Positions 1 through 64,000 of a stretch of 64,000 nucleotides of DNA are shown one piece after another. Location: NCBI GenBank assembly GCA_020849475.1, contig JADLGE010000025.1, forward strand, positions 1 to 64,000, given 5' to 3'. The DNA comes from Gammaproteobacteria bacterium (GTDB lineage: Bacteria > Pseudomonadota > Gammaproteobacteria > Ga0077536). A model generated the notes under the pieces. The model worked only from the letters and a program-made list of their open reading frames with translations. It ran no database searches and was not told where the DNA came from. A program made the position numbers and the translations under genes. Numbering within the stretch: position 1 is the first letter of the stretch; every line of letters starts with the position of its first letter.

Positions 1-161
1 ATGGTGCCGATGCTGTCGGATTCGAGCAGGGTGATCTGAAAGCCGTGTTTGGCCCAGCCGTGGGCGAGCAGGGCGGCGGTCATCCAGCCGGCGGTGCCGC
101 CGCCGACGATCAGGATATTGCGTCCCGCAACGGGCCGTGCGGATGTGTCTTGGTTCGTCAT
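1..161 (-). CDS. Flavin-dependent tryptophan halogenase, N-terminal fragment (runs off the window)
   Basis: Only the first 53 codons are in the window; the gene continues beyond base 1. The ATG at 161-159 opens a polar leader followed by a dinucleotide-binding start, ILIVGGGTAGWMTAALLA, at about residues 15-32. The GGGTAGWMTA form of the FAD-binding GxGxxG motif is typical of the tryptophan halogenase (PrnA/RebH-like) family. Members of this family halogenate tryptophan or other substrates using reduced FAD and halide. The substrate cannot be told from this fragment, and the later WxWxIP motif lies outside the window. It shares the minus strand with the DUF1329 gene upstream, but a strong terminator at 258-293 separates them, so it probably has its own promoter in 162-257. 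Confidence 0.82.
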   Translation of the reverse strand, partial: MTNQDTSARPVAGRNILIVGGGTAGWMTAALLAHGWAKHGFQITLLESDSIGT

Positions 162-257
162 CGATAGACCTCATGGACTGCTGGCAACGGCTAGGTTCGC
201 CGTCTGCGCAGTATGGTTCGCCATCCTCCCTGTTGCCTGATGGAGCGCAACTCGCGC

Positions 258-293
258 AAAAAAAAAACCGCGGGGTGGTTGCCCATCCCGCGG
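258..293 (-). terminator. Intrinsic terminator of the DUF1329 gene
   Basis: Read on the minus strand, bases 293-268 form a hairpin with an 11-bp stem (one G-T pair) and a 4-base loop. It is immediately followed by a run of ten T (the A-run at 258-267 on the plus strand). It lies 30 bases past the DUF1329 stop codon, in the right orientation to end that transcript. Confidence 0.92.
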
Positions 294-322
294 CCTTTTG
301 TGCACGGCTGTGCTGTCGGGTA

Positions 323-1759
323 CTAGGTACCCAGACGGCGCATCGCGGACTGCGTGATGTAATCAGAGATGAACTTGTTCGGTTCAATCTGATCGTAGCC
401 CGACTTCCAGCCGCCCTGGCAATGCTCGGACTGGCAGAAGCGGGTGACGCGCTTGGACTGGATATCGTTCGAGATAACCCAGTTCCAGCTCCACTCGGAG
501 CGGCCGTCAGAAGCCTTCACCACATGGTCGCCGCAATCCGGCACGCCGGTGCCCGGCTTCTTGAACATGCTGGTGTCGTACATCGAGAAGCCCGGTTCGA
601 AGGACTTCCAGATCTCGCCACGGCGGTCATAGGAGATGGCCTGCGGGTACTCGAGGTTGCGCGCATCGAGATAGATGCGGCGCTTCTGCAGCGGTGCGCG
701 CGGGAAGCCGGTGGGCTCGCCTTCGAGCACGATGACTTCCGGGATGAGCGACTTGCCGACGTTGTAGTAGGTGGTGCCCTTCGGGCCACCGACGGTCGGG
801 TGGGTCCAGTTGTCGAGGTTCGGACGCCACTGGTAGTGCATTGCGCCCAGGAACGGACCGCGGTGTACGATCTTCCAGTTGCCCCAGGTCAGCATCGGGT
901 CGCCAGCGGCCCATGCGTCGGAGAGGAACAGGTTGATACCGGCAACGAGCGGCTCGAAACGCTGGTTGGTCGGGAAGCGGCGCACGCGCTTGAACGCCGG
1001 CAGGTAGCCGTACAGTTCAGGGAACTTGGCCTGGTCGTAGTACCACTCGTTCATGAATGCGGTACCCTTGATGTCGTTCGGGGCGGTAAACCATACCGAC
1101 TGGAAACGAATCATGTCTTCATGGCCGGCCAGCGAGGTGCCGCCATTCGCGGAAGCCGGATTCACCAGACCCTGGGTCTGCTGCTGGGCCCACACGAAGT
1201 GGTATTCGTATTGGACGTCGCCTTCGGAGTCCAACGCGTAGGTCGGAATGGCGAAGATGTCCTGGTCATGACGGCCCCAGGAGAGGGTCACGTTGGCGAT
1301 ACATTCCTGGCCGGTCTGTGCTTCCGGGAAGGGATGGCCACCGATCCACGGCTTGCCGTCCTTGGTATACACGTTGCCGTCGGAACCGAACTGCGCCTGG
1401 CCCCAGTTCTTGAGGGTCGCATCGAGGTAGTAGGGCGGAAACTGCGCGGTGGTCTCGGTCTGGGTGCCGAAGATCGTGAAGGTGCGGTTGTCCTGGCTCA
1501 CTTCCTGGAACAACATCGGGTCGATGAGATCCTGGACCAGTTCGACGTTGTCCTTGCTGATGGTGTCACCGACCTTGATCTTGCCCTTGGTGTAGGCCTC
1601 GATGTTGGTCAGTTCTTCCGGATAAGCCTTGAAGCTGTCGCCGGACTTGGCCATCAATGGCCACAGAGCGCTCAGGATACCGGCACTGCCGGCGCCCTTG
1701 GCCGTCTTCTCCATGAATGCGCGACGGCTGTATTCGAAATCATATTTCTTGATATGCAT
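323..1759 (-). CDS. DUF1329 family protein with Tat signal
   Basis: This 478-residue protein belongs to the DUF1329 family, related in fold to LolA/LolB-like outer-membrane lipid-handling proteins. Family features include the central PFP segment and the C-terminal block with RRIYLDARN, YDRRGEIWKSF and a late cysteine-bearing HCQGGWKSGYD stretch. The N-terminus carries SRRAFME at residues 11-17, a twin-arginine export motif, followed by a short hydrophobic stretch, so it is probably exported folded to the periplasm. DUF1329 genes are common in gammaproteobacteria that metabolise steroids, hydrocarbons or other hydrophobic compounds, often near RND transporters; no transporter is next to this copy. 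The start ATG is preceded by a purine-rich GGGGAAA. It is monocistronic, bounded by its own terminator downstream and a structured leader upstream. Confidence 0.85.
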   Translation of the reverse strand: MHIKKYDFEYSRRAFMEKTAKGAGSAGILSALWPLMAKSGDSFKAYPEELTNIEAYTKGKIKVGDTISKDNVELVQDLIDPMLFQEVSQDNRTFTIFGTQTETTAQFPPYYLDATLKNWGQAQFGSDGNVYTKDGKPWIGGHPFPEAQTGQECIANVTLSWGRHDQDIFAIPTYALDSEGDVQYEYHFVWAQQQTQGLVNPASANGGTSLAGHEDMIRFQSVWFTAPNDIKGTAFMNEWYYDQAKFPELYGYLPAFKRVRRFPTNQRFEPLVAGINLFLSDAWAAGDPMLTWGNWKIVHRGPFLGAMHYQWRPNLDNWTHPTVGGPKGTTYYNVGKSLIPEVIVLEGEPTGFPRAPLQKRRIYLDARNLEYPQAISYDRRGEIWKSFEPGFSMYDTSMFKKPGTGVPDCGDHVVKASDGRSEWSWNWVISNDIQSKRVTRFCQSEHCQGGWKSGYDQIEPNKFISDYITQSAMRRLGT

Positions 1760-2127
1760 TGTTTCCCCTGCCTTTCCGAATGGAATCGGTAGTACTAGTC
1801 AGAACTCGGGACCGTGTCCCGTTGCTGATTGAGCACCCCTTCAACGATGCGAGAACGTATCGCTAGCCGCATAAGGTAACGCAGCCGGCGATATCGTCCA
1901 AGGCTTTTGAAGGGATTGGACGACGGCCCTTTCGCTGGGTAAGTGCCGACGCCACAAGGGCCGGTTCAAATTATTTTCGCGGGCGCGCCGATGCCTGGTG
2001 TCGTCCTGCGGATGGTGCGCTGCGGCACCGCGACAGGACCGTGCGCGCCGGCCCTGCCGCAGTCGGAGCGCAGCACGATTTCCAGTACGATGACGGCCTT
2101 CATTCTTTGGCAGCGGGGCACGGCGGC
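1760..2127. other. Hairpin-rich intergenic region between the DUF1329 gene and the RAM-domain gene
   Basis: This 368-base stretch carries no convincing gene. It separates divergent genes, so promoters for both must lie here, though no clear -35/-10 pair stands out. It contains three clean hairpins. The first pairs TCGTCCAA (1894-1901) with TTGGACGA (1916-1923). The second pairs CGGCCCTT (1924-1931) with AAGGGCCG (1956-1963). The third pairs GTCCTG (2003-2008) with CAGGAC (2034-2039), with a nested GGTGC/GCACC stem. A structured 5' leader of the DUF1329 transcript or a separate RNA is possible. Confidence 0.5.
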
Positions 2128-2406
2128 ATGGTGACGGCGATCGTACTTATCCAGACGCGTCATGGACGGACCAAGGACGTCGCGCAGGCGCTGGCGGCGT
2201 TCCCGGAGATCTCCGAGGTTTATTCGGTCGGGGGCAGTTACGACGTGGTGGCCTTGGTGCGGGTCAAGCAGAACGAGGACATCGCCGACATGGTCACCGA
2301 GCGCATGGTCAAGGTCGAGGGCATCGAGCGCACCGAGACCATGATTGCATTCAAGACCTATTCCCGGCACGACCTCGAGAACGTCTTCTCGCTGGGGCTG
2401 GAATAA
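2128..2406 (+). CDS. Stand-alone Lrp/AsnC-type ligand-binding (RAM) domain protein
   Basis: A 92-residue protein that is only the C-terminal effector-binding domain of Lrp/AsnC regulators, without the helix-turn-helix. The pattern fits: an opening beta strand MVTAIVLIQTR, the GSYDVVALVRV core strand around residues 40-50, and the closing IERTETMIAFKTYS. Such proteins (SraA/RAM-like) form decamers or octamers that bind amino acids or other small ligands and may modulate a partner. The ATG at 2128 is chosen because it starts exactly at the domain's first strand; an in-frame upstream extension from 2041 has random-looking sequence. It precedes the thioesterase and thiolase genes on the same strand by 29 bases, suggesting co-transcription. 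Confidence 0.85.
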   Translation: MVTAIVLIQTRHGRTKDVAQALAAFPEISEVYSVGGSYDVVALVRVKQNEDIADMVTERMVKVEGIERTETMIAFKTYSRHDLENVFSLGLE

Positions 2407-2435
2407 GGTCGACAGGCCAGGGCTTGGGTGGGGCA

Positions 2436-2903
2436 ATGCTGAGTTATTGGCGCGAGCACGTGGTGACCTGGGGCGAGTGCGATCCTTTTGGCTTGGTCTA
2501 TTACCCGCACATGCTGGCCTGGTTCAACGATACCGAGCATGCCCTGTGGCGGGCGCTCGGCCATCCTATTGAAGACATGATTGCGCGCGACCGCACGACT
2601 TTCGTGATGGGCGAGGTGGGCTTCCGCTTCACCGGCCCCATCCGCTATGGCGAGCCGGTGCTGTGCCGGGTGTCGGTCCTGCACCTCGGCCGCAGTTCCC
2701 TGAAGTGGGGCAGCGAGTGCGTGGCCGCACGCGACGGCGCACCGGTCTATGTCGGCAGCGCCACCCGCGTCTACGCCCGTATCAATGATGACAACAGTCT
2801 CGCCGCGGCGCCGATAAGCGATGCGTTGCGCGCGCTGCTGGAAGGTCCGTCACCGCCTTCGGCGCTGCTCCCGGCGGCGTTGGCCGCCAAGCTCGGCTGG
2901 TAG
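2436..2903 (+). CDS. Acyl-CoA thioesterase, 4-hydroxybenzoyl-CoA thioesterase (hotdog) family
   Basis: A 155-residue single-hotdog-domain protein. Near the N-terminus the CDPFGLVYYPHMLAWF motif matches the active site of 4HBT-type thioesterases, with Asp16 the likely catalytic residue; the FRFTGPIRYGEPV and SLKWGSE strands fit the rest of the fold. It would hydrolyse an acyl-CoA to the free acid; the substrate is not readable. The ATG at 2436 is used; a TTG four codons earlier (2424) is an alternative. The gene lies between the RAM-domain gene and a thiolase and probably belongs to the same acyl-CoA operon. Confidence 0.85.
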   Translation: MLSYWREHVVTWGECDPFGLVYYPHMLAWFNDTEHALWRALGHPIEDMIARDRTTFVMGEVGFRFTGPIRYGEPVLCRVSVLHLGRSSLKWGSECVAARDGAPVYVGSATRVYARINDDNSLAAAPISDALRALLEGPSPPSALLPAALAAKLGW

Positions 2904-2954
2904 TCAGCGGCGCGCCGGCGGGCTGATATAGTCGCGCGCTTCGACCACGCGTGG

Positions 2955-4184
2955 GTGTCCGCCTCGATGTCAGCTTCGATTCCAGTGATCGCGATCCCCC
3001 ATGGCGCCTACTGGTGCACGCCCTTCGCGCGCTGGCAGGGCAGCCTCGCCCATCTGCACAGCCTGCGTTTCGCCGCCCGCGTGGCGCGCGACGCGCTGGC
3101 CGCCCGGGCGATTGAGCTGAACGCCTTCGATTACGGCGTGCTGGGCATGACGGTGCCACAGCGCAATTCTTTTTATGGCCTGCCGTGGCTGACCGGCGAG
3201 ATGGGCGCCGCCCACATCGGCGGTCCCACCATCATGCAGGCCTGCGCGACCAGCGCACGGGTGCTGGTGCAGGCCGCGCAGGAAGTGGCGAGTGGCGCCG
3301 CGGACTGCGCGCTCACCATCACCGCCGACCGGGTATCCAACGGCCCACACCTCTATTACCCCAATCCCCAGGGCGCGGGCGGCAGCGGCGAGAGCGAAGA
3401 CTGGGTCTTGGGCAACTTCGACAAGGACCCGCTGGCCGGCTGCAACATGCTCACGACCGCCGAGAACTGCGCGCGCAAGTGGCAGGTGAGCCGCGAAGAG
3501 CAACATGCGCTGGTCGTGCGCCGCTATGAACAGTACCGCGCGGCGACCACGCCCGACGCCGACGGTCGCACTTTTCAAAGTCGCTACATGGTCACGCCGC
3601 TGGCGGTGCCCGACCAGCGCAGCAAGCGCGTGGTGGCGACCTTGCACGGCGATGAAGGCGTGCATGAAACCACCGCCGCGGGTCTCGCGCGCCTCACGCC
3701 GGTGATGCCGGACGGCACTGTGAGCTTCGGCGCCCAGACCCATCCCGCCGACGGCAACGCCGGCATGGTGGTGACCACGCCCGCGCGCGCGCGGGACCTG
3801 GCGCGCGATGCGTCGATACACATCGAACTCCTGGCCAGCGGCCAGGCGCGTACGGAGTTGGCCTACATGCCTGCCGCGCCCATCGGCGCCGCGCAGCGCG
3901 CGCTGGCCGCCGCCGGCATCGGCATCAAGGATCTCGCTGCCATCAAGTCGCACAATCCGTTCGCCTTGAACGACATCATCTTCGCGCGCGAAACCGGCGC
4001 GCCGCTGGCGACCATGAACAACTACGGCTGCTCATTGATTTGGGGCCATCCGCAGGCGCCCACCGGCATGCGCGCGATCATCGAACTGATTGAAGAACTG
4101 GTGCTGCTCGGCGGCGGCTATGGCCTGTTCCATGGCTGCGCCGCCGGTGACACGGCGATGGCCGTGGTATTGCGCGTGCATTGA
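2955..4184 (+). CDS. Thiolase family protein (acetyl-CoA acetyltransferase-like)
   Basis: A 409-residue thiolase. All three hallmark catalytic positions are visible: Cys97 in QACATSA (nucleophile), His365 in the IWGHPQAPTG motif near the C-terminus, and Cys395 in HGCAAGDT. The HNPFALND loop replaces the common NEAFA. The family cleaves 3-ketoacyl-CoA with CoA or condenses two acyl-CoAs; the motifs differ enough from housekeeping thiolases (NNYGCSLIWGHP instead of NVNGGAIALGHP) to suggest an unusual substrate such as a branched, aromatic or steroid-derived acyl-CoA. It is followed within 7 bases by the CoxG-like gene and preceded by a thioesterase, consistent with a small degradative module. 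The start could also be at the Met five codons in (2967). Confidence 0.88.
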   Translation: MSASMSASIPVIAIPHGAYWCTPFARWQGSLAHLHSLRFAARVARDALAARAIELNAFDYGVLGMTVPQRNSFYGLPWLTGEMGAAHIGGPTIMQACATSARVLVQAAQEVASGAADCALTITADRVSNGPHLYYPNPQGAGGSGESEDWVLGNFDKDPLAGCNMLTTAENCARKWQVSREEQHALVVRRYEQYRAATTPDADGRTFQSRYMVTPLAVPDQRSKRVVATLHGDEGVHETTAAGLARLTPVMPDGTVSFGAQTHPADGNAGMVVTTPARARDLARDASIHIELLASGQARTELAYMPAAPIGAAQRALAAAGIGIKDLAAIKSHNPFALNDIIFARETGAPLATMNNYGCSLIWGHPQAPTGMRAIIELIEELVLLGGGYGLFHGCAAGDTAMAVVLRVH

Positions 4185-4190
4185 TTGTCG

Positions 4191-4634
4191 ATGGACGTTG
4201 AAGGCGAATTCCTGCTGCCCGCGCCGCCCGGCGACGTGTGGCGCAGTCTCAATGACCCCGAGGTGCTGGTGCGCTGCATCCCCGGCTGTCAGCGCATGAC
4301 GCGCATCGACGCGGAAAATTTCGAATGCGAGATCCTGCTGAGCTACGGCCCCATCAAGGCCACTTTCATGACCGTGCTGGTGTTGTCCAACGTGCGCGCG
4401 CCGGATTCCTACACCTTGACCGGGCGCAGCCAGGGCGGGCTGTCGGGGGTCGGTGAAGGTGTGGCGGACGTGTGGCTCATGAGCGTGCACAGCGGCACGT
4501 CGCTGCGTTACGCCGCGCGCCTGTCGGCCAGTGGCCGCATCGCCAGGATTGGCGCGCGCTGGTTGAACGGCGCCACGCGACGCATGACCGAGAAATTTTT
4601 CAATGCGTTCGCGGCGACGTTTGGTGAGGGTTGA
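4191..4634 (+). CDS. CoxG-like SRPBCC (START-fold) family protein
   Basis: A 147-residue protein with the CoxG/SRPBCC signature: an N-terminal GEFLLPAPPGDVWRSLNDPEVLVRCIPGC segment followed by strands and a C-terminal amphipathic helix. The family binds hydrophobic ligands or, for CoxG, anchors CO dehydrogenase to the membrane. No CO dehydrogenase genes are here, so a ligand-binding or acyl-CoA-related role with the adjoining thiolase is more likely; this is inference from position only. The start ATG at 4191 lies 6 bases after the thiolase stop; a TTG two codons earlier (4185) would also work. Confidence 0.8.
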   Translation: MDVEGEFLLPAPPGDVWRSLNDPEVLVRCIPGCQRMTRIDAENFECEILLSYGPIKATFMTVLVLSNVRAPDSYTLTGRSQGGLSGVGEGVADVWLMSVHSGTSLRYAARLSASGRIARIGARWLNGATRRMTEKFFNAFAATFGEG

Positions 4635-4652
4635 CGGCGGGCGGGGCGGTCT

Positions 4653-4676
4653 AATGTGCGAATGAATTCGCACATT
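4653..4676. repeat. Palindromic repeat, GTGCGAATGAATTCGCAC family, copy 1
   Basis: AATGTGCGAATGAATTCGCACATT is a near-perfect palindrome (11-base arms around GA). It occupies most of the 52-base gap between the convergent CoxG-like and DUF2126 genes and could act as a bidirectional transcription stop. The same core recurs at 22519, 22577, 52181 and 55054. Confidence 0.9.
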
Positions 4677-4686
4677 GAAGTCCGCC

Positions 4687-7600
4687 TCAGCGGCGCAAAT
4701 CCAGCGTAAACGGCATATCCACCGCAATCTCTGCCTTGCGCCATTCGACCTGTCCCTGCGTATGCCCTTGCCGTTCGAAGCGCGCCAGACGCCGCGCTTC
4801 CGCTTCGCGCGCATTGACCGGGTAGGTGTCGTAACTGCGGCCGCCGGGATGGGCGACGTGATAACGACAGCCGGCCAGCGCGCGGCCGTTGGCGATATCG
4901 ACCAGGTCGAAGGTCAGCGGATTATGCGAGCGGATGGTCGGGTGCATGGCCGACGGCGGATCCCAGGCCTTGAAGCGCACGCCGCCGACATAGTTGCCGC
5001 GCACGCCGGTCGGTTGCAGCGGCACCGCGCGGCCATTGCACGCAATGCCGTAACGCTCGGGCACGAAGCCCGTCACTTCGACCTGCAGACGTTCCACTGA
5101 CGAATCGACATAGCGCGCAGTGCCGTTCTCTTCACCGAGCACATGCCAGGGCTCGAGCGCGGTGCGCAGATTCAATTCGATGCCGCGATAGGCAATCTGC
5201 CCGAAGCTCGGGAAGCGGAACTCGAAGAACGGCTCATACCAGGCCGCGTCGAAGCCATAGCCACGCGTCGCGAGTTCATCGATGACTTCACGAAAATCAT
5301 TCCACACGAACCACGGCAGCATGAACCTGTCATGCAGCTGCGTGCCCCAGTGGATGAGCGGGTGCTCATAGGGCCGGTCCCAGAAGCTCGCCACCAGAGC
5401 GCGCAGCAGCAGCATCTGGGTCAGGCTCATGCGCGCATGGGGCGGCATTTCAAAGGCGCGAAATTCCAGCAGGCCGCGGCGGCCGCCGCTGTGGTCAGGT
5501 GAATAGAGCTTGTCGATGCAGAACTCGGCACGATGGGTGTTGCCGGTCAGATCGATGAGCTGATTGCGCATCACCCGGTCGACCAGCCACGGCGCGACTT
5601 GCGCATCGCCACGCGGCAACTGTGCGAGCGCGGTGGCGAGTTCATGCAGCCGGTCATCGCGCGCTTCGTCGACGCGCGGCGCCTGGCTGGTCGGGCCGAT
5701 GAACAAACCGGAAAACAGATAGGACAGCGATGGGTGGTTCTGCCAGAAGCGCAGCAGTGAGCCGAGCAGATGCGGACGTCGCAGCAGCGGCGAATCGGCC
5801 GGCGTGGTGCCGCCGAGCGTCACATGGTTGCCGCCGCCGGTGCCGGTGTGGCGACCGTCGAGCATGAATTTTTCGGTGGCGAGCCGCGACTGCCGCGCGT
5901 GTTCATACAGCGAGGTGCTGAGCTCCACCAGTTCAGGCCAGCTGTGGCAGGGTTGCACGTTGACTTCGATGACGCCGGGGTCGGGCGTGATCTGCAACAT
6001 GGACAGTCGTGCGTCGCGCGGTGGCTCATAGCCTTCAATCACCACGGGCTGCCGGAGTTCTTCCGCGGTCGCCTCGATCGCATGGATCAATTCCACGTAG
6101 TCGGCGAGATTCACCAGCGGCGGCAGGAACAGGTGCAGGCGTCCGTCGCGCACTTCGGTGCACAGCGCGGTGCGCACCAGGCTGTCATCGACGACGGGCG
6201 GCTTGCGCGCAGGCGGCGCGCTGCGCAGTGTCGGCGCCTGGCGGTACCAATGACGCGGCATGAGCGGCTGCGGCGGCGCGAACGGATCGCTGACCGGCGC
6301 TTCTTCGCGCCCCGGGTCGGCGGCAGCCGGCAGCGATTGCACTGGCAGACGCAGGCCCAGCGGTGAATCGCCGGGGATCAGAAACAGATGGCCACGGCGC
6401 AAGGGCCAACTGCCGCTGCGCCAGCCGCCGGCAATGCCGCGTGCCAAGGGCAATACGTAACCCGCCGGTCTGTGCAATGCGCCTTCGAACAAGCGCCGCA
6501 GACGCGCGCGTTCCACCGGGCTCGCCAGGCGCGCGTCGGTCGGTTCGATGTTGAGCGGCAGCGTGCCTTCTTTCCACAGGTAGTAGTAACTGTCTTCGAA
6601 AGCCGTCTGCACGTATTTCGGTTCGAGCCCCAGGCGCGCGGCCAGGCGGGCCGCGAAGATCTGGTCGATGGCAGCGGCCAGCGGCGCGTCGGCTCTGGCG
6701 AGGTTGGCGAGCAGCTCGGGCTTGGCCCATAGCGGCTCGCCGTCCTTGCGCCAGAAGATGCCGAGCGCCCAGCGCGGCAGTTCTTCGCCCGGGTACCACT
6801 TGCCGATGCCGTGATGGACCAGGCCACCCGGCGCGTAGTGGCCGTGCAGTCGTTCCAGCAATACCTCGGCGGCATGGCGCTTGCCCGGGCCGTCGGCCGC
6901 AGTCGTCCACTGCGGGCTCTCGAAGTCGTCGACCGACACGAAGGTCGGTTCGCCGCCCATGGTCAGGCGCACGTCCTTGGCCGCGAGGTCCGCATCGACC
7001 TGGCGGCCGATGGCATCGATGCACTGCCATTGCGCTTCGCTGTAGGGCTTGGTGACGCGCCGGTCTTCATGCACACGCACCACGCTGTTGCTGTACTCGA
7101 GTTCGACCTCGCAGCGCTCGGTGGCGCCTTCGACCGCTGCCGCATGGCTGAAATGCGGCGTGGCCGCCAATGGAATGTGACCTTCGGCGGCGAACAGGCC
7201 AGAGGTCGGGTCGAGACCCACCCAGCCCGCACCGGGCAGATAGACCTCGGCCCAGGCATGCAGATCGCTGAAGTCGGCGCTCGGCCCCGACGGGCCGTCC
7301 AAGGCCTTGATGTCCTCCGTTAACTGCACCAGGTAGCCGGATACGAAGCGGCTCGCGAGGCCGACGTGACGCGCTATCTGCACCAGCAGCCAGGCACTGT
7401 CACGGCAGGAACCGCGGCCGCTGGCGAGGGTTTCCTCGCAGCTCTGCACACCCGGCTCGAGGCGCACGATGTAGTCGATGTCCTGCTCGAGGCGCTGGTT
7501 GAGTGCGACCAGAAAATCAATGGTCGGCATGGTCTCGCGCGGCACCCCGCTCAGCCACGCCTGCAGCAGCGGGCCGTTGTCCGACACCACGCGATAGGGT

Positions 7601-7944
7601 GCGAGGTCATCGACCAGCGCCGGGGCGTAGTCGAAGGGGCAGGTCATGGCGCTCTCTTCGAGGAAGAAGTCGAAGGGATTGATGGCGACCATTTCCACGA
7701 TCACTTCGACATCGACCGTGAGCCGTGCGCTGGGCTCGGGAAACACCACGCGCGCCAGGTGATTGGCGTAGGCATCCTGCTGCCAGTTGATGAAATGACC
7801 GTCGGGCTGGATAGTCATGGAATAGGATTCGATGCGTGTGCGCGTATGGGGCGCGGGCTTCATGCGCAGCACGTGCGGCCCCAGGGCCACGGGCCGGTCG
7901 AAGCGGTAGTCGGTGTGGTGTCGGATGGCTACGCGGATGCTCAC
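4687..7944 (-). CDS. Transglutaminase-like / DUF2126 fusion protein (Anbu-associated)
   Basis: A 1085-residue two-part protein. Residues 1 to about 110 form the bacterial transglutaminase N-terminal domain (starting [12 protein letters not shown]). The transglutaminase core follows, with a complete Cys-His-Asp triad: Cys180 in [10 protein letters not shown], His229 in DLHAWAEVY and Asp245 in LDPTSG. The rest, from about 300 on, is DUF2126, which contains a glutamate/aspartate-rich enzyme-like core. This fusion is known to travel with circularly permuted ATP-grasp and alpha-E proteins in a predicted peptide-ligating system. Here it diverges from those two genes across a 102-base gap (7945-8046). 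The catalytic residues suggest an active amidase, peptidase or transglutaminase; the substrate is unknown. No signal peptide is evident, so it is probably cytoplasmic. Confidence 0.9.
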
Positions 7945-8046
7945 GCGATCGATTCCTCAAGGCCTGCGGCGCGCGGCGCCGGTACAGTGGAGAGTAGCTG
8001 CTTCATTCTGACTCGAAGATGGCATGAATCATGCCAAGAGCGATTT

Positions 8047-9492
8047 ATGAAATTCTCCTGGCAGAACTATGACAGTCGCGGCTTCTATGACGAACTGATC
8101 GCCGAGCGTGGCAGCGCGCGCGCGGCGGGAAGCGCCGTCGCGAAGCATATCCGTTCGCTGACCATGGATGAGATTCGTGAGCGCCAGCGCGCCGCGGAAC
8201 TCGCGGTCAAGACCATGGGCATCACCTTCACGGTCTACAGTGAAGGCACCAATATTGATCGCGCATGGCCCTACGACATCATTCCGCGCACCATTTCGGG
8301 GAGCGACTGGGATCGCGTCGAGGCCGGGCTGGTGCAGCGACTCACGGCCCTCAATCTGTTCATCGACGATGTCTACAACGAACAGCGCATCCTGCGCGAC
8401 CGCGTGGTGCCGCGTGAACTCATCGTCGAGTCGGGCAACTTCCGTGCTGCCTGCGTCGGCATGCGACCCAAGCATGGCGTGTGGGCGCACATCTGCGGCA
8501 GCGATCTGATTCGCGACCGCGACGGCACCTTCTATGTGCTGGAGGACAACCTGCGCGTGCCATCGGGCGTTTCTTACATGCTCGAGAACCGCAAGGTCAC
8601 CAAGCGCGTGTTTCCCGAACTGTTCGCCGCCGACAACATGCGGCCGATAGGCGAGTACACCGCCCACCTGTTCGCGATGCTGGCTTCGCTGTCGCCGCGC
8701 GAAGGCCAGCGGCCGGTGGTGGTGGTGCTGACGCCGGGCATCTACAACTCGGCCTACTTCGAACACTCCTATCTCGCCCAGCAGATGGGCGCCGAGCTGG
8801 TCGAGGGCGGCGATCTGTTCGTCGGCAGTGATGACTGCGTGTACATGCGCACCATCGCCGGCCAGGCGCGCGTCGATGTCATTTATAGGCGCATCGACGA
8901 TCTATTCCTCGATCCCGAAGTATTCAATCCCGATTCTACGCTCGGCGTGCCGGGCCTCATGCGCGCCTGGCTGCGCGGCAAGGTGGCGCTCGCCAATGCG
9001 CCGGGCGCGGGCGTCGCCGATGACAAGGCGGTCTACACCTACGTGCCCGACATGATTCGCTATTACCTAGACCAGGACGCCATCCTGCCCACTGTCGAGA
9101 CCTATCGCTGCGGCGAGAAAGAGCCCTGCGCGTTCGTGCTGCAGCATCTCGACAAGCTGGTGGTGAAACCCGTCAACGAATCGGGCGGCTATGGCATGTT
9201 GATGGGGCCGAGCGCCAGTGCTGACGAACGCCATGCCTTTGCGCGGCTGCTGCGCGCCAACCCGCGCAATTATGTCGCGCAGCCATTGGTCGCGCTGTCG
9301 ACCTGTCCGACCGTGTGCGGCGACGACATCGAGCCGCGCCATCTCGATCTCAGGCCCTTCATCCTGCAGGGCGCGCAACACTATGTGACGCCCGGCGGCC
9401 TGACGCGCGTGGCACTCAAGAAGGGCTCTTTCGTGGTCAATTCTTCCCAGGGCGGTGGCAGCAAGGACACCTGGATCGTGGACTGCCCATGA
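8047..9492 (+). CDS. Circularly permuted ATP-grasp type 2 family protein
   Basis: A 481-residue protein of the circularly permuted ATP-grasp family. Visible blocks are FYVLEDNLRVPSGVSYMLENR, a central GADLVEGGDLF-like segment (here MGAELVEGGDLFVG) and LVVKPVNESGGYGMLMGP near residues 375-395, which supplies ATP-contacting residues. ATP-grasp enzymes of this class are predicted to ligate an amino acid or peptide to a carboxylate through an acyl-phosphate. The ATG at 8047 is chosen because the conserved N-terminus MKFSWQNYDSRGFYDEL begins there; the frame is open far upstream but that part is antisense to the DUF2126 gene. The stop overlaps the next start (ATGA), so it is translationally coupled to the alpha-E gene. 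Confidence 0.92.
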   Translation: MKFSWQNYDSRGFYDELIAERGSARAAGSAVAKHIRSLTMDEIRERQRAAELAVKTMGITFTVYSEGTNIDRAWPYDIIPRTISGSDWDRVEAGLVQRLTALNLFIDDVYNEQRILRDRVVPRELIVESGNFRAACVGMRPKHGVWAHICGSDLIRDRDGTFYVLEDNLRVPSGVSYMLENRKVTKRVFPELFAADNMRPIGEYTAHLFAMLASLSPREGQRPVVVVLTPGIYNSAYFEHSYLAQQMGAELVEGGDLFVGSDDCVYMRTIAGQARVDVIYRRIDDLFLDPEVFNPDSTLGVPGLMRAWLRGKVALANAPGAGVADDKAVYTYVPDMIRYYLDQDAILPTVETYRCGEKEPCAFVLQHLDKLVVKPVNESGGYGMLMGPSASADERHAFARLLRANPRNYVAQPLVALSTCPTVCGDDIEPRHLDLRPFILQGAQHYVTPGGLTRVALKKGSFVVNSSQGGGSKDTWIVDCP

Positions 9493-10457
9493 GTATGCTG
9501 TCGCGGGTCGCCGAAAGGGTTTACTGGCTGGGGCGCTATCTCGAGCGCATCGAGAACAGCGCGCGCCTGGTCAGCGTGTATGGCAACGTGCTGCTCGATT
9601 TACCGAGTTCGGCCAAGCTGCGCTGGGAGTCGCTGCTCGCCATCACCGGCAGCAGCGAGGATTTCGCCGCGCGCTACAGTGTCGCCGACGAACACAACGT
9701 GGCGCGCTTCTATCTGACCGACAGGGACAATCCCACTTCAATCATCAATTCCGCCGACAGCGCGCGCGAGAACGCACGCACGGTGCGCGAGATGGTGCCG
9801 GTGAGCATCTGGGAAGGCATCAACGATCTGCATATCTATCTCAACGACAACGTCGACAGTGCGGCGTCGCGTCGTGGCCGTGACGCCTTTCTTGGCCGCG
9901 TCATCGAGTCCTGCCAATACTTGGTGGGATGCATGGCGGGCAGCATGAGCCGCGATGCGGCCTATCACTTTCTGCGCGCGGGGCGCTATCTCGAACGCGC
10001 CGACATGACCTCGCGCATCGTCGACGTCGGCACCGCCAATGTTTTTCCGTGGGGCACCGGCAGTCGCCAGGATGGCGCCGCGTCGCGCGAGTCCGACCCT
10101 TACGAAAGCATTCTGTGGATGAACGTGCTGCGCTCATTGAACGCGCTGCAGATGTATCGCCGCGCCGTGCCGGGACGCATCTGCGCCGAGGAGGTCACGG
10201 CGTATCTTCTACAGGACGAGAACTTCCCGCGCGCGGTGTCCAATTGCCTGCAGGCGCTGGCGTCCTGCCTGCGTCACCTGCCGCACAACGAAGCGGCGGT
10301 CGCGACCGTGACGGCGGCCATGGATCACGTGCGACAGGCCAATCTGACGCAGCTTTTGAAAGAGGATGGGGTGCACGACTTCATCGATGAGATGCAGATC
10401 GAATTCAACGCGCTGCATGCGGTGATTAACGCCAGCTGGTTCGAAGCGCAGCGCTGA
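9489..10457 (+). CDS. Alpha-E domain protein (ATP-grasp partner)
   Basis: A 322-residue all-helical alpha-E protein. The N-terminus MLSRVAERVYWLGRYLERIENSARL and the internal repeat YHFLRAGRYLERADMTSRI are the two characteristic ER-containing helices of this family. The fold is predicted from family knowledge to be entirely alpha-helical with conserved glutamate and arginine residues. It nearly always accompanies the circularly permuted ATP-grasp protein, with which it may form an enzyme or scaffold. Its ATG overlaps the ATP-grasp stop by 4 bases. Its 3' end faces the Anbu gene 38 bases away, across a GC-rich hairpin. Confidence 0.92.
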   Translation: MSMLSRVAERVYWLGRYLERIENSARLVSVYGNVLLDLPSSAKLRWESLLAITGSSEDFAARYSVADEHNVARFYLTDRDNPTSIINSADSARENARTVREMVPVSIWEGINDLHIYLNDNVDSAASRRGRDAFLGRVIESCQYLVGCMAGSMSRDAAYHFLRAGRYLERADMTSRIVDVGTANVFPWGTGSRQDGAASRESDPYESILWMNVLRSLNALQMYRRAVPGRICAEEVTAYLLQDENFPRAVSNCLQALASCLRHLPHNEAAVATVTAAMDHVRQANLTQLLKEDGVHDFIDEMQIEFNALHAVINASWFEAQR

Positions 10458-10471
10458 GGAAATATTGCAGG

Positions 10472-10492
10472 CGGCGGTCGCGCTGACCGCCG
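10472..10492. terminator. Possible bidirectional hairpin between alpha-E and Anbu genes
   Basis: CGGCGGTC (10472-10479) pairs perfectly with GACCGCCG (10485-10492) across a 5-base loop, in the 38-base gap between convergent stop codons. There is no T-run on either side, so it may be only a weak or Rho-assisted stop. Confidence 0.45.
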
Positions 10493-10495
10493 GCG

Positions 10496-11254
10496 TCAAC
10501 GCTGCTGCGCCGCCGCCTCGCCGTCAGCCTGATCCCACATCGTCGCCCACGCGGGCGGCGGCAGGGAGCGGAAGGCATCCTTCAGACGTTCGTCCCAGTT
10601 GCGCTTCAGTTCACGCAGGTAATCGCTGTCTTCTTCGAGAATGAGGCGATTGTGCATTTCCAGCGAGTCGGTCTTGTAGGCCAGCACTTCTATCGGCGGG
10701 CCGACGGTAACGTTGCTGCGCATGGTCGAGTCCATCGACACCAGCCCGCACAGCACCGCGGTATGCAAGGCGGTGTCGGGTTTCAGGATGCGATCGAGTA
10801 TCGGCTTGCCGTACTTGCTTTCGCCTATCTGCAGGAACGGCGTGGTGCGTGAGGTGGCGATGTGGTTGCCCTGCGGGTAGATCAGGAACACATCGGGTGC
10901 GCTGCCGAGAATCTGACCGCCGAACAGCACGCTGGCTTCGAAGTCGATGCCGCCGCCAGCCTTCTTCTGTTGCATGACGCTCAGTTGACCGATGTAGTCG
11001 GCCGCTTCGTCCATGCTGGACAGCGTCATGAGGCTCAGGGGCATGCCATGGTCTATGTCGTGGCGAATCTGCGCGACGATGCCTTGCGCGGTGGCGAGGT
11101 TGCCCGAGGTCAGCAGGCAGAACTGCCGCGCGCCATCCAGACCGAAGGTATGCATCTTCGAATAGGTGCTGATCTGATCGACGCCCGCGTTGGTGCGTGA
11201 GTCGGACAGGAACACTAATCCGGCATTCAGTTTTATCGCTACGCAGTAAGTCAT
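10496..11254 (-). CDS. Anbu: proteasome-like N-terminal nucleophile peptidase
   Basis: A 252-residue proteasome-type protease of the Anbu (ancestral beta subunit) family. The start at 11254 is chosen because it gives MTYCVAIKLNAGLVFLSDSRTNAG, the family N-terminus. After removal of Met1, Thr2 would become the nucleophile; Asp18 (SDSRTNAG) and Lys33 (TYSKMHTF) fill the other active-site positions. An open extension upstream to 11368 would bury the threonine and is rejected. Anbu assembles into open helical or ring-like oligomers, and its physiological substrate is unknown. Family knowledge links it to ATP-grasp, alpha-E and transglutaminase genes, all of which adjoin here. It is convergent with the alpha-E gene and therefore has its own promoter in 11255-11400. 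Confidence 0.92.
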   Translation of the reverse strand: MTYCVAIKLNAGLVFLSDSRTNAGVDQISTYSKMHTFGLDGARQFCLLTSGNLATAQGIVAQIRHDIDHGMPLSLMTLSSMDEAADYIGQLSVMQQKKAGGGIDFEASVLFGGQILGSAPDVFLIYPQGNHIATSRTTPFLQIGESKYGKPILDRILKPDTALHTAVLCGLVSMDSTMRSNVTVGPPIEVLAYKTDSLEMHNRLILEEDSDYLRELKRNWDERLKDAFRSLPPPAWATMWDQADGEAAAQQR

Positions 11255-11400
11255 CGAAACAAGGTCGCCGTCTTGAGCCTTGCAAGGGTAGGGGGGGTGC
11301 CACGGCATGGCAAGGGGTTTTGCCGCAGCGCACGCGACATCGAGGTGAACATGTTTGAATTCGGGCAAGGGCGCGCCGCGGACGGGCGCGCCGCACGCGA

Positions 11401-12576
11401 TCAGGGCAGGGTGTGATCGATGCTGATAGCGACTTCAGCGGCGTCCTTGACGGAAAGCGTGCTGGACTTGCCTTCCAGATCGCCGCTGCTTGCATTGGCA
11501 GTGCCGCTCTTGGAAATCCGCGCCATCACGTAAAACTGCTGCACGTCGGCCAGCGAATGGCCGGGCATCATCGCCATGCTGTCGTCGAGGGTGATGGACA
11601 ACGGCAATTCGGCCACCGTGTGACGTGACACTGCCAGCGGCATGGGGGGTCCGTCCACCGCCCGCGCGGCGATGAACACGGCGTCGCCCGGCTGGGCCTG
11701 GGCCGCGAGTTCGGGCGCGAGTGTGACATTCACTTTCACCGCCACGCGCGGCGTGGCCTTCTGCACGCTGCCGCCGGCGCGCTCAATCAATTGTTGAATC
11801 TCGCTCTTCAAGCCACTGTCCTGGCCGGCCAGGCCCAGGGCCTGTTGCCAGGTCGCGAGCGCGGTCGCGGTGTCGCCTTCCTGCTGTTCGAACAGACCCT
11901 TCATAACCAGCGCCGACGGATTGTTCGGTTCGTTGCTGAGCACCTTGCCGGTCAAGGCCAGGGCACGACCGCGATGCTCGTCACCACCAGCCATGAGCAG
12001 CGCATCGACCAGCAGCAGCATGGCGCCGGCATGGTCCGGCAACAGCCGGTTGAGGCTCTCGGCGGCGGAGACCGCCTCGCTGTAATGGCCAAGCTGCATC
12101 TCGGTGCGCGCCAGCAAGGCCCAGGCATCGGCATCGTCGGGCTGCTTGGCCAGACGCTCGCGCACGCGGCCGACGAAATAGTCGATGGACGTTGCCTGGT
12201 CGCGCCAGTCGGTGTGGGGATGGGCGGCGCTGTAGGTGGCGAGCTCCGGCGAGCCCAACTGCCAATACAGGCCGCCGGCGGCGAGCGGCGCCAGCAGGCA
12301 CAACAGAGCGAGCGGCGCGCGACCTGCGACATTGACAGTGGCGACCGGCGCTTCGGCCGGCAGACCGTCGACCACCGCGCGTTCGAGCTCGGCGCGCAAG
12401 GCCGGTGCAATGTTCGCATCGATGTCGCCGGCCGCGAGTTCGGCGTCGAATTCCTGCAGGCGCCGCAGTTGATCGTCAGTGGCGGCCGCCGAATCCCGTT
12501 GCGCACGACGCAAGGGCAGCCACAGCAATGCCAGCGCCAGCGCGGTGAGCGCGGCCAGGGCCAACCAGAAATTCAT
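11401..12576 (-). CDS. ccmI: Cytochrome c biogenesis protein CcmI
   Basis: A 391-residue protein with two N-terminal membrane segments (about residues 1-20 and 90-110) flanking a cytoplasmic loop rich in charged heptads. A periplasmic TPR region (about 130-260) and a C-terminal domain follow. CcmI chaperones apocytochrome c to the CcmF/CcmH heme ligation complex through its TPR and C-terminal parts. It is the last gene of the ccm operon and its ATG overlaps the ccmH stop by 4 bases. The 145 bases downstream, before the Anbu start, hold no gene. Confidence 0.9.
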   Translation of the reverse strand: MNFWLALAALTALALALLWLPLRRAQRDSAAATDDQLRRLQEFDAELAAGDIDANIAPALRAELERAVVDGLPAEAPVATVNVAGRAPLALLCLLAPLAAGGLYWQLGSPELATYSAAHPHTDWRDQATSIDYFVGRVRERLAKQPDDADAWALLARTEMQLGHYSEAVSAAESLNRLLPDHAGAMLLLVDALLMAGGDEHRGRALALTGKVLSNEPNNPSALVMKGLFEQQEGDTATALATWQQALGLAGQDSGLKSEIQQLIERAGGSVQKATPRVAVKVNVTLAPELAAQAQPGDAVFIAARAVDGPPMPLAVSRHTVAELPLSITLDDSMAMMPGHSLADVQQFYVMARISKSGTANASSGDLEGKSSTLSVKDAAEVAISIDHTLP

Positions 12577-13040
12577 GGGTGTTCTCTGCGCTCCGCCAGT
12601 GCCTGCGCGAGGCGCGCGCGTTCAGTGTCATCGAGGGGCGCCGGCGGCGGCGCGCGGCGGCGACTCATCATCACGACCACCATCACCGCCAGCGCCAGCA
12701 GCACGAACGGCCCCAGCCACAAGAGCCAGGTGGATTCTTTGAGCGGCGGGCTGTACAGCACAAAGTCGCCATAACGCGCCACCAGGTAATCGCGGATGGC
12801 GGCGTCGCTGTCGCCCTTCTCCAGCAGGCGTTTGACCTCGTCGCGCAGATCCTGGGCGAGCTCGGCGTGGGAATCCTTCAAGGTCTGGTTCTGACACACC
12901 AGGCAGCGCAGCTCGCCGAGCAGAACGTCGTAACGGGCCGCCAGGGCGGGATTGGAGAACTCGGCCGGCGCATCGCTGGCCGACGCCGGGGCGCCGGCCA
13001 GCAACAGCAGGCAGAACAACATCAATGCCACTGACTTCAC
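12573..13040 (-). CDS. ccmH: Cytochrome c biogenesis thioredoxin-like reductase CcmH
   Basis: A 155-residue protein: signal/anchor helix, a periplasmic three-helix domain with the ELRCLVCQNQ motif (redox pair Cys46 and Cys49), a C-terminal membrane helix and a short cytoplasmic tail. The RCxxCQN motif is diagnostic; CcmH keeps the apocytochrome CxxCH thiols reduced for heme attachment. The GTG start at 13040 is chosen because it overlaps the ccmG stop as GTGA, as elsewhere in this operon, and gives a proper signal sequence; a longer upstream frame is antisense noise. Confidence 0.92.
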   Translation of the reverse strand: MKSVALMLFCLLLLAGAPASASDAPAEFSNPALAARYDVLLGELRCLVCQNQTLKDSHAELAQDLRDEVKRLLEKGDSDAAIRDYLVARYGDFVLYSPPLKESTWLLWLGPFVLLALAVMVVVMMSRRRAPPPAPLDDTERARLAQALAERREHP

Positions 13041-13582
13041 TGGGCGCGGGGCTCGGGGCTGGCGAGCAAGGGCATGATCTCGCGATTCAGCACTTCGCTG
13101 CTCAAGGGCCCGATGTGCTTGTAGCGAATGACACCCTTGGCATCGATGACGAAAGTTTCCGGCACGCCGTAGACGCCAAGATCCAGGCCCAGCTTGCCCT
13201 CCGGGTCGAACAAGGTCAGGCCGTAGGGATCGCCGCGCTGCGCGAGCCACTCGCGACCGGCCTCGAGTTCATCGTGGTAGTTGAGGCCGACCAGCTTCAC
13301 CTTGCCGGCTTTGCCGAGTTCGACCAGCAGCGGGTGCTCTTCGCGACATTGCGCGCACCAAGAGGCCCATACGTTCAGCAAATAGGGCTGGCCCAGCAGG
13401 TCTTCGCGCTGCATGGGTTTGTTGGGCGCGCTGAGCGTGCCGAGCGAGAACTGGGGCGCCGGTTTGCCGATGAGGGGCGAGGGCACCAGGCGCGGATCGC
13501 GCTGCAAACCGATGGCGAGAAATACCACCAGGGCGCCAAACAGCAGCAGTGGCACGCCAAAACGCAGCGGCATCTTTTTCAT
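13037..13582 (-). CDS. ccmG: Thiol:disulfide interchange protein CcmG/DsbE
   Basis: A 181-residue membrane-anchored periplasmic thioredoxin-like protein. An N-terminal hydrophobic anchor (about residues 7-26) precedes the thioredoxin domain with WASWCAQC (Cys76, Cys79), the family acidic groove and the cis-proline GVPETFVID. It reduces apocytochrome cysteines together with CcmH. The ATG overlaps the ccmF stop by 4 bases (ATGA). Confidence 0.94.
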   Translation of the reverse strand: MKKMPLRFGVPLLLFGALVVFLAIGLQRDPRLVPSPLIGKPAPQFSLGTLSAPNKPMQREDLLGQPYLLNVWASWCAQCREEHPLLVELGKAGKVKLVGLNYHDELEAGREWLAQRGDPYGLTLFDPEGKLGLDLGVYGVPETFVIDAKGVIRYKHIGPLSSEVLNREIMPLLASPEPRAQ

Positions 13583-15555
13583 GACGCTGCTCCCTGGCGG
13601 CCGCCGACGTTGGCCACGCGCCGTGCGACCACGCGGCGAAAGCGGCCGTCGCACATGGCTATGATGCCGCCCGCCGCCATCAGGATCGCGCCCAGCCACA
13701 GCCAGCGCACGAAGGGCTTGACGCTCAGGCGCACGCTCCAGGCCTGCTTGTCCAAGGGTTCGCCGAGCGAGATATAGATGTCGCGGGTGAGACCGGGATC
13801 GATGCCGGCCTCGGTCATGGGCATGCCGCGCACATGGTAGTTACGCTTTTCCGCCGACAGGCGTATCGGCGCCGCGCCGGGGCGTGCCACCTCGAACTGT
13901 GCCTCGGTGCCGGTGTAGTTGGGGCCGGTGAGCGGCACGGTCGCGACGAAATGAAAATCGTAGCCCGCCACTTGCGCGCGCTCGCCGGGCGCCATGCGGG
14001 TGTGCAGGTCGACGGTGTTGAGACTGACCAGGGTCACGCCGACGATGGTCACGGCAAAACCAAGATGGGCCAGGTGCTGGCCGAGATAGGCGGCCGGCAG
14101 GTTCATGAACGCGCGCCACGCCGACTGGCGCTGGCGGCAGCGCTGAATGACGCCGCCGATGCTGGTGCTGACCACCCACGCCGCGAGCGCCAGGCCGAAA
14201 ATCGCGCGCGGCGAGCGGGCCTCGCTCATGGCCGCGACGGTCGCGCCGAGCAGCAGCACGGCGCCGAGCAGGGGCATGCGTAATTCGCGGCACAGGGTCG
14301 CGAAGCGGTCCTGCTTCCAGCGCGCATGCTGGCCGAGGCCGAGCAGCACCACCAACGGCGACATCACCGGGATGAATACGTTGTTGAAGTAGGGCGGACC
14401 GACCGACAACTTGCCGAGATTGAGCGCGTCGAGCACCAGCGGATACAGGGTGCCGAGCAGCACGGTCGCGCAGGCCACGGTCAAGAGCACGCTGTTGGCG
14501 AGCAGGAAGGTTTCGCGCGAGGTGGTGGCGTAACTCGCACTGACGCCCATGCTGGCGCCGCGCCACGCATACAACACGAGGGCGCCGCCGATCACCAGCA
14601 CCAGGAAGGCGAGGATGAAAATACCGCGCGCCGGATCGCTGGCAAACGCGTGTACCGAGGTCAGCACGCCCGAACGCACCAGGAAGGTGCCAAGCAAGGA
14701 CAGACCGAAGGCGCCGATGGCGAGCAGCACGGTCCAGCTCTTGAACACATCGCGCTTTTCGGTGGCGGCCAGGGAATGGATGAGCGCGGTGCCGAGCAGC
14801 CACGGCATGAAGGATGCATTCTCCACCGGATCCCAGAACCACCAGCCGCCCCAGCCGAGTTCGTAATAGGCCCACCAGCTGCCAAGCGCGATGCCGATGG
14901 TCAGAAAACACCAGGCGAGCAGGGTCCATGGCCGCGCCCAGCGCGCCCACGCGCTATCGAGATGACCGCCGATGAGGCCGGCGATGGCGAAGCTGAAGGC
15001 CACCGAAAAACCGACATAGCCGGTGTAGAGCATGGGCGGATGAATGACGAGGCCGAAGTCCTGCAGCAGCGGATTCAGATCCGCGCCGTCGGCGGGCGGC
15101 GGCAGCTCGCGCAGGAACGGATTGGAAGTGATGAGCATGAACAGCAGGAAGCCGATGCTGATGATGGCCATCACCGCCAGCACGCGCGCCACGAAGGCCA
15201 GCGGCAGCCCGCGACTCGCAAAACTCACCGCGCACGACCACACCGCCAGCAACAACACCCACAGCAGCAGCGAGCCCTCATGGGCGCCCCACAGCGCCGA
15301 GATGCGGAACGCCAGCGGCAGCGCGCTGTTGGAATTGGCGGCGACATAGGCCACCGAAAAATCATTGGTGATGAAAGCGTGGCTCAGAGCCGCGAACGCC
15401 AGCGCCAGAAACACCAGTTGCGCGCGCGCCGCCGGTCGCGCCAGCGACATCCACAACACATTGCCGCGCTGCGCGCCAACCAGCGGCACGACGGCCTGCA
15501 GCACGGCGATGGCGAGCGCCATCGCCAGCGCGAAATGGCCGAGCTCCGGGATCAT
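13579..15555 (-). CDS. ccmF: Heme lyase subunit CcmF
   Basis: A 658-residue polytopic membrane protein with many hydrophobic helices and the tryptophan-rich WWD signature at about residues 225-255 ([20 protein letters not shown]), which presents heme. A large periplasmic region lies near the C-terminus, as in the family. CcmF receives heme from CcmE and ligates it to apocytochrome with CcmH and CcmI. Its length is normal for CcmF. The ATG at 15555 overlaps the ccmE stop. Confidence 0.96.
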
Positions 15556-15998
15556 GGCTGGGCCGCCTTGCTGGCCTGGCCGTCCTTGAGTGCCTGCGCC
15601 ACTTCCGGCGGCATGTATTTTTCATCGTGTTTGGCCAGCACCTCGCTGGCGACGAACACGCCTTGCGCATCGAGTTGTCCGATGGCGACGATGCCCTGAC
15701 CTTCGCGGAACAGATCGGGCAGGATGCCGCGATAGGCGATGGCGCGCTCCTGGGCAAAATCGGTGACCTTGAAGCGCACCGTCAAATCCTTGGCATCGCC
15801 ACGCTCGACGCTGCCCTTGACCACCATGCCGCCGAGCCGGAACGCGCGATTGCCCGGCGCCTCGCCGCGCGCGACTTCACTCGGGCTGTAGAAATACATG
15901 AGATTCTGATTGAAGGCGGTCAGGATCAGCGCCACCGCGATGCCCACACCGAGCACGCACAGCGCAATGATCCACATGCGTTTACGACGCGGTGTCAT
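15552..15998 (-). CDS. ccmE: Periplasmic heme chaperone CcmE
   Basis: A 148-residue protein with one N-terminal membrane helix (about residues 8-28) and a periplasmic OB-fold. [13 protein letters not shown] carries His124, which binds heme covalently, and Tyr128, an axial ligand. It accepts heme from the CcmABCD complex and hands it to CcmF. The ATG is inside the 3' end of ccmD (17-base overlap). Confidence 0.95.
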
Positions 15999-16164
15999 GG
16001 CTTTCTCCCAAGGCCTCGCGCCGCGCGAGGCGGCGCAGTGCCGCCTGTTCGGCGCGACGTGGCAGCACGATATTGAAAATGAGCAGCACCGCCGCCAGCC
16101 CATAGGATGTCCACACATAGGGCGCGTAGCCGCCCATGTGCAGGAATGCCTGCAGGGCGCTCAC
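15982..16164 (-). CDS. ccmD: Heme exporter subunit CcmD
   Basis: A 60-residue single-helix protein. [20 protein letters not shown] followed by a basic tail (ALRRLARRE) is the standard CcmD pattern. CcmD is needed for release of holo-CcmE from the CcmABC complex. The GTG start at 16164 overlaps the ccmC stop as GTGA. Confidence 0.92.
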
Positions 16165-16913
16165 CGGCCGGCCTCCTGCGCGCGGCCGAGTTCACGCACC
16201 CAACTCGCGTTGCGGTCGTAATCGAGGATCTCGCTGCGCACCCGCACCAGCAGCGACCAGGCGAAATAGCACTGGAAGGCGCTGATCATGACCAGCAGCG
16301 GGATGAGCATGTCGATGTGGATGGACGGCTTCGAAAATTTACTCACGGTCGCGCCCTGGTGCAGGGTGCTCCACCATTCCACCGAGAAATGGATGATGGG
16401 GATGTTGACCACGCCGATGAGGGCCAGCACCGCGCCGGCCCGCGCCCCGGCGCGCCGGTCGTCGAGCGCGCCGTGCAGGGCGATCACGCCGAGATAGAGA
16501 AACAGCAGAATGAGTTCGGAAGTCAGGCGCGCGTCCCACACCCACCAGGTGCCCCACATCGGTTTGCCCCAGATGGACCCGGTCACCAGCGCCAGGAAGG
16601 TGAAGCTCGCGCCGAGCGGCGCGCAGGCGCGCGACACGATTTCAGCCAGCTTGAGTTTCCATATCAGGGCCACGCCGCCGGCCACCGCCATGGTCACGTA
16701 CACGAACATCGACATCCACGCGGCCGGCACGTGGACATACATGATGCGGAAGCTGTCGCCCTGCTGGTAATCGGTCGGCGCCAGCAGCAGGCCACCCACC
16801 AGCCCCCACGCGAACAGCGCCAGCGTTGCCGCCGCCAGCCACGGCGTGAGGGTGTGGCTCAGGCGATAGAAATGCATGAGCGAAGCGTACTTGTGCAAAA
16901 ACGCGAAATTCAC
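16161..16913 (-). CDS. ccmC: Heme transporter subunit CcmC
   Basis: A 250-residue polytopic membrane protein carrying the WWD motif WGTWWVWDARLTSELILL at about residues 120-140, and the flanking histidines (YVHVPAAWM and IIHFSVEWWSTLHQ) that ligate heme. It loads heme onto CcmE. The GTG at 16913 is preceded by a GAGG five bases upstream; an ATG 12 codons later is an alternative. There are 78 bases between it and ccmB. Confidence 0.95.
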   Translation of the reverse strand: MNFAFLHKYASLMHFYRLSHTLTPWLAAATLALFAWGLVGGLLLAPTDYQQGDSFRIMYVHVPAAWMSMFVYVTMAVAGGVALIWKLKLAEIVSRACAPLGASFTFLALVTGSIWGKPMWGTWWVWDARLTSELILLFLYLGVIALHGALDDRRAGARAGAVLALIGVVNIPIIHFSVEWWSTLHQGATVSKFSKPSIHIDMLIPLLVMISAFQCYFAWSLLVRVRSEILDYDRNASWVRELGRAQEAGR

Positions 16914-16991
16914 GGCGACCTCATGGACGGGCGCGCGGCAACGCTGCGCGCGGCGCCGACTTTGGGAGTGGTGCGGACAGGATAAGTTGCA

Positions 16992-17666
16992 TCAGCTCAT
17001 GCGGATTCTGAGGGCCGCCGCGGTCGCCCACGGCGTCAGCGTCAACGCCAGTACGAGCAGCCCGGCGAGGAAGTACAACTCCCCGGCGACGGGCAGCCCC
17101 AACGCGGCATTGGCCGTGGCGGAGGCGCCGAAAATGAGCACCGGAATGTACAACGGCAGGATCAACATTGCCAGAAGCAGGCCACCGCCCCGCAGGCCGA
17201 CGGTGAGCGCACTGATGGCGGCGCCGATGAGGCTCATGCACACGCTGCCCAGGGCAAGCGTGGCGAGCAGGGTGCCGAGCAGGGCGGGCTGCAATTCCAG
17301 CGACAGCCCCAAAGGTATGGCCAGCACTAGCACCGGCAGTCCCGATAACAGCCAGTGCGCGGCAGCCTTGCCGAGGCCCAGCAGCGGCAGCGAGGCGCCG
17401 CCGACCACCAGCACCTCCAGCGTGCCGTCGGCATAGTCGGCACGGAACAGCGCTTCCAATGACAGCGCGCTGGCGAGCAGCGCCGCCACCCACACCACGC
17501 CCGCGGCGACCTTGGACAGCAGGGCGCTGTCGGTGCCGAGCGCGAACGGGAACATGAGCACGCACAGCGCGAAGAACAGCAGGGGATAAAGCGCCTCGGC
17601 CTGATTGCGCACCGCGCGCAGCAACTCGCGACGCACGACGGCGGCGATGATGGTGGCCGGCGTCAC
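16992..17666 (-). CDS. ccmB: Heme exporter permease CcmB
   Basis: A 224-residue polytopic membrane protein with about six hydrophobic segments. The N-terminal RRELLRAVRNQAEALYPLLFF and the central FRADYADGTLEVL are characteristic of CcmB, the ABC permease of the CcmABCD complex. The GTG at 17666 overlaps the ccmA stop as GTGA. A longer upstream frame running into ccmA is not coding. Confidence 0.93.
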   Translation of the reverse strand: MTPATIIAAVVRRELLRAVRNQAEALYPLLFFALCVLMFPFALGTDSALLSKVAAGVVWVAALLASALSLEALFRADYADGTLEVLVVGGASLPLLGLGKAAAHWLLSGLPVLVLAIPLGLSLELQPALLGTLLATLALGSVCMSLIGAAISALTVGLRGGGLLLAMLILPLYIPVLIFGASATANAALGLPVAGELYFLAGLLVLALTLTPWATAAALRIRMS

Positions 17667-18292
17667 GGGCGCGCCTCGGCCAGCGGCACGGCGTGAATGA
17701 CGTGGCGCGAGTCGAAGGTCTGATGGGTGGCTATCAGCACCGTGCCGCCGGCGTCGACATGGGCGTCGATGATCGACTCCACCAGTGCACGGCTGGCGTG
17801 GTCGAGAGCGGTGAAGGGTTCGTCCAGCATCCACAGCGGCGCATCGAAAAGAATGAGCCGCGCCAAGGTCACGCGCTGGCGCTGGCCGGCCGACAGATAG
17901 CGCACCGGCCGCTCGGCGAAGCTCGCCGCGTTGAGGGCGCGCAGGGCGGTGGCAATGCTGTTGCGTCGCGGCGCGGCGCACAGCGTGGCGATGAATTCGA
18001 GGTTTTCAAAGGCCGTGAGCTCGGTATTCAGACCGCCCTGGTGGCCGATGTAGTTGAGCTCGGCGCGGAAGTCGGCGGCGCGCGTCAGGCGCGTGCCGCG
18101 CCAGTGAATGTCGCCGGCGTCGGGCGTCACGAGTCCGGCCAGGGTCTTCATGAGCGTGGTCTTGCCGCTGCCATTGGCGCCCTGCAGATGCACGACGCTG
18201 GCGGGCGGCGCCTGAAAGCTCAGGCCGTCGAACAGCACCCGTTCGCCGCGCTCAACGCGCAGGTCGCGAACATCGAGACCGGAGTCATTCAT
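17663..18292 (-). CDS. ccmA: Heme exporter ATP-binding protein CcmA
   Basis: A 209-residue ABC ATPase: Walker A QGANGSGKTTL (about residues 37-47), Q-loop near GHQGGL, signature LSAGQRQRV, Walker B LWMLDEPF and a switch His in ATHQ. ATP hydrolysis drives release of holo-CcmE from the CcmABCD complex. It is the first gene of the nine-gene ccm operon. An in-frame TTG at 18301 is an alternative start; neither start has a strong ribosome-binding site, which suggests coupling to the upstream 135-residue gene. Confidence 0.94.
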   Translation of the reverse strand: MNDSGLDVRDLRVERGERVLFDGLSFQAPPASVVHLQGANGSGKTTLMKTLAGLVTPDAGDIHWRGTRLTRAADFRAELNYIGHQGGLNTELTAFENLEFIATLCAAPRRNSIATALRALNAASFAERPVRYLSAGQRQRVTLARLILFDAPLWMLDEPFTALDHASRALVESIIDAHVDAGGTVLIATHQTFDSRHVIHAVPLAEARP

Positions 18293-18341
18293 GATGGGCA
18301 AGGGGAGGCGGCGTCAGACCAGCACCAGCGGCGGCGCGGGC

Positions 18342-18749
18342 TTATTCGAGGATGAATTTGCCTCCCGCGCGACCGGGCATGCCGCCCATCGGTCCGGGAC
18401 CGCCCTGGCCCGGCACCACGATGCGCGATGCCTCTTCGCGGGCCATTTCGCGGGCGCGTTCGTTGAGTCTTTCAATGGCGCTCTTGATGCCGGCCGGGAA
18501 CAGCGCACAGGCTTCGGCCAGGGTCGGCGCGTCGAGCGGGAACTGCACCGGTATCGGACCCATCTGGGTCATGAGGGTGGTGTCGCCGATAAAGCGGCTC
18601 GGGCGCGAAGCGTCATCGCTGCCGTCGGCCTTGATCGGGATGAGGCGACGGATGGTCGCGGCGCGCAGGTCGGTGATCGATTCCTCGCGGTACAGGTTAT
18701 CGACATCGACTGTGAAGGAATCGGCGCTCATGCCCTCGGGTCCGGCCAT
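18342..18749 (-). CDS. Small protein of unknown function upstream of the ccm operon
   Basis: A 135-residue protein that I do not recognise. Its first part is acidic and strand-like (SADSFTVDVDNLYREESITDL), followed by a helical middle and a glycine/proline/methionine-rich tail (GQGGPGPMGGMPGRAGG) ending KFILE. There is no signal peptide or membrane segment, so it should be cytoplasmic. The ATG at 18749 has a GGGAGA ribosome-binding site at good spacing. It lies 49 bases before ccmA on the same strand and may be the first cistron of that transcript. Confidence 0.7.
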   Translation of the reverse strand: MAGPEGMSADSFTVDVDNLYREESITDLRAATIRRLIPIKADGSDDASRPSRFIGDTTLMTQMGPIPVQFPLDAPTLAEACALFPAGIKSAIERLNERAREMAREEASRIVVPGQGGPGPMGGMPGRAGGKFILE

Positions 18750-18850
18750 CTGTTTTCTCCCGTTCGCTATGGTCGCGGCATGGTAACAGATTCGTGATAC
18801 ATGACAGATTTAAGGGCACGGGCTTTCCCACCGATATAAAGCCCGACGGT

Positions 18851-18870
18851 GTAAAGTACGCCGACTTTAC
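18851..18870. promoter_or_regulatory. Inverted repeat upstream of the polysaccharide region
   Basis: GTAAAG and CTTTAC face each other 8 bases apart, 17 bases upstream of the first polysaccharide gene (18888). A TATAAA at 18835-18840 lies close by. The spacing suits a dimeric regulator, but no matching known operator is recognised. Confidence 0.35.
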
Positions 18871-18887
18871 GAGTACCCAAATACGTT

Positions 18888-19898
18888 ATGAAGATTCTGG
18901 TCACGGGCGCCGCCGGCTTCATCGGCTCGCGCCTCGCTGAACGTTTGCTCGCGCGAGGTGACGAGGTCGTGGGCGTTGACAACCTCAACGACTATTACGA
19001 GGTATCGCTCAAAGAGGCGCGTCTGGCGCGCATCGCGAACCACGCCAACTTCTCTTTCCACAAGTTGAATATCGAAGACCGCGCCGCCATGCCGGCGCTG
19101 TTCGCCGCCGAGAAGCCCGAACGCGTGGTGCATCTGGCCGCGCAGGCGGGCGTGCGCTATTCAATAGAGAACCCCCACGCCTACATCGACGCCAACATCG
19201 TCGGCACCACCAATATTCTCGAAGGCTGCCGTCACAACGGCGTCCAGCACCTGGTCTATGCGTCCTCGAGCTCGGTATATGGCGCCAACACGCGCATGCC
19301 GTTCTCGGTGCACGACAACATCGACCATCCGGTGTCGCTGTACGCAGCGACCAAGAAGGCCAACGAATTGATGGCCCACACCTACAGTCATTTATATGGA
19401 CTGCCGGTCACCGGCCTGCGCTTCTTCACGGTCTATGGGCCGTGGGGTCGACCGGACATGTCGCTGTTCCTGTTCACGCGCAAGATCCTGAACGGCGAAC
19501 CGATAGACGTGTTCAACTACGGCAATCACCGTCGTGACTTCACCTACATCGACGACATCGTCGGCGGCGTGATGGGTTGTCTCGACAATATCGCCAAGCC
19601 CAATCCCGACTGGAACAGCGATGCGCCGGACCCCGGCACGTCCAAGGCGCCGTATCGCATCTACAACATCGGCAACAACTCGCCGGTGCCGCTGATGGAC
19701 TTCATCGCCGCGCTCGAAGAGTGCCTCGGTATCGAGGCCAAGAAGAACATGCTGCCCCTGCAGGCGGGCGACGTGCCGGACACCTATGCTGATGTCACCG
19801 CCCTGGTCGAAGACATCGGTTATCGGCCGGGCACGCCTTTCAAGCAGGGCATCGCCAATTTCGTTTCCTGGTACAAGGAGTATTACAACATCCCATGA
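18888..19898 (+). CDS. UDP-glucuronate 4-epimerase (CapI/LpsL-like)
   Basis: A 336-residue extended short-chain dehydrogenase. It has the NAD-binding GAAGFIG at residues 7-13, a serine-rich YASSSSVYG strand, and catalytic Tyr152 and Lys156 in SLYAATKK. The [11 protein letters not shown] and [16 protein letters not shown] segments are typical of UDP-glucuronate 4-epimerases, which interconvert UDP-GlcA and UDP-GalA. Its substrate would be supplied by Ugd two genes downstream. The stop overlaps the next gene's ATG by 4 bases. It opens the polysaccharide region and is transcribed divergently from the ccm side. Confidence 0.88.
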
Positions 19899-21184
19899 GC
19901 GCGCATAACCGAAAAATTGCGGTCATTGGCCTGGGCTACGTCGGTCTGCCGGTAGCGGTGGCCTTTGGCCGTTCGGCCCGCACCATTGGTTTTGATATCA
20001 ATGCCGCCCGCGTGGCGGAACTCAAATCGGGGCACGACAGCACGCTTGAAGTCGAGGATGACGACCTCAAGGCCAGCAACATTGCCTTCACCTGCACCGC
20101 CACGGACCTGCGCGAAGCCGATTTCCACATCGTCGCCGTGCCGACGCCGGTGGACGAGGCCAAGCGCCCCGATCTGACGCCGATGATCAAGGCCTCCGAG
20201 ACCTTGGGCGCGCATCTCAAGGTCGGTGACATCGTGGTCTATGAATCGACGGTCTACCCGGGCGCCACCGAAGAAGACTGCGTGCCGGTATTGGAGCGCA
20301 TGTCGGGCCTGAAAGCCGGCAAGGACTTCTTCGTCGGCTATTCGCCGGAGCGCATCAACCCCGGTGACAAGGATCACACCTTCACCAAGATCACCAAGGT
20401 GGTGTCGGGCCAGACGCCCGAGATTCTCGAAATCGTCGCCAAGGTCTACGAATCGGTGGTCACCGCCGGCGTGCATCGCGCGTCGTCGATCAAGGTGGCC
20501 GAAGCGGCCAAGGTCATCGAGAACACCCAGCGCGATCTCAACATCGCGCTCATGAACGAACTTGCGCTGATCTTCAACCGCATGGGCATCGACACCCGTG
20601 ACGTGCTGGCGGCGGCCGGCACCAAGTGGAACTTCCTCAAGTTCGAACCGGGCCTGGTCGGTGGTCATTGCATCGGCGTCGATCCCTATTACCTCACGCA
20701 CAAGGCCGCCATCGTCGGCTATATCCCGCAGGTCATCCTCGCCGGACGCAGCATCAATGACGACATGGGCCGCTATGTCGCGCAGCAGGCCATCCGCCAG
20801 TTGATCGCACAGGGCGGCGCGGTGAAGGGCGCGGTCATCACGGTGCTCGGTTTCACCTTCAAGGAAAACGTGCCGGACCTGCGCAACACGCGCGTCATCG
20901 ACATCGTCAACGAACTCAACACCTATGACGTCAAGGTCCAGATCCACGACCCCTACGCGGATTCGGCCGAAGCGCAGCACGAGTACGGCGTGGAACTGAT
21001 GCCGACCGAGAAGCTTGCGCCGGCGCGCGTGGTGATCTTCGCCGTGCCCCATCATCACTATCTCGAAGATGCGTGGGCCACCGTCACCGCGCGGCTCGAA
21101 GGCGGACGCGGCGCGGTCATCGACGTCAAGGGCAAGCTCGATCGCAGCAGCGTGCCGACCGGCGTGACGCTGTGGAGGCTGTGA
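19895..21184 (+). CDS. UDP-HexNAc 6-dehydrogenase, TviB/WbpA/WbpO group
   Basis: A 429-residue nucleotide-sugar dehydrogenase. It has the N-terminal [11 protein letters not shown] site, the [14 protein letters not shown] segment, and the catalytic Cys259 in [19 protein letters not shown]. That last form is typical of the TviB/WbpO/WbpA branch, which oxidises UDP-GlcNAc or UDP-GalNAc to the uronic acid, rather than of UDP-glucose dehydrogenases. UDP-GlcNAcA would be the entry substrate for the WbpB/E/D-like enzymes at 25.2-28.0 kb. The exact sugar (GlcNAc or GalNAc) is not decided by sequence alone. It is translationally coupled to the epimerase gene and 4 bases upstream of ugd. Confidence 0.88.
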
Positions 21185-21188
21185 CACC

Positions 21189-22493
21189 ATGAAGGTCGTG
21201 ATGATAGGCACCGGCTATGTCGGCCTGGTGTCGGGCACCTGCTTCGCCGAATTCGGCGCCGACGTCACCTGCGTCGATGTCGACGCCAACAAGATTGCGC
21301 GTTTGCATGCCGGCGAGATGCCGATCTACGAACCGGGTCTGGCGGCCCTGGTGGCGAGCAATGTCGGCACCGGCAGGCTCAAATTCACCACTGACATCGG
21401 CCCGGCGGTGGCCGGTGCTGATCTGGTGTTCATCGCGGTCGGCACACCGAGCCGGCGCGGTGAAGGTTTCGCGGATCTGTCCTACGTCTACGAAGCGGCG
21501 CGGCAGATTGCCAGCCATCTCGACGGCTACACCGTCATCGTCGACAAGTCGACGGTGCCGGTGGGTACGGCGCGCAACGTCGCACGCATCATGCGCGAGA
21601 CCAATGCCAACGCTGATTTCGACGTCGCGTCCAATCCCGAATTCCTGCGCGAAGGCGCGGCGATTGCCGATTTCATGCGCCCCGACCGTGTCGTCATCGG
21701 CTGCGAGAGCGCGCGCGCCGAAAAGCTGCTGCGTGAGCTGTATCGACCGCTCAACCTGCGCGAGACGCCGATACTCATCACCAATCTCGAGAGCGCCGAA
21801 CTCATCAAGTATGCGGCCAACGCCTTCCTCGCCACCAAGATCAGTTTCATCAACGAAATCTCGACCCTGTGCGAAACCGTCGGCGCCGACGTGCACGCGG
21901 TCGCCAAGGGCATGGGCATGGACGGCCGCATCGGCTCGAAATTCCTGCACCCCGGGCCGGGCTACGGCGGTTCGTGCTTTCCCAAGGACACCCAGGCGCT
22001 GGTGCGCATCGCCCAGGAGCATGGTTCGAGCTGTCGCATCGTCGAGGCGGTGATCGAAGTCAACGCCGCGCAGAAGGCGCGCATGATCAAGAAAATCCGC
22101 GAGGCGCTGGGCGGCTCGGAAGCCGGCAAGACCATCGGCGTGCTGGGCCTGACCTTCAAGCCCGAGACCGACGACATGCGCGACGCGCCGGCCTTGTCCA
22201 TCCTGCCTCCCTTGATGGAGAAGGGCGCCAGCATCCGCGCCCACGACCCACAGGGCATGCACGAAGCGAAGCAGTACCTGCCGAGCGACGTGCACTACTG
22301 CGAAGACATGTACGACGTGTGCACCGGCGCCGACGCGGTGGTGGTGCTCACCGAGTGGAATGCCTATCGCGGCATGGATCTCGCCCGCGTCAAGCGCGCC
22401 TTGAAGGGCGCGGTGTTCATCGATCTGCGCAATGTCTACGAGCGCGCCACGCTCGAAGACCTGGGCTTTGCCTATCACTGCATCGGGCGTTGA
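21189..22493 (+). CDS. ugd: UDP-glucose 6-dehydrogenase
   Basis: A 434-residue enzyme with the N-terminal GTGYVGLVSGTCFAEFG signature, NPEFLREG, KYAANAFLATKISFINE and the catalytic Cys263 in GYGGSCFPKD. It oxidises UDP-glucose to UDP-GlcA with two NAD. It gives UDP-GlcA to the 4-epimerase encoded two genes upstream; its own substrate comes from GalU encoded at 52.3 kb. The ATG follows the preceding stop by 4 bases. The gene ends just before a pair of inverted palindromic repeats, which may close the transcript. Confidence 0.94.
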   Translation: MKVVMIGTGYVGLVSGTCFAEFGADVTCVDVDANKIARLHAGEMPIYEPGLAALVASNVGTGRLKFTTDIGPAVAGADLVFIAVGTPSRRGEGFADLSYVYEAARQIASHLDGYTVIVDKSTVPVGTARNVARIMRETNANADFDVASNPEFLREGAAIADFMRPDRVVIGCESARAEKLLRELYRPLNLRETPILITNLESAELIKYAANAFLATKISFINEISTLCETVGADVHAVAKGMGMDGRIGSKFLHPGPGYGGSCFPKDTQALVRIAQEHGSSCRIVEAVIEVNAAQKARMIKKIREALGGSEAGKTIGVLGLTFKPETDDMRDAPALSILPPLMEKGASIRAHDPQGMHEAKQYLPSDVHYCEDMYDVCTGADAVVVLTEWNAYRGMDLARVKRALKGAVFIDLRNVYERATLEDLGFAYHCIGR

Positions 22494-22518
22494 GGGAGGC
22501 TCTCTCGGCGCCGCCGCG

Positions 22519-22599
22519 GTAGGTGCGAATTCATTCGCACATTGGAGGCGCGGCTGGGCGCCTCGCTTCGCCATTGAATGTGCGAATGAATTCGCACCT
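22519..22599. repeat. Composite palindromic element: repeat copies 2 and 3 in inverted orientation
   Basis: Two copies of the GTGCGAATTCATTCGCAC repeat face each other. AGGTGCGAATTCATTCGCACATT (22521-22543) is the exact reverse complement of 22577-22599, a 23-bp inverted repeat. Between them GAGGCGC (22545-22551) pairs with GCGCCTC (22558-22564). The folded RNA would be a multi-stem structure, as in bacterial interspersed mosaic elements built from REP pairs. It sits between ugd and the MBOAT gene. Confidence 0.88.
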
Positions 22600-22665
22600 G
22601 CCGAACAGGCCTCGCGGCACCGTATGACAAGGTAAGATGCGCGCAGCCGTCTTGCCCGTGCGCCC

Positions 22666-24027
22666 ATGCTGTTTACCACGCAACTGTTCCTGCTCGTCTT
22701 TCTGCCGCTGACGGCCTGCGCCTATCATCTGGCGGATACGCGCCGCGCGCGGCTGTGGGTGCTGCTGATATCGTCCCTGGTGTTCTATGGCTGGTGGGAC
22801 GTGCGCTTCCTGCCGCTGCTCATCGTCACAGGCGTGGTCAACTGGTCGATTGCCCAATCCTTCCGGCGCGCGCCGCGCGATGGCCTCATCTGGGCGGGCG
22901 TGGTGTTCAACCTCGGTGTGCTGGCGGTGTTCAAGTACACCAACTTCATCGCCGCCAGTGTGCTGGAACTGTTTGCCGAGCCGTTCACGCCGTGGCCGAT
23001 AGTGTTGCCGCTAGGCGTCAGCTTCTTCACTTTTCAGCAGGTCTCCTACCTGCTCGACGTGCGACGTGGCCAGGCAGCTGAATACGACTTTCTCGATTTC
23101 GCCTGCTACGTGTGTTTCTTCCCGCACCTCATCGCCGGGCCCATCATTCGCCATCACGAACTCATTCCACAGTTCGCGGCGCTGGTGGCGAAGCACATCG
23201 ATCGCGAAATGGTGGCGCGCGGCCTGTTGCTGTTCGTGCTCGGCCTGGTCAAGAAAGTGTGGCTGGCCGATCAGCTCGCGCCGTTTGCCGATGACGGCTT
23301 CGCTGCCGCCGCGCCCGGCACAGCCCTGGCCTGGCAGGCGGCCCTCGCCTATTCGCTGCAGCTTTATTTCGATTTCTCCGGCTACTCCGACATGGCGCTG
23401 GGTCTGGCCGGCATGTTCGGCCTGAGCTTGCCCATCAACTTCGACGCGCCTTATCGCGCCACCAGCATTCGCGAGTTCTGGCGGCGCTGGCACATGACGC
23501 TTTCGCGTTTCCTGCGCGACTACCTCTACATCCCCCTCGGCGGCAGCCGCGCCGGCCCGCTGCGCGCTTATGCCGCCGCGCTTGGCACCATGCTGTTGTG
23601 CGGTCTGTGGCACGGCGCCGGCTGGACTTTCATTGCCTGGGGTGGCCTGCATGGCGTGGCGGTGTGCTGCAATCGCTGGTGGCTGGGGCGTGGGCTGCGC
23701 CTGCCGGCGCTGCCGGGCTGGGCACTGACCATGCTGTTCGTGATTGCCGGCTGGGTGCTGTTCCGCGCCGATGATTTCCATGGCGCCGCGCGCATGCTGA
23801 GCGCCATGGCCGGGCAGGGCGGCAGCGGCGCGGCCGATGACGACGGCTGGGCGGTGATCGCGCTGGCCGCCGCGCTCGCCATCGGCGGGCCGACCAATCT
23901 CGAACTGTCGCGCAAGGCCTGGCCTTATCGTCCCGTGCTGGCCGTGCCACTGGCGCTGCTGCTGCTGGTCACGGTGCTGCGTGTCGGCCAGGGTCGCGGC
24001 ATCGAATTCATCTACTTCCAGTTCTGA
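22666..24027 (+). CDS. MBOAT family O-acyltransferase (AlgI-like)
   Basis: A 453-residue polytopic membrane protein. The family blocks are clear: FFPHLIAGPIIRHHE, LYFDFSGYSDMALGLA, FWRRWHMTLSRFLRDYLYIP followed by LGGSR, and the catalytic His316 in LCGLWHGAGW. AlgI-like MBOAT proteins pass acetyl groups from a cytoplasmic donor across the membrane to a periplasmic partner for O-acetylation of polysaccharides. That partner is most likely the SGNH-like protein encoded immediately downstream, with only one base between the stop and the next ATG. The acceptor is presumably the polymer made by the surrounding genes. Confidence 0.92.
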   Translation: MLFTTQLFLLVFLPLTACAYHLADTRRARLWVLLISSLVFYGWWDVRFLPLLIVTGVVNWSIAQSFRRAPRDGLIWAGVVFNLGVLAVFKYTNFIAASVLELFAEPFTPWPIVLPLGVSFFTFQQVSYLLDVRRGQAAEYDFLDFACYVCFFPHLIAGPIIRHHELIPQFAALVAKHIDREMVARGLLLFVLGLVKKVWLADQLAPFADDGFAAAAPGTALAWQAALAYSLQLYFDFSGYSDMALGLAGMFGLSLPINFDAPYRATSIREFWRRWHMTLSRFLRDYLYIPLGGSRAGPLRAYAAALGTMLLCGLWHGAGWTFIAWGGLHGVAVCCNRWWLGRGLRLPALPGWALTMLFVIAGWVLFRADDFHGAARMLSAMAGQGGSGAADDDGWAVIALAAALAIGGPTNLELSRKAWPYRPVLAVPLALLLLVTVLRVGQGRGIEFIYFQF

Positions 24028-24028
24028 C

Positions 24029-25057
24029 ATGGCCTGGTCGCGCTACATCCGTGTGCTGCTGCTGGGCTCGGCGCTGCTCGGCGCCGTGGTCTACGCCTTC
24101 ATCCTGGTGCTCGACCCTTACATGGACGTGCCGGTGTCGCCCAGCCTGCCACGCGCGCCGGTGTCGACCAATCAGCGCTTTGCCTACCCGGCGTTGGCGC
24201 GCCTGCCGGCATTCGACAGCGCCGTGGTCGGCACCTCGACCATGCGCCTGCTCGATCCGCAGGAACTCGATGCGCAGTTGGGTGGACGTTTCGTCAACCT
24301 CGCCATGAATTCCGCCACGCCCTACGAACAGGCGCGCATCCTCGAAGTGTTCCTGCGCCACCACCCGCAGCCGCGCCTGGTGGTGCTGGGCAACGACGGC
24401 AGCTGGTGCAACCGCGACCCCGAGGCCGGCAACTACACTTTCCGCGCGTTCCCCGAGTGGATGTACGACGACTCGCCGTGGAACGACCTTCTGTACCTGT
24501 TCAATGACAAGGCGCTGGAAGACGCGGTGCGCATGCTGGAACTGCTGCGCGGCAAGCGCGAGCCCAAGTACCGGCTCGATGGCTATCGCGACTTCACCCG
24601 CGATTTCGGCCGCTACGACACCAAGGCGGTGCACAAGCGCCTGTACGCCAGCCGCCGCGCGCGCGATGCCAGCAGCGACACCGAGCCCAGCCTCGCCCGC
24701 CCGGACTGGCAGTTCCCGTGGTTGCCGCGCCTCAAGGCTCTTCTGCAGGCGGTGCCGGCCGGCACGCGCATCGTGCTGCTCTATCCGCCGGTGCATCGCC
24801 ACTATCTCGAAAACATGGCGAGCAATATCGCTGAGTGCAAAGGCCGCAGCGCCGCGCTGCTGGCCGGGCTGCCCAACCTCGTCACCCTCGATTACATGCA
24901 GGTCTCCAAGCTCACCGCCGCCGACGACAATTTCTGGGACGCGGTGCACACCACGCGTCCGGTGGCGCGCCTGGTTGAGGCCGATATCGCCGCGCTGCTG
25001 GCCGGCAGCACGCCGCCCTCGGGCTACGCCGAAGTGCGTCGTCGCGCCCCGCCCTGA
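24029..25057 (+). CDS. AlgJ/AlgX-like SGNH protein, partner of the MBOAT acyltransferase
   Basis: A 342-residue protein with one N-terminal membrane anchor (about residues 8-28) and a periplasmic domain. SGNH-type catalytic motifs are present: FDSAVVGTSTMRLL with Ser70, VVLGNDGSWC, and a late FWDAVHTT (D-x-x-H) near residue 310. Such proteins take acetyl groups delivered by MBOAT and transfer them to the polysaccharide. The ATG at 24029 is chosen because it gives the membrane anchor directly; the frame extends into the previous gene but that is not coding. The downstream gene begins 93 bases later. Confidence 0.8.
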   Translation: MAWSRYIRVLLLGSALLGAVVYAFILVLDPYMDVPVSPSLPRAPVSTNQRFAYPALARLPAFDSAVVGTSTMRLLDPQELDAQLGGRFVNLAMNSATPYEQARILEVFLRHHPQPRLVVLGNDGSWCNRDPEAGNYTFRAFPEWMYDDSPWNDLLYLFNDKALEDAVRMLELLRGKREPKYRLDGYRDFTRDFGRYDTKAVHKRLYASRRARDASSDTEPSLARPDWQFPWLPRLKALLQAVPAGTRIVLLYPPVHRHYLENMASNIAECKGRSAALLAGLPNLVTLDYMQVSKLTAADDNFWDAVHTTRPVARLVEADIAALLAGSTPPSGYAEVRRRAPP

Positions 25058-25150
25058 GTCCCGGGCAGGGTGGGGCGGCCACGACAGGTCGCCCTCATTG
25101 CCGACGCGTGGCACAATATCTAGCGGATTGGGGGCGAAAAGAGCAGCACT

Positions 25151-26215
25151 ATGGAATACCGGGCACCGTACATCATCAATGACCGCCGCATCCGCTTTGC
25201 GGTGATCGGCTGCGGACGGATCTCGGACCGACATTTCGACGCCCTGGCCGCCCACGGCGAACGCGCCGAACTGGTGGCGGTATGCGACACCGACCCGCAG
25301 CAGGCGCAGGCCGCCAGCGCCCGTTACGGCGTGCCGGGCTATTACTCCATCGCCAGCCTGCTGGCCCATTCCGAAGCCGACGTCGCGGTGCTGTGCACGC
25401 CGAGCGGCCTGCATCCGCAACACGCCATGGAGCTGGCCCGCGCCGGCCGCCACGTGGTGACCGAGAAGCCGATGGCGACGCGTCTGGCCGACGGCAAACG
25501 CATGGTCGCCACCTGCGACGAACAGGGCGTGCACCTGTTCGTGGTCAAGCAGAACCGCCTCAACCCGACCCTGCAGCGCTTGAAGCGCGCCTTCGTGCAG
25601 CGCCGTTTCGGCCGCATCTACATGGTCAACGTGAATGTCTTCTGGACACGCCCGCAGGACTATTACGACCAGGCCCCGTGGCGCGGCACCTGGGAGTTCG
25701 ATGGCGGCGCGTTCATGAACCAGGCCAGCCATTACGTCGATCTGCTGGACTGGCTGGTGGGGCCCATCGAAAGCGTGCACGCCTATACCGCGACGCTCGA
25801 ACGCAACATCGAAGTCGAAGACACCGGTGTGGCCAATATCAAATGGCGCTCGGGTGCGCTCGGTTCGGTCAACGTCACCATGCTCACCTACCCGCGCAAT
25901 CTCGAAGGTTCGATCACGGTGCTGGGCGAGAAGGGCACGGCGGTGGTCGGCGGCGTGGCGGTGAATGAGATCAAGCACTGGGAGTTCGCCGAGAAGGAAG
26001 ACGATGACGCGGCCGTCACCGACGCCAACTACAGCCCGACCTCGGTCTACGGCGTTGGCCACCCGGCGTACTACAACAACGTCATAAGCACCATTCGCGG
26101 TGAAGCCAAGCCCGAGACCGATGGCCGCGAAGGCCTGCGTTCGCTCGAAACCCTGATCGCCATCTACACCTCGGCGCGCGATGGCCGTCGCGTGTCGCTG
26201 CCGCTCGAATACTGA
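25151..26215 (+). CDS. Gfo/Idh/MocA dehydrogenase, WbpB/WlbA-like
   Basis: A 354-residue oxidoreductase with an N-terminal Rossmann motif ([16 protein letters not shown]), the TEKPM catalytic lysine motif near residue 110 and the substrate-site motif [14 protein letters not shown]. It closely resembles WbpB/WlbA, which oxidise the C3 hydroxyl of UDP-GlcNAcA to the 3-keto sugar. The next two genes are a WbpD-like acetyltransferase and a WbpE-like aminotransferase, which strongly supports the assignment. The TviB/WbpA-like enzyme at 19.9 kb would make the substrate. Confidence 0.86.
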
Positions 26216-26223
26216 GCGCCGCC

Positions 26224-26811
26224 ATGAGCGATTACTCGGTACACGCCACCGCCATCGTCGATGAGGGCGCCGAGATCGGCGCCGGCACACGCATCTGGCA
26301 CTGGGTGCATGTCAGCGCCGGCGCGCGCATCGGCCGCGCCTGTTCCCTCGGGCAGAACGTCTACGTCGGCAACCGTGTCAGCATCGGTGACAACTGCAAG
26401 ATTCAGAACAACGTCTCGGTCTACGACAACGTCACGCTCGAAGAAGGCGTGTTCTGCGGCCCGAGCATGGTCTTCACCAACGTCTACAATCCGCGCGCCG
26501 AGATCTCGCGCAAGGACGAATACCGCGACACCCTGGTCAAGCGCGGGGCAACGCTCGGCGCCAACTGCACCATCGTGTGCGGCGTGACGGTCGGCGCCTA
26601 TGCCTTCATTGCCGCCGGCGCGGTGGTGCGCGAAGACGTGCCGGACTTTGCGCTGATAGGCGGCGTGCCGGGACGCCTGCTCGGCTGGATGAGCCGCTTC
26701 GGCGAACGCCTCGACCTGCCAAAGAGCGGCGACGGCGAATGCACCTGCCCGCACAGCGGCGAGCGTTACACACTCAGCGGCGGGCGGGTGCGAGTGGAAG
26801 GCGCGGCTTGA
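26224..26811 (+). CDS. N-acetyltransferase, WbpD/WlbB-like (left-handed beta helix)
   Basis: A 195-residue hexapeptide-repeat transferase. Repeats run from about residue 5 to 150 (for example [30 protein letters not shown]), with [13 protein letters not shown] bearing the family's acceptor-site asparagine. The length and motif order match WbpD/WlbB, which use acetyl-CoA to acetylate the 3-amino group of UDP-GlcNAc3NA. The short cysteine/histidine C-terminus ([12 protein letters not shown]) resembles a small metal-binding knuckle found in some members. It starts 8 bases after the WbpB-like stop. Confidence 0.87.
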
Positions 26812-26869
26812 GGCCGTGCGTCGATAGTCAGCGCGGTCGCGGCCAACAGCCGTGGCCGTTGGAGCAATG

Positions 26870-27979
26870 ATGGAATTCATCGATCTCAAAACCCAGTACC
26901 AGCAACTCAAGGGCGCCATCGACCAGCGCATCCAGCAGGTGCTCGATCACGGCCGCTACATCATGGGCCCCGAAATCGTCGAGCTCGAACAGCGGCTGGC
27001 CGAGTACGTGGGCGTCGAACATTGCATCGGCGTGTCCAATGGCAGCGAAGCGCTGCAGATTGCGATGATGGCGCTGGACATTGGCCGTGACGATGAAGTC
27101 ATCACCTCGCCGTTCACCTTCATCGCCACCGCCGAGATGATTGCGTTGCTTGGCGCCAAGCCGGTGTTCGTCGACATCGACCCGCGCACCTACAACCTCG
27201 ATCCGGCGCAGATCGACGCGGCCATCACGCCGCGCACGCGCGCCATCATGCCGGTCAGCCTGTATGGTCAGTGCGCGGCGATGGACGAAATCAACGCCAT
27301 CGCCGCCGCCCACAAGCTGGCCGTCATCGAAGACGCCGCGCAAAGTTTCGGCGCGACCTACAAGGGCCGCCGCTCGTGTGGCCTGTCGACCATCGGCAGC
27401 ACCAGTTTCTTTCCGTCCAAGCCGCTCGGTTGCTATGGCGACGGTGGTGCGCTGTTCACACGGGATGCGGCGCTTGCCAAGCGCATGCGCGAGATTCGCG
27501 TGCATGGCCAGGACCGCCGCTACCATCACCCGCTGCTGGGTGTGAACGGCCGCCTCGACACCCTGCAGGCCGCCATCCTGCTTGCCAAGTTCGATACCTT
27601 CCCCGACGAAGTCGCTGCCCGCGAGCGTTTGGGCGCGGCCTATTCGGCGCGCTTCAAGGCCGCCGGTTCGCACTTCACCACGCCCTACATCGAAGCGCAC
27701 AACACCTGCGTTTACGCGCAGTACACGGTGCAGGTCGAAGAGCGCGACGCGGTCATCGAGCGACTCGCCGCCGCCGGCATCCCGACCGCCGTGCACTACC
27801 CGGTGCCGCTGCATCTGCAGCCGGTGTTCGCCAACATGCAGCTCGGCGCGCGCGGCAGCTTTCCGGTCTCGGAGCGCACCGCCGAGCGGGTCATGAGCCT
27901 GCCCATGCATCCGTTCCTGAGCGACGCCGATCTCGAGCACATCGTGGCGGCAGTGGTGGCCGCGGTGGCCCATGGCTGA
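26870..27979 (+). CDS. DegT/DnrJ/EryC1 aminotransferase, WbpE/WlbC-like
   Basis: A 369-residue PLP-dependent sugar aminotransferase. SNGSEALQIAMMAL binds the cofactor phosphate, EDAAQSFGA holds the PLP ring aspartate, and Lys184 in SFFPSKPLGCYGDGGA forms the Schiff base. It is highly like WbpE, which transfers an amino group from glutamate to the 3-keto sugar made by the WbpB-like enzyme. The start at 26870 is preferred over an ATG one codon earlier because a GGAG lies 5 bases upstream. With its neighbours it completes the route to UDP-GlcNAc(3NAc)A; a WbpI-type epimerase is not seen in the window. Confidence 0.9.
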   Translation: MEFIDLKTQYQQLKGAIDQRIQQVLDHGRYIMGPEIVELEQRLAEYVGVEHCIGVSNGSEALQIAMMALDIGRDDEVITSPFTFIATAEMIALLGAKPVFVDIDPRTYNLDPAQIDAAITPRTRAIMPVSLYGQCAAMDEINAIAAAHKLAVIEDAAQSFGATYKGRRSCGLSTIGSTSFFPSKPLGCYGDGGALFTRDAALAKRMREIRVHGQDRRYHHPLLGVNGRLDTLQAAILLAKFDTFPDEVAARERLGAAYSARFKAAGSHFTTPYIEAHNTCVYAQYTVQVEERDAVIERLAAAGIPTAVHYPVPLHLQPVFANMQLGARGSFPVSERTAERVMSLPMHPFLSDADLEHIVAAVVAAVAHG

Positions 27980-28033
27980 GGCCGGCGCACCGCACGCCGG
28001 GCGGTGTGTGTCAGCCCGGATTTAGCTGCCTCT

Positions 28034-28840
28034 ATGCATTTACCGAAAGTTTTCGTGCTGCTTCCCGCCTTCAATGAGGAAGCGGCGCTACCCATACTCA
28101 TTCCGAAATTCGCGGCGGTGCTGACGCGCCTCGGCAATCCATTCCTGATCATCGTCGGCGATGACGGCAGCAGCGACGGCACCGGCGCGGTGGCGGCTGC
28201 ACTCGCCAGGGATTATCCGTTGGAAGTGCTGACCCACCGTGTCAATCGCGGTCTGGGTGAAACGGCACGGGATCTGTTCGAACGCGCGGCGGAGCTCGCC
28301 GCGCCCACCGACATCATCGTGCGCATGGATTGCGATGACACCCACGACCCGACCGTGGTGGAAGCGATGCTGGCACGCCTGGCGCGTGACGATGTCGACG
28401 TCGTCATCGGTTCGCGCTTTCAGCCGGGCGGCGGCCAGAGCGGTGTCAACGCCTACCGCGCGGCCATCAGTCGCGCCGCCAACCTGTTCATGAAAGTGTT
28501 CTTTCCGATGCGCGGCGTGAATGACTATTCGTCGGGCTTTCGCGCCTATCGTGCGCGCATCATCCAGCGTGCGATCGCGGTGTTCGGCAACAACTTCATC
28601 CAGCTCAAGGGCCTCGGTTTCACCGGCACGCTCGAAAAGCTCGTCAAGCTGTCGCTGCTCGGCGCGAAATTCGACGAGGTGGCGATGATGCTGCGCTACG
28701 ATCAGAAGCAGAGCAGCAGCAAGATGGTCAGCAGCGTCACGACCTTGGGTTACCTCGTCATGGCGGTGCTCTACCATTGGCCCTGGGGTGGCTGGCGACA
28801 GCAGAGTCGACGCAATCTCTGGCGCCAGCACCCCGGCTGA
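28034..28840 (+). CDS. Family 2 glycosyltransferase
   Basis: A 268-residue GT-A fold transferase: VFVLLPAFNEEAALP at the N-terminus, DDGSSDGT, and the RMDCDDTHDP metal-binding region with DxD-like acidic residues. The type resembles dolichol-phosphate mannose synthase-like enzymes that load a sugar onto a lipid phosphate. The C-terminal part lacks the two long membrane helices seen in ArnC/GtrB. The ATG at 28034 begins the conserved core; a longer frame to 28004 is possible. It starts the tightly packed run of genes to 38409. Confidence 0.85.
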   Translation: MHLPKVFVLLPAFNEEAALPILIPKFAAVLTRLGNPFLIIVGDDGSSDGTGAVAAALARDYPLEVLTHRVNRGLGETARDLFERAAELAAPTDIIVRMDCDDTHDPTVVEAMLARLARDDVDVVIGSRFQPGGGQSGVNAYRAAISRAANLFMKVFFPMRGVNDYSSGFRAYRARIIQRAIAVFGNNFIQLKGLGFTGTLEKLVKLSLLGAKFDEVAMMLRYDQKQSSSKMVSSVTTLGYLVMAVLYHWPWGGWRQQSRRNLWRQHPG

Positions 28841-28850
28841 GCGCGATGCC

Positions 28851-30743
28851 ATGTGCGGCATAGCGGGATTGTTCGGAGCATCGCCCGGCGCGGACAGGCA
28901 AGCGCTGGTCACGCGCATGGCGGCGCGTATCCGCCATCGTGGCCCCGACGGCGAAGGCGTGTTCGTCGACGCGCGCGCGGCGCTCGGCCACGTCCGGCTG
29001 TCCATCATCGACGCCGAAGGCGGTGCGCAGCCCATGCACAGCCGCGACCAGCGCTACGTGCTGACGTTCAACGGCGAGATCTACAACTACCTCGAACTGC
29101 GCACCGAACTCGAAGCCGACGGCGTCGCGTTCGAAACCCATTCCGATACCGAAGTGCTGCTGGCGATGCTGGTGCGTCACGGCAGCGATGCGCTGCCGCG
29201 TCTGAACGGCATGTTCTCGTTTGCATTCTACGACCGCCGCGATGGCGGCTGGCTGCTGGCGCGCGATCCTTTCGGCATCAAGCCGCTGTATGTCGCCGAA
29301 CTCGCCGACGGCCTGCTGTTCGCATCGGAGATCAAGGCGCTGTGGGAGCATCCGGCCATGCAGGCGCGGCTGTCGTGGCCGGCGCTGCAGGAATACCTGA
29401 CGTTTCAGTATTGCCTGCTCGGACGCACATTGTTCGCCGGAGTGCGCCAGCTCATGCCCGGCACCTTCATGCGCGGTCACGGGCAACACATCGAACAGCA
29501 GGCGGCCTACTGGCGCTTGAACTACGAAATCGACGAGACCCGTGCGCCCGACAGCTATGTCGAAGAGCTGGGCGCGCTGCTCGACGACAGCGCGCGGCTG
29601 CAAATTCGCAGCGACGTGCCGCTCGGCGCCTACGTGTCGGGCGGCATCGATTCGAGTGTGGTGGCCTGTCTCGCCGCGCGCCAGATGGGCCGCGCGCTGC
29701 CCTTGTTCCATGGCCGCTTCGACGCCGGCCAGGCCTATGACGAATCCCATTGGGCGCGCCAGGTGGCGGACGCCATCGGCGTGCCCTTGTGCGAAGTCAC
29801 GCCGAGCGCGCAGCAGTTCGTTGATGAGATGCCGCGCCTGATCTACATGCTCGACGAACCTTTGGCCGGCCCCGGTGTATTTCCGCAGGCGGTGGTCAGC
29901 CGCCTCGCGGCCGGCGCGGTGAAAGTGGTGCTGGGCGGGCAGGGCGGCGATGAGCTGTTCGGTGGCTACACGCGTTATCTCATCGGTTATCTCGAGCAAG
30001 CGTTGAAGGGCGCGATGTACGGCACCCAGGAAGAAGGGCGCCATGTCGTGACCCTGGCCACGGTGATTGAAAACCTGCCGATGCTGCGCGGCTATGAGCC
30101 GTTGTTGCAGCACTTCTGGCGCGATGGCCTGTTCGCGCCCATGGACTCGCGTTACTTCCGTCTCATCGACCGCGGCAGCGACATGGATCAGCTTTTGAGC
30201 GACGATGCCCGTGCGCTGATCGACAGCGAACAGGTGTTCGCCGAATTCCAGGCGGTGTTCAACGATCCGCAGACCCATTCCTACATCAACAAGATGACGC
30301 ACTTCGACCAGGCGACGTTCCTGCCGGCGCTGCTGCAGGTCGAGGATCGCGTCAGCATGGCGGTGTCGCTCGAAGCACGCGTGCCCTTGCTCGATACACG
30401 CATCGCCGAATTGGTGGCGAGCATGCCGCCCGCCATCAAGTTCGCGCACGGCACCAGCAAGCATGTGTTGAAGCGCGCCGCGCGCAAATTCCTGCCGACC
30501 AGCATTGTCGAGCGCCAGGACAAGATGGGCTTTCCGGTGCCGCTCAACGAATGGTTGAAGGGCGGACCGGTGCGCGACTTCGTGCGCGATGTGCTGCTCG
30601 GCACCGCCAGTCGTGAACGCGGACTGTTCCGTCCCGCCGCGCTCGAGAAACTGGTCGATCACGAGCGGCCTTTCGGGCGCCAGCTGTGGGGCGCGCTGTG
30701 TCTGGAACTGTGGCATCAACGGTTCGTGGACGGCCGCCCATGA
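28851..30743 (+). CDS. AsnB-type glutamine-dependent amidotransferase 1
   Basis: A 630-residue asparagine-synthase family protein. Met1 precedes Cys2 (MCGIAGLF), the glutaminase nucleophile; the start is fixed by this. The class II glutaminase domain covers about residues 1-210 with RHRGPDGEG and FNGEIYNY, and the synthetase domain carries the PP-loop SGGIDSS at 263-269. In sugar-polymer gene clusters, related proteins (for example WbpS in Pseudomonas) amidate uronic acid carboxyl groups rather than making asparagine; that role is inferred here from context. The next gene's ATG overlaps its stop by 4 bases. A second paralog lies at 45209. Confidence 0.9.
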   Translation: MCGIAGLFGASPGADRQALVTRMAARIRHRGPDGEGVFVDARAALGHVRLSIIDAEGGAQPMHSRDQRYVLTFNGEIYNYLELRTELEADGVAFETHSDTEVLLAMLVRHGSDALPRLNGMFSFAFYDRRDGGWLLARDPFGIKPLYVAELADGLLFASEIKALWEHPAMQARLSWPALQEYLTFQYCLLGRTLFAGVRQLMPGTFMRGHGQHIEQQAAYWRLNYEIDETRAPDSYVEELGALLDDSARLQIRSDVPLGAYVSGGIDSSVVACLAARQMGRALPLFHGRFDAGQAYDESHWARQVADAIGVPLCEVTPSAQQFVDEMPRLIYMLDEPLAGPGVFPQAVVSRLAAGAVKVVLGGQGGDELFGGYTRYLIGYLEQALKGAMYGTQEEGRHVVTLATVIENLPMLRGYEPLLQHFWRDGLFAPMDSRYFRLIDRGSDMDQLLSDDARALIDSEQVFAEFQAVFNDPQTHSYINKMTHFDQATFLPALLQVEDRVSMAVSLEARVPLLDTRIAELVASMPPAIKFAHGTSKHVLKRAARKFLPTSIVERQDKMGFPVPLNEWLKGGPVRDFVRDVLLGTASRERGLFRPAALEKLVDHERPFGRQLWGALCLELWHQRFVDGRP

Positions 30744-32656
30744 GCGCGACCGGCATGCCGGCGGCGCGCGCGGAATTTTTGACACGGCGCCTGCCTTGGC
30801 TTGCCCTGGCGCTGGTGGTGATGGCCTGCATCGCCAACCGCTGTTACTGGTACGCGCCGGAAACCGCCTACCGCGGTTATTCGCCGGTGGGCTGGGTCTA
30901 TGTTCACGAACACCCGGCCGAGTTCAGTAAGAACTGGCAGAATGGCACCGAGAACTACGATCGTTCGGCGGTGATGTGGGTCTACCTCCTGGCCTATCGA
31001 CTGGCGGGCATCGAGGCCGAGCATCTGGTGTACTTCATCATCGCGCTCGAAATCGTCGGTCTCGCGTGGAGCTATGTACGCATTACGCAAACCCTGATCG
31101 ATGATGCGCCGGCGTCGCTGGCGGTGGTGGTGGCGATGCTGGCGGTAGCATCGTCGATACGCAATGTGAGCCTCAGCCGTTTCGGCACGCCGTTCTTCGA
31201 AGGGCAGTTCTATACCTTCGCCGAAATCGCACGCAACATGGCGGTGCTGGCCTGCCTGCGCGGACGCTGGCTGAAGAGCGCGGGCTGGCTGTCGCTGGCG
31301 ACCGTCAATCACGTCATTCTTGGCGCCATCGGCAGTGCGTTCGTGGCGGCCGTTGCGCTCGTGCGCTGGCGTGGCGGTGAACGCCGCGACATCCTGCGCG
31401 GTGCGGCGCTGCTGCTGCTCGTCGGCGGCGCATGGCTGGCGCTGTTCTACCAGCCGGGCGCTCTCTATGCCGACCCGGTGCCCGATGCCGTGTGGCACAC
31501 CTGGGCGCGCTTTTTCAATTACCACTGGTTTCCGTGGCACAACGGTGTATTCACCGCTGAGCACCAGCGCTGGCTGTTGCCGTTCCTGAGCATGTTGGCC
31601 GCCGCCGCGCTGTGCTGGCTGCATCCCGCCACGCGCCCACCACGCTATGGGCGCGAGATGATGGCAGGCATGGCGATGCTCGCGGCGATGACGGTGTTTG
31701 CCGTGATCATTTCCGAGCAGCGTGTGAGCACCACTTTGATCAAGCTGGCCCTGCATCGCGGCGCCGACATGATGCTGACCTTCGCGCTGGTCTACGCGGT
31801 GGCGCTGTGGTGGCGGGCGCTGGTGACGCTGCCGGCATGGAGAGCGTCGGCCGCCGCCTACCTCGTGTTGGCGGCGAGTTGGAGCGCCGGTGTGGCGAGT
31901 GCCGCACTGGCGGTGCATGGCGCGCTGGCGCCGCCGTCAGCGCGCCGAGATCGATATCGGTGGTGGCTGGTCGCGACGCTGCCCGTGCTGGTGGCGCTCG
32001 CCTACGTGGTGAGCGGCCACGGCAAGCCGTGGTTGTCGGAGGGCTACAGCGGTCTCGCGCCGCTGCTCGGTCGTCCGCTGCTGGCCGTGCCGCTGCTGTT
32101 GGCCGTGCTGGTGATGCTCGCCGCGCGCGCCGGTTCAGCGTGGCGCGCGCCGCTGCTGACGCTGTGCGTGGCCCTTGCCTGCACGGGCTGGATTCAGCGC
32201 GATGTGCCGCACTTCGCCGTCGAGGGGCGCGCCTATCTCGATGTGCAACGCTGGGCGCGCGCCAATACGCCCACCGGTGCGCTGTTCTTCGCCGATCCGA
32301 CCATCTTCTACGGCTGGAGCGATTATTCGCGGCGTGCAAGCTTCGGCAACCTGCGCGACTGGACGCATCGCTGGGCCTACAACTCGCGTCGTGACTGGTG
32401 GCAGCAAGGCGTCGAACGCCTCGCATTGCTGGGGTTGAAGGTCGATCCCTACCTCAAGCGCACGGATGGCGCACAGCGTCTGACGCGTGATGTACGCACG
32501 CGCTTCTACCGCGCCGATGACGCCTGGCGTCAGCGTATGGCCAGCGACTGGGGCGTCGATTATTTCGTGTTGCGACGTAAGCCCGCCCATCGATCGCAAT
32601 TGCCGGTGGTCTATCAGAACCAGGGCTTCGTGGTGCTGGCGGCGCGTGCGCCGTGA
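30740..32656 (+). CDS. Large polytopic membrane protein, GT-C-like, function unknown
   Basis: A 638-residue protein with many hydrophobic helices (first at about residues 18-36). A C-terminal extracytoplasmic-looking domain follows from about residue 500 (DVQRWARANTPTGALFFADP onward). This layout, with an acidic-residue loop after the first helix (WVYVHEHPAEFSKNWQNG), resembles GT-C transferases or polymerase-like membrane proteins of polysaccharide clusters, but I cannot name the family with confidence. It could be a lipid-linked-sugar transferase, or fill the missing Wzy-type role. It is translationally coupled on both sides (ATGA with the amidotransferase, GTGA with the deacetylase-like gene). 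Confidence 0.72.
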   Translation: MSATGMPAARAEFLTRRLPWLALALVVMACIANRCYWYAPETAYRGYSPVGWVYVHEHPAEFSKNWQNGTENYDRSAVMWVYLLAYRLAGIEAEHLVYFIIALEIVGLAWSYVRITQTLIDDAPASLAVVVAMLAVASSIRNVSLSRFGTPFFEGQFYTFAEIARNMAVLACLRGRWLKSAGWLSLATVNHVILGAIGSAFVAAVALVRWRGGERRDILRGAALLLLVGGAWLALFYQPGALYADPVPDAVWHTWARFFNYHWFPWHNGVFTAEHQRWLLPFLSMLAAAALCWLHPATRPPRYGREMMAGMAMLAAMTVFAVIISEQRVSTTLIKLALHRGADMMLTFALVYAVALWWRALVTLPAWRASAAAYLVLAASWSAGVASAALAVHGALAPPSARRDRYRWWLVATLPVLVALAYVVSGHGKPWLSEGYSGLAPLLGRPLLAVPLLLAVLVMLAARAGSAWRAPLLTLCVALACTGWIQRDVPHFAVEGRAYLDVQRWARANTPTGALFFADPTIFYGWSDYSRRASFGNLRDWTHRWAYNSRRDWWQQGVERLALLGLKVDPYLKRTDGAQRLTRDVRTRFYRADDAWRQRMASDWGVDYFVLRRKPAHRSQLPVVYQNQGFVVLAARAP

Positions 32657-33954
32657 GTGAACTCACCGCGCGCCGCGCGTGGGCGGTCGAGGCCGCGCAG
32701 CGTTATTGGCCGCGTGCCGCGCCCTTGATTGCGCAACTGCCGATGCCGGCCGTGTCTGTCGCCGACGCTGGCGCGGCGCCGCGCATGACGGAAGTCCTGT
32801 TGCCCGCGTGGGCCGAGGATGTCGGCGTGGCGCGCGCGCTGCTGGTGCCGGCGGCAGCGCTCAGGCGCATTGATGGCCAGGACACCTGGCAAAACGTCGA
32901 TTGGCTGTCGGCGATGTCCTGGTATCTCGATGCCAGCGCCGAGCGCGCCCACGAACTGCAACGCGGCCCCATCCATTCCTACGCGCTGCGCCTCGACGGA
33001 TGGGATACACGCCTGTGGTCCCATGCCTGGGTCAATCGCATGGCACTGTTCCTGCGCCGTTGGCTGGCGCGCGAGCAGGGCGTCGACGAGCATCAACTGT
33101 GCGGACCGCTGCCGACGCCGCGGCTGGTGCTGACCCATGACGTCGATGCCTTGCGCAAAAGCGTGTCCATCCGTCTCAAGCAGTCGATGTTCCAGGCCTT
33201 CAATGCCCTGCGTGCCTTGCGCGATGGCGACTTCGCGGCGGCCGCGCGCCGCGCGCGTAAATTTGCACAGGTGCTGCTGTCGAACGAATCCTACTGGTGC
33301 TTCGAGCGCATCTTCGAACTCGAAGCAGCGGCGGGCGCGCGGTCGATGTTTTTCTTTCATGCCCGTGATGCCGGCCCGCGCGCCGCGCGTTTGATGCTGG
33401 TCGACCCGGCCTATCACGGCGCCAGCGAGGAGCTCGCGCGGGCAGTGACGCGCGTGCAGCGCCACGGCGCCGCCATCGGTCTGCACCCATCCTTCGCGGC
33501 GTGGCGCGACGCGGCGCTGCTGGCGCGTGAAAGACACAATCTCGAAACGCTGTGCGGGCAGCCGGTGACGGCGGTGCGTCAGCATTGGCTGCGCTTTTCG
33601 TGGCAACATACCTGGGCCGCCCAGGCACGCGCCGGTCTGCGTCATGACTACACGCTCGCCTTCAATGATCGGCCGGGTTTTCGCAGCGGAGCGGCGCTCA
33701 CCTACCCGGCATTCGGCATGGCCGACGAGCCGCCCTTCCAGGTCACACCGACGGTCATGATGGATTCGCAGTTTTATGATTATGCCGAGCTGTCCGACAG
33801 CGCGCGGCTGGCGGCGATGGCGCACTGGCTGCGCGAAATCGAGGATACCCACGGCGAGGCGGCGGTGATCTGGCATCAGCAGGTATTCAATCGTGACTAC
33901 GCCTGGGACGCGGGTTACGCGGCGCTGCTCGATTTGCGGCGCGCCAGCGCATGA
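32653..33954 (+). CDS. Polysaccharide deacetylase-like protein
   Basis: A 433-residue protein whose second half has NodB-like features. LVLTHDVDALRKS at 158-170 matches the THDxD metal-binding motif; SMFFFHARD is a following strand, GLHPSF the HxxS-type motif, and QHWLRFSW the catalytic-arginine region. The N-terminal ~150 residues are a helical domain of unknown role. Such proteins commonly sit in O-antigen or capsule loci, where they may deacetylate a sugar or a lipid-linked intermediate. No signal peptide is visible, suggesting a cytoplasmic site of action. GTG start overlapping the previous stop. Confidence 0.78.
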   Translation: MSELTARRAWAVEAAQRYWPRAAPLIAQLPMPAVSVADAGAAPRMTEVLLPAWAEDVGVARALLVPAAALRRIDGQDTWQNVDWLSAMSWYLDASAERAHELQRGPIHSYALRLDGWDTRLWSHAWVNRMALFLRRWLAREQGVDEHQLCGPLPTPRLVLTHDVDALRKSVSIRLKQSMFQAFNALRALRDGDFAAAARRARKFAQVLLSNESYWCFERIFELEAAAGARSMFFFHARDAGPRAARLMLVDPAYHGASEELARAVTRVQRHGAAIGLHPSFAAWRDAALLARERHNLETLCGQPVTAVRQHWLRFSWQHTWAAQARAGLRHDYTLAFNDRPGFRSGAALTYPAFGMADEPPFQVTPTVMMDSQFYDYAELSDSARLAAMAHWLREIEDTHGEAAVIWHQQVFNRDYAWDAGYAALLDLRRASA

Positions 33955-34733
33955 GTTTCAAAGCCTGGGCGCATCGACTGCCACAGCCTCTCGCGCGGCG
34001 CCTGTTCGGTGATCGCGCGCAGCACGGACTGGTGGTCAAGGACGACGACCCGCAATGGCGTGAATGGTTGTCGACCTACACGGCGTTCTACGAAAGCAAC
34101 CAGCGCAGTGGCATCGGCCTCATGGTCAACGATGCCGGCTACCAGGTGATGCGCAAAATACCGCTGGCCGGCCGCCGTGTGCTCGAGATCGGTCCCGGCG
34201 ACATTCGTCATCATGTCCATTGGCAGGGCCGGCCGGCGAGTTACACCCTGTTCGATGTCAGTTCAGCGATGCTGGCCAAGGGCGTGCACAATCTCGCCGC
34301 GCTCGGCATCGAGGCGCGTGCGGTGCTGTGGGAGCGCGCCGCCAGCGAGTGGCCGTTCGCGGACGGGGAGTTCGATGTCATCGTGTCGTTCTATGCCTTC
34401 GAGCACATGTATCCCTTCGCGCCGGTGCTGGCCAATCTACGCCGGCTGCTCGCGCCGCGCGGGGTGCTGGCCGGCGCCATTCCCTGCGAGGGCGGGCTGG
34501 CCTGGGGCGCAGGGCGCATGCTGACCAGTCGTCGCTGGTTTCTGCGCCATACCCACATCGACCCGGACAAGATCATCTGCTGGGAACACCCGAATTTTGC
34601 CGACGCCTTGCTCAACGATTTGAGCGCAAGCTTCGGGCCGGCAGCGCTCGCCTGGTGGCCGTGGCGCGTGCCGTCGCTCGATCTCAATCTCATCGTCTCT
34701 TTCGTATTCGAGCGTGATGAATCCCTACCTTGA
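33951..34733 (+). CDS. Class I SAM-dependent methyltransferase 1
   Basis: A 260-residue methyltransferase: motif I VLEIGPGDIRHH at about residues 78-88, the acidic strand TLFDVSS, and a motif IV-like FDVIVSFYAFEHMY. It follows the pattern of sugar or lipid methyltransferases in polysaccharide loci, but the acceptor is not readable. The start overlaps the deacetylase-like stop by 4 bases. The stop lies inside the start of the next gene (17-base overlap). Confidence 0.84.
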   Translation: MSFKAWAHRLPQPLARRLFGDRAQHGLVVKDDDPQWREWLSTYTAFYESNQRSGIGLMVNDAGYQVMRKIPLAGRRVLEIGPGDIRHHVHWQGRPASYTLFDVSSAMLAKGVHNLAALGIEARAVLWERAASEWPFADGEFDVIVSFYAFEHMYPFAPVLANLRRLLAPRGVLAGAIPCEGGLAWGAGRMLTSRRWFLRHTHIDPDKIICWEHPNFADALLNDLSASFGPAALAWWPWRVPSLDLNLIVSFVFERDESLP

Positions 34734-36258
34734 CGCCGTGCATGGCGCCTTGCCGCGCCTGCTTGCGAGTTTCGACGGCGATGCGCTGCGCGCCACGCGC
34801 GGCTTGGGCGATCGTACGGCGTGGGCGTGGAAGACCATCGATTTTTTCAACGCCACGCCGCAGGGCGCGGTGCATGGCCTCGCGCGACTGGTGGCGGCCG
34901 ACCTGTTGCCACAGGGCATGTGCGCGGAGCCGGTGATGGCGCGCATCGAGGAGGCGGTCGACGCGCTCGCGCGCATCACGCGCGGCGACGGCAGCCTCGA
35001 AGAGGCCTTCCCCTATGAAGGCTCGTTCTGCGTCACGGCGCTTGTCGCCTACGACGTGCTGGTGGCGCGCGAGCAGCTCGGCGAGCGCTGGTCGGCGCGC
35101 GCCCAGGCGCGCTGCCTCGAACGCGTCGAACCCTTGATAGGCTATCTGCTGCGCGCCGATGAGACCCATGGCGCGATAAGCAATCACATCCTGACCGCGG
35201 TGGCGGCTTTACTCGCCTGGCAGGACGTCATGCCGGGCGCAGCGGAGGCGCGCGCCGAGGCGCTCATGGCGCGCGTCAAGGCCTGGCAATCGGCGGAAGG
35301 CTGGTGGCGCGAATACGATGGCGCCGATGCCGGCTATCAAAGTCTCGCGACCTGTTACCTCGCCGATATCCATCGGCGCCGCCCGCACTGGCAGCTCGCC
35401 GACCGCGTCGCGCGTTCGGTGGATTTCCTGAGCCATTGCGCCCATCGCGACGGCTCTTTCGGCGGCCTTTACGGCAGTCGCAACACGCGCTTCCTGATGC
35501 CTGCCGGTTTTGAATATCTCGCCGACGAGATGCCGATGGCGGCGGCGCTCGCCGCGTTCGCACGCACCTCGATTGCCACGCAGAGCTGCGTGACGCTGGC
35601 CAGTATCGACGCCGGCAATCTCGCGCCGTGGTTCAATGGCTATGCGTGGGCGGCACAGCTTTGCGCTACGCGACAAGCGCCGCGCGATGTGCCCTTGCTG
35701 CCCTGTCAGCAGCCACGGTTGCGCGCGTGGTTTGCCGACGCGGGGCTGTTGTTCGACGGTGACGATGAAGCCTACACCGTGGTGTCGACGCACAAGGGTG
35801 GCGTGGTGCTGCGCACTTCGACGGCCAGCGCCGCGCGCATCGATGCTGGCGTGGTGATGCGCGACGGACACGGCGCGCTGTCGACCACGCAGCATTATCG
35901 CCGTGACAACACGCTGCGCATCGAGGCCGACGAGATTGTCGTCGACGCGCCGCTCACACCCTTGCGCCACACCCCGTTCAAACCGGTCGACATGCTCGCG
36001 CTGCGCCTTTTGAATCTCAGCGTGATGCGTTGGCGGCCGCTGCGCGAATGGGTCAAGCGCCGCCTCGCCGCGCTGCTGATGGGCGCGCCCAAGGCGCTCG
36101 CGATGCGCAATCGCCGCGTCATCCGTCTGCGTCCGACGTTCGCCATCGAGGATGAAGTGAGTGGTGCGAGCGGCGCCAGCAAGGTCGAAGTCACGCGGCC
36201 GTTCTCGGTCATCCACATGGCCAGTCAAGGCTATTGGCAACGCGGGGATGACGCGTGA
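34717..36258 (+). CDS. Alpha/alpha-toroid-like protein of unknown function
   Basis: A 513-residue soluble protein that I cannot name. The first 350 residues are helical with a pattern reminiscent of alpha/alpha toroids such as heparinase-type or prenyltransferase-like proteins (for example AWKTIDFFN, GYQSLATCYLADI, HRDGSFGGLYGSRNTRF). The remainder is beta-rich, with GGVVLRTSTAS and HYRRDNTLRIEADEIVV, as in the C-terminal sheet of lyase or hydrolase toroid enzymes. No signal peptide is seen, which argues against a classical periplasmic lyase. An in-frame GTG directly precedes the ATG used. It overlaps both neighbouring genes and therefore belongs to the same translational unit. Confidence 0.7.
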   Translation: MNPYLDAVHGALPRLLASFDGDALRATRGLGDRTAWAWKTIDFFNATPQGAVHGLARLVAADLLPQGMCAEPVMARIEEAVDALARITRGDGSLEEAFPYEGSFCVTALVAYDVLVAREQLGERWSARAQARCLERVEPLIGYLLRADETHGAISNHILTAVAALLAWQDVMPGAAEARAEALMARVKAWQSAEGWWREYDGADAGYQSLATCYLADIHRRRPHWQLADRVARSVDFLSHCAHRDGSFGGLYGSRNTRFLMPAGFEYLADEMPMAAALAAFARTSIATQSCVTLASIDAGNLAPWFNGYAWAAQLCATRQAPRDVPLLPCQQPRLRAWFADAGLLFDGDDEAYTVVSTHKGGVVLRTSTASAARIDAGVVMRDGHGALSTTQHYRRDNTLRIEADEIVVDAPLTPLRHTPFKPVDMLALRLLNLSVMRWRPLREWVKRRLAALLMGAPKALAMRNRRVIRLRPTFAIEDEVSGASGASKVEVTRPFSVIHMASQGYWQRGDDA

Positions 36259-37406
36259 TCCCACGCATTCGCGCGGAACTCGGCGTGGCGGAGATGGCGG
36301 CGGCGCTGCGCTGGCCGCGCCATGACGACGTGGCGCGCTACGAGCAGGCCTTCGCCGCCAGCATGGGACAGCGTCACGCCATCGCTTTCGGTTACGGACG
36401 CAGCGCGCTCAGCATCGCCTTGCAGTGCCTGCTCGGCAGCGGACGGGAAGTGATCTGTCCGGCCTACACCTGCGTGGTGGTGGCCCATGCCATCGTCACC
36501 AGCGGCAATGTGCCGGTGTTCATCGACAGCCATGCCGATGACTTCAACATGGACCTCGACGCCGCCGCAGCGGCCATCACATCGCGCACCGGCGCCATCA
36601 TCGCCACCAGTCTTTTCGGTCACCCGGTCAATCTCGAGCACACCGACGCGCTGCGCGCTGCCCATCCCGACGTACTCATGATCCAGGACTGCGCGCACAG
36701 CTTCGATGCCCGCTGGCAAGGGCGCGCTGTGCAGGGCGCCGGCGACTTCGCGATCTTCGGGCTCAATATCAGCAAGCTCATGACCTCGATATTCGGCGGC
36801 ATGCTCACCACCGATGACGATGCCGTGGCGCAGCGGCTGCGCGCGGCGCGTGATCGCAAGTGCACGCCGGCGACGCTGGCCAAGGGCCTGCGCCGCGCCG
36901 CTTACCTGGCCGCGGTGGTGCCGGCCTTCATGGCCTGGCCCTACAGCGTGGTCGGGCGTTTGAAGGACTGGGGAGTGCTCGATCATTTCGTGCGCTACTA
37001 CCGGCCGGACGTGATCGACATGCCGGCCGATTACCTCGAAGCCATGAGCCCGATCGAGGCGCGCGTCGGTCGCGCGCAACTCGCGCGGCACGCGGCCATC
37101 CTGACCGCGCGGCGTCGCCGTGCCGACGCCTGGCGCAAGCGACTCGCGCATGAAGCGGGGCTGGTGCGCCTGCCGGCGGACGAGGCGGGCGCGAGCTGGT
37201 CGCACTTCAGTTGCGTGGTCGACGACCGCGAAGCCTGGGTGGCGCGCTGGCGCGCGCGTGGCATCGAACTCGGCACCTTGATCGAATACAGCATTCCGGA
37301 GCTGCCGGCTTACGGCGCGTGGCAGCCGGCGGCTTTTCCGCACGCCGCACACTACGCTCGGCATACGGTCAATTTTCCGTTGACGAGCGATCTGCGCGAT
37401 GGCTGA
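36255..37406 (+). CDS. DegT/DnrJ/EryC1 family aminotransferase-like protein 2
   Basis: A 383-residue PLP-fold type I protein with FGYGRSALSIALQ (phosphate site), QDCAHSFDA (aspartate for the PLP nitrogen) and Lys174 in GLNISKLMTSIFGGML, so the Schiff-base lysine is retained. Its motifs are well diverged from the WbpE-like enzyme at 26870, and the canonical SNGSEAL is replaced by GYGRSAL. It probably aminates a nucleotide sugar or acts on a related substrate; the product is unknown. GTG start overlapping the upstream stop; the 3' end overlaps the next start. Confidence 0.83.
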   Translation: MIPRIRAELGVAEMAAALRWPRHDDVARYEQAFAASMGQRHAIAFGYGRSALSIALQCLLGSGREVICPAYTCVVVAHAIVTSGNVPVFIDSHADDFNMDLDAAAAAITSRTGAIIATSLFGHPVNLEHTDALRAAHPDVLMIQDCAHSFDARWQGRAVQGAGDFAIFGLNISKLMTSIFGGMLTTDDDAVAQRLRAARDRKCTPATLAKGLRRAAYLAAVVPAFMAWPYSVVGRLKDWGVLDHFVRYYRPDVIDMPADYLEAMSPIEARVGRAQLARHAAILTARRRRADAWRKRLAHEAGLVRLPADEAGASWSHFSCVVDDREAWVARWRARGIELGTLIEYSIPELPAYGAWQPAAFPHAAHYARHTVNFPLTSDLRDG

Positions 37407-38409
37407 CATGACGGGACCCGGGAGGCCGCATTTGCCGATGATTTTGCGCTGGAGTGGTCGCGTTCTGAGCTTTGCCATGGTGGCGGCAATCGCTGTGTGG
37501 ATGCTGCGCGAGCTCGACGTGCAGGATGCCATCGGTCGATTGCATCGCGGCCAGCTCTACGCGGTCGCCCTGGTGCAACCGCTCGTGGTAGTGGTCTATT
37601 TCATCCTTGGCTGGCGCTTCTCCCACCTCGCCGCGCCGCCCACGGTGCCCATCATGGCCGCGACCCGCGCCATGGCACTTTCGGCGGGCCTTAACTATTT
37701 GTTGCCGGCACGCACCTCGGAGTTGGTCAAAGCGCTTTATTTGCGGCGTGCAGGCGACCGGGGTTCGGGCGCGTTGATGGCGGCGATCGTGGTCGAGCGC
37801 CTGATGGATCTATGCATCGTCGCGACGCTCACGACCCTGGTGGTCGCAGCGCGGATGGCGTCTTCTGCTTGGGCCGCGCTGGGTGCCGCGCTGGGCGCTG
37901 CATGCTGTCTGTGGCTTTCTCCACATATCGCGCGCATCACACTCCGCGCCAGCGCCGGCTGGTCGTGGACTCGCCTGCGGGCCTTGCTCGGCGATTTTGC
38001 CGAACGTATACACGTCTTGTCGCGCGTACATTTCGACGCGCGCATCTGGGCGATGGGCGTGACGGCGTGGGCGCTGTCCTGGATGGCTGTGCATGTAGCG
38101 ATGACCGCCACGCTCAGGACCGACGTGTCGTGGAGTGCGTCCGGCCTGGTATTCGTGGCGTCAACGCTGGGCTTCGGCATTCCGTTGTTGCCCGGCGGCG
38201 TTGGTACGGTCGAAGTGGCGGCGGTCGCCGCGCAGCGTCTGCTCGGTATCGAACTTGAACCAGCCGTAGTGGTGGCGGCGGTGATGCGTCTGCAACAGGT
38301 GATTGTGCCGCTGCTGTGGTCGATGTTGATCTTGCTGCAAGAAGGCGACCTGTGGCGTCGCATCCGCGGTGCTGAAGAGAATCCCGTGGCCGAGGTGTCT
38401 AAGTTGTGA
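37399..38409 (+). CDS. UPF0104/LPG-synthase-type transmembrane protein 1
   Basis: A 336-residue protein with about eight hydrophobic helices, in the family of the lysylphosphatidylglycerol synthase membrane domain (flippase-like, AglD-type). Family features are RASELVKALYL-like (here ARTSELVKALYLRR), IVVERLMDL and LPGGVGTVEVAAVAA. Relatives act in lipid flipping or lipid-linked sugar modification. It ends a run of eight tightly packed genes. A paralog at 60499 pairs with another GT2. A Met 13 codons in is an alternative start. Confidence 0.84.
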   Translation: MADMTGPGRPHLPMILRWSGRVLSFAMVAAIAVWMLRELDVQDAIGRLHRGQLYAVALVQPLVVVVYFILGWRFSHLAAPPTVPIMAATRAMALSAGLNYLLPARTSELVKALYLRRAGDRGSGALMAAIVVERLMDLCIVATLTTLVVAARMASSAWAALGAALGAACCLWLSPHIARITLRASAGWSWTRLRALLGDFAERIHVLSRVHFDARIWAMGVTAWALSWMAVHVAMTATLRTDVSWSASGLVFVASTLGFGIPLLPGGVGTVEVAAVAAQRLLGIELEPAVVVAAVMRLQQVIVPLLWSMLILLQEGDLWRRIRGAEENPVAEVSKL

Positions 38410-38465
38410 TGGTCAGGTTAACAGCTCGCTGAGGTGAGGCTTGGAGTCCGCGCATCGACCGAGCG

Positions 38466-39101
38466 TTAGTGCGGGTTTGAATAGGCCGAGTCGTGCTTCC
38501 ACAGGTAGTGGGCCCTGCCATCGACAATGATGGTGCCGACGATTTGCGCGTTGATTTTTTTGTGAGCGGCGTTGCTTGCCGCGTTCTCGCAATCGACCGG
38601 CCCGTAGAATTCCCTGATGCCGCGTGTCTGCATCTCGGCACACAGACGCCCGTACAACTCCATGCCGAGCCCATGTTTTCTGTATTCCGGAGCGACCACC
38701 CAGGTGATCCAGCGCTGTCGCGGAATGGCAATCTGATGCTTGTCGGCGAAGATATTCTTGAACACGAGTTTCAGCTGCCGAGGATGCAGCACCAGCATTT
38801 TCAATCCGTACCACATCAGGGCCAGCGGATGCTCTTTGACGAGGAAGCGTGTCGTTGCAGAAGAATCGGCCGTGCCTATGATGTATCCGGCCAGCCTGTC
38901 GTTTGTCTTGTCGACGGCCACCCACGCGATGACCGCCGGGCAGAGTGTGATTGTTTTAAAAAACAATTCCCAAAAACTGACGTCCATCTTTGAGAAGAGA
39001 CCAAACTCTTGAGACGTCATGCGCGCCTGCGAGGCATCCCGCGCATGAAGGTCCGCCATTTTTTCAAATCTGAAGGTCCGGGTGGCCGTTAAGTCGTGCA
39101 T
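38466..39101 (-). CDS. GNAT-family N-acetyltransferase
   Basis: A 211-residue acetyltransferase. VVAPEYRKHGLGMELYGRL is the acetyl-CoA-binding motif A (R/Q-x-x-G-x-G/A), preceded by the strand WITWVVAPEY and followed by IREFYGPVDCENAASNAAHKKI, where the family carries the asparagine helix. The acceptor is unknown. Base composition is visibly lower in GC than the flanking genes, including T-rich and A-rich stretches (38549-38556, 38957-38970), and codon choice differs, so it may be a recent arrival. It is the last gene of a minus-strand run with the methyltransferase (13 bases upstream) and a glycosyltransferase; internal Met codons at 39059 and 39023 are alternative starts. Confidence 0.78.
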   Translation of the reverse strand: MHDLTATRTFRFEKMADLHARDASQARMTSQEFGLFSKMDVSFWELFFKTITLCPAVIAWVAVDKTNDRLAGYIIGTADSSATTRFLVKEHPLALMWYGLKMLVLHPRQLKLVFKNIFADKHQIAIPRQRWITWVVAPEYRKHGLGMELYGRLCAEMQTRGIREFYGPVDCENAASNAAHKKINAQIVGTIIVDGRAHYLWKHDSAYSNPH

Positions 39102-39114
39102 CGTCGGTCGGCGC

Positions 39115-39960
39115 TCAGGCCTCGCGCGCGGCGTCTTTCTTTTCCAGCGACGCGTAAATCATGAACGGCAGCAGACTGTCGAGCAGGCGGTGCAGGGCGC
39201 GTGGTATGCGCACCCCGAGTGCACGCGCCGGAAAGAAGTGGAAGTAGACCTCGCGTACATGGAAATGAGTTTCCAGCAGCGCGACGAACTGTTGACGGGT
39301 GTAGGACTTGCCGATGGGATTGTCGGCGCCATCGTAGAGCCGCACGATTTCATCGACGTCGGCATTGTCGACCATCGCCTCACGTCCGCGACCCTTGAGC
39401 CCGACCCCGAGCTTGCGCAGCCAGCGACCGGCGAAGCTGAATAGCGGCCAGCCGCGCAGCAGCACGTTGCGGTAGTAGACCGACACGCTGGCGGTGCCGC
39501 CCTGGCGCAGCACGCGCGCAATTTCGCGCACCGTGGCCGGCGTATCGGGGGTGTGATGAATGACGCCGAGGCAATTGACGTGGCTGAACCAGCCATCGTC
39601 GAAGGGCAGCGCTTCGGCATTGCCGACCTTGAACTGCGCCTGGCAAGCGTAGAGTTCGCAGCGGCGCGTCGCGAGTTCGATGGCCTTGTCGGTGAGATCG
39701 CACGCCCACAACTCGGTGCAGCCACGCTGGCCGAGTTCGACCGTCCAGAAGCCGGGACCACAGCCGAGATCCAGCACCCGTTCGCGGCTCCTGCCCTGCG
39801 GGAAGATGCGCTCGTCCATGGCGCCCGCGAAGCAGTCATCGATATACACCTGGCGATGCTCGGCGAAGAATTCCGCGCTGCCGGGCGCATGGCGCGATTC
39901 GCCGCTCCATAAGGGATTGCTCTGCCAGAAGCTGCGAACATCATCGACGCTGGGATTCAT
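39115..39960 (-). CDS. Class I SAM-dependent methyltransferase 2
   Basis: A 281-residue protein with motif I RVLDLGCGPGFWTVEL (about residues 61-76), motif II-like ELWACDLTDKAI, VGNAEALPFDDGWF and CLGVIHHTPDTPATVREIARVL. It is a UbiE/Methyltransf_11-type enzyme; in this setting it probably methylates a sugar or glycolipid. The ATG at 39960 is chosen for its AAGGA ribosome-binding site 5 bases upstream; the frame extends to 40077 but that part overlaps the next gene. It is followed by the GNAT gene and preceded 40 bases by the glycosyltransferase. Confidence 0.86.
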   Translation of the reverse strand: MNPSVDDVRSFWQSNPLWSGESRHAPGSAEFFAEHRQVYIDDCFAGAMDERIFPQGRSRERVLDLGCGPGFWTVELGQRGCTELWACDLTDKAIELATRRCELYACQAQFKVGNAEALPFDDGWFSHVNCLGVIHHTPDTPATVREIARVLRQGGTASVSVYYRNVLLRGWPLFSFAGRWLRKLGVGLKGRGREAMVDNADVDEIVRLYDGADNPIGKSYTRQQFVALLETHFHVREVYFHFFPARALGVRIPRALHRLLDSLLPFMIYASLEKKDAAREA

Positions 39961-40000
39961 GCTGTTCCTTGTGACGGGGGGCGCGTTGCTGGTGTTGATC

Positions 40001-41368
40001 TTAGCCTGCCACGCCGCGCGCGGCGTCGATGTCCCGCGCGAGCGCTGCATAACAGTCGCGCAAGGCTTGCGCTTCATTGTCGAAACTCAGGCGCTGACAC
40101 AGCGCGCGGCGCTGTTCGATATCGACATAGCGCGCGCGCTCGCCATGCACTTCCCGCACAGCGGCCGCCAGCGCCACGACGTCACCGTGGGGAAACACGC
40201 GGCCGAGGCGGTTTTCGGTGACGAACCGCGCCATGTCTTCGAGCGCCGATGTCACCACCGGCAAGCCGGCGAACAAGGCTTCGAATAATTTGTTCGGCAA
40301 GGAATAGCGGTAGCTGAGACAGGCGTCGGGCGCGGCAATCACGGCGACGTCGCCGCTGGCAATGAAATCGATGAGTTCCTCGGGCGGCACCGGCGGCACG
40401 GCGTGCACGCGCGCGGCCACGCCCAATTTCTGCGCCTGCGCCGCCAGCGCCGCGGCTGTCACCGGTTCGGCGCGACCGACCATGGCGAGATGAAAATCGG
40501 GCAGGTGAGCGAGCGATTCCAGCATGAGTTCGAGCCCGCGATGGCGGGTGACGAGGCCCGTATAGACCATGAGCGGCGTGTGCGCGTCGAGCGCCAGCAC
40601 GGTGCGCAGTCCGCGCGGCGCGGGCCGCAGCTTGGCCTGCCATGGGGTGTTGCGCAGCAGGCCGACGCTGTCGAGGTGATAAGTTTCCTGCAGCGCGCGG
40701 GCCACGCCGGGCGACACGGTGAACACCGCGTCGGCGTCGCCGATGTAACGCTCTTCATAGGCGATGCGGCGCGCGTTCGAGGCCGCGCACCAGTCGAGAT
40801 TGCGATGCGGTTCTAGTTCATGGGAGTCATACACCAGGCGTGCGCCGCGGGTGCGCGCGGCGAGCGCACAGCTCTCCAGCATCCACAGTTCGTGGGCATG
40901 ATAGACATCGGCTTCGAGCGCCAGCAGCGTCGGCACATAGGCGTGGGCATAGCGTGCAAACAGCAGGCGCACGCTCAAGGGCGAGGTGGCGGGCCGGAAG
41001 TTACGCGACAGATGACGCAGGCGCTCTATCAGTGACTGGCGCAGACCGCGTGCCATGGGGCTGATGGATGCGGTGGCGCTTGCCGCGACGGGCGGGCTGT
41101 CGGTGGCGGGGATGGCGCGCGGCGGGCACAGGCGTTGCCAGCACAAGGTGCCGCCGGGGACCAGATCCGGCAATAGCGCGAGGCGGCTGGTCGGCAGGCT
41201 GACGCGCACATAGCGCACGCCGTTGCGTGTTTCGCGCGTTGCATGGCCGGCGCCTGCCAGGCCCACCACCGTCACCTCGTGGCCGGCGGCGACCAGCACC
41301 TCGGCGCTCTTGACCACGCGGTAGTCGTTGCTGCCGGGATTGTTCACCGCCATCACCACGCGCGTCAC
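40001..41368 (-). CDS. GT4-type glycosyltransferase (GT-B fold), divergent pair member A
   Basis: A 455-residue GT-B transferase. The N-terminal domain has MAVNNPGSNDYRVVKSAEVL and DVYHAHELWMLES, then ARLVYDSHELEPH. The C-terminal domain carries MVYTGLVTRHRGLELMLE, a nucleotide-sugar site, and SYRYSLPNKLFEALFAGLPV with the family glutamate. The GTG at 41368 is used, giving a clean domain start; the open frame to 41638 overlaps the divergent neighbour. It shares several motifs with the glycosyltransferase at 41547 on the other strand, so the two look like a divergently transcribed paralogous pair. It leads a minus-strand operon with a methyltransferase and an acetyltransferase. Confidence 0.85.
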   Translation of the reverse strand: MTRVVMAVNNPGSNDYRVVKSAEVLVAAGHEVTVVGLAGAGHATRETRNGVRYVRVSLPTSRLALLPDLVPGGTLCWQRLCPPRAIPATDSPPVAASATASISPMARGLRQSLIERLRHLSRNFRPATSPLSVRLLFARYAHAYVPTLLALEADVYHAHELWMLESCALAARTRGARLVYDSHELEPHRNLDWCAASNARRIAYEERYIGDADAVFTVSPGVARALQETYHLDSVGLLRNTPWQAKLRPAPRGLRTVLALDAHTPLMVYTGLVTRHRGLELMLESLAHLPDFHLAMVGRAEPVTAAALAAQAQKLGVAARVHAVPPVPPEELIDFIASGDVAVIAAPDACLSYRYSLPNKLFEALFAGLPVVTSALEDMARFVTENRLGRVFPHGDVVALAAAVREVHGERARYVDIEQRRALCQRLSFDNEAQALRDCYAALARDIDAARGVAG

Positions 41369-41546
41369 GAGGCCATGCTCCGTGCATGCATGAGTGGTTG
41401 CTGGTGATGCGTGCGGGGCCGGATGTTCAGGGTCGCGCTCGTTGCTGCGGGTTGGCGCGCATTGTACGCGCTGCGCGGCGCGTCGCGGTTCCAGAGCCAC
41501 CGTTGACCATGCCACAATAGCGGCCCATGCCGGCATCAGAGTCGCA
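41369..41546. promoter_or_regulatory. Divergent promoter region of two glycosyltransferase operons
   Basis: A 178-base gap between divergently transcribed genes must hold promoters for both. I see no well-conserved -35/-10 pair or operator; the frames reading through it are not coding. Confidence 0.4.
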
Positions 41547-42863
41547 ATGAGTCCATTGCGCGACCATTCAAACCCCCACGACGCATCGCCCGCGCTGTCA
41601 GTGCTGATGCTGGTGGGCAATACCTGCGTCAACGACACGCGCGTCTTGAAAGAGGCGCAGTCGCTGCTGGCGGCCGGCTACCGCGTCAGCGTGCTGTGCG
41701 ATGACGACCATGGTCGCTGCGGCGATGCCGTGCAGGATGGTGTGCCGCTGCGCCGGGTCGACATGTCGCTGCTGGCTTCGCTGCCGGCGTGGCTGCAGCG
41801 AGTGCTCAATCGCGTGCGCGGCGCCCATGGCCCGCGCCCCGCCGCGGGCGTCGCACCGGTCGCCGTCGCCGTCGCGCCACGCACGCCGCGCTGGCTCAAC
41901 CTCGGGCCGCTGCGCCTCATCATCAAGCTGCTGCGACAGCGCGCGATTCGACGCGCGGCGGTGGCGCGCTGCGGCAACGAGCGTGTGCAGGTGGTGCATG
42001 CGCACGATCTCGAAACCCTGCCTGCCGCCCTGCGCCTTGCCGAGCGCGCCGGTGCGCGACTGGTCTACGACGCCCACGAACTGGAACGCCACAGTGTCGG
42101 CCTGTCGAAAATCGAAAGCGTGGCGCTGGGCTGGCAGGAAACACGCCTGCTGCGCAAGGTCGCGCGGGTCATCACGGTCAGCGATTCCATCGCACGCTTT
42201 CTGGCGCGCGCCTGTCGCATGCCGCTGCCGCTGGTGGTGATGAACAGCCCCAATCTCAACCAGCAGCGCCGCGTGGCGCAGGATCTGCGCGCCCAACTCG
42301 GGCTGTCCAACGAACAACCCCTGGCGGTGTACATCGGACGTCTGGCCGCGCATCGCGGCATCGACGAGCTGCTGCCGGCCCTGAGTGCGTGGCCCGCACT
42401 GCATCTCGCCTGCGTGGGCGGACGCGACGCGGCGTTCGCCGCCGCCCTCGCGCGCCGCGCACAGGCGCAGGGTGTGGCGGCGCGCCTGCACCTGGTCGAT
42501 GCGGTGTCGCCGTTCGAACTCATCGACTTCATTCGCTCCGCCGATGTGGCCGTGGTGCTGGTACAGGGCGTGTGCCTGAGCTATCTCTACTCGCTGCCCA
42601 ACAAGCTGTTCGAAGCGACCTTCGCCGGCCTGCCGGTGTGCGCATCGGATCTGCCCGAGCAACGGCGTTTCGTCGAAGAAGTGGGCAATGGTGTGCTGGT
42701 CGATGGCCGCGACAGCAATGCCATCACGCGCGGCCTGCGCGAGGCCTACCAGCGTCGCGCGGAGTTTCGCCTGGCCCCGGCGCGTCTTGCCGAACTGGCC
42801 GAGCGCTACGCATGGCAGGCGCAGAGCCGCAAATTGCTGAGCATGTACGAGGCGTTGCGATGA
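41547..42863 (+). CDS. GT4-type glycosyltransferase, divergent pair member B
   Basis: A 438-residue GT-B enzyme. It has LMLVGNTCVNDTRVLKEAQSL at the N-terminus, VQVVHAHDLETLPAA, ARLVYDAHELERH, AVYIGRLAAHRGIDELLP and SYLYSLPNKLFEATFAGLPV. These blocks match the divergent gene at 40001 in order and wording, including the unusual HAHDLE/HAHELW and YSLPNKLFEA motifs, indicating a duplication. The donor sugar is not readable. The start ATG at 41547 gives MSPLRDHSNPHDASPALS. Its stop overlaps the next gene (ATGA). Confidence 0.85.
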   Translation: MSPLRDHSNPHDASPALSVLMLVGNTCVNDTRVLKEAQSLLAAGYRVSVLCDDDHGRCGDAVQDGVPLRRVDMSLLASLPAWLQRVLNRVRGAHGPRPAAGVAPVAVAVAPRTPRWLNLGPLRLIIKLLRQRAIRRAAVARCGNERVQVVHAHDLETLPAALRLAERAGARLVYDAHELERHSVGLSKIESVALGWQETRLLRKVARVITVSDSIARFLARACRMPLPLVVMNSPNLNQQRRVAQDLRAQLGLSNEQPLAVYIGRLAAHRGIDELLPALSAWPALHLACVGGRDAAFAAALARRAQAQGVAARLHLVDAVSPFELIDFIRSADVAVVLVQGVCLSYLYSLPNKLFEATFAGLPVCASDLPEQRRFVEEVGNGVLVDGRDSNAITRGLREAYQRRAEFRLAPARLAELAERYAWQAQSRKLLSMYEALR

Positions 42864-44032
42864 AAGGCGCGCTGAGCCATGCCGAGCGCAATGCGCCCAA
42901 GCGCGTGTTGATGAGCAACCTGGTCGATTTCGCGCGCGGCGAAGGCGATGCCGGACATCAGTCGGCCTTGCTCGCCAACTTCACCGCCATGGGCCATGAA
43001 GTGCGCATGCTGACGCCGGGCCGTGCCGGCGCGGCGGCGGCGGTGGCGCGCTTCGGCGCGCGAGCGGTGGTGACGCCGTCCGGCACCGCGCTCGGCCTGC
43101 CCGGCAGCTTCGATGCGCTGTGGCAGTTGCCGAAGCTGCTGCAGGCGCGCTGCGCGTGGCGCATGAATATCCTGTACGTGCGTGTCACCACCCTGTGTTT
43201 CGTGCAGGTGCTGGTGGCGCGCGCGCTCGGCATGCGCGTGGTGGTCGAACACAATGGCTGGACCGCCAGCGAGCGGCGCGTGCGCGGCGGCGGCGCCTTG
43301 ATGTGTGCGTTCGAGCGTTGGAGTCAGCTTGCCGCCGCGCGCCATGCCCATCGCTCGCGCTGTGTGACCAGTGGTCTCGCGCGTCTGTTGACGGATGGTG
43401 GCGTGGCGCCGGAAAAGATATTCGTGGTTGGCAACGGCGTCGATCTCGACAAGTTTCGCGTGCTGCCCACCGTGCGCGCGCCCGACGCGCCGTTGCGACT
43501 CGGCTTCATCGGCCTACTCAATCCGTGGCAGGGCGTGACCACCGCGCTGGCGGCCTTCGCCGCCTTGCGCAGCGAGCTCGCGCTTGAATTCTGGATAGCC
43601 GGTGATGGGCCGCTGGCGGAATCGCTGCGTGCCGAGGCCGAGGCTTTGGGGCTCGCCGACAGCGTGCGTTTTCTCGGCAAGGTGGCGGCGGTCGATGCGC
43701 CGGCGGTCATCAATCAATTCGATATTGCGCTTGCGCCCTATACCCTTGGCCGCAACGCCGAGATCGGTTCGTCGGCCATCAAGGTGCGCGACTACGCGGG
43801 CTGTGGCCGGCCGGTGATCGCGGCGCGTCTGCCGGGCATCGTCGAACTGGAAGAGGCCGGCTGGTTGTTCACCCACACCCCGGACGATGCGGCCGATCTC
43901 GCCACGGTGATCCGGCGCGTGGTGGCGCTGGGGCGCAGCGAGTTGGCGGCGCGTGGCGCGCTGGCGCGGGACTACGCCGAGCAGCATTTCGATTGGCGCC
44001 AGATTGCGCGCTGGGTGATAGCGGAATGCTGA
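42860..44032 (+). CDS. GT4-type glycosyltransferase 3
   Basis: A 390-residue GT-B enzyme: VLMSNLVDFARGEGDAGHQ, VVVEHNGWTASERR, IFVVGNGVDLDKFR and the nucleotide-sugar site LGFIGLLNPWQGVTTALAAF. A family acidic motif follows around SAIKVRDYAGCGRPVIA. It is one of a run of chain-building transferases. The donor and acceptor are unknown. Its ATG overlaps the preceding stop by 4 bases. Confidence 0.86.
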   Translation: MKGALSHAERNAPKRVLMSNLVDFARGEGDAGHQSALLANFTAMGHEVRMLTPGRAGAAAAVARFGARAVVTPSGTALGLPGSFDALWQLPKLLQARCAWRMNILYVRVTTLCFVQVLVARALGMRVVVEHNGWTASERRVRGGGALMCAFERWSQLAAARHAHRSRCVTSGLARLLTDGGVAPEKIFVVGNGVDLDKFRVLPTVRAPDAPLRLGFIGLLNPWQGVTTALAAFAALRSELALEFWIAGDGPLAESLRAEAEALGLADSVRFLGKVAAVDAPAVINQFDIALAPYTLGRNAEIGSSAIKVRDYAGCGRPVIAARLPGIVELEEAGWLFTHTPDDAADLATVIRRVVALGRSELAARGALARDYAEQHFDWRQIARWVIAEC

Positions 44033-44045
44033 GGCTGTGCGCGGC

Positions 44046-45224
44046 ATGTCTGACGGCGGCCGGGCGATGAGCGTGCGCCTGGCCCATGTCATCACCGGCC
44101 TTGGCGCGGGTGGCGCCGAGTTCATGCTACTGCGTCTGTGCGCGCGGCTGGTCAGGAACTATCAGCTCGAAGTCATTTCGCTGACCAGCGACGGACCGTT
44201 GGCGGCGCATCTGCGTGTGCTCGGTATTCCGGTGGTCGAACTCGGCGTGCGCGGCGTACACGATCTGCCGCGCGGCATGCGCGCGTTGCGTGAAGCCTTG
44301 CAGGCATTTCGTCCGGATCTCATTCAGACCTGGCTGTGCCATGCCGATCTGCTCGGCGGTCTGGTGGCGCGCTACGGCTTGCGCGTGCCGGTGATCTGGG
44401 GCGTGCACCAGGCGGAAATCGATCCCCGTTCCACACCCTTGAGCACGCGCGCGGTGTTGCGCATGTGCGCGTGGCTGTCGGCGCGCGTGCCGACGCGGGT
44501 GGTGAGTTGCTCGGAGGCCGGTAAGCGTGCGCGCATTGCCGCGGGCTTTCCCGCTGGACTGTTCGAAGTCATCACCAACGGCGTCGATCTTGATCTCTTT
44601 CAGCCGCGGCCGACGGCCGGCGCGCACCTGCGCGGCATGCTGGGCGTGGCGCCCGACACGCGCCTGGTCGGCTTGCCGGCGCGCTGGCATGCCGACAAGG
44701 ATCACGCGCTGCTGTGCGCGGCGGCGCGCCAGGTGTTGGAGGCATGTCCAGCAACCTGCTTCGTGCTGTGCGGGGAGGGCGTAGATGTCGGCAACCGCGA
44801 GCTGCTGCACATGCTCGAGGCCACCGGCCACAAGGCGGCGTTCCGCTTGCTCGGCTTTCAGCACGACATGCCGAGCCTGTTGGCCGGCCTCGATGTCGGT
44901 GTGCTGTCGTCGCGCACCGAAGCCTTTCCCAATGTCATCGTCGAGACCATGGCCTGCGCGGTGCCGTTTGTCGCCACCGATGTCGGCGATGCCGCCGCCA
45001 TCATCGGCGATTGCGGTCGTGTGGCGCGGCCAGGCGACGCCGCGGACCTGGCGCGCGCTTTGCTCGAACTGCTGGCGATGCCCGACGCCGCGCGCGTGGC
45101 CTTGGGCGCACGTGCGCGCGAACGCGCGCTCGCCCACTTCAGCCTGGCCGCCACGGTGGAGGCCTACGACGCGCTTTATCGCAGTGTGCTCAGTCGGGGG
45201 CAGCCACTATGTGCGGCATCCTAG
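44046..45224 (+). CDS. GT4-type glycosyltransferase 4
   Basis: A 392-residue GT-B enzyme with LAHVITGLGAGGAEFMLLRL (glycine-rich acceptor loop), VIWGVHQAEIDP, FEVITNGVDLDLFQPR and SSRTEAFPNVIVETMACAVPFVATDVG, which contains the catalytic E-x7-E-type region. It resembles the transferases that extend O-antigen or capsule repeats. The start used is the ATG at 44046, with a GAGG 11 bases upstream; GTG 44037 and ATG 44067 are alternatives, the last one beginning directly at the conserved domain. The 3' end overlaps the amidotransferase start by 16 bases. Confidence 0.84.
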   Translation: MSDGGRAMSVRLAHVITGLGAGGAEFMLLRLCARLVRNYQLEVISLTSDGPLAAHLRVLGIPVVELGVRGVHDLPRGMRALREALQAFRPDLIQTWLCHADLLGGLVARYGLRVPVIWGVHQAEIDPRSTPLSTRAVLRMCAWLSARVPTRVVSCSEAGKRARIAAGFPAGLFEVITNGVDLDLFQPRPTAGAHLRGMLGVAPDTRLVGLPARWHADKDHALLCAAARQVLEACPATCFVLCGEGVDVGNRELLHMLEATGHKAAFRLLGFQHDMPSLLAGLDVGVLSSRTEAFPNVIVETMACAVPFVATDVGDAAAIIGDCGRVARPGDAADLARALLELLAMPDAARVALGARARERALAHFSLAATVEAYDALYRSVLSRGQPLCAAS

Positions 45225-47155
45225 GCGCGCTGCGCGCCGATGCGCGCGCCGTCGACAGCGCCACCGCTGCGCGTGCGCTCGACACACTTCGGCATCGCGG
45301 CCCCGATGCGCACGGACACTGGCAGGACGATGGCGCGGGCCTGTGGCTAGGGCATCGCCGCCTGGCGGTGATCGATCTCAGCGAGGCCGGCGCGCAGCCC
45401 ATGCCATCGCGCGATGGACGCCATGTGCTGGTGTTCAATGGAGAAATCTACAACTTCGAAACGCTGCGCGCCGCGCTCGTGCGCGACGGCGTGACACTGC
45501 GCGGTCATTCCGATACCGAAGTGCTGCTGGAGACCATCGCGCGTGATGGCCTGGCGGCGACGCTGCCGCGTTTGAACGGCATGTTCGCGCTGGCGCTGTG
45601 GGACAGACAGACGCGCAGCCTGCAGCTCGCGCGTGACCGCTTCGGCGAAAAGCCCTTGTACTACGGTGTGCTGGAAGGCGCGTTGCTGTTCGGCTCGGAA
45701 TTGAAAGCGATACTCGGCCTGTGCACGCGTACGCCTGCCCTCGATCGCACAGTGCTTGCGGCCTATTTCCGGCGCAACTACGTGCCCGAACCCGCCAGCA
45801 TTTTCAGCGGCGTGGCAAAACTGCCGGCCGGCCACATGCTGACGGTGACGCGTGACGAATTATCCAGGCTGCCGGCGCCGCAGGCCTATTGGTCGCTGAG
45901 TGCGGAAGTGGAGAGCGCAGTGCAATCACGCAGCGCAATGACCGATGCGCAAGCGGTGACGGCGGTGCACGACACCCTCGCGCGGGCGGTGGAATTGCGC
46001 ATGGTCGCGGATGTGCCGCTCGGCGCGTTGCTGTCCGGCGGGATTGATTCCTCCTTGATGGTGGCGCTCATGCAGCGCGCCTCGCGACAGCCAGTGCGCA
46101 CTTTCAGCATCGGCTTTGGCGAAGCCGGCTATGACGAAGCACCCCACGCACGTGCGGTGGCGCGCCATCTCGGCACTGAGCACACCGAGCAACGCGTGAG
46201 TGCGGCCGAAGCGCTGGCGGTGATTCCGCGTCTGGCCGACATCTACGACGAGCCGTTTGCCGATTCCTCGCAGATCCCGAGCGTGCTGGTGGCGGCGCTC
46301 GCACGTCGCAGTGTCACCACCGCCATCACCGGCGACGGAGGCGACGAACTGTTTGGCGGCTACCTGCGCTACGGGTTGGCGCTCAAGTGGTGGCAGCACA
46401 CGCGCGCGCTGCCAGCGCCGCTGCGCACAGCGCTGATCAAGACCATAACTCACGTTGCACCCGCGCACTGGGACCGACTGCTGCTCGGCGTCGCGCCGCT
46501 GCTGCCGGCACGCCTGCGTTTCGGTGCGCCGGGCGATCGCCTGCACAAGTTGGCGCGGCTGGCGGCGGCGCCCGATATCGGCGCCATGCATGCCGCCGCC
46601 GCTGAACTCGGCTCGGGTGTGCGACTGGTGTTGGGCGTCGAAGCTTTTCAGCGTGGGCCGCAGCGGGTGGCGCCGGCCGCGCTGGATGAGGCCGCCGCGA
46701 TGATGCTGGCCGATGCCCTCGATTATCTGCCGGGCGACATTCTGACCAAGATCGATCGCGCGGCCATGGCGGCCAGTCTCGAAACCCGCGTGCCGTTTCT
46801 CGATAACGAGGTGGTGGCCTTGGCCTGGCGTCTGCCTTCGCATATGAAGCTGCGCGGTCAGCAATCGAAATGGGTGCTGCGTGAAGTGTTGGCGCGTTAC
46901 GTGCCGCCGGCGCTCACCGAACGCGCCAAGGCCGGTTTCGCGGTGCCGCTCGATGCGTGGCTGCGCGGTCCGTTGCGTGAATGGGCGAGCGATCTATTGA
47001 GTGTTTCGCGTCTCAAGCAGGCGGCGCTGCTCGACGCACACTGCGTCGATCATCTGTGGCGGGAACACCTGGGCGGGCAACGCAATCATCAGCATGTGCT
47101 GTGGGCCTTGTTGATGTTCGAATGCTGGCGCGCCCGTTGGAGCGACGCGACATGA
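45209..47155 (+). CDS. AsnB-type glutamine-dependent amidotransferase 2
   Basis: A 648-residue asparagine-synthase family protein. Cys2 in MCGILGAL is the glutaminase nucleophile, with RHRGPDAHGHW and FNGEIYNF completing the N-terminal domain; the PP-loop SGGIDSS is at 276-282, and GDGGDELFGGYLRYG follows. It is clearly a paralog of the protein at 28851 but not a recent copy. Two such genes in one polysaccharide region suggest two amidation events, or one paralog per uronic acid. Its ATG lies inside the end of the upstream glycosyltransferase gene; its stop overlaps the next start by 4 bases. Confidence 0.9.
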   Translation: MCGILGALRADARAVDSATAARALDTLRHRGPDAHGHWQDDGAGLWLGHRRLAVIDLSEAGAQPMPSRDGRHVLVFNGEIYNFETLRAALVRDGVTLRGHSDTEVLLETIARDGLAATLPRLNGMFALALWDRQTRSLQLARDRFGEKPLYYGVLEGALLFGSELKAILGLCTRTPALDRTVLAAYFRRNYVPEPASIFSGVAKLPAGHMLTVTRDELSRLPAPQAYWSLSAEVESAVQSRSAMTDAQAVTAVHDTLARAVELRMVADVPLGALLSGGIDSSLMVALMQRASRQPVRTFSIGFGEAGYDEAPHARAVARHLGTEHTEQRVSAAEALAVIPRLADIYDEPFADSSQIPSVLVAALARRSVTTAITGDGGDELFGGYLRYGLALKWWQHTRALPAPLRTALIKTITHVAPAHWDRLLLGVAPLLPARLRFGAPGDRLHKLARLAAAPDIGAMHAAAAELGSGVRLVLGVEAFQRGPQRVAPAALDEAAAMMLADALDYLPGDILTKIDRAAMAASLETRVPFLDNEVVALAWRLPSHMKLRGQQSKWVLREVLARYVPPALTERAKAGFAVPLDAWLRGPLREWASDLLSVSRLKQAALLDAHCVDHLWREHLGGQRNHQHVLWALLMFECWRARWSDAT

Positions 47156-48306
47156 GGTCGACCACGAGCGCACGCCCCTGCCTGTTGTTCGTGGTGACCG
47201 AGGACTGGTATTTCATGTCCCATCGCGCAGGGCTCGCAGAGCGCGCGCGGGACGCAGGTTGGCGGGTGGTGGTGGCGGCGCGCGAAAGCGAACACGCCGA
47301 GGCCATTCGCGCCCTCGGCCTCGAGTTCGTGGCCTTGCCGTTCGAGCGCGCGCTGACCTATCCGTGGCGCGATGTGCGCCTGCTGTGGGCGCTGCGCGGC
47401 GTGATGCGCGTGCTCGAACCGAAGCTCGTACACCTGGTGTCCTTGAAACCCATCCTGCTCGGTGGCCTGGCCATGCGCCTGCTGCCGAGGTCCTGCCCCG
47501 CGGTGCTGGCGTTCACCGGCCTCGGCTATATTTTTTCGTCGCGGGCCGGTCTCGCGCGTTTGTTGAAGCCGGTGGTGATCCGTTTGCTTGGCGCGGTCGC
47601 GCGGCGTGACGATGCCTGGGTGCTGGCGCAGAACCGTGACGACCTCGACCTGTTGCGCAGCGATGGCATTGCCGATCCGCGTCGCGCCAGCATCATTGCC
47701 GGCGCCGGTCTCGACGCGGCGCAGTTTCCGGCCACGCCCTTGCCGCCGCGCGCGAACGCGCTGGTGGTGCTGCCGGCGCGCGTGCTGCGCGACAAGGGCG
47801 CCTATGAATTCGTGGCCGCCGCCACGCAAGTGCGCGCGCTGCGCCCCGAAGTGCGCTTTGCGCTGGTCGGCGCCCATGACCAGGCCAATCCAGGCGCGGT
47901 CGAAGCGCGCGATCTTGAGCAATGGGTGGCCGGCGGCGTCGTTGAATGGTGGGGACATCGGCGCGACATGGCCGCGGTGTTGGCGCAGGCCTACATCGTG
48001 TGTCTGCCGTCCTATCGCGAAGGATTGCCGCGCGCCCTGCTCGAAGCCGCGGCCTGCGCGCGGCCCATGATTGCGACCGACGTGCCGGGTTGTCGCGAAA
48101 TCTGCATCGATGGCGAGACCGGTCTGACGGTGCCGGCCAAGAATGTCGAAGCCTTGGTCGCGGCGCTGTTGCGCATGCTCGACGACGCCGCGCTCGCCGC
48201 GCGTTGCGCGGCGGCGGCGCGCGCCAAGCTGGAGCGTGAATTCACCTTGAGCCGTATAGCTGAGCAAACGCTGGCCCTGTATCACCAGCTGAGTGGTGAC
48301 CCATGA
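47152..48306 (+). CDS. GT4-type glycosyltransferase 5 (WbpL-locus type)
   Basis: A 384-residue GT-B enzyme: LLFVVTEDWYFMSHRAGLAE at the N-terminus, KLVHLVSLKPILLGG, FTGLGYIF, and a C-terminal site with LPARVLRDKGAYEFV and PSYREGLPRALLEAAACARP. The FVVTEDWYFxSHR start is typical of transferases that sit next to a WbpL-like initiating enzyme and add the second sugar of an O-unit. The genes that follow (epimerase, WecA/WbpL-like, WbpM-like) fit this picture. ATGA coupling on the upstream side and a 4-base overlap with the next gene. Confidence 0.87.
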   Translation: MRSTTSARPCLLFVVTEDWYFMSHRAGLAERARDAGWRVVVAARESEHAEAIRALGLEFVALPFERALTYPWRDVRLLWALRGVMRVLEPKLVHLVSLKPILLGGLAMRLLPRSCPAVLAFTGLGYIFSSRAGLARLLKPVVIRLLGAVARRDDAWVLAQNRDDLDLLRSDGIADPRRASIIAGAGLDAAQFPATPLPPRANALVVLPARVLRDKGAYEFVAAATQVRALRPEVRFALVGAHDQANPGAVEARDLEQWVAGGVVEWWGHRRDMAAVLAQAYIVCLPSYREGLPRALLEAAACARPMIATDVPGCREICIDGETGLTVPAKNVEALVAALLRMLDDAALAARCAAAARAKLEREFTLSRIAEQTLALYHQLSGDP

Positions 48307-49304
48307 CGGCGCGTCCCGAATTCGATGCCCCGGGCAGCGCGCGCTTCAAGCGCGTGTTGGTGAGCGGCGCCAATGGCTTCGTCGGTCGCGCCCTGTGTCG
48401 GGCGCTGGCCGCGCAGGGTGTCGAAGTGACGGCGCTGGTGCGCACGGCGTGCGAAATCGCCGGCGCGCGGCACGTGCATGCGGTCGGTGATTTCACCCGG
48501 GTCAAGGATTGGCGGCCGTGGTTGGCGAATATCGACGCGGTCGCGCATCTCGCCGCGGTCACCCACGACGGCACACGCGGCGCATCGAGCGCGCACTTTC
48601 ACGCGCTCAATGTCGATGTCAGTCACGCGCTGGCCACGGCCGCCGTCGACAGTGGCATTCGCCGCTTCGTGTATCTGAGTTCCATCAAGGTCAACGGTGA
48701 AGCTTCGCCGCGCGTGGGCGGCGTGATTCACGCGTTCTCCGGCGCCGATACGCCGGCGCCGGAAGACGACTACGGACGCAGCAAGCTTGCCGCCGAACAG
48801 CGCCTGCGCGCGCTGTGGGCCGGTGTGGATGGCGCGCTGACGGTGCTGCGTCCGCCCTTGGTCTACGGGCCCGGACAGAAAGGCAATTTGCCGCGGCTCA
48901 TGGCGCTGGTCGCGCGCGGCGTGCCGCTGCCTTTCGGCGCGCTCGAGAACCGGCGCAGTCTCATCCATGTCGACAGCCTGGCGTCGGCCATCGTGCGGGC
49001 GCTCGGCATTCGCAGCGCCGGCCTGCGCTGTTACACCCTGGCCGATGTCGATGTTTCCAGCGCCGAACTCGTGCGCGCGATGGCGCACGGTCTCGGCGTC
49101 GAGGCGCGACTGGTGGCGGTGCCGGGCATGGTGCTCGAAGGACTGTGCGGCGTGCCGGTCGTCGGCCCGCGACTGCGTCGCCTGTGCGGCAGTCTGCTGG
49201 TCGATGCGCGTGTGATTGAAAACGAACTCGAGTGGTCGGCGCTGCTGCCGTTCGAGCAGGCCATGGCCGACACTTGTGCGGCGTGGCGGCGCGCACCAGC
49301 GTGA
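48303..49304 (+). CDS. NAD-dependent epimerase/dehydratase family protein (WbpV/WbgU-like)
   Basis: A 333-residue extended SDR: VLVSGANGFVGRALC at about residues 18-32, VYLSSIKVNGE strand, and a catalytic Tyr-x-x-x-Lys in DDYGRSKLAAE. It fits the group of 4-epimerase/4-reductase-like enzymes placed beside a WbpL-type transferase in O-antigen loci, where they make the initiating UDP-sugar. The exact reaction is not decided. The start overlaps the previous stop (ATGA) and the stop overlaps the next GTG start. Confidence 0.82.
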   Translation: MTARPEFDAPGSARFKRVLVSGANGFVGRALCRALAAQGVEVTALVRTACEIAGARHVHAVGDFTRVKDWRPWLANIDAVAHLAAVTHDGTRGASSAHFHALNVDVSHALATAAVDSGIRRFVYLSSIKVNGEASPRVGGVIHAFSGADTPAPEDDYGRSKLAAEQRLRALWAGVDGALTVLRPPLVYGPGQKGNLPRLMALVARGVPLPFGALENRRSLIHVDSLASAIVRALGIRSAGLRCYTLADVDVSSAELVRAMAHGLGVEARLVAVPGMVLEGLCGVPVVGPRLRRLCGSLLVDARVIENELEWSALLPFEQAMADTCAAWRRAPA

Positions 49305-50287
49305 ACCTGCTGTGGTCGTGCGCGGTGTTGCTCATCAGTGCGCTGGCCACGGCCGCGCTGATTCGACGTTTGATTCCGCTGCTGCAACGCGCCGCCGTCA
49401 TCGACGTGCCCAATGCGCGCAGTCTGCACGCCGCACCGGTGCCACGCGGTGCGGGACTCGCGATTGCCGCGGTGGTGCTGGCCGTGCACGCGCTGCTGCT
49501 CGCGAGCGGTCGCTGGTCCGGCACGGCGCCCATGGTGATAACGGCCGTGGCGGCGGGATTCGCGGCCTTGGGCTGGGCCGACGATCGTGCCAGTCGCGGC
49601 GTCGCCTTGCGTTTCGGCGTGCAGGCGCTGCTGAGTCTGGTGTTCGTGTGCGGCGCGTTGCCGCCGGAGGTGTCCTGGCCCGTGCGCGCGCTGTTGTGCC
49701 TGGCCGTGATGTGGGCCGTCAATCTTTTCAATTTCATGGACGGCGCCGATGGCCTGGCCGGCGTGCAGGCCTGCGCCGCCGGTCTCGGCCTCAGCGTGTT
49801 GCTCGGCATCGAAGGGCAGGGCGGTGCAGCGCTCGCAGCCCTCGCCATCGCCGGTGCAGCTGTCGGTTTCCTGCGCTGGAACTGGCATCCGGCGCGCATC
49901 TTTCTCGGCGATGCCGGCAGTTATTTCCTCGGCTTCGAACTGGCGGCGCTGGTCACGTGGTCGGCGCCGCATGCGCGCATGCCGTGGCCGGCCTTGGTGC
50001 TGGTCGCGCCCTTCGTCATCGACGCGAGCCTGACGCTCACGGCGCGCGCCTTGCGTGGCGTACCGGTGTGGCGCGCGCACCGCGAACACGTTTATCAGCG
50101 ACTGGTGCTCAGCGGCTGGTCGCCGGCGCGCTTGAGCACCGCGCTGGCGGCATTGCTCATGCTGTTGTGCTGGCCAGCGGCGGCCGTCGCGCACGCGCAG
50201 GGTCCGGCCTCGGCGCTGCTCGTGTATGGGCTTCTTGCTATCATCTGGACATGGCTACGCCGTACCTTGCCGCTGTCTCGTGCTTAA
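49301..50287 (+). CDS. Polyprenyl-phosphate sugar-1-phosphate transferase (WecA/WbpL/MraY family)
   Basis: A 328-residue polytopic membrane protein with the family's cytoplasmic motifs: an N-terminal DVPNARSLHAAPVPRGAGLAI, WADDRASRG (D-D pair), LFNFMDGADGLAG, and RIFLGDAGSYFLGF, followed by the HREHVYQRL His-containing loop. It transfers a sugar-1-phosphate to undecaprenyl phosphate and would start the O-unit. The GTG at 49301 overlaps the epimerase stop. The WbpL-type rather than MraY-type assignment follows from the context. Confidence 0.92.
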   Translation: MNLLWSCAVLLISALATAALIRRLIPLLQRAAVIDVPNARSLHAAPVPRGAGLAIAAVVLAVHALLLASGRWSGTAPMVITAVAAGFAALGWADDRASRGVALRFGVQALLSLVFVCGALPPEVSWPVRALLCLAVMWAVNLFNFMDGADGLAGVQACAAGLGLSVLLGIEGQGGAALAALAIAGAAVGFLRWNWHPARIFLGDAGSYFLGFELAALVTWSAPHARMPWPALVLVAPFVIDASLTLTARALRGVPVWRAHREHVYQRLVLSGWSPARLSTALAALLMLLCWPAAAVAHAQGPASALLVYGLLAIIWTWLRRTLPLSRA

Positions 50288-50306
50288 GTCCGGATTGATC
50301 TGACCG

Positions 50307-52184
50307 GTGTCAGTCACGCCCCGCTTCAAAATCATCGTGCACGATCTGGTGGCCATCGCGCTGGCGTGGATGCTGGCGCTGTTCGCGCGTTTCAATTTCG
50401 CCCTGCCGCCGCCGCAGCATCTGCATGCCGGTGAATTGGCCTTGCCGGTGGTCCTGGTAGTGCAGGCGGCGCTGGCGTGGCGCTTCGGCCTCTACCGTGG
50501 CCTGTGGCGCTTCGCCAGTCTGCAGGACTTGTGGAACATCATTCGCGCCGCGGTGCTCGGCACGGTGTGCATCGGCCTGTCGCTGTTCCTGATCAGTCGC
50601 CTGGTCAATATTCCGCGCTCGATGTTCGTGCTCTATCCTCTGTTCCTGGTCGCGCTGCTCGGCGGACCGCGCCTCGCCTTTCGCCTGTGGAAAGACCATT
50701 CCTTCAACCTGCGCAGCGTCACCGCCGCGACCCGCGTGCTGGTGGTCGGTGGCGGCGAAGGCGGTGAAGGCGTGGTGCGCGACATGCTGCGCGACGGCAG
50801 CTACCTGCCGGTAGGCATCGTCGATGACGACGCGCGCCTGGCGCGCTCACGCATCCATGGCGTGCCGGTGCTGGGACGCATCGCCGATATTCCCGCCATC
50901 GTGCAACGGCGCGACACCGACATCATCATCATCGCCATTCCCAGCGCCAGCAGCGCGCAGATGCGCCATATCGTCGAACTGTGCGAGGCGAGCGGCAAAC
51001 CGTTCCGCACCCTGCCGCAATTGCATGACATGGTGTCCGGGCGCGCCACCATGAACGCCATGCGCGAAGTGAAAATTGACGACCTCCTGGGCCGCGACAA
51101 GGTGGTGCTCGACTGGCAACGCGTGCAGTCGTCGCTGGCGGGCAAAGTGGTGCTGGTCAGCGGCGGCGGCGGTTCCATCGGTTCGGAGCTGTGCCGCCAG
51201 GTGGTGGCGCTGGGCGTCGAGCGGCTGGTGGTGTTCGAGCAGTCCGAGCACAACCTCTATCTCATCGAACGTGAACTGCGCGGCGCCTTTCCGCTGCGTC
51301 AGCTCGAATTCGTGCTCGGCGATGTCTGCGATCGGGCGGCGGTCGAGCATGTGTTTCAGCGCTTCAAGCCGGCGCTGGTGCTGCACGCCGCGGCCTACAA
51401 GCATGTGCCGATACTGCAGAGTCAGGCGCGCGAGGCGGTGCGCAACAACGTGTTCGGCACGCTGGAGATGGTCGAAGCCGCCGAGCGCCATGGCAGCGCG
51501 ACTTTCGTGCTGATCTCGACCGACAAGGCAGTGCGTCCGAGCAGCATCATGGGCGCGACCAAACGCCTGACGGAATTGCTGTGTGAAACGCGCAAGCGAC
51601 GCGCGGCGACGCGCTACATCACCGTGCGCTTCGGCAACGTGCTGGGTTCGGCCGGCAGCGTGGTGCCGCTGTTCCAGTCACAGATTGCGGCCGGTGGCCC
51701 GCTCACCGTCACCCATCCCGAAGCGCGCCGCTATTTCATGACCATCGCCGAGGCCAGCCAGTTGATTCTGCAGGCTGCGACGGTCGGCAGCGGCGGCGAG
51801 ATCTTCGTGCTCGACATGGGCGAACCGGTCAACATCACCTATCTCGCCGAGCAGATGATTCGCCTGTCCGGTCGCGAGCCCGGTGTCGATATCAAGATTG
51901 AGTACACGGGTTTGCGCCCGGGCGAAAAGCTCAACGAGGAGCTGTTCCTCGATGCCGAGAAGCTGACGCCGACGCCCCATCACAAGATTCGGCTCGCCCA
52001 GCATGTGGAAGTCGAGCCGCGCCAGCTGGCCGATTTGCTCAGTGCCCTGGCGCGCGCGGTCGAGACCTTTGATGAAGCTGCCATCGAGCGTCTCCTGCGC
52101 CAGGCGGTGCCTGACCTCGAAGTGGTGCAGCCAGGATCAAACGAAGCCGCCAATGTCATTGCCTTCAACCGCGGCGCCCCGTAG
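50307..52184 (+). CDS. Membrane-bound nucleotide-sugar 4,6-dehydratase (WbpM/CapD/FlaA1 family)
   Basis: A 625-residue protein. Four hydrophobic helices occupy about residues 8-140. A first Rossmann-like domain (RVLVVGGGEGGEG) comes next, then the dehydratase domain from about 275 with VVLVSGGGGSIGSELC. The catalytic region reads VLISTDKAVRPSSIMGATKR, with Met in place of the usual Tyr, as in long WbpM-type enzymes (Ser-Met-Lys). WbpM converts UDP-GlcNAc to a 4-keto-6-deoxy sugar, feeding initiating sugars such as D-FucNAc or D-QuiNAc. GTG start. The stop codon (52182-52184) lies within a palindromic repeat. Confidence 0.92.
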   Translation: MSVTPRFKIIVHDLVAIALAWMLALFARFNFALPPPQHLHAGELALPVVLVVQAALAWRFGLYRGLWRFASLQDLWNIIRAAVLGTVCIGLSLFLISRLVNIPRSMFVLYPLFLVALLGGPRLAFRLWKDHSFNLRSVTAATRVLVVGGGEGGEGVVRDMLRDGSYLPVGIVDDDARLARSRIHGVPVLGRIADIPAIVQRRDTDIIIIAIPSASSAQMRHIVELCEASGKPFRTLPQLHDMVSGRATMNAMREVKIDDLLGRDKVVLDWQRVQSSLAGKVVLVSGGGGSIGSELCRQVVALGVERLVVFEQSEHNLYLIERELRGAFPLRQLEFVLGDVCDRAAVEHVFQRFKPALVLHAAAYKHVPILQSQAREAVRNNVFGTLEMVEAAERHGSATFVLISTDKAVRPSSIMGATKRLTELLCETRKRRAATRYITVRFGNVLGSAGSVVPLFQSQIAAGGPLTVTHPEARRYFMTIAEASQLILQAATVGSGGEIFVLDMGEPVNITYLAEQMIRLSGREPGVDIKIEYTGLRPGEKLNEELFLDAEKLTPTPHHKIRLAQHVEVEPRQLADLLSALARAVETFDEAAIERLLRQAVPDLEVVQPGSNEAANVIAFNRGAP

Positions 52185-52205
52185 GTGCGAATTCATTCGC
52201 ACATT
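52181..52205. repeat. Palindromic repeat, copy 4, supplying the wbpM-like stop codon
   Basis: GTAGGTGCGAATTCATTCGCACATT matches copy 2 (22519) base for base. Its first bases, GTAG, contain the TAG stop of the WbpM-like gene, so the element inserted at, or created, the gene's 3' end. It lies 86 bases upstream of galU. Confidence 0.92.
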
Positions 52206-52290
52206 GACGGGCGCGGCACGGCGCCGAACCGGGTTTTAATAGGTACATGAATCCGCAGCCACGGAATTCGCGAATAACAGGAGCGTTCGA

Positions 52291-53166
<876 letters not shown>

Positions 53167-53187
53167 TTGGGAACTGGCGGGTGGGGC

Positions 53188-53240
53188 GCCGGGCTCTGTC
53201 CCGGCTGAGCTCAGGGCTGCCCACGCAATGCTGCGTGGGC
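53188..53240. terminator. Two hairpins between galU and a convergent small gene
   Basis: GCCGGG (53188-53193) pairs with CCCGGC (53200-53205), and GCCCACGCA (53219-53227) pairs with TGCGTGGGC (53232-53240) across a 4-base loop. They fill the gap between two convergent stop codons. No T-run follows either, so any termination would be by hairpin plus Rho or by the 9-bp stem alone. Confidence 0.5.
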
Positions 53241-53248
53241 GGTGGTCA

Positions 53249-53491
53249 TCAGAATATGTAGTCGAGCATGGCGCGTTTGCGCGCCAGTTCGGTTTGCAGG
53301 AAGGTCAGGGCGCGCAGGGAATGCTCATCTTCGGGCTCGCCGGCGGCGGCGATCAGCTCTTCCAGCTCCTGCACTTCTTCTTCCAGCTCGTCGCGCTCGT
53401 TATCCGAGCCCAGCAGTGGGAAAAAGGATTCGAGCTGCTTGAGCTCCTCGACGAGGTCGTTCCAACCTTCCGAATGGGTGCCGCTTCTCAT
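53249..53491 (-). CDS. Small acidic coiled-coil-like protein of unknown function
   Basis: An 80-residue, very acidic, helical protein. The sequence LVEELKQLESFFPLLGSDNERDELEEEVQELEELI is strongly heptad-like and suggests a coiled coil or helical hairpin. It has no membrane segment. The start at 53491 is chosen because a GGAGG lies 9 bases upstream on the minus strand; a TTG at 53518 (9 codons further up) is less likely. It shares an AT-rich divergent promoter region with ppnN. I do not recognise its family. Confidence 0.7.
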   Translation of the reverse strand: MRSGTHSEGWNDLVEELKQLESFFPLLGSDNERDELEEEVQELEELIAAAGEPEDEHSLRALTFLQTELARKRAMLDYIF

Positions 53492-53646
53492 GTCTGGTGA
53501 CCTCCGATCGTCCACCAAATAAGTCCATTATCAGTCTTTTCGGATCCACGACCTTATGATGATCGTTTAAAACGCTGATCTTCACGGAAATAATATAGGA
53601 TTGTCGGAAACAACTTCAACTGCCAAAGCTAAACGACGCGCTTTCA
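53492..53646. promoter_or_regulatory. AT-rich divergent promoter region
   Basis: This 155-base gap is clearly richer in A and T than its surroundings (for example ATAATATAGG near 53590). It separates the small acidic protein from ppnN. It probably holds promoters for both; no consensus pair with standard spacing was found. A GTG-started frame at 53585 on the minus strand lacks a ribosome-binding site and is not called. Confidence 0.45.
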
Positions 53647-55047
53647 ATGTCTGACCGATCACATTCTTTGTTCGATAACGGCCGCGTGATTGCCCACGCC
53701 ACGGTCGCGCCCGAGGCCAGCCTCGCCATTCTTTCCCAGCGCGAGGTCAACGCCCTGTGCCGGGGCGGCAACCAGCCCCTGCATGACCTGTTCCGGCGCT
53801 GCGCGCTGGCGGTGCTGTCCAGCGGCGCCGAGATCGACGACGTGCGCGACCTCTACGACCGCTACCGGGATTTCGACGTCAGCCTGGTGCAGGAAGACCG
53901 CGGCCTGCGCCTCAACCTGCGCAACGCACCGGCCACCGCCTTCGTCGCCGGGCAGATGATTCGCGGCGTGCGCGAGCACCTGTTCGCGGTGCTGCGCGAC
54001 ATCCTCTACATCACCCACGAGCTCGAGCGCGGCCTACAGTTCGACCTCTCGACCCCGGGCGGCATCACCGACGCGGTGTTCAAGATCCTGCGCAACGCGC
54101 GGGTGCTGACGCCCGAGCCACGCGCCGGTCTGGTGGTGTGCTGGGGCGGGCATTCCATCAATCGCATCGAGTACGACTACACCAAGGAAGTCGGCTACGC
54201 CCTCGGCCTGCGCGGCCTGGATGTCTGCACCGGCTGCGGACCGGGCGCCATGAAGGGGCCGATGAAGGGCGCCACCATCGCCCATGCCAAGCAGCGCATC
54301 GGCAATGGCCGCTACATCGGCATCACCGAGCCCGGCATCATCGCCGCCGAGGCGCCCAATCCCATCGTCAACGCGCTGGTCATCATGCCGGACATGGAAA
54401 AGCGCCTGGAGGCCTTCGTGCGCCTGGCCCATGGCATCGTGGTGTTTCCGGGCGGCGTCGGCACCGCCGAGGAAATTCTCTATCTGCTCGGCCTGTTGGC
54501 CCATCCCGACAATGCCGCCCAGCCTCTGCCGGTGGTGCTGACCGGGCCGCCCGAGAGCGCGGACTATTTCGCGTCGCTGGATGAGTTCATTCGCCTGGTG
54601 CTGGGGCCGGAGATCGCCGACCGCTATCGCATCGTGGTCGGCGACCCCCATGGCGTGGCCGATCTGCAGCAGGTCGAGATCAAGAATGTGCTGGCTTACC
54701 GCGACCAGCACGACGACGCGCCCTATTTCAACTGGCGCATGGTCATCGACAACAGCTACCAGACGCCGTTTGCCCCGACCCACGAAAACATCGAGAGCCT
54801 GGTGCTGTCCCGTGACCTGCCGCGCCACACCCTGGCGTCGAATCTGCGCCGGGTGTTCTCAACCATCGTGGCGGGCAACGTCAAAGAAGCGGGCATCGCC
54901 GCGTGCGAGGCCCATGGGCCGTTTCGGATCCGAGGTGAACAGACCATCATGACGGCGCTTGATGCGCTGCTCGCAAGCTTCGTCGCGCAGCACCGCATGA
55001 AGCTGCCGGGGCGCGCGTATCGGCCTTGTTACGAGATTGTGCGGTGA
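53647..55047 (+). CDS. ppnN: Nucleotide 5'-monophosphate nucleosidase PpnN (YgdH)
   Basis: A 466-residue LOG-family enzyme. The central Rossmann-like domain has LVVCWGGHSI, TGCGPGAMKGPMKGA and the PGGVGTAEE motif at residues 268-276, which bears the catalytic glutamate; N- and C-terminal extensions of the PpnN type are present. It cleaves nucleotide monophosphates to base plus ribose-5-phosphate and, in Escherichia coli, is regulated by (p)ppGpp. Its length matches E. coli PpnN. It is monocistronic; the convergent lipocalin-like gene lies 65 bases downstream across a palindromic repeat. Confidence 0.93.
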   Translation: MSDRSHSLFDNGRVIAHATVAPEASLAILSQREVNALCRGGNQPLHDLFRRCALAVLSSGAEIDDVRDLYDRYRDFDVSLVQEDRGLRLNLRNAPATAFVAGQMIRGVREHLFAVLRDILYITHELERGLQFDLSTPGGITDAVFKILRNARVLTPEPRAGLVVCWGGHSINRIEYDYTKEVGYALGLRGLDVCTGCGPGAMKGPMKGATIAHAKQRIGNGRYIGITEPGIIAAEAPNPIVNALVIMPDMEKRLEAFVRLAHGIVVFPGGVGTAEEILYLLGLLAHPDNAAQPLPVVLTGPPESADYFASLDEFIRLVLGPEIADRYRIVVGDPHGVADLQQVEIKNVLAYRDQHDDAPYFNWRMVIDNSYQTPFAPTHENIESLVLSRDLPRHTLASNLRRVFSTIVAGNVKEAGIAACEAHGPFRIRGEQTIMTALDALLASFVAQHRMKLPGRAYRPCYEIVR

Positions 55048-55053
55048 GGCGTT

Positions 55054-55073
55054 GGTGCGAATGAATTCGCACC
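55054..55073. repeat. Palindromic repeat, copy 5
   Basis: GGTGCGAATGAATTCGCACC sits between the convergent stops of ppnN (55047) and the lipocalin-like gene (55113). It is a near-perfect palindrome with 9-base arms and a 2-base centre. Confidence 0.9.
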
Positions 55074-55112
55074 GACGACGGGAGCGCGTATTTCCTCGGT
55101 GACCTCCGCCCT

Positions 55113-56240
55113 TCAATACCCGGTCATTTCCACATACCCCAATCCCGCCGGCTGGCCCTCACGGCTGACCGTCACCGCGCCTTCCCAATACTTGAAACGT
55201 CCATGCCATTCCTGGTCGGCGAGGCGTGGTGCGAGGGTCAGGGTCAGCTGGTGAGCGGGGATGTCGAGCCGCCAACCCTGCGGATAGGTGCGACCAGTGC
55301 GCGCGCTCTTCCAGGCGCCGAGCGTGCTGATGCGCACGTCTTCGGCGGCGAGCCTATGTGGCCGGCCCGCGCTATCGACATAGGTGCCGGCGCTGAAAGC
55401 ATCACTGCCACCATCGCGCTGGCGCAGGCGATAGAACATGAGGCTGCCGCCGTCGGCGAGTTGCAGCGCGAACCAGTCCCAGCCAGCCTGCTGGCGCGAC
55501 AGGGCGCTGGTGCTCCATTCGCGATCCAGCCAGGCTTCGCCGCTGACCGCGTGTTCGCTATCGGCCAGCGTCAAAGTGCCGCGCGCGGCGAGGCGCGGTA
55601 GCGAGTAGTAGTAGGAAGCATTGCCGGGCGCCGCGCTCTTGCGCGACAGGCCCTCATCACCTTGCAGCACCACCGCGCTCTTTTCATCGAGCTTCAAGTC
55701 GATGCCCTGGCCCTGCTGCGTGGCCTTGAGATGCCAGCCCGTGGCGGCGTCGTATTCGATACGCCAGTCGTCCAGCCATACCGCCGGCGGCGCCACCGAC
55801 ACGCCGGCGACCTCCGGCAGCGCGCGGCTCATGCGCTCATAGGCATGGAACTGCTGACCCTCGATGTCGGTGATGGCGAAATGGCCGAGCAGCACGCGTG
55901 AACTGCGCCATGCCGACGCTGATGGCGGGGTGTGCGCCGCGAGTTCAAAGCGGAACAAGGTGAGCTGAAAGCCGAAAGGGCGACCCTCGCTGTCCTTGAG
56001 GTGTCCGGTGAAATACCACCATTCAGAGCGGAACTCGGGATGGGCAGCGTGATCGCGCGGAAATTCGAACACACGCGGCTGCTCGGCGCGCGCGAAGCCG
56101 GCATCGTCCGTCGGCGCGCTCATGGCGGCGATGGCGTTGTCGTGTGCGCCGTCGCGCGGCGCGGGACCGCCATGCACGCCTGACAGCGCGGCCCACAGCA
56201 GCGCGCCCGCGACGGTCAGCAGCCAGTACAGCTTATTCAT
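55113..56240 (-). CDS. AttH/CrtC-like lipocalin family protein
   Basis: A 375-residue protein with an N-terminal signal/anchor segment (about residues 3-22) and a double beta-barrel of the AttH/hydroxyneurosporene synthase (CrtC) family. Typical blocks are HPEFRSEWWYFTGHL, FGFQLTLFRF, YYYSLPRL, GEAWLDREW, GWDWFALQLADGGSLM and the C-terminal YWEGAVTV. Members bind or hydrate hydrophobic molecules; AttH-type members travel with an FtsX-like ABC transporter, as here. Its ATG overlaps the permease stop by 8 bases, a coupled operon. A lipid- or pigment-handling role in the periplasm is likely but unproven. Confidence 0.86.
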   Translation of the reverse strand: MNKLYWLLTVAGALLWAALSGVHGGPAPRDGAHDNAIAAMSAPTDDAGFARAEQPRVFEFPRDHAAHPEFRSEWWYFTGHLKDSEGRPFGFQLTLFRFELAAHTPPSASAWRSSRVLLGHFAITDIEGQQFHAYERMSRALPEVAGVSVAPPAVWLDDWRIEYDAATGWHLKATQQGQGIDLKLDEKSAVVLQGDEGLSRKSAAPGNASYYYSLPRLAARGTLTLADSEHAVSGEAWLDREWSTSALSRQQAGWDWFALQLADGGSLMFYRLRQRDGGSDAFSAGTYVDSAGRPHRLAAEDVRISTLGAWKSARTGRTYPQGWRLDIPAHQLTLTLAPRLADQEWHGRFKYWEGAVTVSREGQPAGLGYVEMTGY

Positions 56241-58758
56241 AGCGCAGCGCCGTGGCCGGGTCGATGCGCACCGCGCGTTCGGCCGGATAGACGGTGGCGG
56301 CCAGCGCCGCCAGCAGCGCGCCGGCGGCCGGCAACAGCAGCGCGTGCGCGTCGAGACTGAGCTGCATGCTCCAGCCAAACGAGCGGATGTTGATGAAGGC
56401 TATCAAGAGCTTCGCGATCAAGACGCCGAGCGGCAGCGCGAGGCCCGCCGCCAGCACCGCAATCACGGCAGTCTGCAGATAGAGCGTGCTGCGCAGTGCG
56501 GCCGGCGCGAGGCCGGTGGCGAGCAGCATGGCGTATTCGCGACCGCGTTCCAGGTGCAGCGCCAACAGCGCGTTGAACACGCCGAGAGCGGCGATGGCGG
56601 CGGCAAACAAAGTCAGCACGTGGGTGATGGCGAATGTGCGATCGAACACCGCCAGCGAGCGCGATTTCAAAGAAGCATTCGACCACGCCGCGAGGCTGCC
56701 ATCGCGCGGCAGGAGCGCCATGAGCGTGCGCTCGAGTTGCCGACTGTCGACCTTGGGGCGTGGATAGATGCCGATGCCGTGCACGCGTTGGTCCTGCCAG
56801 TAATGACGAAAGCGCGCGAGGCTCACCGCCACCACGCCGCGTTCGCTGCCATAGTCGCTATAAATGCCGGCGATCCGAAACGGTCGGCGTCCGACCGGCG
56901 TCGGAATGTCGATGAGGTCGCCGACCTGCTTGCCGAGGTGATAGGACAGCGGTTCGGAGATCATCGCCACATCGCCGTTGTTCCACGCCGGCCACGGCGC
57001 GACGCCGTGCAGGAATTGAAAGCCGCGCTCGGCCTCGGCGGGCAGTTCATAGGCGGTCACGCGCAGTTCGCCGTCGCCATACAGGACGCGCGCACGACGA
57101 ATCTTCGACACCGTCGTCACCTCGGGCAACTGCATGACGCGCGCGATGAATTGTTCATCGATGCGCGGCGGCGCCTGTTCATCGAAGCCCGGTGAGATAT
57201 AGATCTCGGCGCGCAACAACTGCGTCAGCCAGTCGTCCACCGCGCCGCGAAAGCTTGCGACCATGAGGCCGACGCCGACACTGGTGGCGGTGGCGGCCAT
57301 CAGCGCCGCGACCGCCATGCCGATGCGTCCCATCGAGCGTGAGGCGCCGCGTATCGCAAGACGCAAGGGCAGGGGACGCAGCCGCGAGTGGCGATGGGCG
57401 ACCGCGTCGAGGCCGTGCTGCACCAGCCACGGCACCAGCAGCATGGCGGCGACGATGCAGGCGCCGAGCGCGGCAAAGCCGGCGTAGAGGGAACGCGACG
57501 ACAGCGTGAGCAAGGCGCTGGCCAGCATCACGCAGGCGAGGCCGGCCCAGGCCGCGCGCGCCAGACCACGCGCGGCGCTGTCGGCGCTGACGGAATAACG
57601 CGCGGCGTGGGCTGGGTCGGCGCGCAGGGCCGACCACGCCGGCAAGGCCGCCGCGAGCAAGGTGGTGACGGCCGCCAACGCCACGCCGAGCAGGGCCAGC
57701 AGCGGTTCGAACGTCAGCTGCCCGCCACCCGTGGCGAAGTAATGATCGCGCAGCGTCTGGCCGACCGGCGCCATGAGCGCGCGCGCCAGCCCATAGCCAA
57801 GGCCACAACCGAGCACACCGCCGGCGAGGCCGAGAGCCAAGCCCTCGGCCACGATCAAACGCGCCAGCGCACCGCGCGTCACACCGAGCGCGCGCAGACG
57901 CGCGAACAGCGACTGTCGCTGCATGACCAGGAAAGCCATGGTGTTGTAAATCATGAAACCGCCGACCAGCAGCGCCAGCAGACTCAGGGCGTCGAGGTTG
58001 GTGTAGAAGGCGTCGGTGAGATTGCGCGCACCGCGCGCCTGGCGGCCGGCGTCGATGATCTGTACCTGTGCGGGCAGGGCCGCGGCGAGCGCGGCCAGTG
58101 TCGTGGCGGCGTCGCTGTCGTTGCCGGCATCGAGTTCGATGCGCGTCACGCGCCCCTCTTTGTGCAGATATTCCTGGGCGCTGGCGATGTCGAGCAAGGC
58201 CACGTCATCGGCAAGCGTCGCGCCTGACTCGTCAGTGGCCGCGACGCTCGCGAGCAGGCGCAGCGCATGCTGGTCTTGTGCGTGGCGCGCGAGCAGGCTG
58301 CCATTGACGGCCACGCCCAGGCGTTGCGCGGTGCCCGCGGTCATGACCATGGCGCCCGCCTCGGTCAGGAATTTCGTCCACGCCAAACCCTGCGCGCCGC
58401 TCTCGCCGCGCAGGGCCAGCGCATCGACACCGAGCACCTGCACGGCACGTTGCTCACCGCCGACATCGACGCGCAGACTGCCGGTGACAATGGGTGAGGG
58501 ATCCAGTTGTGGCGCAACGCGCCGCACCCGTGCCAGCAAGCGTTCATCGAAATCCTCACCGTCGACCGCCACCACGAAATGCGTGGCGCGGCCGAACACG
58601 CTGCGCAGCGAATCAGCGAACGCCTGGCGCGCGCTGGCCTGCGTCAACAGGATGCCGATGACGATCGCGACGCCGAGCGCGATGCCGCTCACCGCCAGCA
58701 CGCATTGCGCCGGATGGCGCGTCAGGAAGCGCAGACTGGCGCGCCACAAGAGCATCAC
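56233..58758 (-). CDS. FtsX-like ABC transporter permease (AttFG-type)
   Basis: An 841-residue permease with two FtsX-like halves. Hydrophobic segments lie at about residues 15-35, in a middle cluster at 255-500, and in a C-terminal cluster from about 710; two large periplasmic (MacB_PCD-like) domains separate them. The N-terminal FLTRHPAQCVLAVSGIALGVAIV is typical. The long form corresponds to the fused AttF/AttG arrangement. It works with the ATPase encoded upstream (ATGA overlap) and the lipocalin-like protein downstream, probably moving or extracting a lipid-like substrate. Confidence 0.9.
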   Translation of the reverse strand: MMLLWRASLRFLTRHPAQCVLAVSGIALGVAIVIGILLTQASARQAFADSLRSVFGRATHFVVAVDGEDFDERLLARVRRVAPQLDPSPIVTGSLRVDVGGEQRAVQVLGVDALALRGESGAQGLAWTKFLTEAGAMVMTAGTAQRLGVAVNGSLLARHAQDQHALRLLASVAATDESGATLADDVALLDIASAQEYLHKEGRVTRIELDAGNDSDAATTLAALAAALPAQVQIIDAGRQARGARNLTDAFYTNLDALSLLALLVGGFMIYNTMAFLVMQRQSLFARLRALGVTRGALARLIVAEGLALGLAGGVLGCGLGYGLARALMAPVGQTLRDHYFATGGGQLTFEPLLALLGVALAAVTTLLAAALPAWSALRADPAHAARYSVSADSAARGLARAAWAGLACVMLASALLTLSSRSLYAGFAALGACIVAAMLLVPWLVQHGLDAVAHRHSRLRPLPLRLAIRGASRSMGRIGMAVAALMAATATSVGVGLMVASFRGAVDDWLTQLLRAEIYISPGFDEQAPPRIDEQFIARVMQLPEVTTVSKIRRARVLYGDGELRVTAYELPAEAERGFQFLHGVAPWPAWNNGDVAMISEPLSYHLGKQVGDLIDIPTPVGRRPFRIAGIYSDYGSERGVVAVSLARFRHYWQDQRVHGIGIYPRPKVDSRQLERTLMALLPRDGSLAAWSNASLKSRSLAVFDRTFAITHVLTLFAAAIAALGVFNALLALHLERGREYAMLLATGLAPAALRSTLYLQTAVIAVLAAGLALPLGVLIAKLLIAFINIRSFGWSMQLSLDAHALLLPAAGALLAALAATVYPAERAVRIDPATALRYE

Positions 58759-59432
58759 GGCCGCGCGCTGAGTGCGCCGTTGCGCAGTTCCAGCACGCGG
58801 TCGGCGTGGCCGAGCATTTCGTCGCTGTGGGTCGCCATCAACAGGGTCGCGCCGGCGGCGCGCACGCAGCGTTCAAACAAGGCGATGACTTCACGGCCGG
58901 TGTCGCGGTCGAGATTGCCTGTCGGTTCGTCGGCGATGATGAGCCGCGGGCGATGGGCGATGGCGCGTGCGATGGCGGTGCGCTGCTGCTCACCGCCCGA
59001 GATCTGGTCGGGGAAGCGGTCGGCGAGCGCGGTGATGGAAAGCGCGTTGAGCAACTCGGCGACGCGCGCCGCTTGCGGCAGGCCGTTGAGTTCGAGTGGC
59101 AGCGCGATGTTCTCGCGCACCGTCAGGGTCGGCAACAGGTTGAACGCCTGGAACACGAAACCGAGGCGCGCGCGCCGAAAGGCCGTGCGTGCGGCATCGT
59201 TCCAGCCGCTCATGTCCTCGCCTTCGAATTCGAGATGGCCGCTGTCCGGTCTGTCCATCGCGCCGATGAGATTGAGCAAGGTGGTCTTGCCCGAGCCGCT
59301 GCGGCCCACCACCGCGACGATTTCACCCGCAGCGAGTTCGAGATTGAGATGACTGAGGATGGCGGCCCGTTCGCGCGCGGCGGCGTAGTGGCGGCCGAGG
59401 TTGCGGGCGCGGAGCAGGGGCGGGGCGATCAT
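58755..59432 (-). CDS. LolD-like ABC transporter ATP-binding protein (AttE-type)
   Basis: A 225-residue ABC ATPase of the MacB/LolD group. It has Walker A VGRSGSGKTTLLNL (about 42-55), QAFNLLPTLTVRENIALPL (Q-loop), signature ISGGEQQRTAIARA, Walker B LIIADEPTGNLD and switch ATHS. It powers the FtsX-type permease encoded immediately downstream. It leads a three-gene minus-strand operon. Confidence 0.93.
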   Translation of the reverse strand: MIAPPLLRARNLGRHYAAARERAAILSHLNLELAAGEIVAVVGRSGSGKTTLLNLIGAMDRPDSGHLEFEGEDMSGWNDAARTAFRRARLGFVFQAFNLLPTLTVRENIALPLELNGLPQAARVAELLNALSITALADRFPDQISGGEQQRTAIARAIAHRPRLIIADEPTGNLDRDTGREVIALFERCVRAAGATLLMATHSDEMLGHADRVLELRNGALSARP

Positions 59433-59519
59433 CGGGCAAGGTTAAGCGAGCGGCCAGGCATCGGCAAACCGCTGGCGCAGCGGCGTTCGATGGCGGATAT
59501 CACAATGTTCCACAGTGTG

Positions 59520-59619
59520 AGTGATGTAGTTCCGGATGTCGGCCTGGGCCGGGCGTACAGTCGCTTCACCTTAGTTTCCTCCTCATTATTCAGCCCTGCC
59601 CCGTGCGGGGCTTTTTTTT
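59520..59619 (+). ncRNA. Candidate small RNA or leader with anti-Shine-Dalgarno motif
   Basis: An intrinsic terminator on the plus strand (see 59598-59619) has no protein gene upstream on that strand. Just before it is the pyrimidine-rich TTAGTTTCCTCCTCATTATTC (59571-59591), whose TCCTCCT is complementary to a Shine-Dalgarno sequence, as in several Hfq-dependent small RNAs. The 5' boundary given is a guess and no good promoter was found. Alternatively this is a leader and attenuator of the GT2 gene at 59720. Confidence 0.45.
59598..59619 (+). terminator. Intrinsic terminator
   Basis: GCCCC (59598-59602) pairs with GGGGC (59607-59611) across GTGC, and is followed by eight T (59612-59619). Orientation is plus strand. 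It lies about 100 bases before the GT2 gene, with no plus-strand coding gene upstream for several kilobases. Confidence 0.85.
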
Positions 59620-59719
59620 GGGTTGCACGGGTGGCGCGCGGCGTTGACCGTCCCCGGGTGATGCTCTACGGTGCGATGCGACTCAAGGGCTGCCCGTTTG
59701 CGGCCGATTAGGGACAACC

Positions 59720-60487
59720 ATGATACTGAGCGTCATCATCCCGGCTTATAACGAGCGGCACACCATCGGCCCGTGCCTGGTCAAGGTCATTGCCGCCTTG
59801 CCCCATGTCGAGAAGGAAATCGTCATCGTTGATGACTGCTCGCGCGACGGCACGCGCGATTGGCTGCGCGCCCAGGTCGACGGCCTGAAAGGTGAAAACG
59901 CGGCTTTCGAACTCGATGACAAGGGCGATGTGAAAGTCGTCAGCGGCAACGCTGCCTTCACCATCCGCGTGCTCTACCACGATACCAATCTGGGCAAGGG
60001 CGGCGCTCTGCAGACCGGTCTCGCCGCCGCCCGCGGCGACGTCATGATCATCCAGGACGCCGATCTCGAATACGACCCGCAGGACTGGGTCGGCATGTAC
60101 GACCTCATCGCCGTGCGCAAGGTCGCCGACGTGGTCTACGGTTCGCGCTTCTACGGCCGACCGCATCGCGCCCTGTATTTCCATCACTACATGGCCAATC
60201 GCCTGATCTCTTTCCTGTTCAACGCGCTCTACAACCAGACCCTGTCCGACATCGAGGTCTGCTACAAGATGTTCACGCGCGAAGTGTTGGACTCCCTGCG
60301 CCTGTCGGCGCGCGACTTCGGCATCGAAGTCGAGTTCAGTGCGCAGTTCGCCCGCGCCAAGCGCTGGCGCATTTACGAGATGGGTATTTCCTACTACGGC
60401 CGCACCTACGACGAGGGCAAGAAGATCAACTGGAAGGACGGCGTGAAAGCGCTGTGGTACCTCGTCAAGTATCGTTTCGATCTCTAG
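59720..60487 (+). CDS. Family 2 glycosyltransferase (dolichyl-phosphate mannose synthase-like)
   Basis: A 255-residue GT-A enzyme: LSVIIPAYNERHTIG, EIVIVDDCSRDGTRDWL, NLGKGGALQTGLAAARGDVMIIQDADLEYDP (DxD metal site) and EVCYKMF. These blocks are typical of polyprenyl-phosphate sugar synthases. It has no C-terminal membrane helices, so partner membrane proteins may be needed; the UPF0104-type protein encoded 11 bases downstream is a good candidate. The ATG at 59720 is preceded by a GGGACAACC leader with a weak ribosome-binding site. Confidence 0.88.
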   Translation: MILSVIIPAYNERHTIGPCLVKVIAALPHVEKEIVIVDDCSRDGTRDWLRAQVDGLKGENAAFELDDKGDVKVVSGNAAFTIRVLYHDTNLGKGGALQTGLAAARGDVMIIQDADLEYDPQDWVGMYDLIAVRKVADVVYGSRFYGRPHRALYFHHYMANRLISFLFNALYNQTLSDIEVCYKMFTREVLDSLRLSARDFGIEVEFSAQFARAKRWRIYEMGISYYGRTYDEGKKINWKDGVKALWYLVKYRFDL

Positions 60488-60498
60488 GGCCTTTGCCC

Positions 60499-61482
60499 AT
60501 GGCGCGTTCCGCGGTCGTCAAGAACTCGCTGATGGCCGTGCTGGGCCTGGCCGTCGGCGCGGGCTTTTTGTGGCTGGCGCTGCGCAAGGTCGACGTCGCC
60601 GAACTGCGCGCCACGGTCGCGAGTCTCGACACCTCTCTCATGCTGTTTTCCACCGCGCTGTATTGGATGGCGCTGTCGTTGCGCGTGTTGCGCTGGCAGT
60701 TGCTGCTGCGCGAGCTCGGGCCGGCGCCCTTGCCGGCGGTGGCCGAAACCCTGGTGGTCGGTTACGCGGTCAACAATGTGCTGCCGGCGCGCCTGGGTGA
60801 AGTGGCGCGCGCAGCCTATGCCAAGCGTCGCCTCGGCATCGGGCGCGCGCGCGTATTCGGTTCCATCGTCATCGAGCGCGTGCTCGATCTCGTCGCCATC
60901 CTCGCCTGTCTCGGCGGCGGCCTGGCAGTGTTGTACTACGGCGACCACGCCGCGCGGCAGCCGACCTTCGAACTGGTGGCCTTGAACGCGGGTGTCATCA
61001 TCGGTGTGGCGGTGCTGGCTTTGGCGGTGCTGCGCGCGGGCAATCTCGGCCGCCTGCGCATCCCGCCGCAGGTGATGAATTTGTGCCACGACTTCGCTGC
61101 TGGCGTCGCCAGCCTCAATCGCCGTTCGGCGCTGCTCGCCGTGGTGTTGAGCGCCATCATCTGGTCATTCGAAGTGGCGGCCCTGGTGCAGGCATTTCGC
61201 GCGCTGGCCGTGCACCTGGAATTGGGTCAGGCCATGCTGGTGATGGGCATCGCGTCCTTGAGCACGCTGGTGCCGACCGCGCCGGGCTATTTAGGCACCT
61301 ATCAACTGGTATTCGCCATCGCCATGCGCGCCTTCAACCTGCCGGAATCGACCGGCATCGTTGCCGCCGGCGCGGTGCAGGCCTGTTTGTTCGGCTCGGT
61401 GACGGTGGTGGGCGCGGCCATCCTGGCGCTGCGATCGCTGCGCAAGGTGTTTGCCGGTCATGGGTCGGTCAAGATCGCTTAG
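60499..61482 (+). CDS. UPF0104/LPG-synthase-type transmembrane protein 2
   Basis: A 327-residue membrane protein with about eight helices, in the lysylphosphatidylglycerol-synthase membrane-domain family: SLRVLRWQLLLREL, VGYAVNNVLPARLGEVARA, GSIVIERVLDL and TLVPTAPGYLGTYQLVF. It pairs with the GT2 gene upstream and is a paralog of the protein at 37399. A role in flipping or using a lipid-linked sugar is inferred from this pairing. The ATG at 60499 starts right at the first helix; a GTG-type extension to 60454 overlaps the GT2 end. Confidence 0.86.
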   Translation: MARSAVVKNSLMAVLGLAVGAGFLWLALRKVDVAELRATVASLDTSLMLFSTALYWMALSLRVLRWQLLLRELGPAPLPAVAETLVVGYAVNNVLPARLGEVARAAYAKRRLGIGRARVFGSIVIERVLDLVAILACLGGGLAVLYYGDHAARQPTFELVALNAGVIIGVAVLALAVLRAGNLGRLRIPPQVMNLCHDFAAGVASLNRRSALLAVVLSAIIWSFEVAALVQAFRALAVHLELGQAMLVMGIASLSTLVPTAPGYLGTYQLVFAIAMRAFNLPESTGIVAAGAVQACLFGSVTVVGAAILALRSLRKVFAGHGSVKIA

Positions 61483-61573
61483 GCCATAACGCTGGCCCGA
61501 ACGTCGGCGACGGGTTTGATACCCAGGCATCGGCCTGACATACGAAAGCGGCGATGAGTTCGCGTCTGCTATA

Positions 61574-62296
61574 TCAATCCTTCAACGAGAACGGCGTGAA
61601 ATCCGTACGCGCGTCGTAGAAATCCTCGTTCTCGGCGCGCTTGAGATGGTTCACCACCACGTAGGTGAGCGGCGTCATCACCACTTCCACGGAAATCTTG
61701 AACAGGAAGTTGAACAGCAGCACGGTCATGAGACTGTCGGTGGCCCAGATGCCGTAGAAGGCGATGGGATAGAACACCATGCTGTCGACGCCCTGGCCGA
61801 GGATGGTCGAGCCGATGGTGCGCGTCCACAGCCAGCGGCCGGCGGTCCACACTTTCATGCGCGCCAGCACGTAGGCGTTGACGAAATCGCCTATCCAGAA
61901 CGCCACGATCGACGCCACCACGATGCGCCAGGTGCCGCCGAACACCACTTCCAGCGCCGGTTGCAGCACGGCATTGAAGGGCTCTTCCGTGGCGGGCGGC
62001 AGCTTCAGCACCACCTGCGACATGATGGTCGCGAAAATCATCGCGCCGAAGCCCGCCCAAATCACTTTGCGCGCCCGCGCGAAGCCGTACACCTCGGTCA
62101 GGATGTCGCCAAAGATGTAGCTGATCGGAAAAAACATGTTGCCCGAGCCAAACACCAATCGCTCGCCGGTGAAGGGAATGGCGAACGGCAGATCGATGGC
62201 GCAGACCTTGGCCGGGCCGATGAGATTGGAACACAGCAGCACGGCGACGAAGCCCGCCATCAGCATGTCGTAGTAACGATAGTGGCGACCGCTCAT
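61574..62296 (-). CDS. yhhQ: Queuosine precursor transporter
   Basis: A 240-residue polytopic membrane protein of the YhhQ/QPTR family. Characteristic pieces are VLLCSNLIGPAKV, FPISYIFGDILTEVYGFARARKVIW (including the conserved DxLTEVYG), and GQGVDSMVFYPIAF. It imports preQ0/preQ1 for queuosine tRNA modification. Its length is typical. The start overlaps the stop of the upstream hypothetical gene (ATGA). It is convergent with the UPF0104 gene; the 91-base gap holds no obvious terminator. Confidence 0.9.
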   Translation of the reverse strand: MSGRHYRYYDMLMAGFVAVLLCSNLIGPAKVCAIDLPFAIPFTGERLVFGSGNMFFPISYIFGDILTEVYGFARARKVIWAGFGAMIFATIMSQVVLKLPPATEEPFNAVLQPALEVVFGGTWRIVVASIVAFWIGDFVNAYVLARMKVWTAGRWLWTRTIGSTILGQGVDSMVFYPIAFYGIWATDSLMTVLLFNFLFKISVEVVMTPLTYVVVNHLKRAENEDFYDARTDFTPFSLKD

Positions 62297-62832
62297 GGCT
62301 CGCGGGTGCGCAATGATTTGAGGCTGGCGCGGATGGCGGGAAAGCTCGCGGTCGCCTGATCGATGGCGTCGGTGTAATGCACCACGTAGTAGTTGCCGTG
62401 CACTTCACCGCAGGCGAGCACGCCGGTCAGGGCGTGGCCGTTACGGGTGCCGGTCCAGCGCACGCGGCGCAATTGCGCTGCCCCCAGCGCCAGTGGCGAA
62501 GCCATGTCGATGGCGAAGAACTGCTCATGCTCGCGGCGCACCTCGTCGAGAAACAGGCGCACGCACTGGCTGTCGCTGAGCGCGCCGAGACGATGTCGGA
62601 TCTCGGTCGACGGCATGACGGTAAGCATGAGCCGCAAGGGCTGCTTGAGGTCAGCCGGCAGCCACGCATAGGTGTTGCCGCTGGCGGCGCGCGCGACGGG
62701 TGCGGCGTGCAAACTTGCCGGTGGTGTCAGGCTGAAAGGCGCATCGTCGGCGTCGGCCCCATGGGCGGTCGCGACGAGCATTGAGAACACGAGACCAAGG
62801 AAGCGGCGCGTGCGCTCAGCCACGCGCCACAT
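62293..62832 (-). CDS. Secreted protein of unknown function
   Basis: A 179-residue protein with a good Sec signal peptide: basic start MWRVAERTRR, hydrophobic core FLGLVFSMLVATA, and a cleavage site after AHG-A at about residue 25. The mature part is a small mixed alpha/beta domain with one Cys in ALSDSQCVRLF and another in VLACGEVHG, possibly a disulfide. It is not recognised. It overlaps the upstream gene by 17 bases and yhhQ by 4, so the three genes form one minus-strand operon. Confidence 0.72.
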   Translation of the reverse strand: MWRVAERTRRFLGLVFSMLVATAHGADADDAPFSLTPPASLHAAPVARAASGNTYAWLPADLKQPLRLMLTVMPSTEIRHRLGALSDSQCVRLFLDEVRREHEQFFAIDMASPLALGAAQLRRVRWTGTRNGHALTGVLACGEVHGNYYVVHYTDAIDQATASFPAIRASLKSLRTREP

Positions 62833-63772
62833 CTTCGCGAGCTTGGTTCACATAGTGGGATTGGCGTAGCGCCGCACGCAGGGCGGCGCGCGCAATGCGG
62901 GTGCGCGGGCGCGGGTGCGGACTGCCGGCGGCCAACGCCGCGCGCAGTTCGTGCTTGGCGCTCACATAGTCCGGCAGACCATGCCGTGCGAGCAGCGTTT
63001 CGAAGCGCTGGTAGGCGTCTTCATCGAAGCTGCGCCTTTGTCCTGCATCGTCGAACAGCGGATTTTCCGGATGCAAAGTCATCAGTGGCAGCGCCTGCGG
63101 CGGCAGCGGCAGATTGGCGGCATGGGTGCGGCGACGATGCAGGAGATCGGGCAACAGATGCGTATGCGAACCCTGCGGCGTGTGATCGCGCGCGATGGGC
63201 TGATAGACCTCGATACGCGCCAGCGGCGACATCACCACCCGCGTCGGGCTGGCGTCGATCAGGACGCGTTGCAGGGCATGGCCCGCCGTCACCACCGAGG
63301 TGCCGCAATGGTCGCGCAATGCGTCGATCAATTCGGCATTCGCGGTGCGCACGCAGTAGTCGACATTCGGCACGGCGAGGCCGAGATCGAACAAGGCCCA
63401 GCCCTGTTCCTGTTCTTTGAGGGCGCGCTCATCGGCGCCGATTTCAGTCAACGCCGTGCGCGCGGCGCCATGACGGCCGGGCGCGAGCAGCGCGATGCCG
63501 TATTGCCAGGCGTCACCGTGTGCTGACGGCGCTTCATAGGCGCACGCGACTTCGTCGCCGCGCAACTCGACCGCCAGCGCACCGCGCGCACTGGTCGCCG
63601 TCAAGCGCTGGGCGTGGCGCTCATACTTGGCTTCGGGTTCGTGAAATTCGGCAATCGCTCCCAGACAGCCGATGCTCGCGCCGGCGCCATGGTCGTGCAA
63701 TTGGGAGTAGATGAGATCCAGCAGCGCGTGGCTGCCGGTGGGCGGCGTTGTCGTTGAAGGGCCTGCCGTCAT
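62816..63772 (-). CDS. Conserved-looking cytoplasmic protein of unknown function
   Basis: A 318-residue protein. The first two thirds (LLDLIYSQLHDHGAGASIGCLGAIAEF to about residue 160) look like a compact globular domain; the last third is basic and helical with two proline/histidine-rich stretches (HPRPRTRIARAALRAALRQ). No signal peptide, membrane helices or catalytic motif were recognised. The ATG at 63772 is chosen because the domain begins soon after; a longer frame to 63943 runs into repeat DNA. It is the first gene of the yhhQ operon. Confidence 0.68.
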   Translation of the reverse strand: MTAGPSTTTPPTGSHALLDLIYSQLHDHGAGASIGCLGAIAEFHEPEAKYERHAQRLTATSARGALAVELRGDEVACAYEAPSAHGDAWQYGIALLAPGRHGAARTALTEIGADERALKEQEQGWALFDLGLAVPNVDYCVRTANAELIDALRDHCGTSVVTAGHALQRVLIDASPTRVVMSPLARIEVYQPIARDHTPQGSHTHLLPDLLHRRRTHAANLPLPPQALPLMTLHPENPLFDDAGQRRSFDEDAYQRFETLLARHGLPDYVSAKHELRAALAAGSPHPRPRTRIARAALRAALRQSHYVNQAREDVARG

Positions 63773-63871
63773 GCGTTCGATTGTCCTACAAACTTTCGCG
63801 GCTGGCCATGGGCCGGACGCCGCGACTTCATGCTTGTATTGCGCCAGGCCGCAGGCTTTCGCCACCCTGCG

Positions 63872-63985
63872 GAATGTCAGACTGAAGTCTGACCCACAAT
63901 GAGTTGTCTTGCGCAGTGATTCAGACTTGGGCCTGTCCTTCAACGAGTCTCTTTCTTCTGTGGGTCAGACTTCAGTCTGACATTC
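63872..63985. repeat. 27-bp perfect inverted repeat element at the window end
   Basis: Bases 63872-63898 and 63959-63985 are exact reverse complements over 27 bp, separated by 60 bases. Each arm itself contains the palindrome TCAGACT-TCA/GAAGT-CTGA type core (TCAGACTGAAGTCTGA). The layout is that of a small non-autonomous element or a paired palindromic repeat. Confidence 0.9.
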
Positions 63986-63998
63986 GGACGTCCGAATG
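63981..63998. repeat. Perfect 18-bp palindrome
   Basis: CATTCGGACGTCCGAATG reads the same on both strands and overlaps the right arm of the 27-bp element by 5 bases. It may be the edge of another element continuing past the window. Confidence 0.8.
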
Positions 63999-64000
63999 CA

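Follow-up and report, generated by a model that had tools for sequence, protein, structure and literature searches.

A recurrent bacterial gene module with a remote heparinase II/III homologue and a predicted role in making amidated aminouronic acids

The window analysed here is a stretch of 64,000 nucleotides from a gammaproteobacterial contig (JADLGE010000025.1). At 28034-38409 it carries eight genes, all on the + strand. Six of the seven junctions overlap (in order, a 10 bp gap, then overlaps of 4, 4, 4, 17, 4 and 8 bp), which confirms the translationally coupled block proposed in a preliminary description of this DNA. The genes encode a GT2 glycosyltransferase (28034-28840), an AsnB-type amidotransferase (28851-30743), a GT-C-like membrane protein (30740-32656), the THDVD protein, a VimE-like carbohydrate deacetylase (32653-33954), a SAM-dependent methyltransferase (33951-34733; PF13649, E 4.7e-12), a toroid protein without a signal peptide (34717-36258), a diverged DegT aminotransferase (36255-37406; PF01041, E 1.3e-53) and a UPF0104/LPG_synthase_TM membrane protein (37399-38409; PF03706, E 1.9e-26). 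Just beyond the block, on the - strand, sit a GNAT acyltransferase (38466-39101), which is assigned to the module by position and family match only, and a second methyltransferase (MT39; 39115-39960, start inferred), which belongs to it by homology. Several gene starts are later in-frame ATGs inside the longest open reading frames, and the toroid gene has an alternative GTG start at 34714. Because the high GC content yields many long open reading frames (101 of at least 90 amino acids overlap 20-46 kb, on both strands), length alone is no proof of a gene; it is homologues in other genomes that support the reality of the block genes.

The toroid protein has relatives in a further 25 loci, spread over several phyla (26 loci with the window). 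Across the 26, a DegT gene directly follows the toroid gene in 23, and a THDVD gene is present in 23, AsnB in 22, the SAM-dependent methyltransferase in 17 (plus L035 by tblastn), GT-C in 10 and UPF0104 in 8, five of them with GT-C. Three records were dropped before counting (L039, the same record as L022; L041, as L021; L020, as L045), and contigs whose ends lie close to the toroid gene (L032, L043, L044, L056, L021) were retained, so that where a gene is absent there, the count is a lower bound. The clustering of open reading frames overlooked genes found by tblastn (both methyltransferases in L035, GT2 in L036 and a partial GT-C in L049); additions by hand to the presence counts were limited to MT39 of L035 and the GNAT list. 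Wherever DegT directly follows (23 loci), the two genes overlap, and in 12 cases the overlap is exactly 4 bp, as measured from longest-frame starts, which overstate overlap. Relatives of MT39 that are 48-58% identical occur in 9 other loci of the 26, lying between GT2 and AsnB in L021, L035, L037, L038 and L042, and its HMM has matches in 8 of 10 wider loci (>100 bits in 6).

Distances between toroid proteins correlate with those of DegT (r 0.71), the methyltransferase (0.71), AsnB (0.65) and THDVD (0.64), and those of AsnB with GT2 (r 0.98), each with P 0.002 in 500 permutations; for comparison, toroid against WecB gives r 0.38 (P 0.056, 13 loci). Record titles with the module include Planctomycetota, Desulfococcaceae, several proteobacterial groups, Synergistaceae, Selenomonadales, Bdellovibrionales, Opitutia and others. 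A single-sequence search with the toroid protein (E<=1e-8) retrieved only the window itself, both among 36 genomes of the order and among 369 of the class, and a profile search (E<=1e-10) had hits in 14 of 398 genomes of the phylum. In 8 of 10 more distant loci, too, AsnB and GT2 are encoded close to the toroid gene; the set of toroid relative, AsnB and GT2 with no window-type THDVD or DegT gene is seen in 8 of the 10 further loci, and, in 9 of 13 genomes, VimE-like genes stand in a fetched stretch that has no toroid gene. We conclude that the block is a real, widely shared module, probably transferred horizontally. The preliminary description had taken the fixed order and coupling to imply one process and had suggested looking for the same gene set elsewhere. 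The recurrence, largely in the same order, and the correlated distances support one process well; the counter-case that it named, homologous clusters in which the genes occur independently, holds in part, for the sub-sets just described.

Upstream of the block, on the + strand, are genes for nucleotide-sugar enzymes. The protein at 19895-21184 is of the TviB/WbpA UDP-GlcNAc 6-dehydrogenase type (NCBIfam TviB 530 bits, below the cut-off of 592; the NDP-sugar dehydrogenase family is above its cut-off) and likely supplies UDP-GlcNAcA. Directly before the block come a WbpB/WlbA-type 3-dehydrogenase (25151-26215; matching PDB 3q2i along almost its full length, E 2.6e-167), a WbpD/WlbB-type 3-N-acetyltransferase (26224-26811; PDB 3mqg, E 7.2e-94) and a WbpE-type C3 aminotransferase (26852-27979; PDB WbpE 3nyu, E 1.8e-144). 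We take 3q2i, titled just 'dehydrogenase', to be WlbA/WbpB, and 3mqg, titled 'Lipopolysaccharides biosynthesis acetyltransferase', to be WlbB. At the level of sequence matching, the assignment of these proteins as WbpB, WbpD and WbpE relatives is firm. In more than half of the 26 loci, Wbp genes are absent from the fetched stretch.

Within the block, the AsnB-type protein matches PF00733 (304 bits) and GATase_7, has both the MCG start and the SGGxDS motif, and exceeds the cut-off of the general asparagine synthase family TIGR01536 (482 bits against 267). Its score against TIGR03108, the XrtA-type amidotransferase, is 437 bits, below the cut-off of 816.9, and we regard it as a probable uronamide former of the WbpS/eps_aminotran_1 kind. 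Pfam yields no above-cut-off family for the THDVD, toroid and GT-C-like proteins, and PDB sequence searches returned nothing significant for the first two. The THDVD protein has an NCBIfam match to VimE (E 9.8e-22, 77.1 bits) under the cut-off of 440 and is not a VimE equivalog; residues H162, D163, D165, H278, H311, D371 and H408 are invariant in all 22 aligned proteins (L054 excluded).

VimE-like and WbpS-like genes are shared with the pathway in Porphyromonas gingivalis, which, according to PMC7468200, unites WbpS, VimE and the Wbp enzymes. The module could in principle serve C-terminal protein sorting by making a linking sugar, as T9SS/Wbp-Vim or exosortase systems do, and the genome does have an XrtA-type FemAB gene (400 bits). 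However, this gene is on a different contig (C111), none of the eight block proteins matches a sorting family, and the module is present in a genome (G568) with no FemAB hit. We consider a role in sorting highly improbable.

The DegT protein has its best PDB matches in perosamine synthetase and ArnB, confined to residues 26-205, and against the NCBIfam model for ArnB (PRK11658) it reaches 107.8 of 631 bits, missing the cut-off. The position of the Schiff-base lysine is retained in 23 of 23 DegT neighbours of the toroid gene. Since its N-terminal half resembles C4-aminotransferases, the enzyme is probably of the C4 type. The conserved core has no C4 dehydrogenase, which leaves the 4-keto substrate of such an enzyme without an assigned source. 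Acylation genes vary among the loci. In the other 25, a GNAT gene is present in 6, a formyltransferase in 13 and both together in none (exclusion statistic 0.0052 without the window and 0.0026 with it), and one of the two formyltransferase types has ArnA as its best NCBIfam hit. The window GNAT may replace the formyltransferase of other loci. BLAST finds no match between it and the GNATs of other loci, and its match to the GNAT HMM is no evidence, as it was in the training set.

The toroid protein has no Pfam or NCBIfam family at E<=0.01. Its AF2 model (pLDDT 88.3, pTM 0.90) has a helical toroid followed by beta strands, the two-domain fold (alpha/alpha toroid and beta-sandwich) of the heparinase II/III superfamily. 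Lyases are the best Foldseek matches (500-600 columns, E 8e-6 to 9e-4, TMq about 0.4-0.5), and dermatan sulfate epimerase, GH127 and cellobiose 2-epimerase are in the list as well. Aligned with hhalign to a profile of 15 lyases, the toroid profile scored 96.2% (E 2.3e-9, 306 columns) by default and 97.3% (E 7e-11, 440 columns) with -glob 0, the controls being for the default setting. These gave at most 0.2% for five column shuffles and a reversal, at most 0.8% for six unrelated families and 1.6% for five squalene-hopene cyclases; GlcNAc 2-epimerase, as one sequence only, gave 0.6%. The strength of the match derives from the 15-member profile, since six draws of five lyases gave 82, 42, 39, 38, 22 and 1.6%, and single lyases 8.5% at best. 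At E<=1, none of the 26 toroid proteins matches the heparinase Pfam families PF16889 and PF07940. N156, H157 and Y207 are invariant in all 26, and hhalign places them on the Asn-His and ExS..Y stretches of the lyases, which we take to be the catalytic positions of heparinase-type enzymes. By profile comparison and fold model, we conclude that this protein is remotely homologous to heparinase II/III.

A terpene-cyclase-like toroid was also considered. PF00432, the prenyltransferase toroid, is Pfam's weak best match, reaching E<=1 in 8 of the 26 toroid proteins with 0.00036 as the lowest E, and VIA-align, whose matches cover just the toroid domain, puts terpene cyclases and sugar epimerases at the top of its ranking (drimenyl diphosphate synthase at Z 19.6); PDB prenyltransferases match at E 0.12 only. 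This candidate was set aside, as the heparinase II/III match spans both domains and squalene-hopene cyclases scored 1.6% in hhalign. In a crude hydropathy scan, 15 of the 26 toroid proteins, the window's not among them, have one or two hydrophobic stretches, so membrane contact of the family is possible.

What a member of this superfamily without a signal peptide does in the operon can be read in different ways. The structural matches are led by lyases, and HepP of P. aeruginosa, for which its authors found no typical export signal, was published as a heparinase (PMC5732420). The toroid protein might be a cytosolic lyase of degradative function that removes faulty or recycled uronate glycans and only rides in the operon. 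Its place next to DegT, its company with AsnB and GT2 in distant loci, and its distances that correlate with those of biosynthetic genes argue against this, and we regard such a role as improbable. As the predicted activity, we consider a C5 epimerase about twice as likely as a lyase.

The remaining block proteins suggest a lipid carrier. All four PDB matches of GT2 at E<=1e-6 (residues 3-181) are DPMS or ArnC, polyprenyl-phosphate sugar synthases, and it is probably such an enzyme; its best NCBIfam match, ArnC, is 51.6 bits, far under the cut-off of 529. The GT-C-like protein has no NCBIfam match. Its AF2 model is of medium confidence (pLDDT 74.8), and Foldseek ranks ArnT first (5f15, with undecaprenyl phosphate; E 1.1e-5, TMq 0.46), with OST/PglB in the next rows, which suggests a probable ArnT-like transferase; among 10 relatives, the first loop has no invariant acidic residue. 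The UPF0104 protein scores 42.6 bits against TIGR00374, just below 43.2, and is a possible flippase. The preliminary description had proposed fold prediction for this GT-C-like protein and the toroid protein, and assembly and modification of a lipid-linked sugar as a possible process; the latter is supported at the level of fold and family.

The same genes could be read as ordinary assembly genes for an O-antigen or EPS repeat, with AsnB, the deacetylase, the toroid protein, DegT and the acyltransferase all acting on a UDP-sugar by a Wbp/Vim-type route and the numerous glycosyltransferases encoded nearby building it into the repeat. The Wbp genes directly upstream fit this, as do, at 49232, a WecA-like initiator whose 75 bits fall short of the cut-off, a GT4 gene and additional GT-like genes, read from sequence, in the window. 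Moreover, 7 of the 26 loci lack GT-C and have another membrane protein (c11), which profile comparison does not relate to GT-C (0.3%); in the marine isolate Neptunicella marina (L045), for example, the c11 gene replaces GT-C. Five of the seven have a Wzx-like gene, a label that for one cluster is our own, from sequence, with the flippase-like genes of L055 and L056 outside that cluster. Against it, the solved matches of GT2 are all polyprenyl-phosphate synthases and its distances closely track those of AsnB, which makes GT2 part of the sugar-making unit. We think this reading possible, at about half the likelihood of the one that follows.

The reading to which we give an even chance is that the module builds an N-acylated di- or triamino-hexuronic acid, amidated at C6, and installs it by an Arn-like, undecaprenyl-phosphate-linked route, with the toroid protein doing C5 chemistry, probably epimerisation. 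The C5 step is our inference, as are the carrier lipid and the acceptor. The TviB/WbpA-like enzyme and the WbpB, WbpE and WbpD relatives would yield UDP-GlcNAc3NAcA, and GT2, judging from its DPMS/ArnC homology, would load the sugar onto undecaprenyl phosphate. Going by enzyme family, at the cytosolic face AsnB would convert the carboxylate to an amide, which would also keep a 4-keto sugar formed later from losing its carboxyl group; the VimE/ArnD-like deacetylase would free an amine; DegT would add one, probably at C4; the GNAT here, and a formyltransferase in other loci, would acylate; and the methyltransferases would methylate. The signal-less toroid protein, with its Asn-His...Tyr site, would take the C5 proton of the uronate or uronamide, most likely for C5 epimerisation. 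UPF0104 or another flippase would then flip the lipid-linked sugar, and the ArnT-like GT-C would move it onto a glycan of the cell surface, where it might form an LPS/O-chain cap.

A related possibility is that the enzymes make the chain-terminating, non-reducing residue of an O-chain, as in Bordetella. The Bordetella cap is a triamino uronamide with formyl and other acyl groups, and Achromobacter denitrificans (L047), of the same family as Bordetella, carries the module. According to PMC3849452, genes of Bordetella O-antigen loci are predicted to modify the terminal sugar, which correlates with serotype; passages of PMC1794550 and PMC2279256 yielded nothing on a uronamide cap. We consider a dedicated cap doubtful.

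The undecaprenyl-phosphate-linked reading would assign a testable role to proteins that match no Pfam or NCBIfam family, and tie them to AsnB and polyprenyl-phosphate-type glycosyltransferases. If it is true, a uronate-lyase fold has been recruited for sugar synthesis, and the gene set would let genome readers predict amidated, N-acylated aminouronic acids. A bolder version, which we put forward tentatively, is a phylum-crossing, unrecognised pathway to an undecaprenyl-phosphate-linked N-acylated triamino-hexuronamide. In it, a cytosolic heparinase-fold enzyme would act via a C5 carbanion, epimerising or otherwise, on an AsnB-amidated monosaccharide, the amide acidifying C5-H and blocking decarboxylation of a C4 ketone.

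The preliminary description could match the block to no described pathway. This stands for the heparinase-like protein and for the gene combination, on which we found no paper in the open full text of PMC, and fails for the pieces, which match Wbp/Vim and Arn logic, here combined within one operon. With the Wbp/Vim system (WbpA/B/E/D, WbpS, VimE and VimA), the locus shares WbpB/D/E upstream, the AsnB-type amidotransferase and the VimE-like deacetylase. It differs in that the locus has no VimA/FemAB (the genome's single TIGR03019 hit being on C111), the VimE and eps_aminotran_1 cut-offs are missed, and the module has in addition the heparinase-like protein, another DegT, methyltransferases, a GNAT or formyltransferase, GT2 and GT-C. 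The AsnB protein resembles the WbpS/WbqG amidotransferases in domain architecture and in its tie to Wbp genes, yet it reaches about half of the TIGR03108 cut-off and has another set of partners. The Arn pathway, by which lipid A is modified with L-Ara4N, likewise has a DegT aminotransferase, a formyl- or acyltransferase, a GT2 acting on undecaprenyl phosphate, a deacetylase, a flippase candidate and an ArnT-like GT-C. In contrast to Arn, the uronate of the module is apparently retained and amidated rather than decarboxylated, the ArnA UDP-glucuronate oxidase/decarboxylase is absent among the eight block proteins, the deacetylase is of the VimE type, the heparinase-like protein is extra, and the ArnB and ArnC cut-offs are missed. 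The likeness to Bordetella wbm terminal-sugar modification lies in the predicted product type. With the uronate lyases of the heparinase II/III superfamily and dermatan sulfate epimerase (PL8, PL12, PL17, PL33 and DSE), the toroid protein shares the two-domain fold, profile similarity over both domains and the Asn-His and Tyr positions; unlike these enzymes, it is shorter, lacks a signal peptide and a Pfam match, is encoded in a biosynthetic operon and has its own C-terminal motif, HMASQGYWQ.

The block comprises eight plus-strand genes (28034–38409) of a 5.4-Mb draft genome, encoding in order a GT2 glycosyltransferase, an AsnB-like amidotransferase, a GT-C-like membrane protein, the THDVD protein, a methyltransferase, the toroid protein, a DegT-type enzyme and a UPF0104 protein. 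The tight coupling claimed in the preliminary description was borne out: six of seven junctions overlap (4, 4, 4, 17, 4 and 8 bp) and the first is a 10-bp gap. The Pfam families assigned are GT2, AsnB (glutaminase and Asn_synthase), methyltransferase, DegT and LPG_synthase_TM, and the scan placed no family over cut-off on the GT-C-like, THDVD and toroid proteins. Against the NCBIfam model VimE, named UDP-2,3-diacetamido-2,3-dideoxyglucuronate deacetylase, the THDVD protein scores 77 bits (cut-off 440).

WbpB-, WbpD- and WbpE-type genes adjoin the block upstream (PDB E-values 2.6e-167, 7.2e-94 and 1.8e-144), with a TviB/WbpA-like dehydrogenase gene farther upstream. Together we take these to be the UDP-GlcNAc3NAcA gene set. 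Such a set is described for P. gingivalis in PMC7468200. The next genes 3' of the block are on the opposite strand and encode a GNAT and a second methyltransferase; the latter has relatives with 48–58% identity in nine other loci. The GNAT found no BLAST match among GNATs of the other loci and is counted with the module by position only.

Several other genes in the window and its genome deserve mention. A second AsnB-type amidotransferase (44714–47155) lies about 7 kb downstream amid glycosyltransferase-like genes. Between the UDP-glucose dehydrogenase and WbpB genes, 22666–25057 holds a DltB-like MBOAT gene and a partner that has no NCBIfam match and is presumably AlgJ-like; relatives of both occur in another locus (L028, 14053–16516), 4 kb from a VimE-like gene. 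At 4687–10457, a minus-strand Transglutaminase-like + DUF2126 amidoligase (1085 aa) is grouped with a circularly permuted ATP-grasp (7366–9492) and an Alpha-E protein (9315–10457), a set that resembles described amidoligase clusters. On another contig of this genome (C111, 52037–53017), an XrtA/PEP-CTERM FemAB gene scores 400 bits, over the curated cut-off, which makes it likely that the genome has a separate EPS system of exosortase type.

A search of genome contigs with a four-sequence toroid alignment returned 25 loci (26 with the window), and the gene set recurs in them. They include loci of Achromobacter denitrificans, Legionella londiniensis, Neptunicella marina, Candidatus Thiomargarita, and metagenome-assembled genomes (MAGs) titled Planctomycetota, Desulfococcaceae, Synergistaceae, Selenomonadales, Opitutia, Bdellovibrionales, Elusimicrobia, Alphaproteobacteria and a Rickettsia endosymbiont; as the word MAG stands in 21 of the 25 titles, individual assignments could be mistaken. 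The Rickettsia endosymbiont of Bryobia graminum MAG carries a diverged copy with GT-C, GT2, AsnB, THDVD, toroid and DegT genes. Across the 26 loci, THDVD and DegT are each present in 23, AsnB in 22, GT2 in 19 (tblastn adds L036), the methyltransferase in 17 (tblastn adds L035), a WecB-type epimerase in 13, GT-C in ten and UPF0104 in eight. The most frequent order is GT2, AsnB, THDVD, (methyltransferase), toroid, DegT. Where present, DegT always lies on the same strand immediately 3' of the toroid gene. With the starts of the longest ORFs, the two genes overlap at all 23 junctions, and at 12 of them the overlap is exactly 4 bp. We conclude that the block is real, conserved and largely interpretable.

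The set and order proposed as fixed largely recur among the 26 loci; sub-sets also exist. Of 398 genomes from the phylum, 14 have a toroid profile match: four of the window's type and ten others (L093–L102). In eight of these ten, the toroid gene has AsnB and GT2 close by (of the remaining two, one is a contig of 4 kb). All three stand side by side in five, four of which have the order GT2-toroid-AsnB, and no window-type THDVD or DegT (E ≤ 1e-8) was found in any fetched stretch. Conversely, THDVD matches occur in 13 of 398 genomes: the four with E ≤ 1.8e-54 have a toroid gene within the fetched stretch, whereas the nine weaker ones lack it there. Of those nine, G494 carries a toroid relative on a different contig, and in G183 and G696 a FemAB-like match lies no more than 8 kb from THDVD. 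Based on this distribution, the toroid protein is most tightly linked to AsnB and GT2, and THDVD, DegT and an acyltransferase define the window's type.

Protein distances indicate that the block genes evolve in concert. For pairs drawn from toroid, DegT, THDVD, AsnB, GT2 and methyltransferase, Mantel correlations range from 0.48 to 0.71 (P 0.002 to 0.016), and reach 0.98 for AsnB–GT2; a common organismal history would by itself also inflate them. WecB, an internal contrast of lower power (8 to 13 loci only), gives 0.27 to 0.48 with any core gene (P 0.056 to 0.080). Beside the same toroid and DegT genes, two quite different AsnB/GT2 types appear to be exchanged as pairs.

Other components appear to substitute for one another. 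Outside the window, no locus has both an N-formyltransferase (13/25 loci) and a GNAT of one loose family (6/25), an outcome with a chance of 0.0052 if placement were random. GT-C never co-occurs with the c11 membrane family (7/26; chance 0.017), both values ignoring relatedness and contig ends. The c11 proteins (~530 aa; one member scanned, no Pfam or NCBIfam match) are encoded at L033 11014–12621, L035 14692–16389, L037 19384–20952, L038 18892–20499, L045 3950–5512, L046 11083–12663 and L054 12837–14384. All five members of a Wzx-like cluster sit with c11, and five of eight UPF0104 genes with GT-C. In L038, a hexapeptide-acyltransferase-like and an AMP-ligase-like gene (12798–13397 and 13409–14860, read from sequence) follow DegT in the spot of the GNAT or formyltransferase elsewhere, and possibly represent another acyl donor.

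The AF2 model of the toroid protein (34717–36258; pLDDT 88.3, pTM 0.90) is a helical toroid followed by beta strands. Its Foldseek matches include chondroitin AC lyase, GAG lyases, PL33, hyaluronate lyase, a heparinase, PL17 and, as the 43rd entry, human dermatan sulfate epimerase 1 (E 8e-6 to 9e-4); GH127 and cellobiose 2-epimerase also appear. VIA-align, whose alignments cover the toroid domain only, lists terpene cyclases, sugar 2-epimerases and unsaturated glucuronyl hydrolases (Z 17–20), so the fold alone is indecisive. When the toroid profile is compared with a profile of 15 heparinase-like ORFs, which come from 10 of 75 genomes, it scores 97.3% (E 7e-11, 440 columns; default settings 96.2%, E 2.3e-9, 306 columns). 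Under the default settings, shuffled, reversed and unrelated alignments score ≤0.8%, and five squalene-hopene cyclases 1.6%. Single lyases reach 8.5% at best, and six randomly drawn sets of five lyases between 1.6 and 82%, so the kinship is remote. N156-H157 and Y207 correspond in the alignment to the Asn-His and Tyr of the lyases and do not vary among the 26 members; nor do E149, H151, E199, Y200, D204 and R255. In the C-terminal HMASQGYWQ motif, H500 is nearly invariant.

Heparinase superfamily enzymes remove C5 protons of uronates, and for this reason the toroid enzyme is predicted to act at C5 of a uronate. We prefer an epimerase to a lyase because of the missing signal peptide and the linkage to biosynthetic genes. 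A crude hydropathy scan found no hydrophobic stretch in the window protein and one or two in 15 of 26 family members; the protein is thus inferred to be cytosolic, possibly with membrane contact. According to PMC5732420, HepP of P. aeruginosa is heparinase-like, and its authors found no typical export signal.

At the level of folds and families, the remaining enzymes suggest a lipid-linked sugar. All four solved GT2 matches at E ≤ 1e-6 are dolichyl-phosphate-mannose synthase or ArnC. For the GT-C-like protein (30740; model pLDDT 74.8), Foldseek ranks ArnT with undecaprenyl phosphate (Und-P) first, and OST and PglB are among the matches that follow. DegT residues 26–205 first match perosamine synthetase and ArnB, which we take to be C4-aminotransferases, and the active-site Lys is kept in 23/23 toroid-linked copies. 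ArnA is the best NCBIfam match, under cut-off, for one of two types of formyltransferase, and seven His/Asp of metal-site type are kept in 22/22 aligned THDVD proteins.

We propose that Arn-like reactions would act on a Wbp-made diamino-uronate, with AsnB amidating it; on chemical grounds, amidation ahead of C4 oxidation would block the decarboxylation exploited by ArnA. The main gap is a C4 dehydrogenase, absent from the conserved core. The preliminary description matched the block to no described pathway. This holds only in part. No block protein reached any testable equivalog cut-off of Arn or Vim, and we therefore file the block under neither; its parts match Arn logic and Wbp/Vim genes. 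PMC3849452 predicts terminal-sugar modification for Bordetella O-antigen locus genes, and PMC7468200 notes the Wbp/Vim pathway beside exosortase and rhombosortase genes. With Arn the block shares an aminotransferase, acyltransferase, Und-P transferase, deacetylase, flippase candidate and GT-C, and with Wbp/Vim its locus has in common WbpB/D/E and WbpS- and VimE-like genes. We thus read it as a functional blend of the two.
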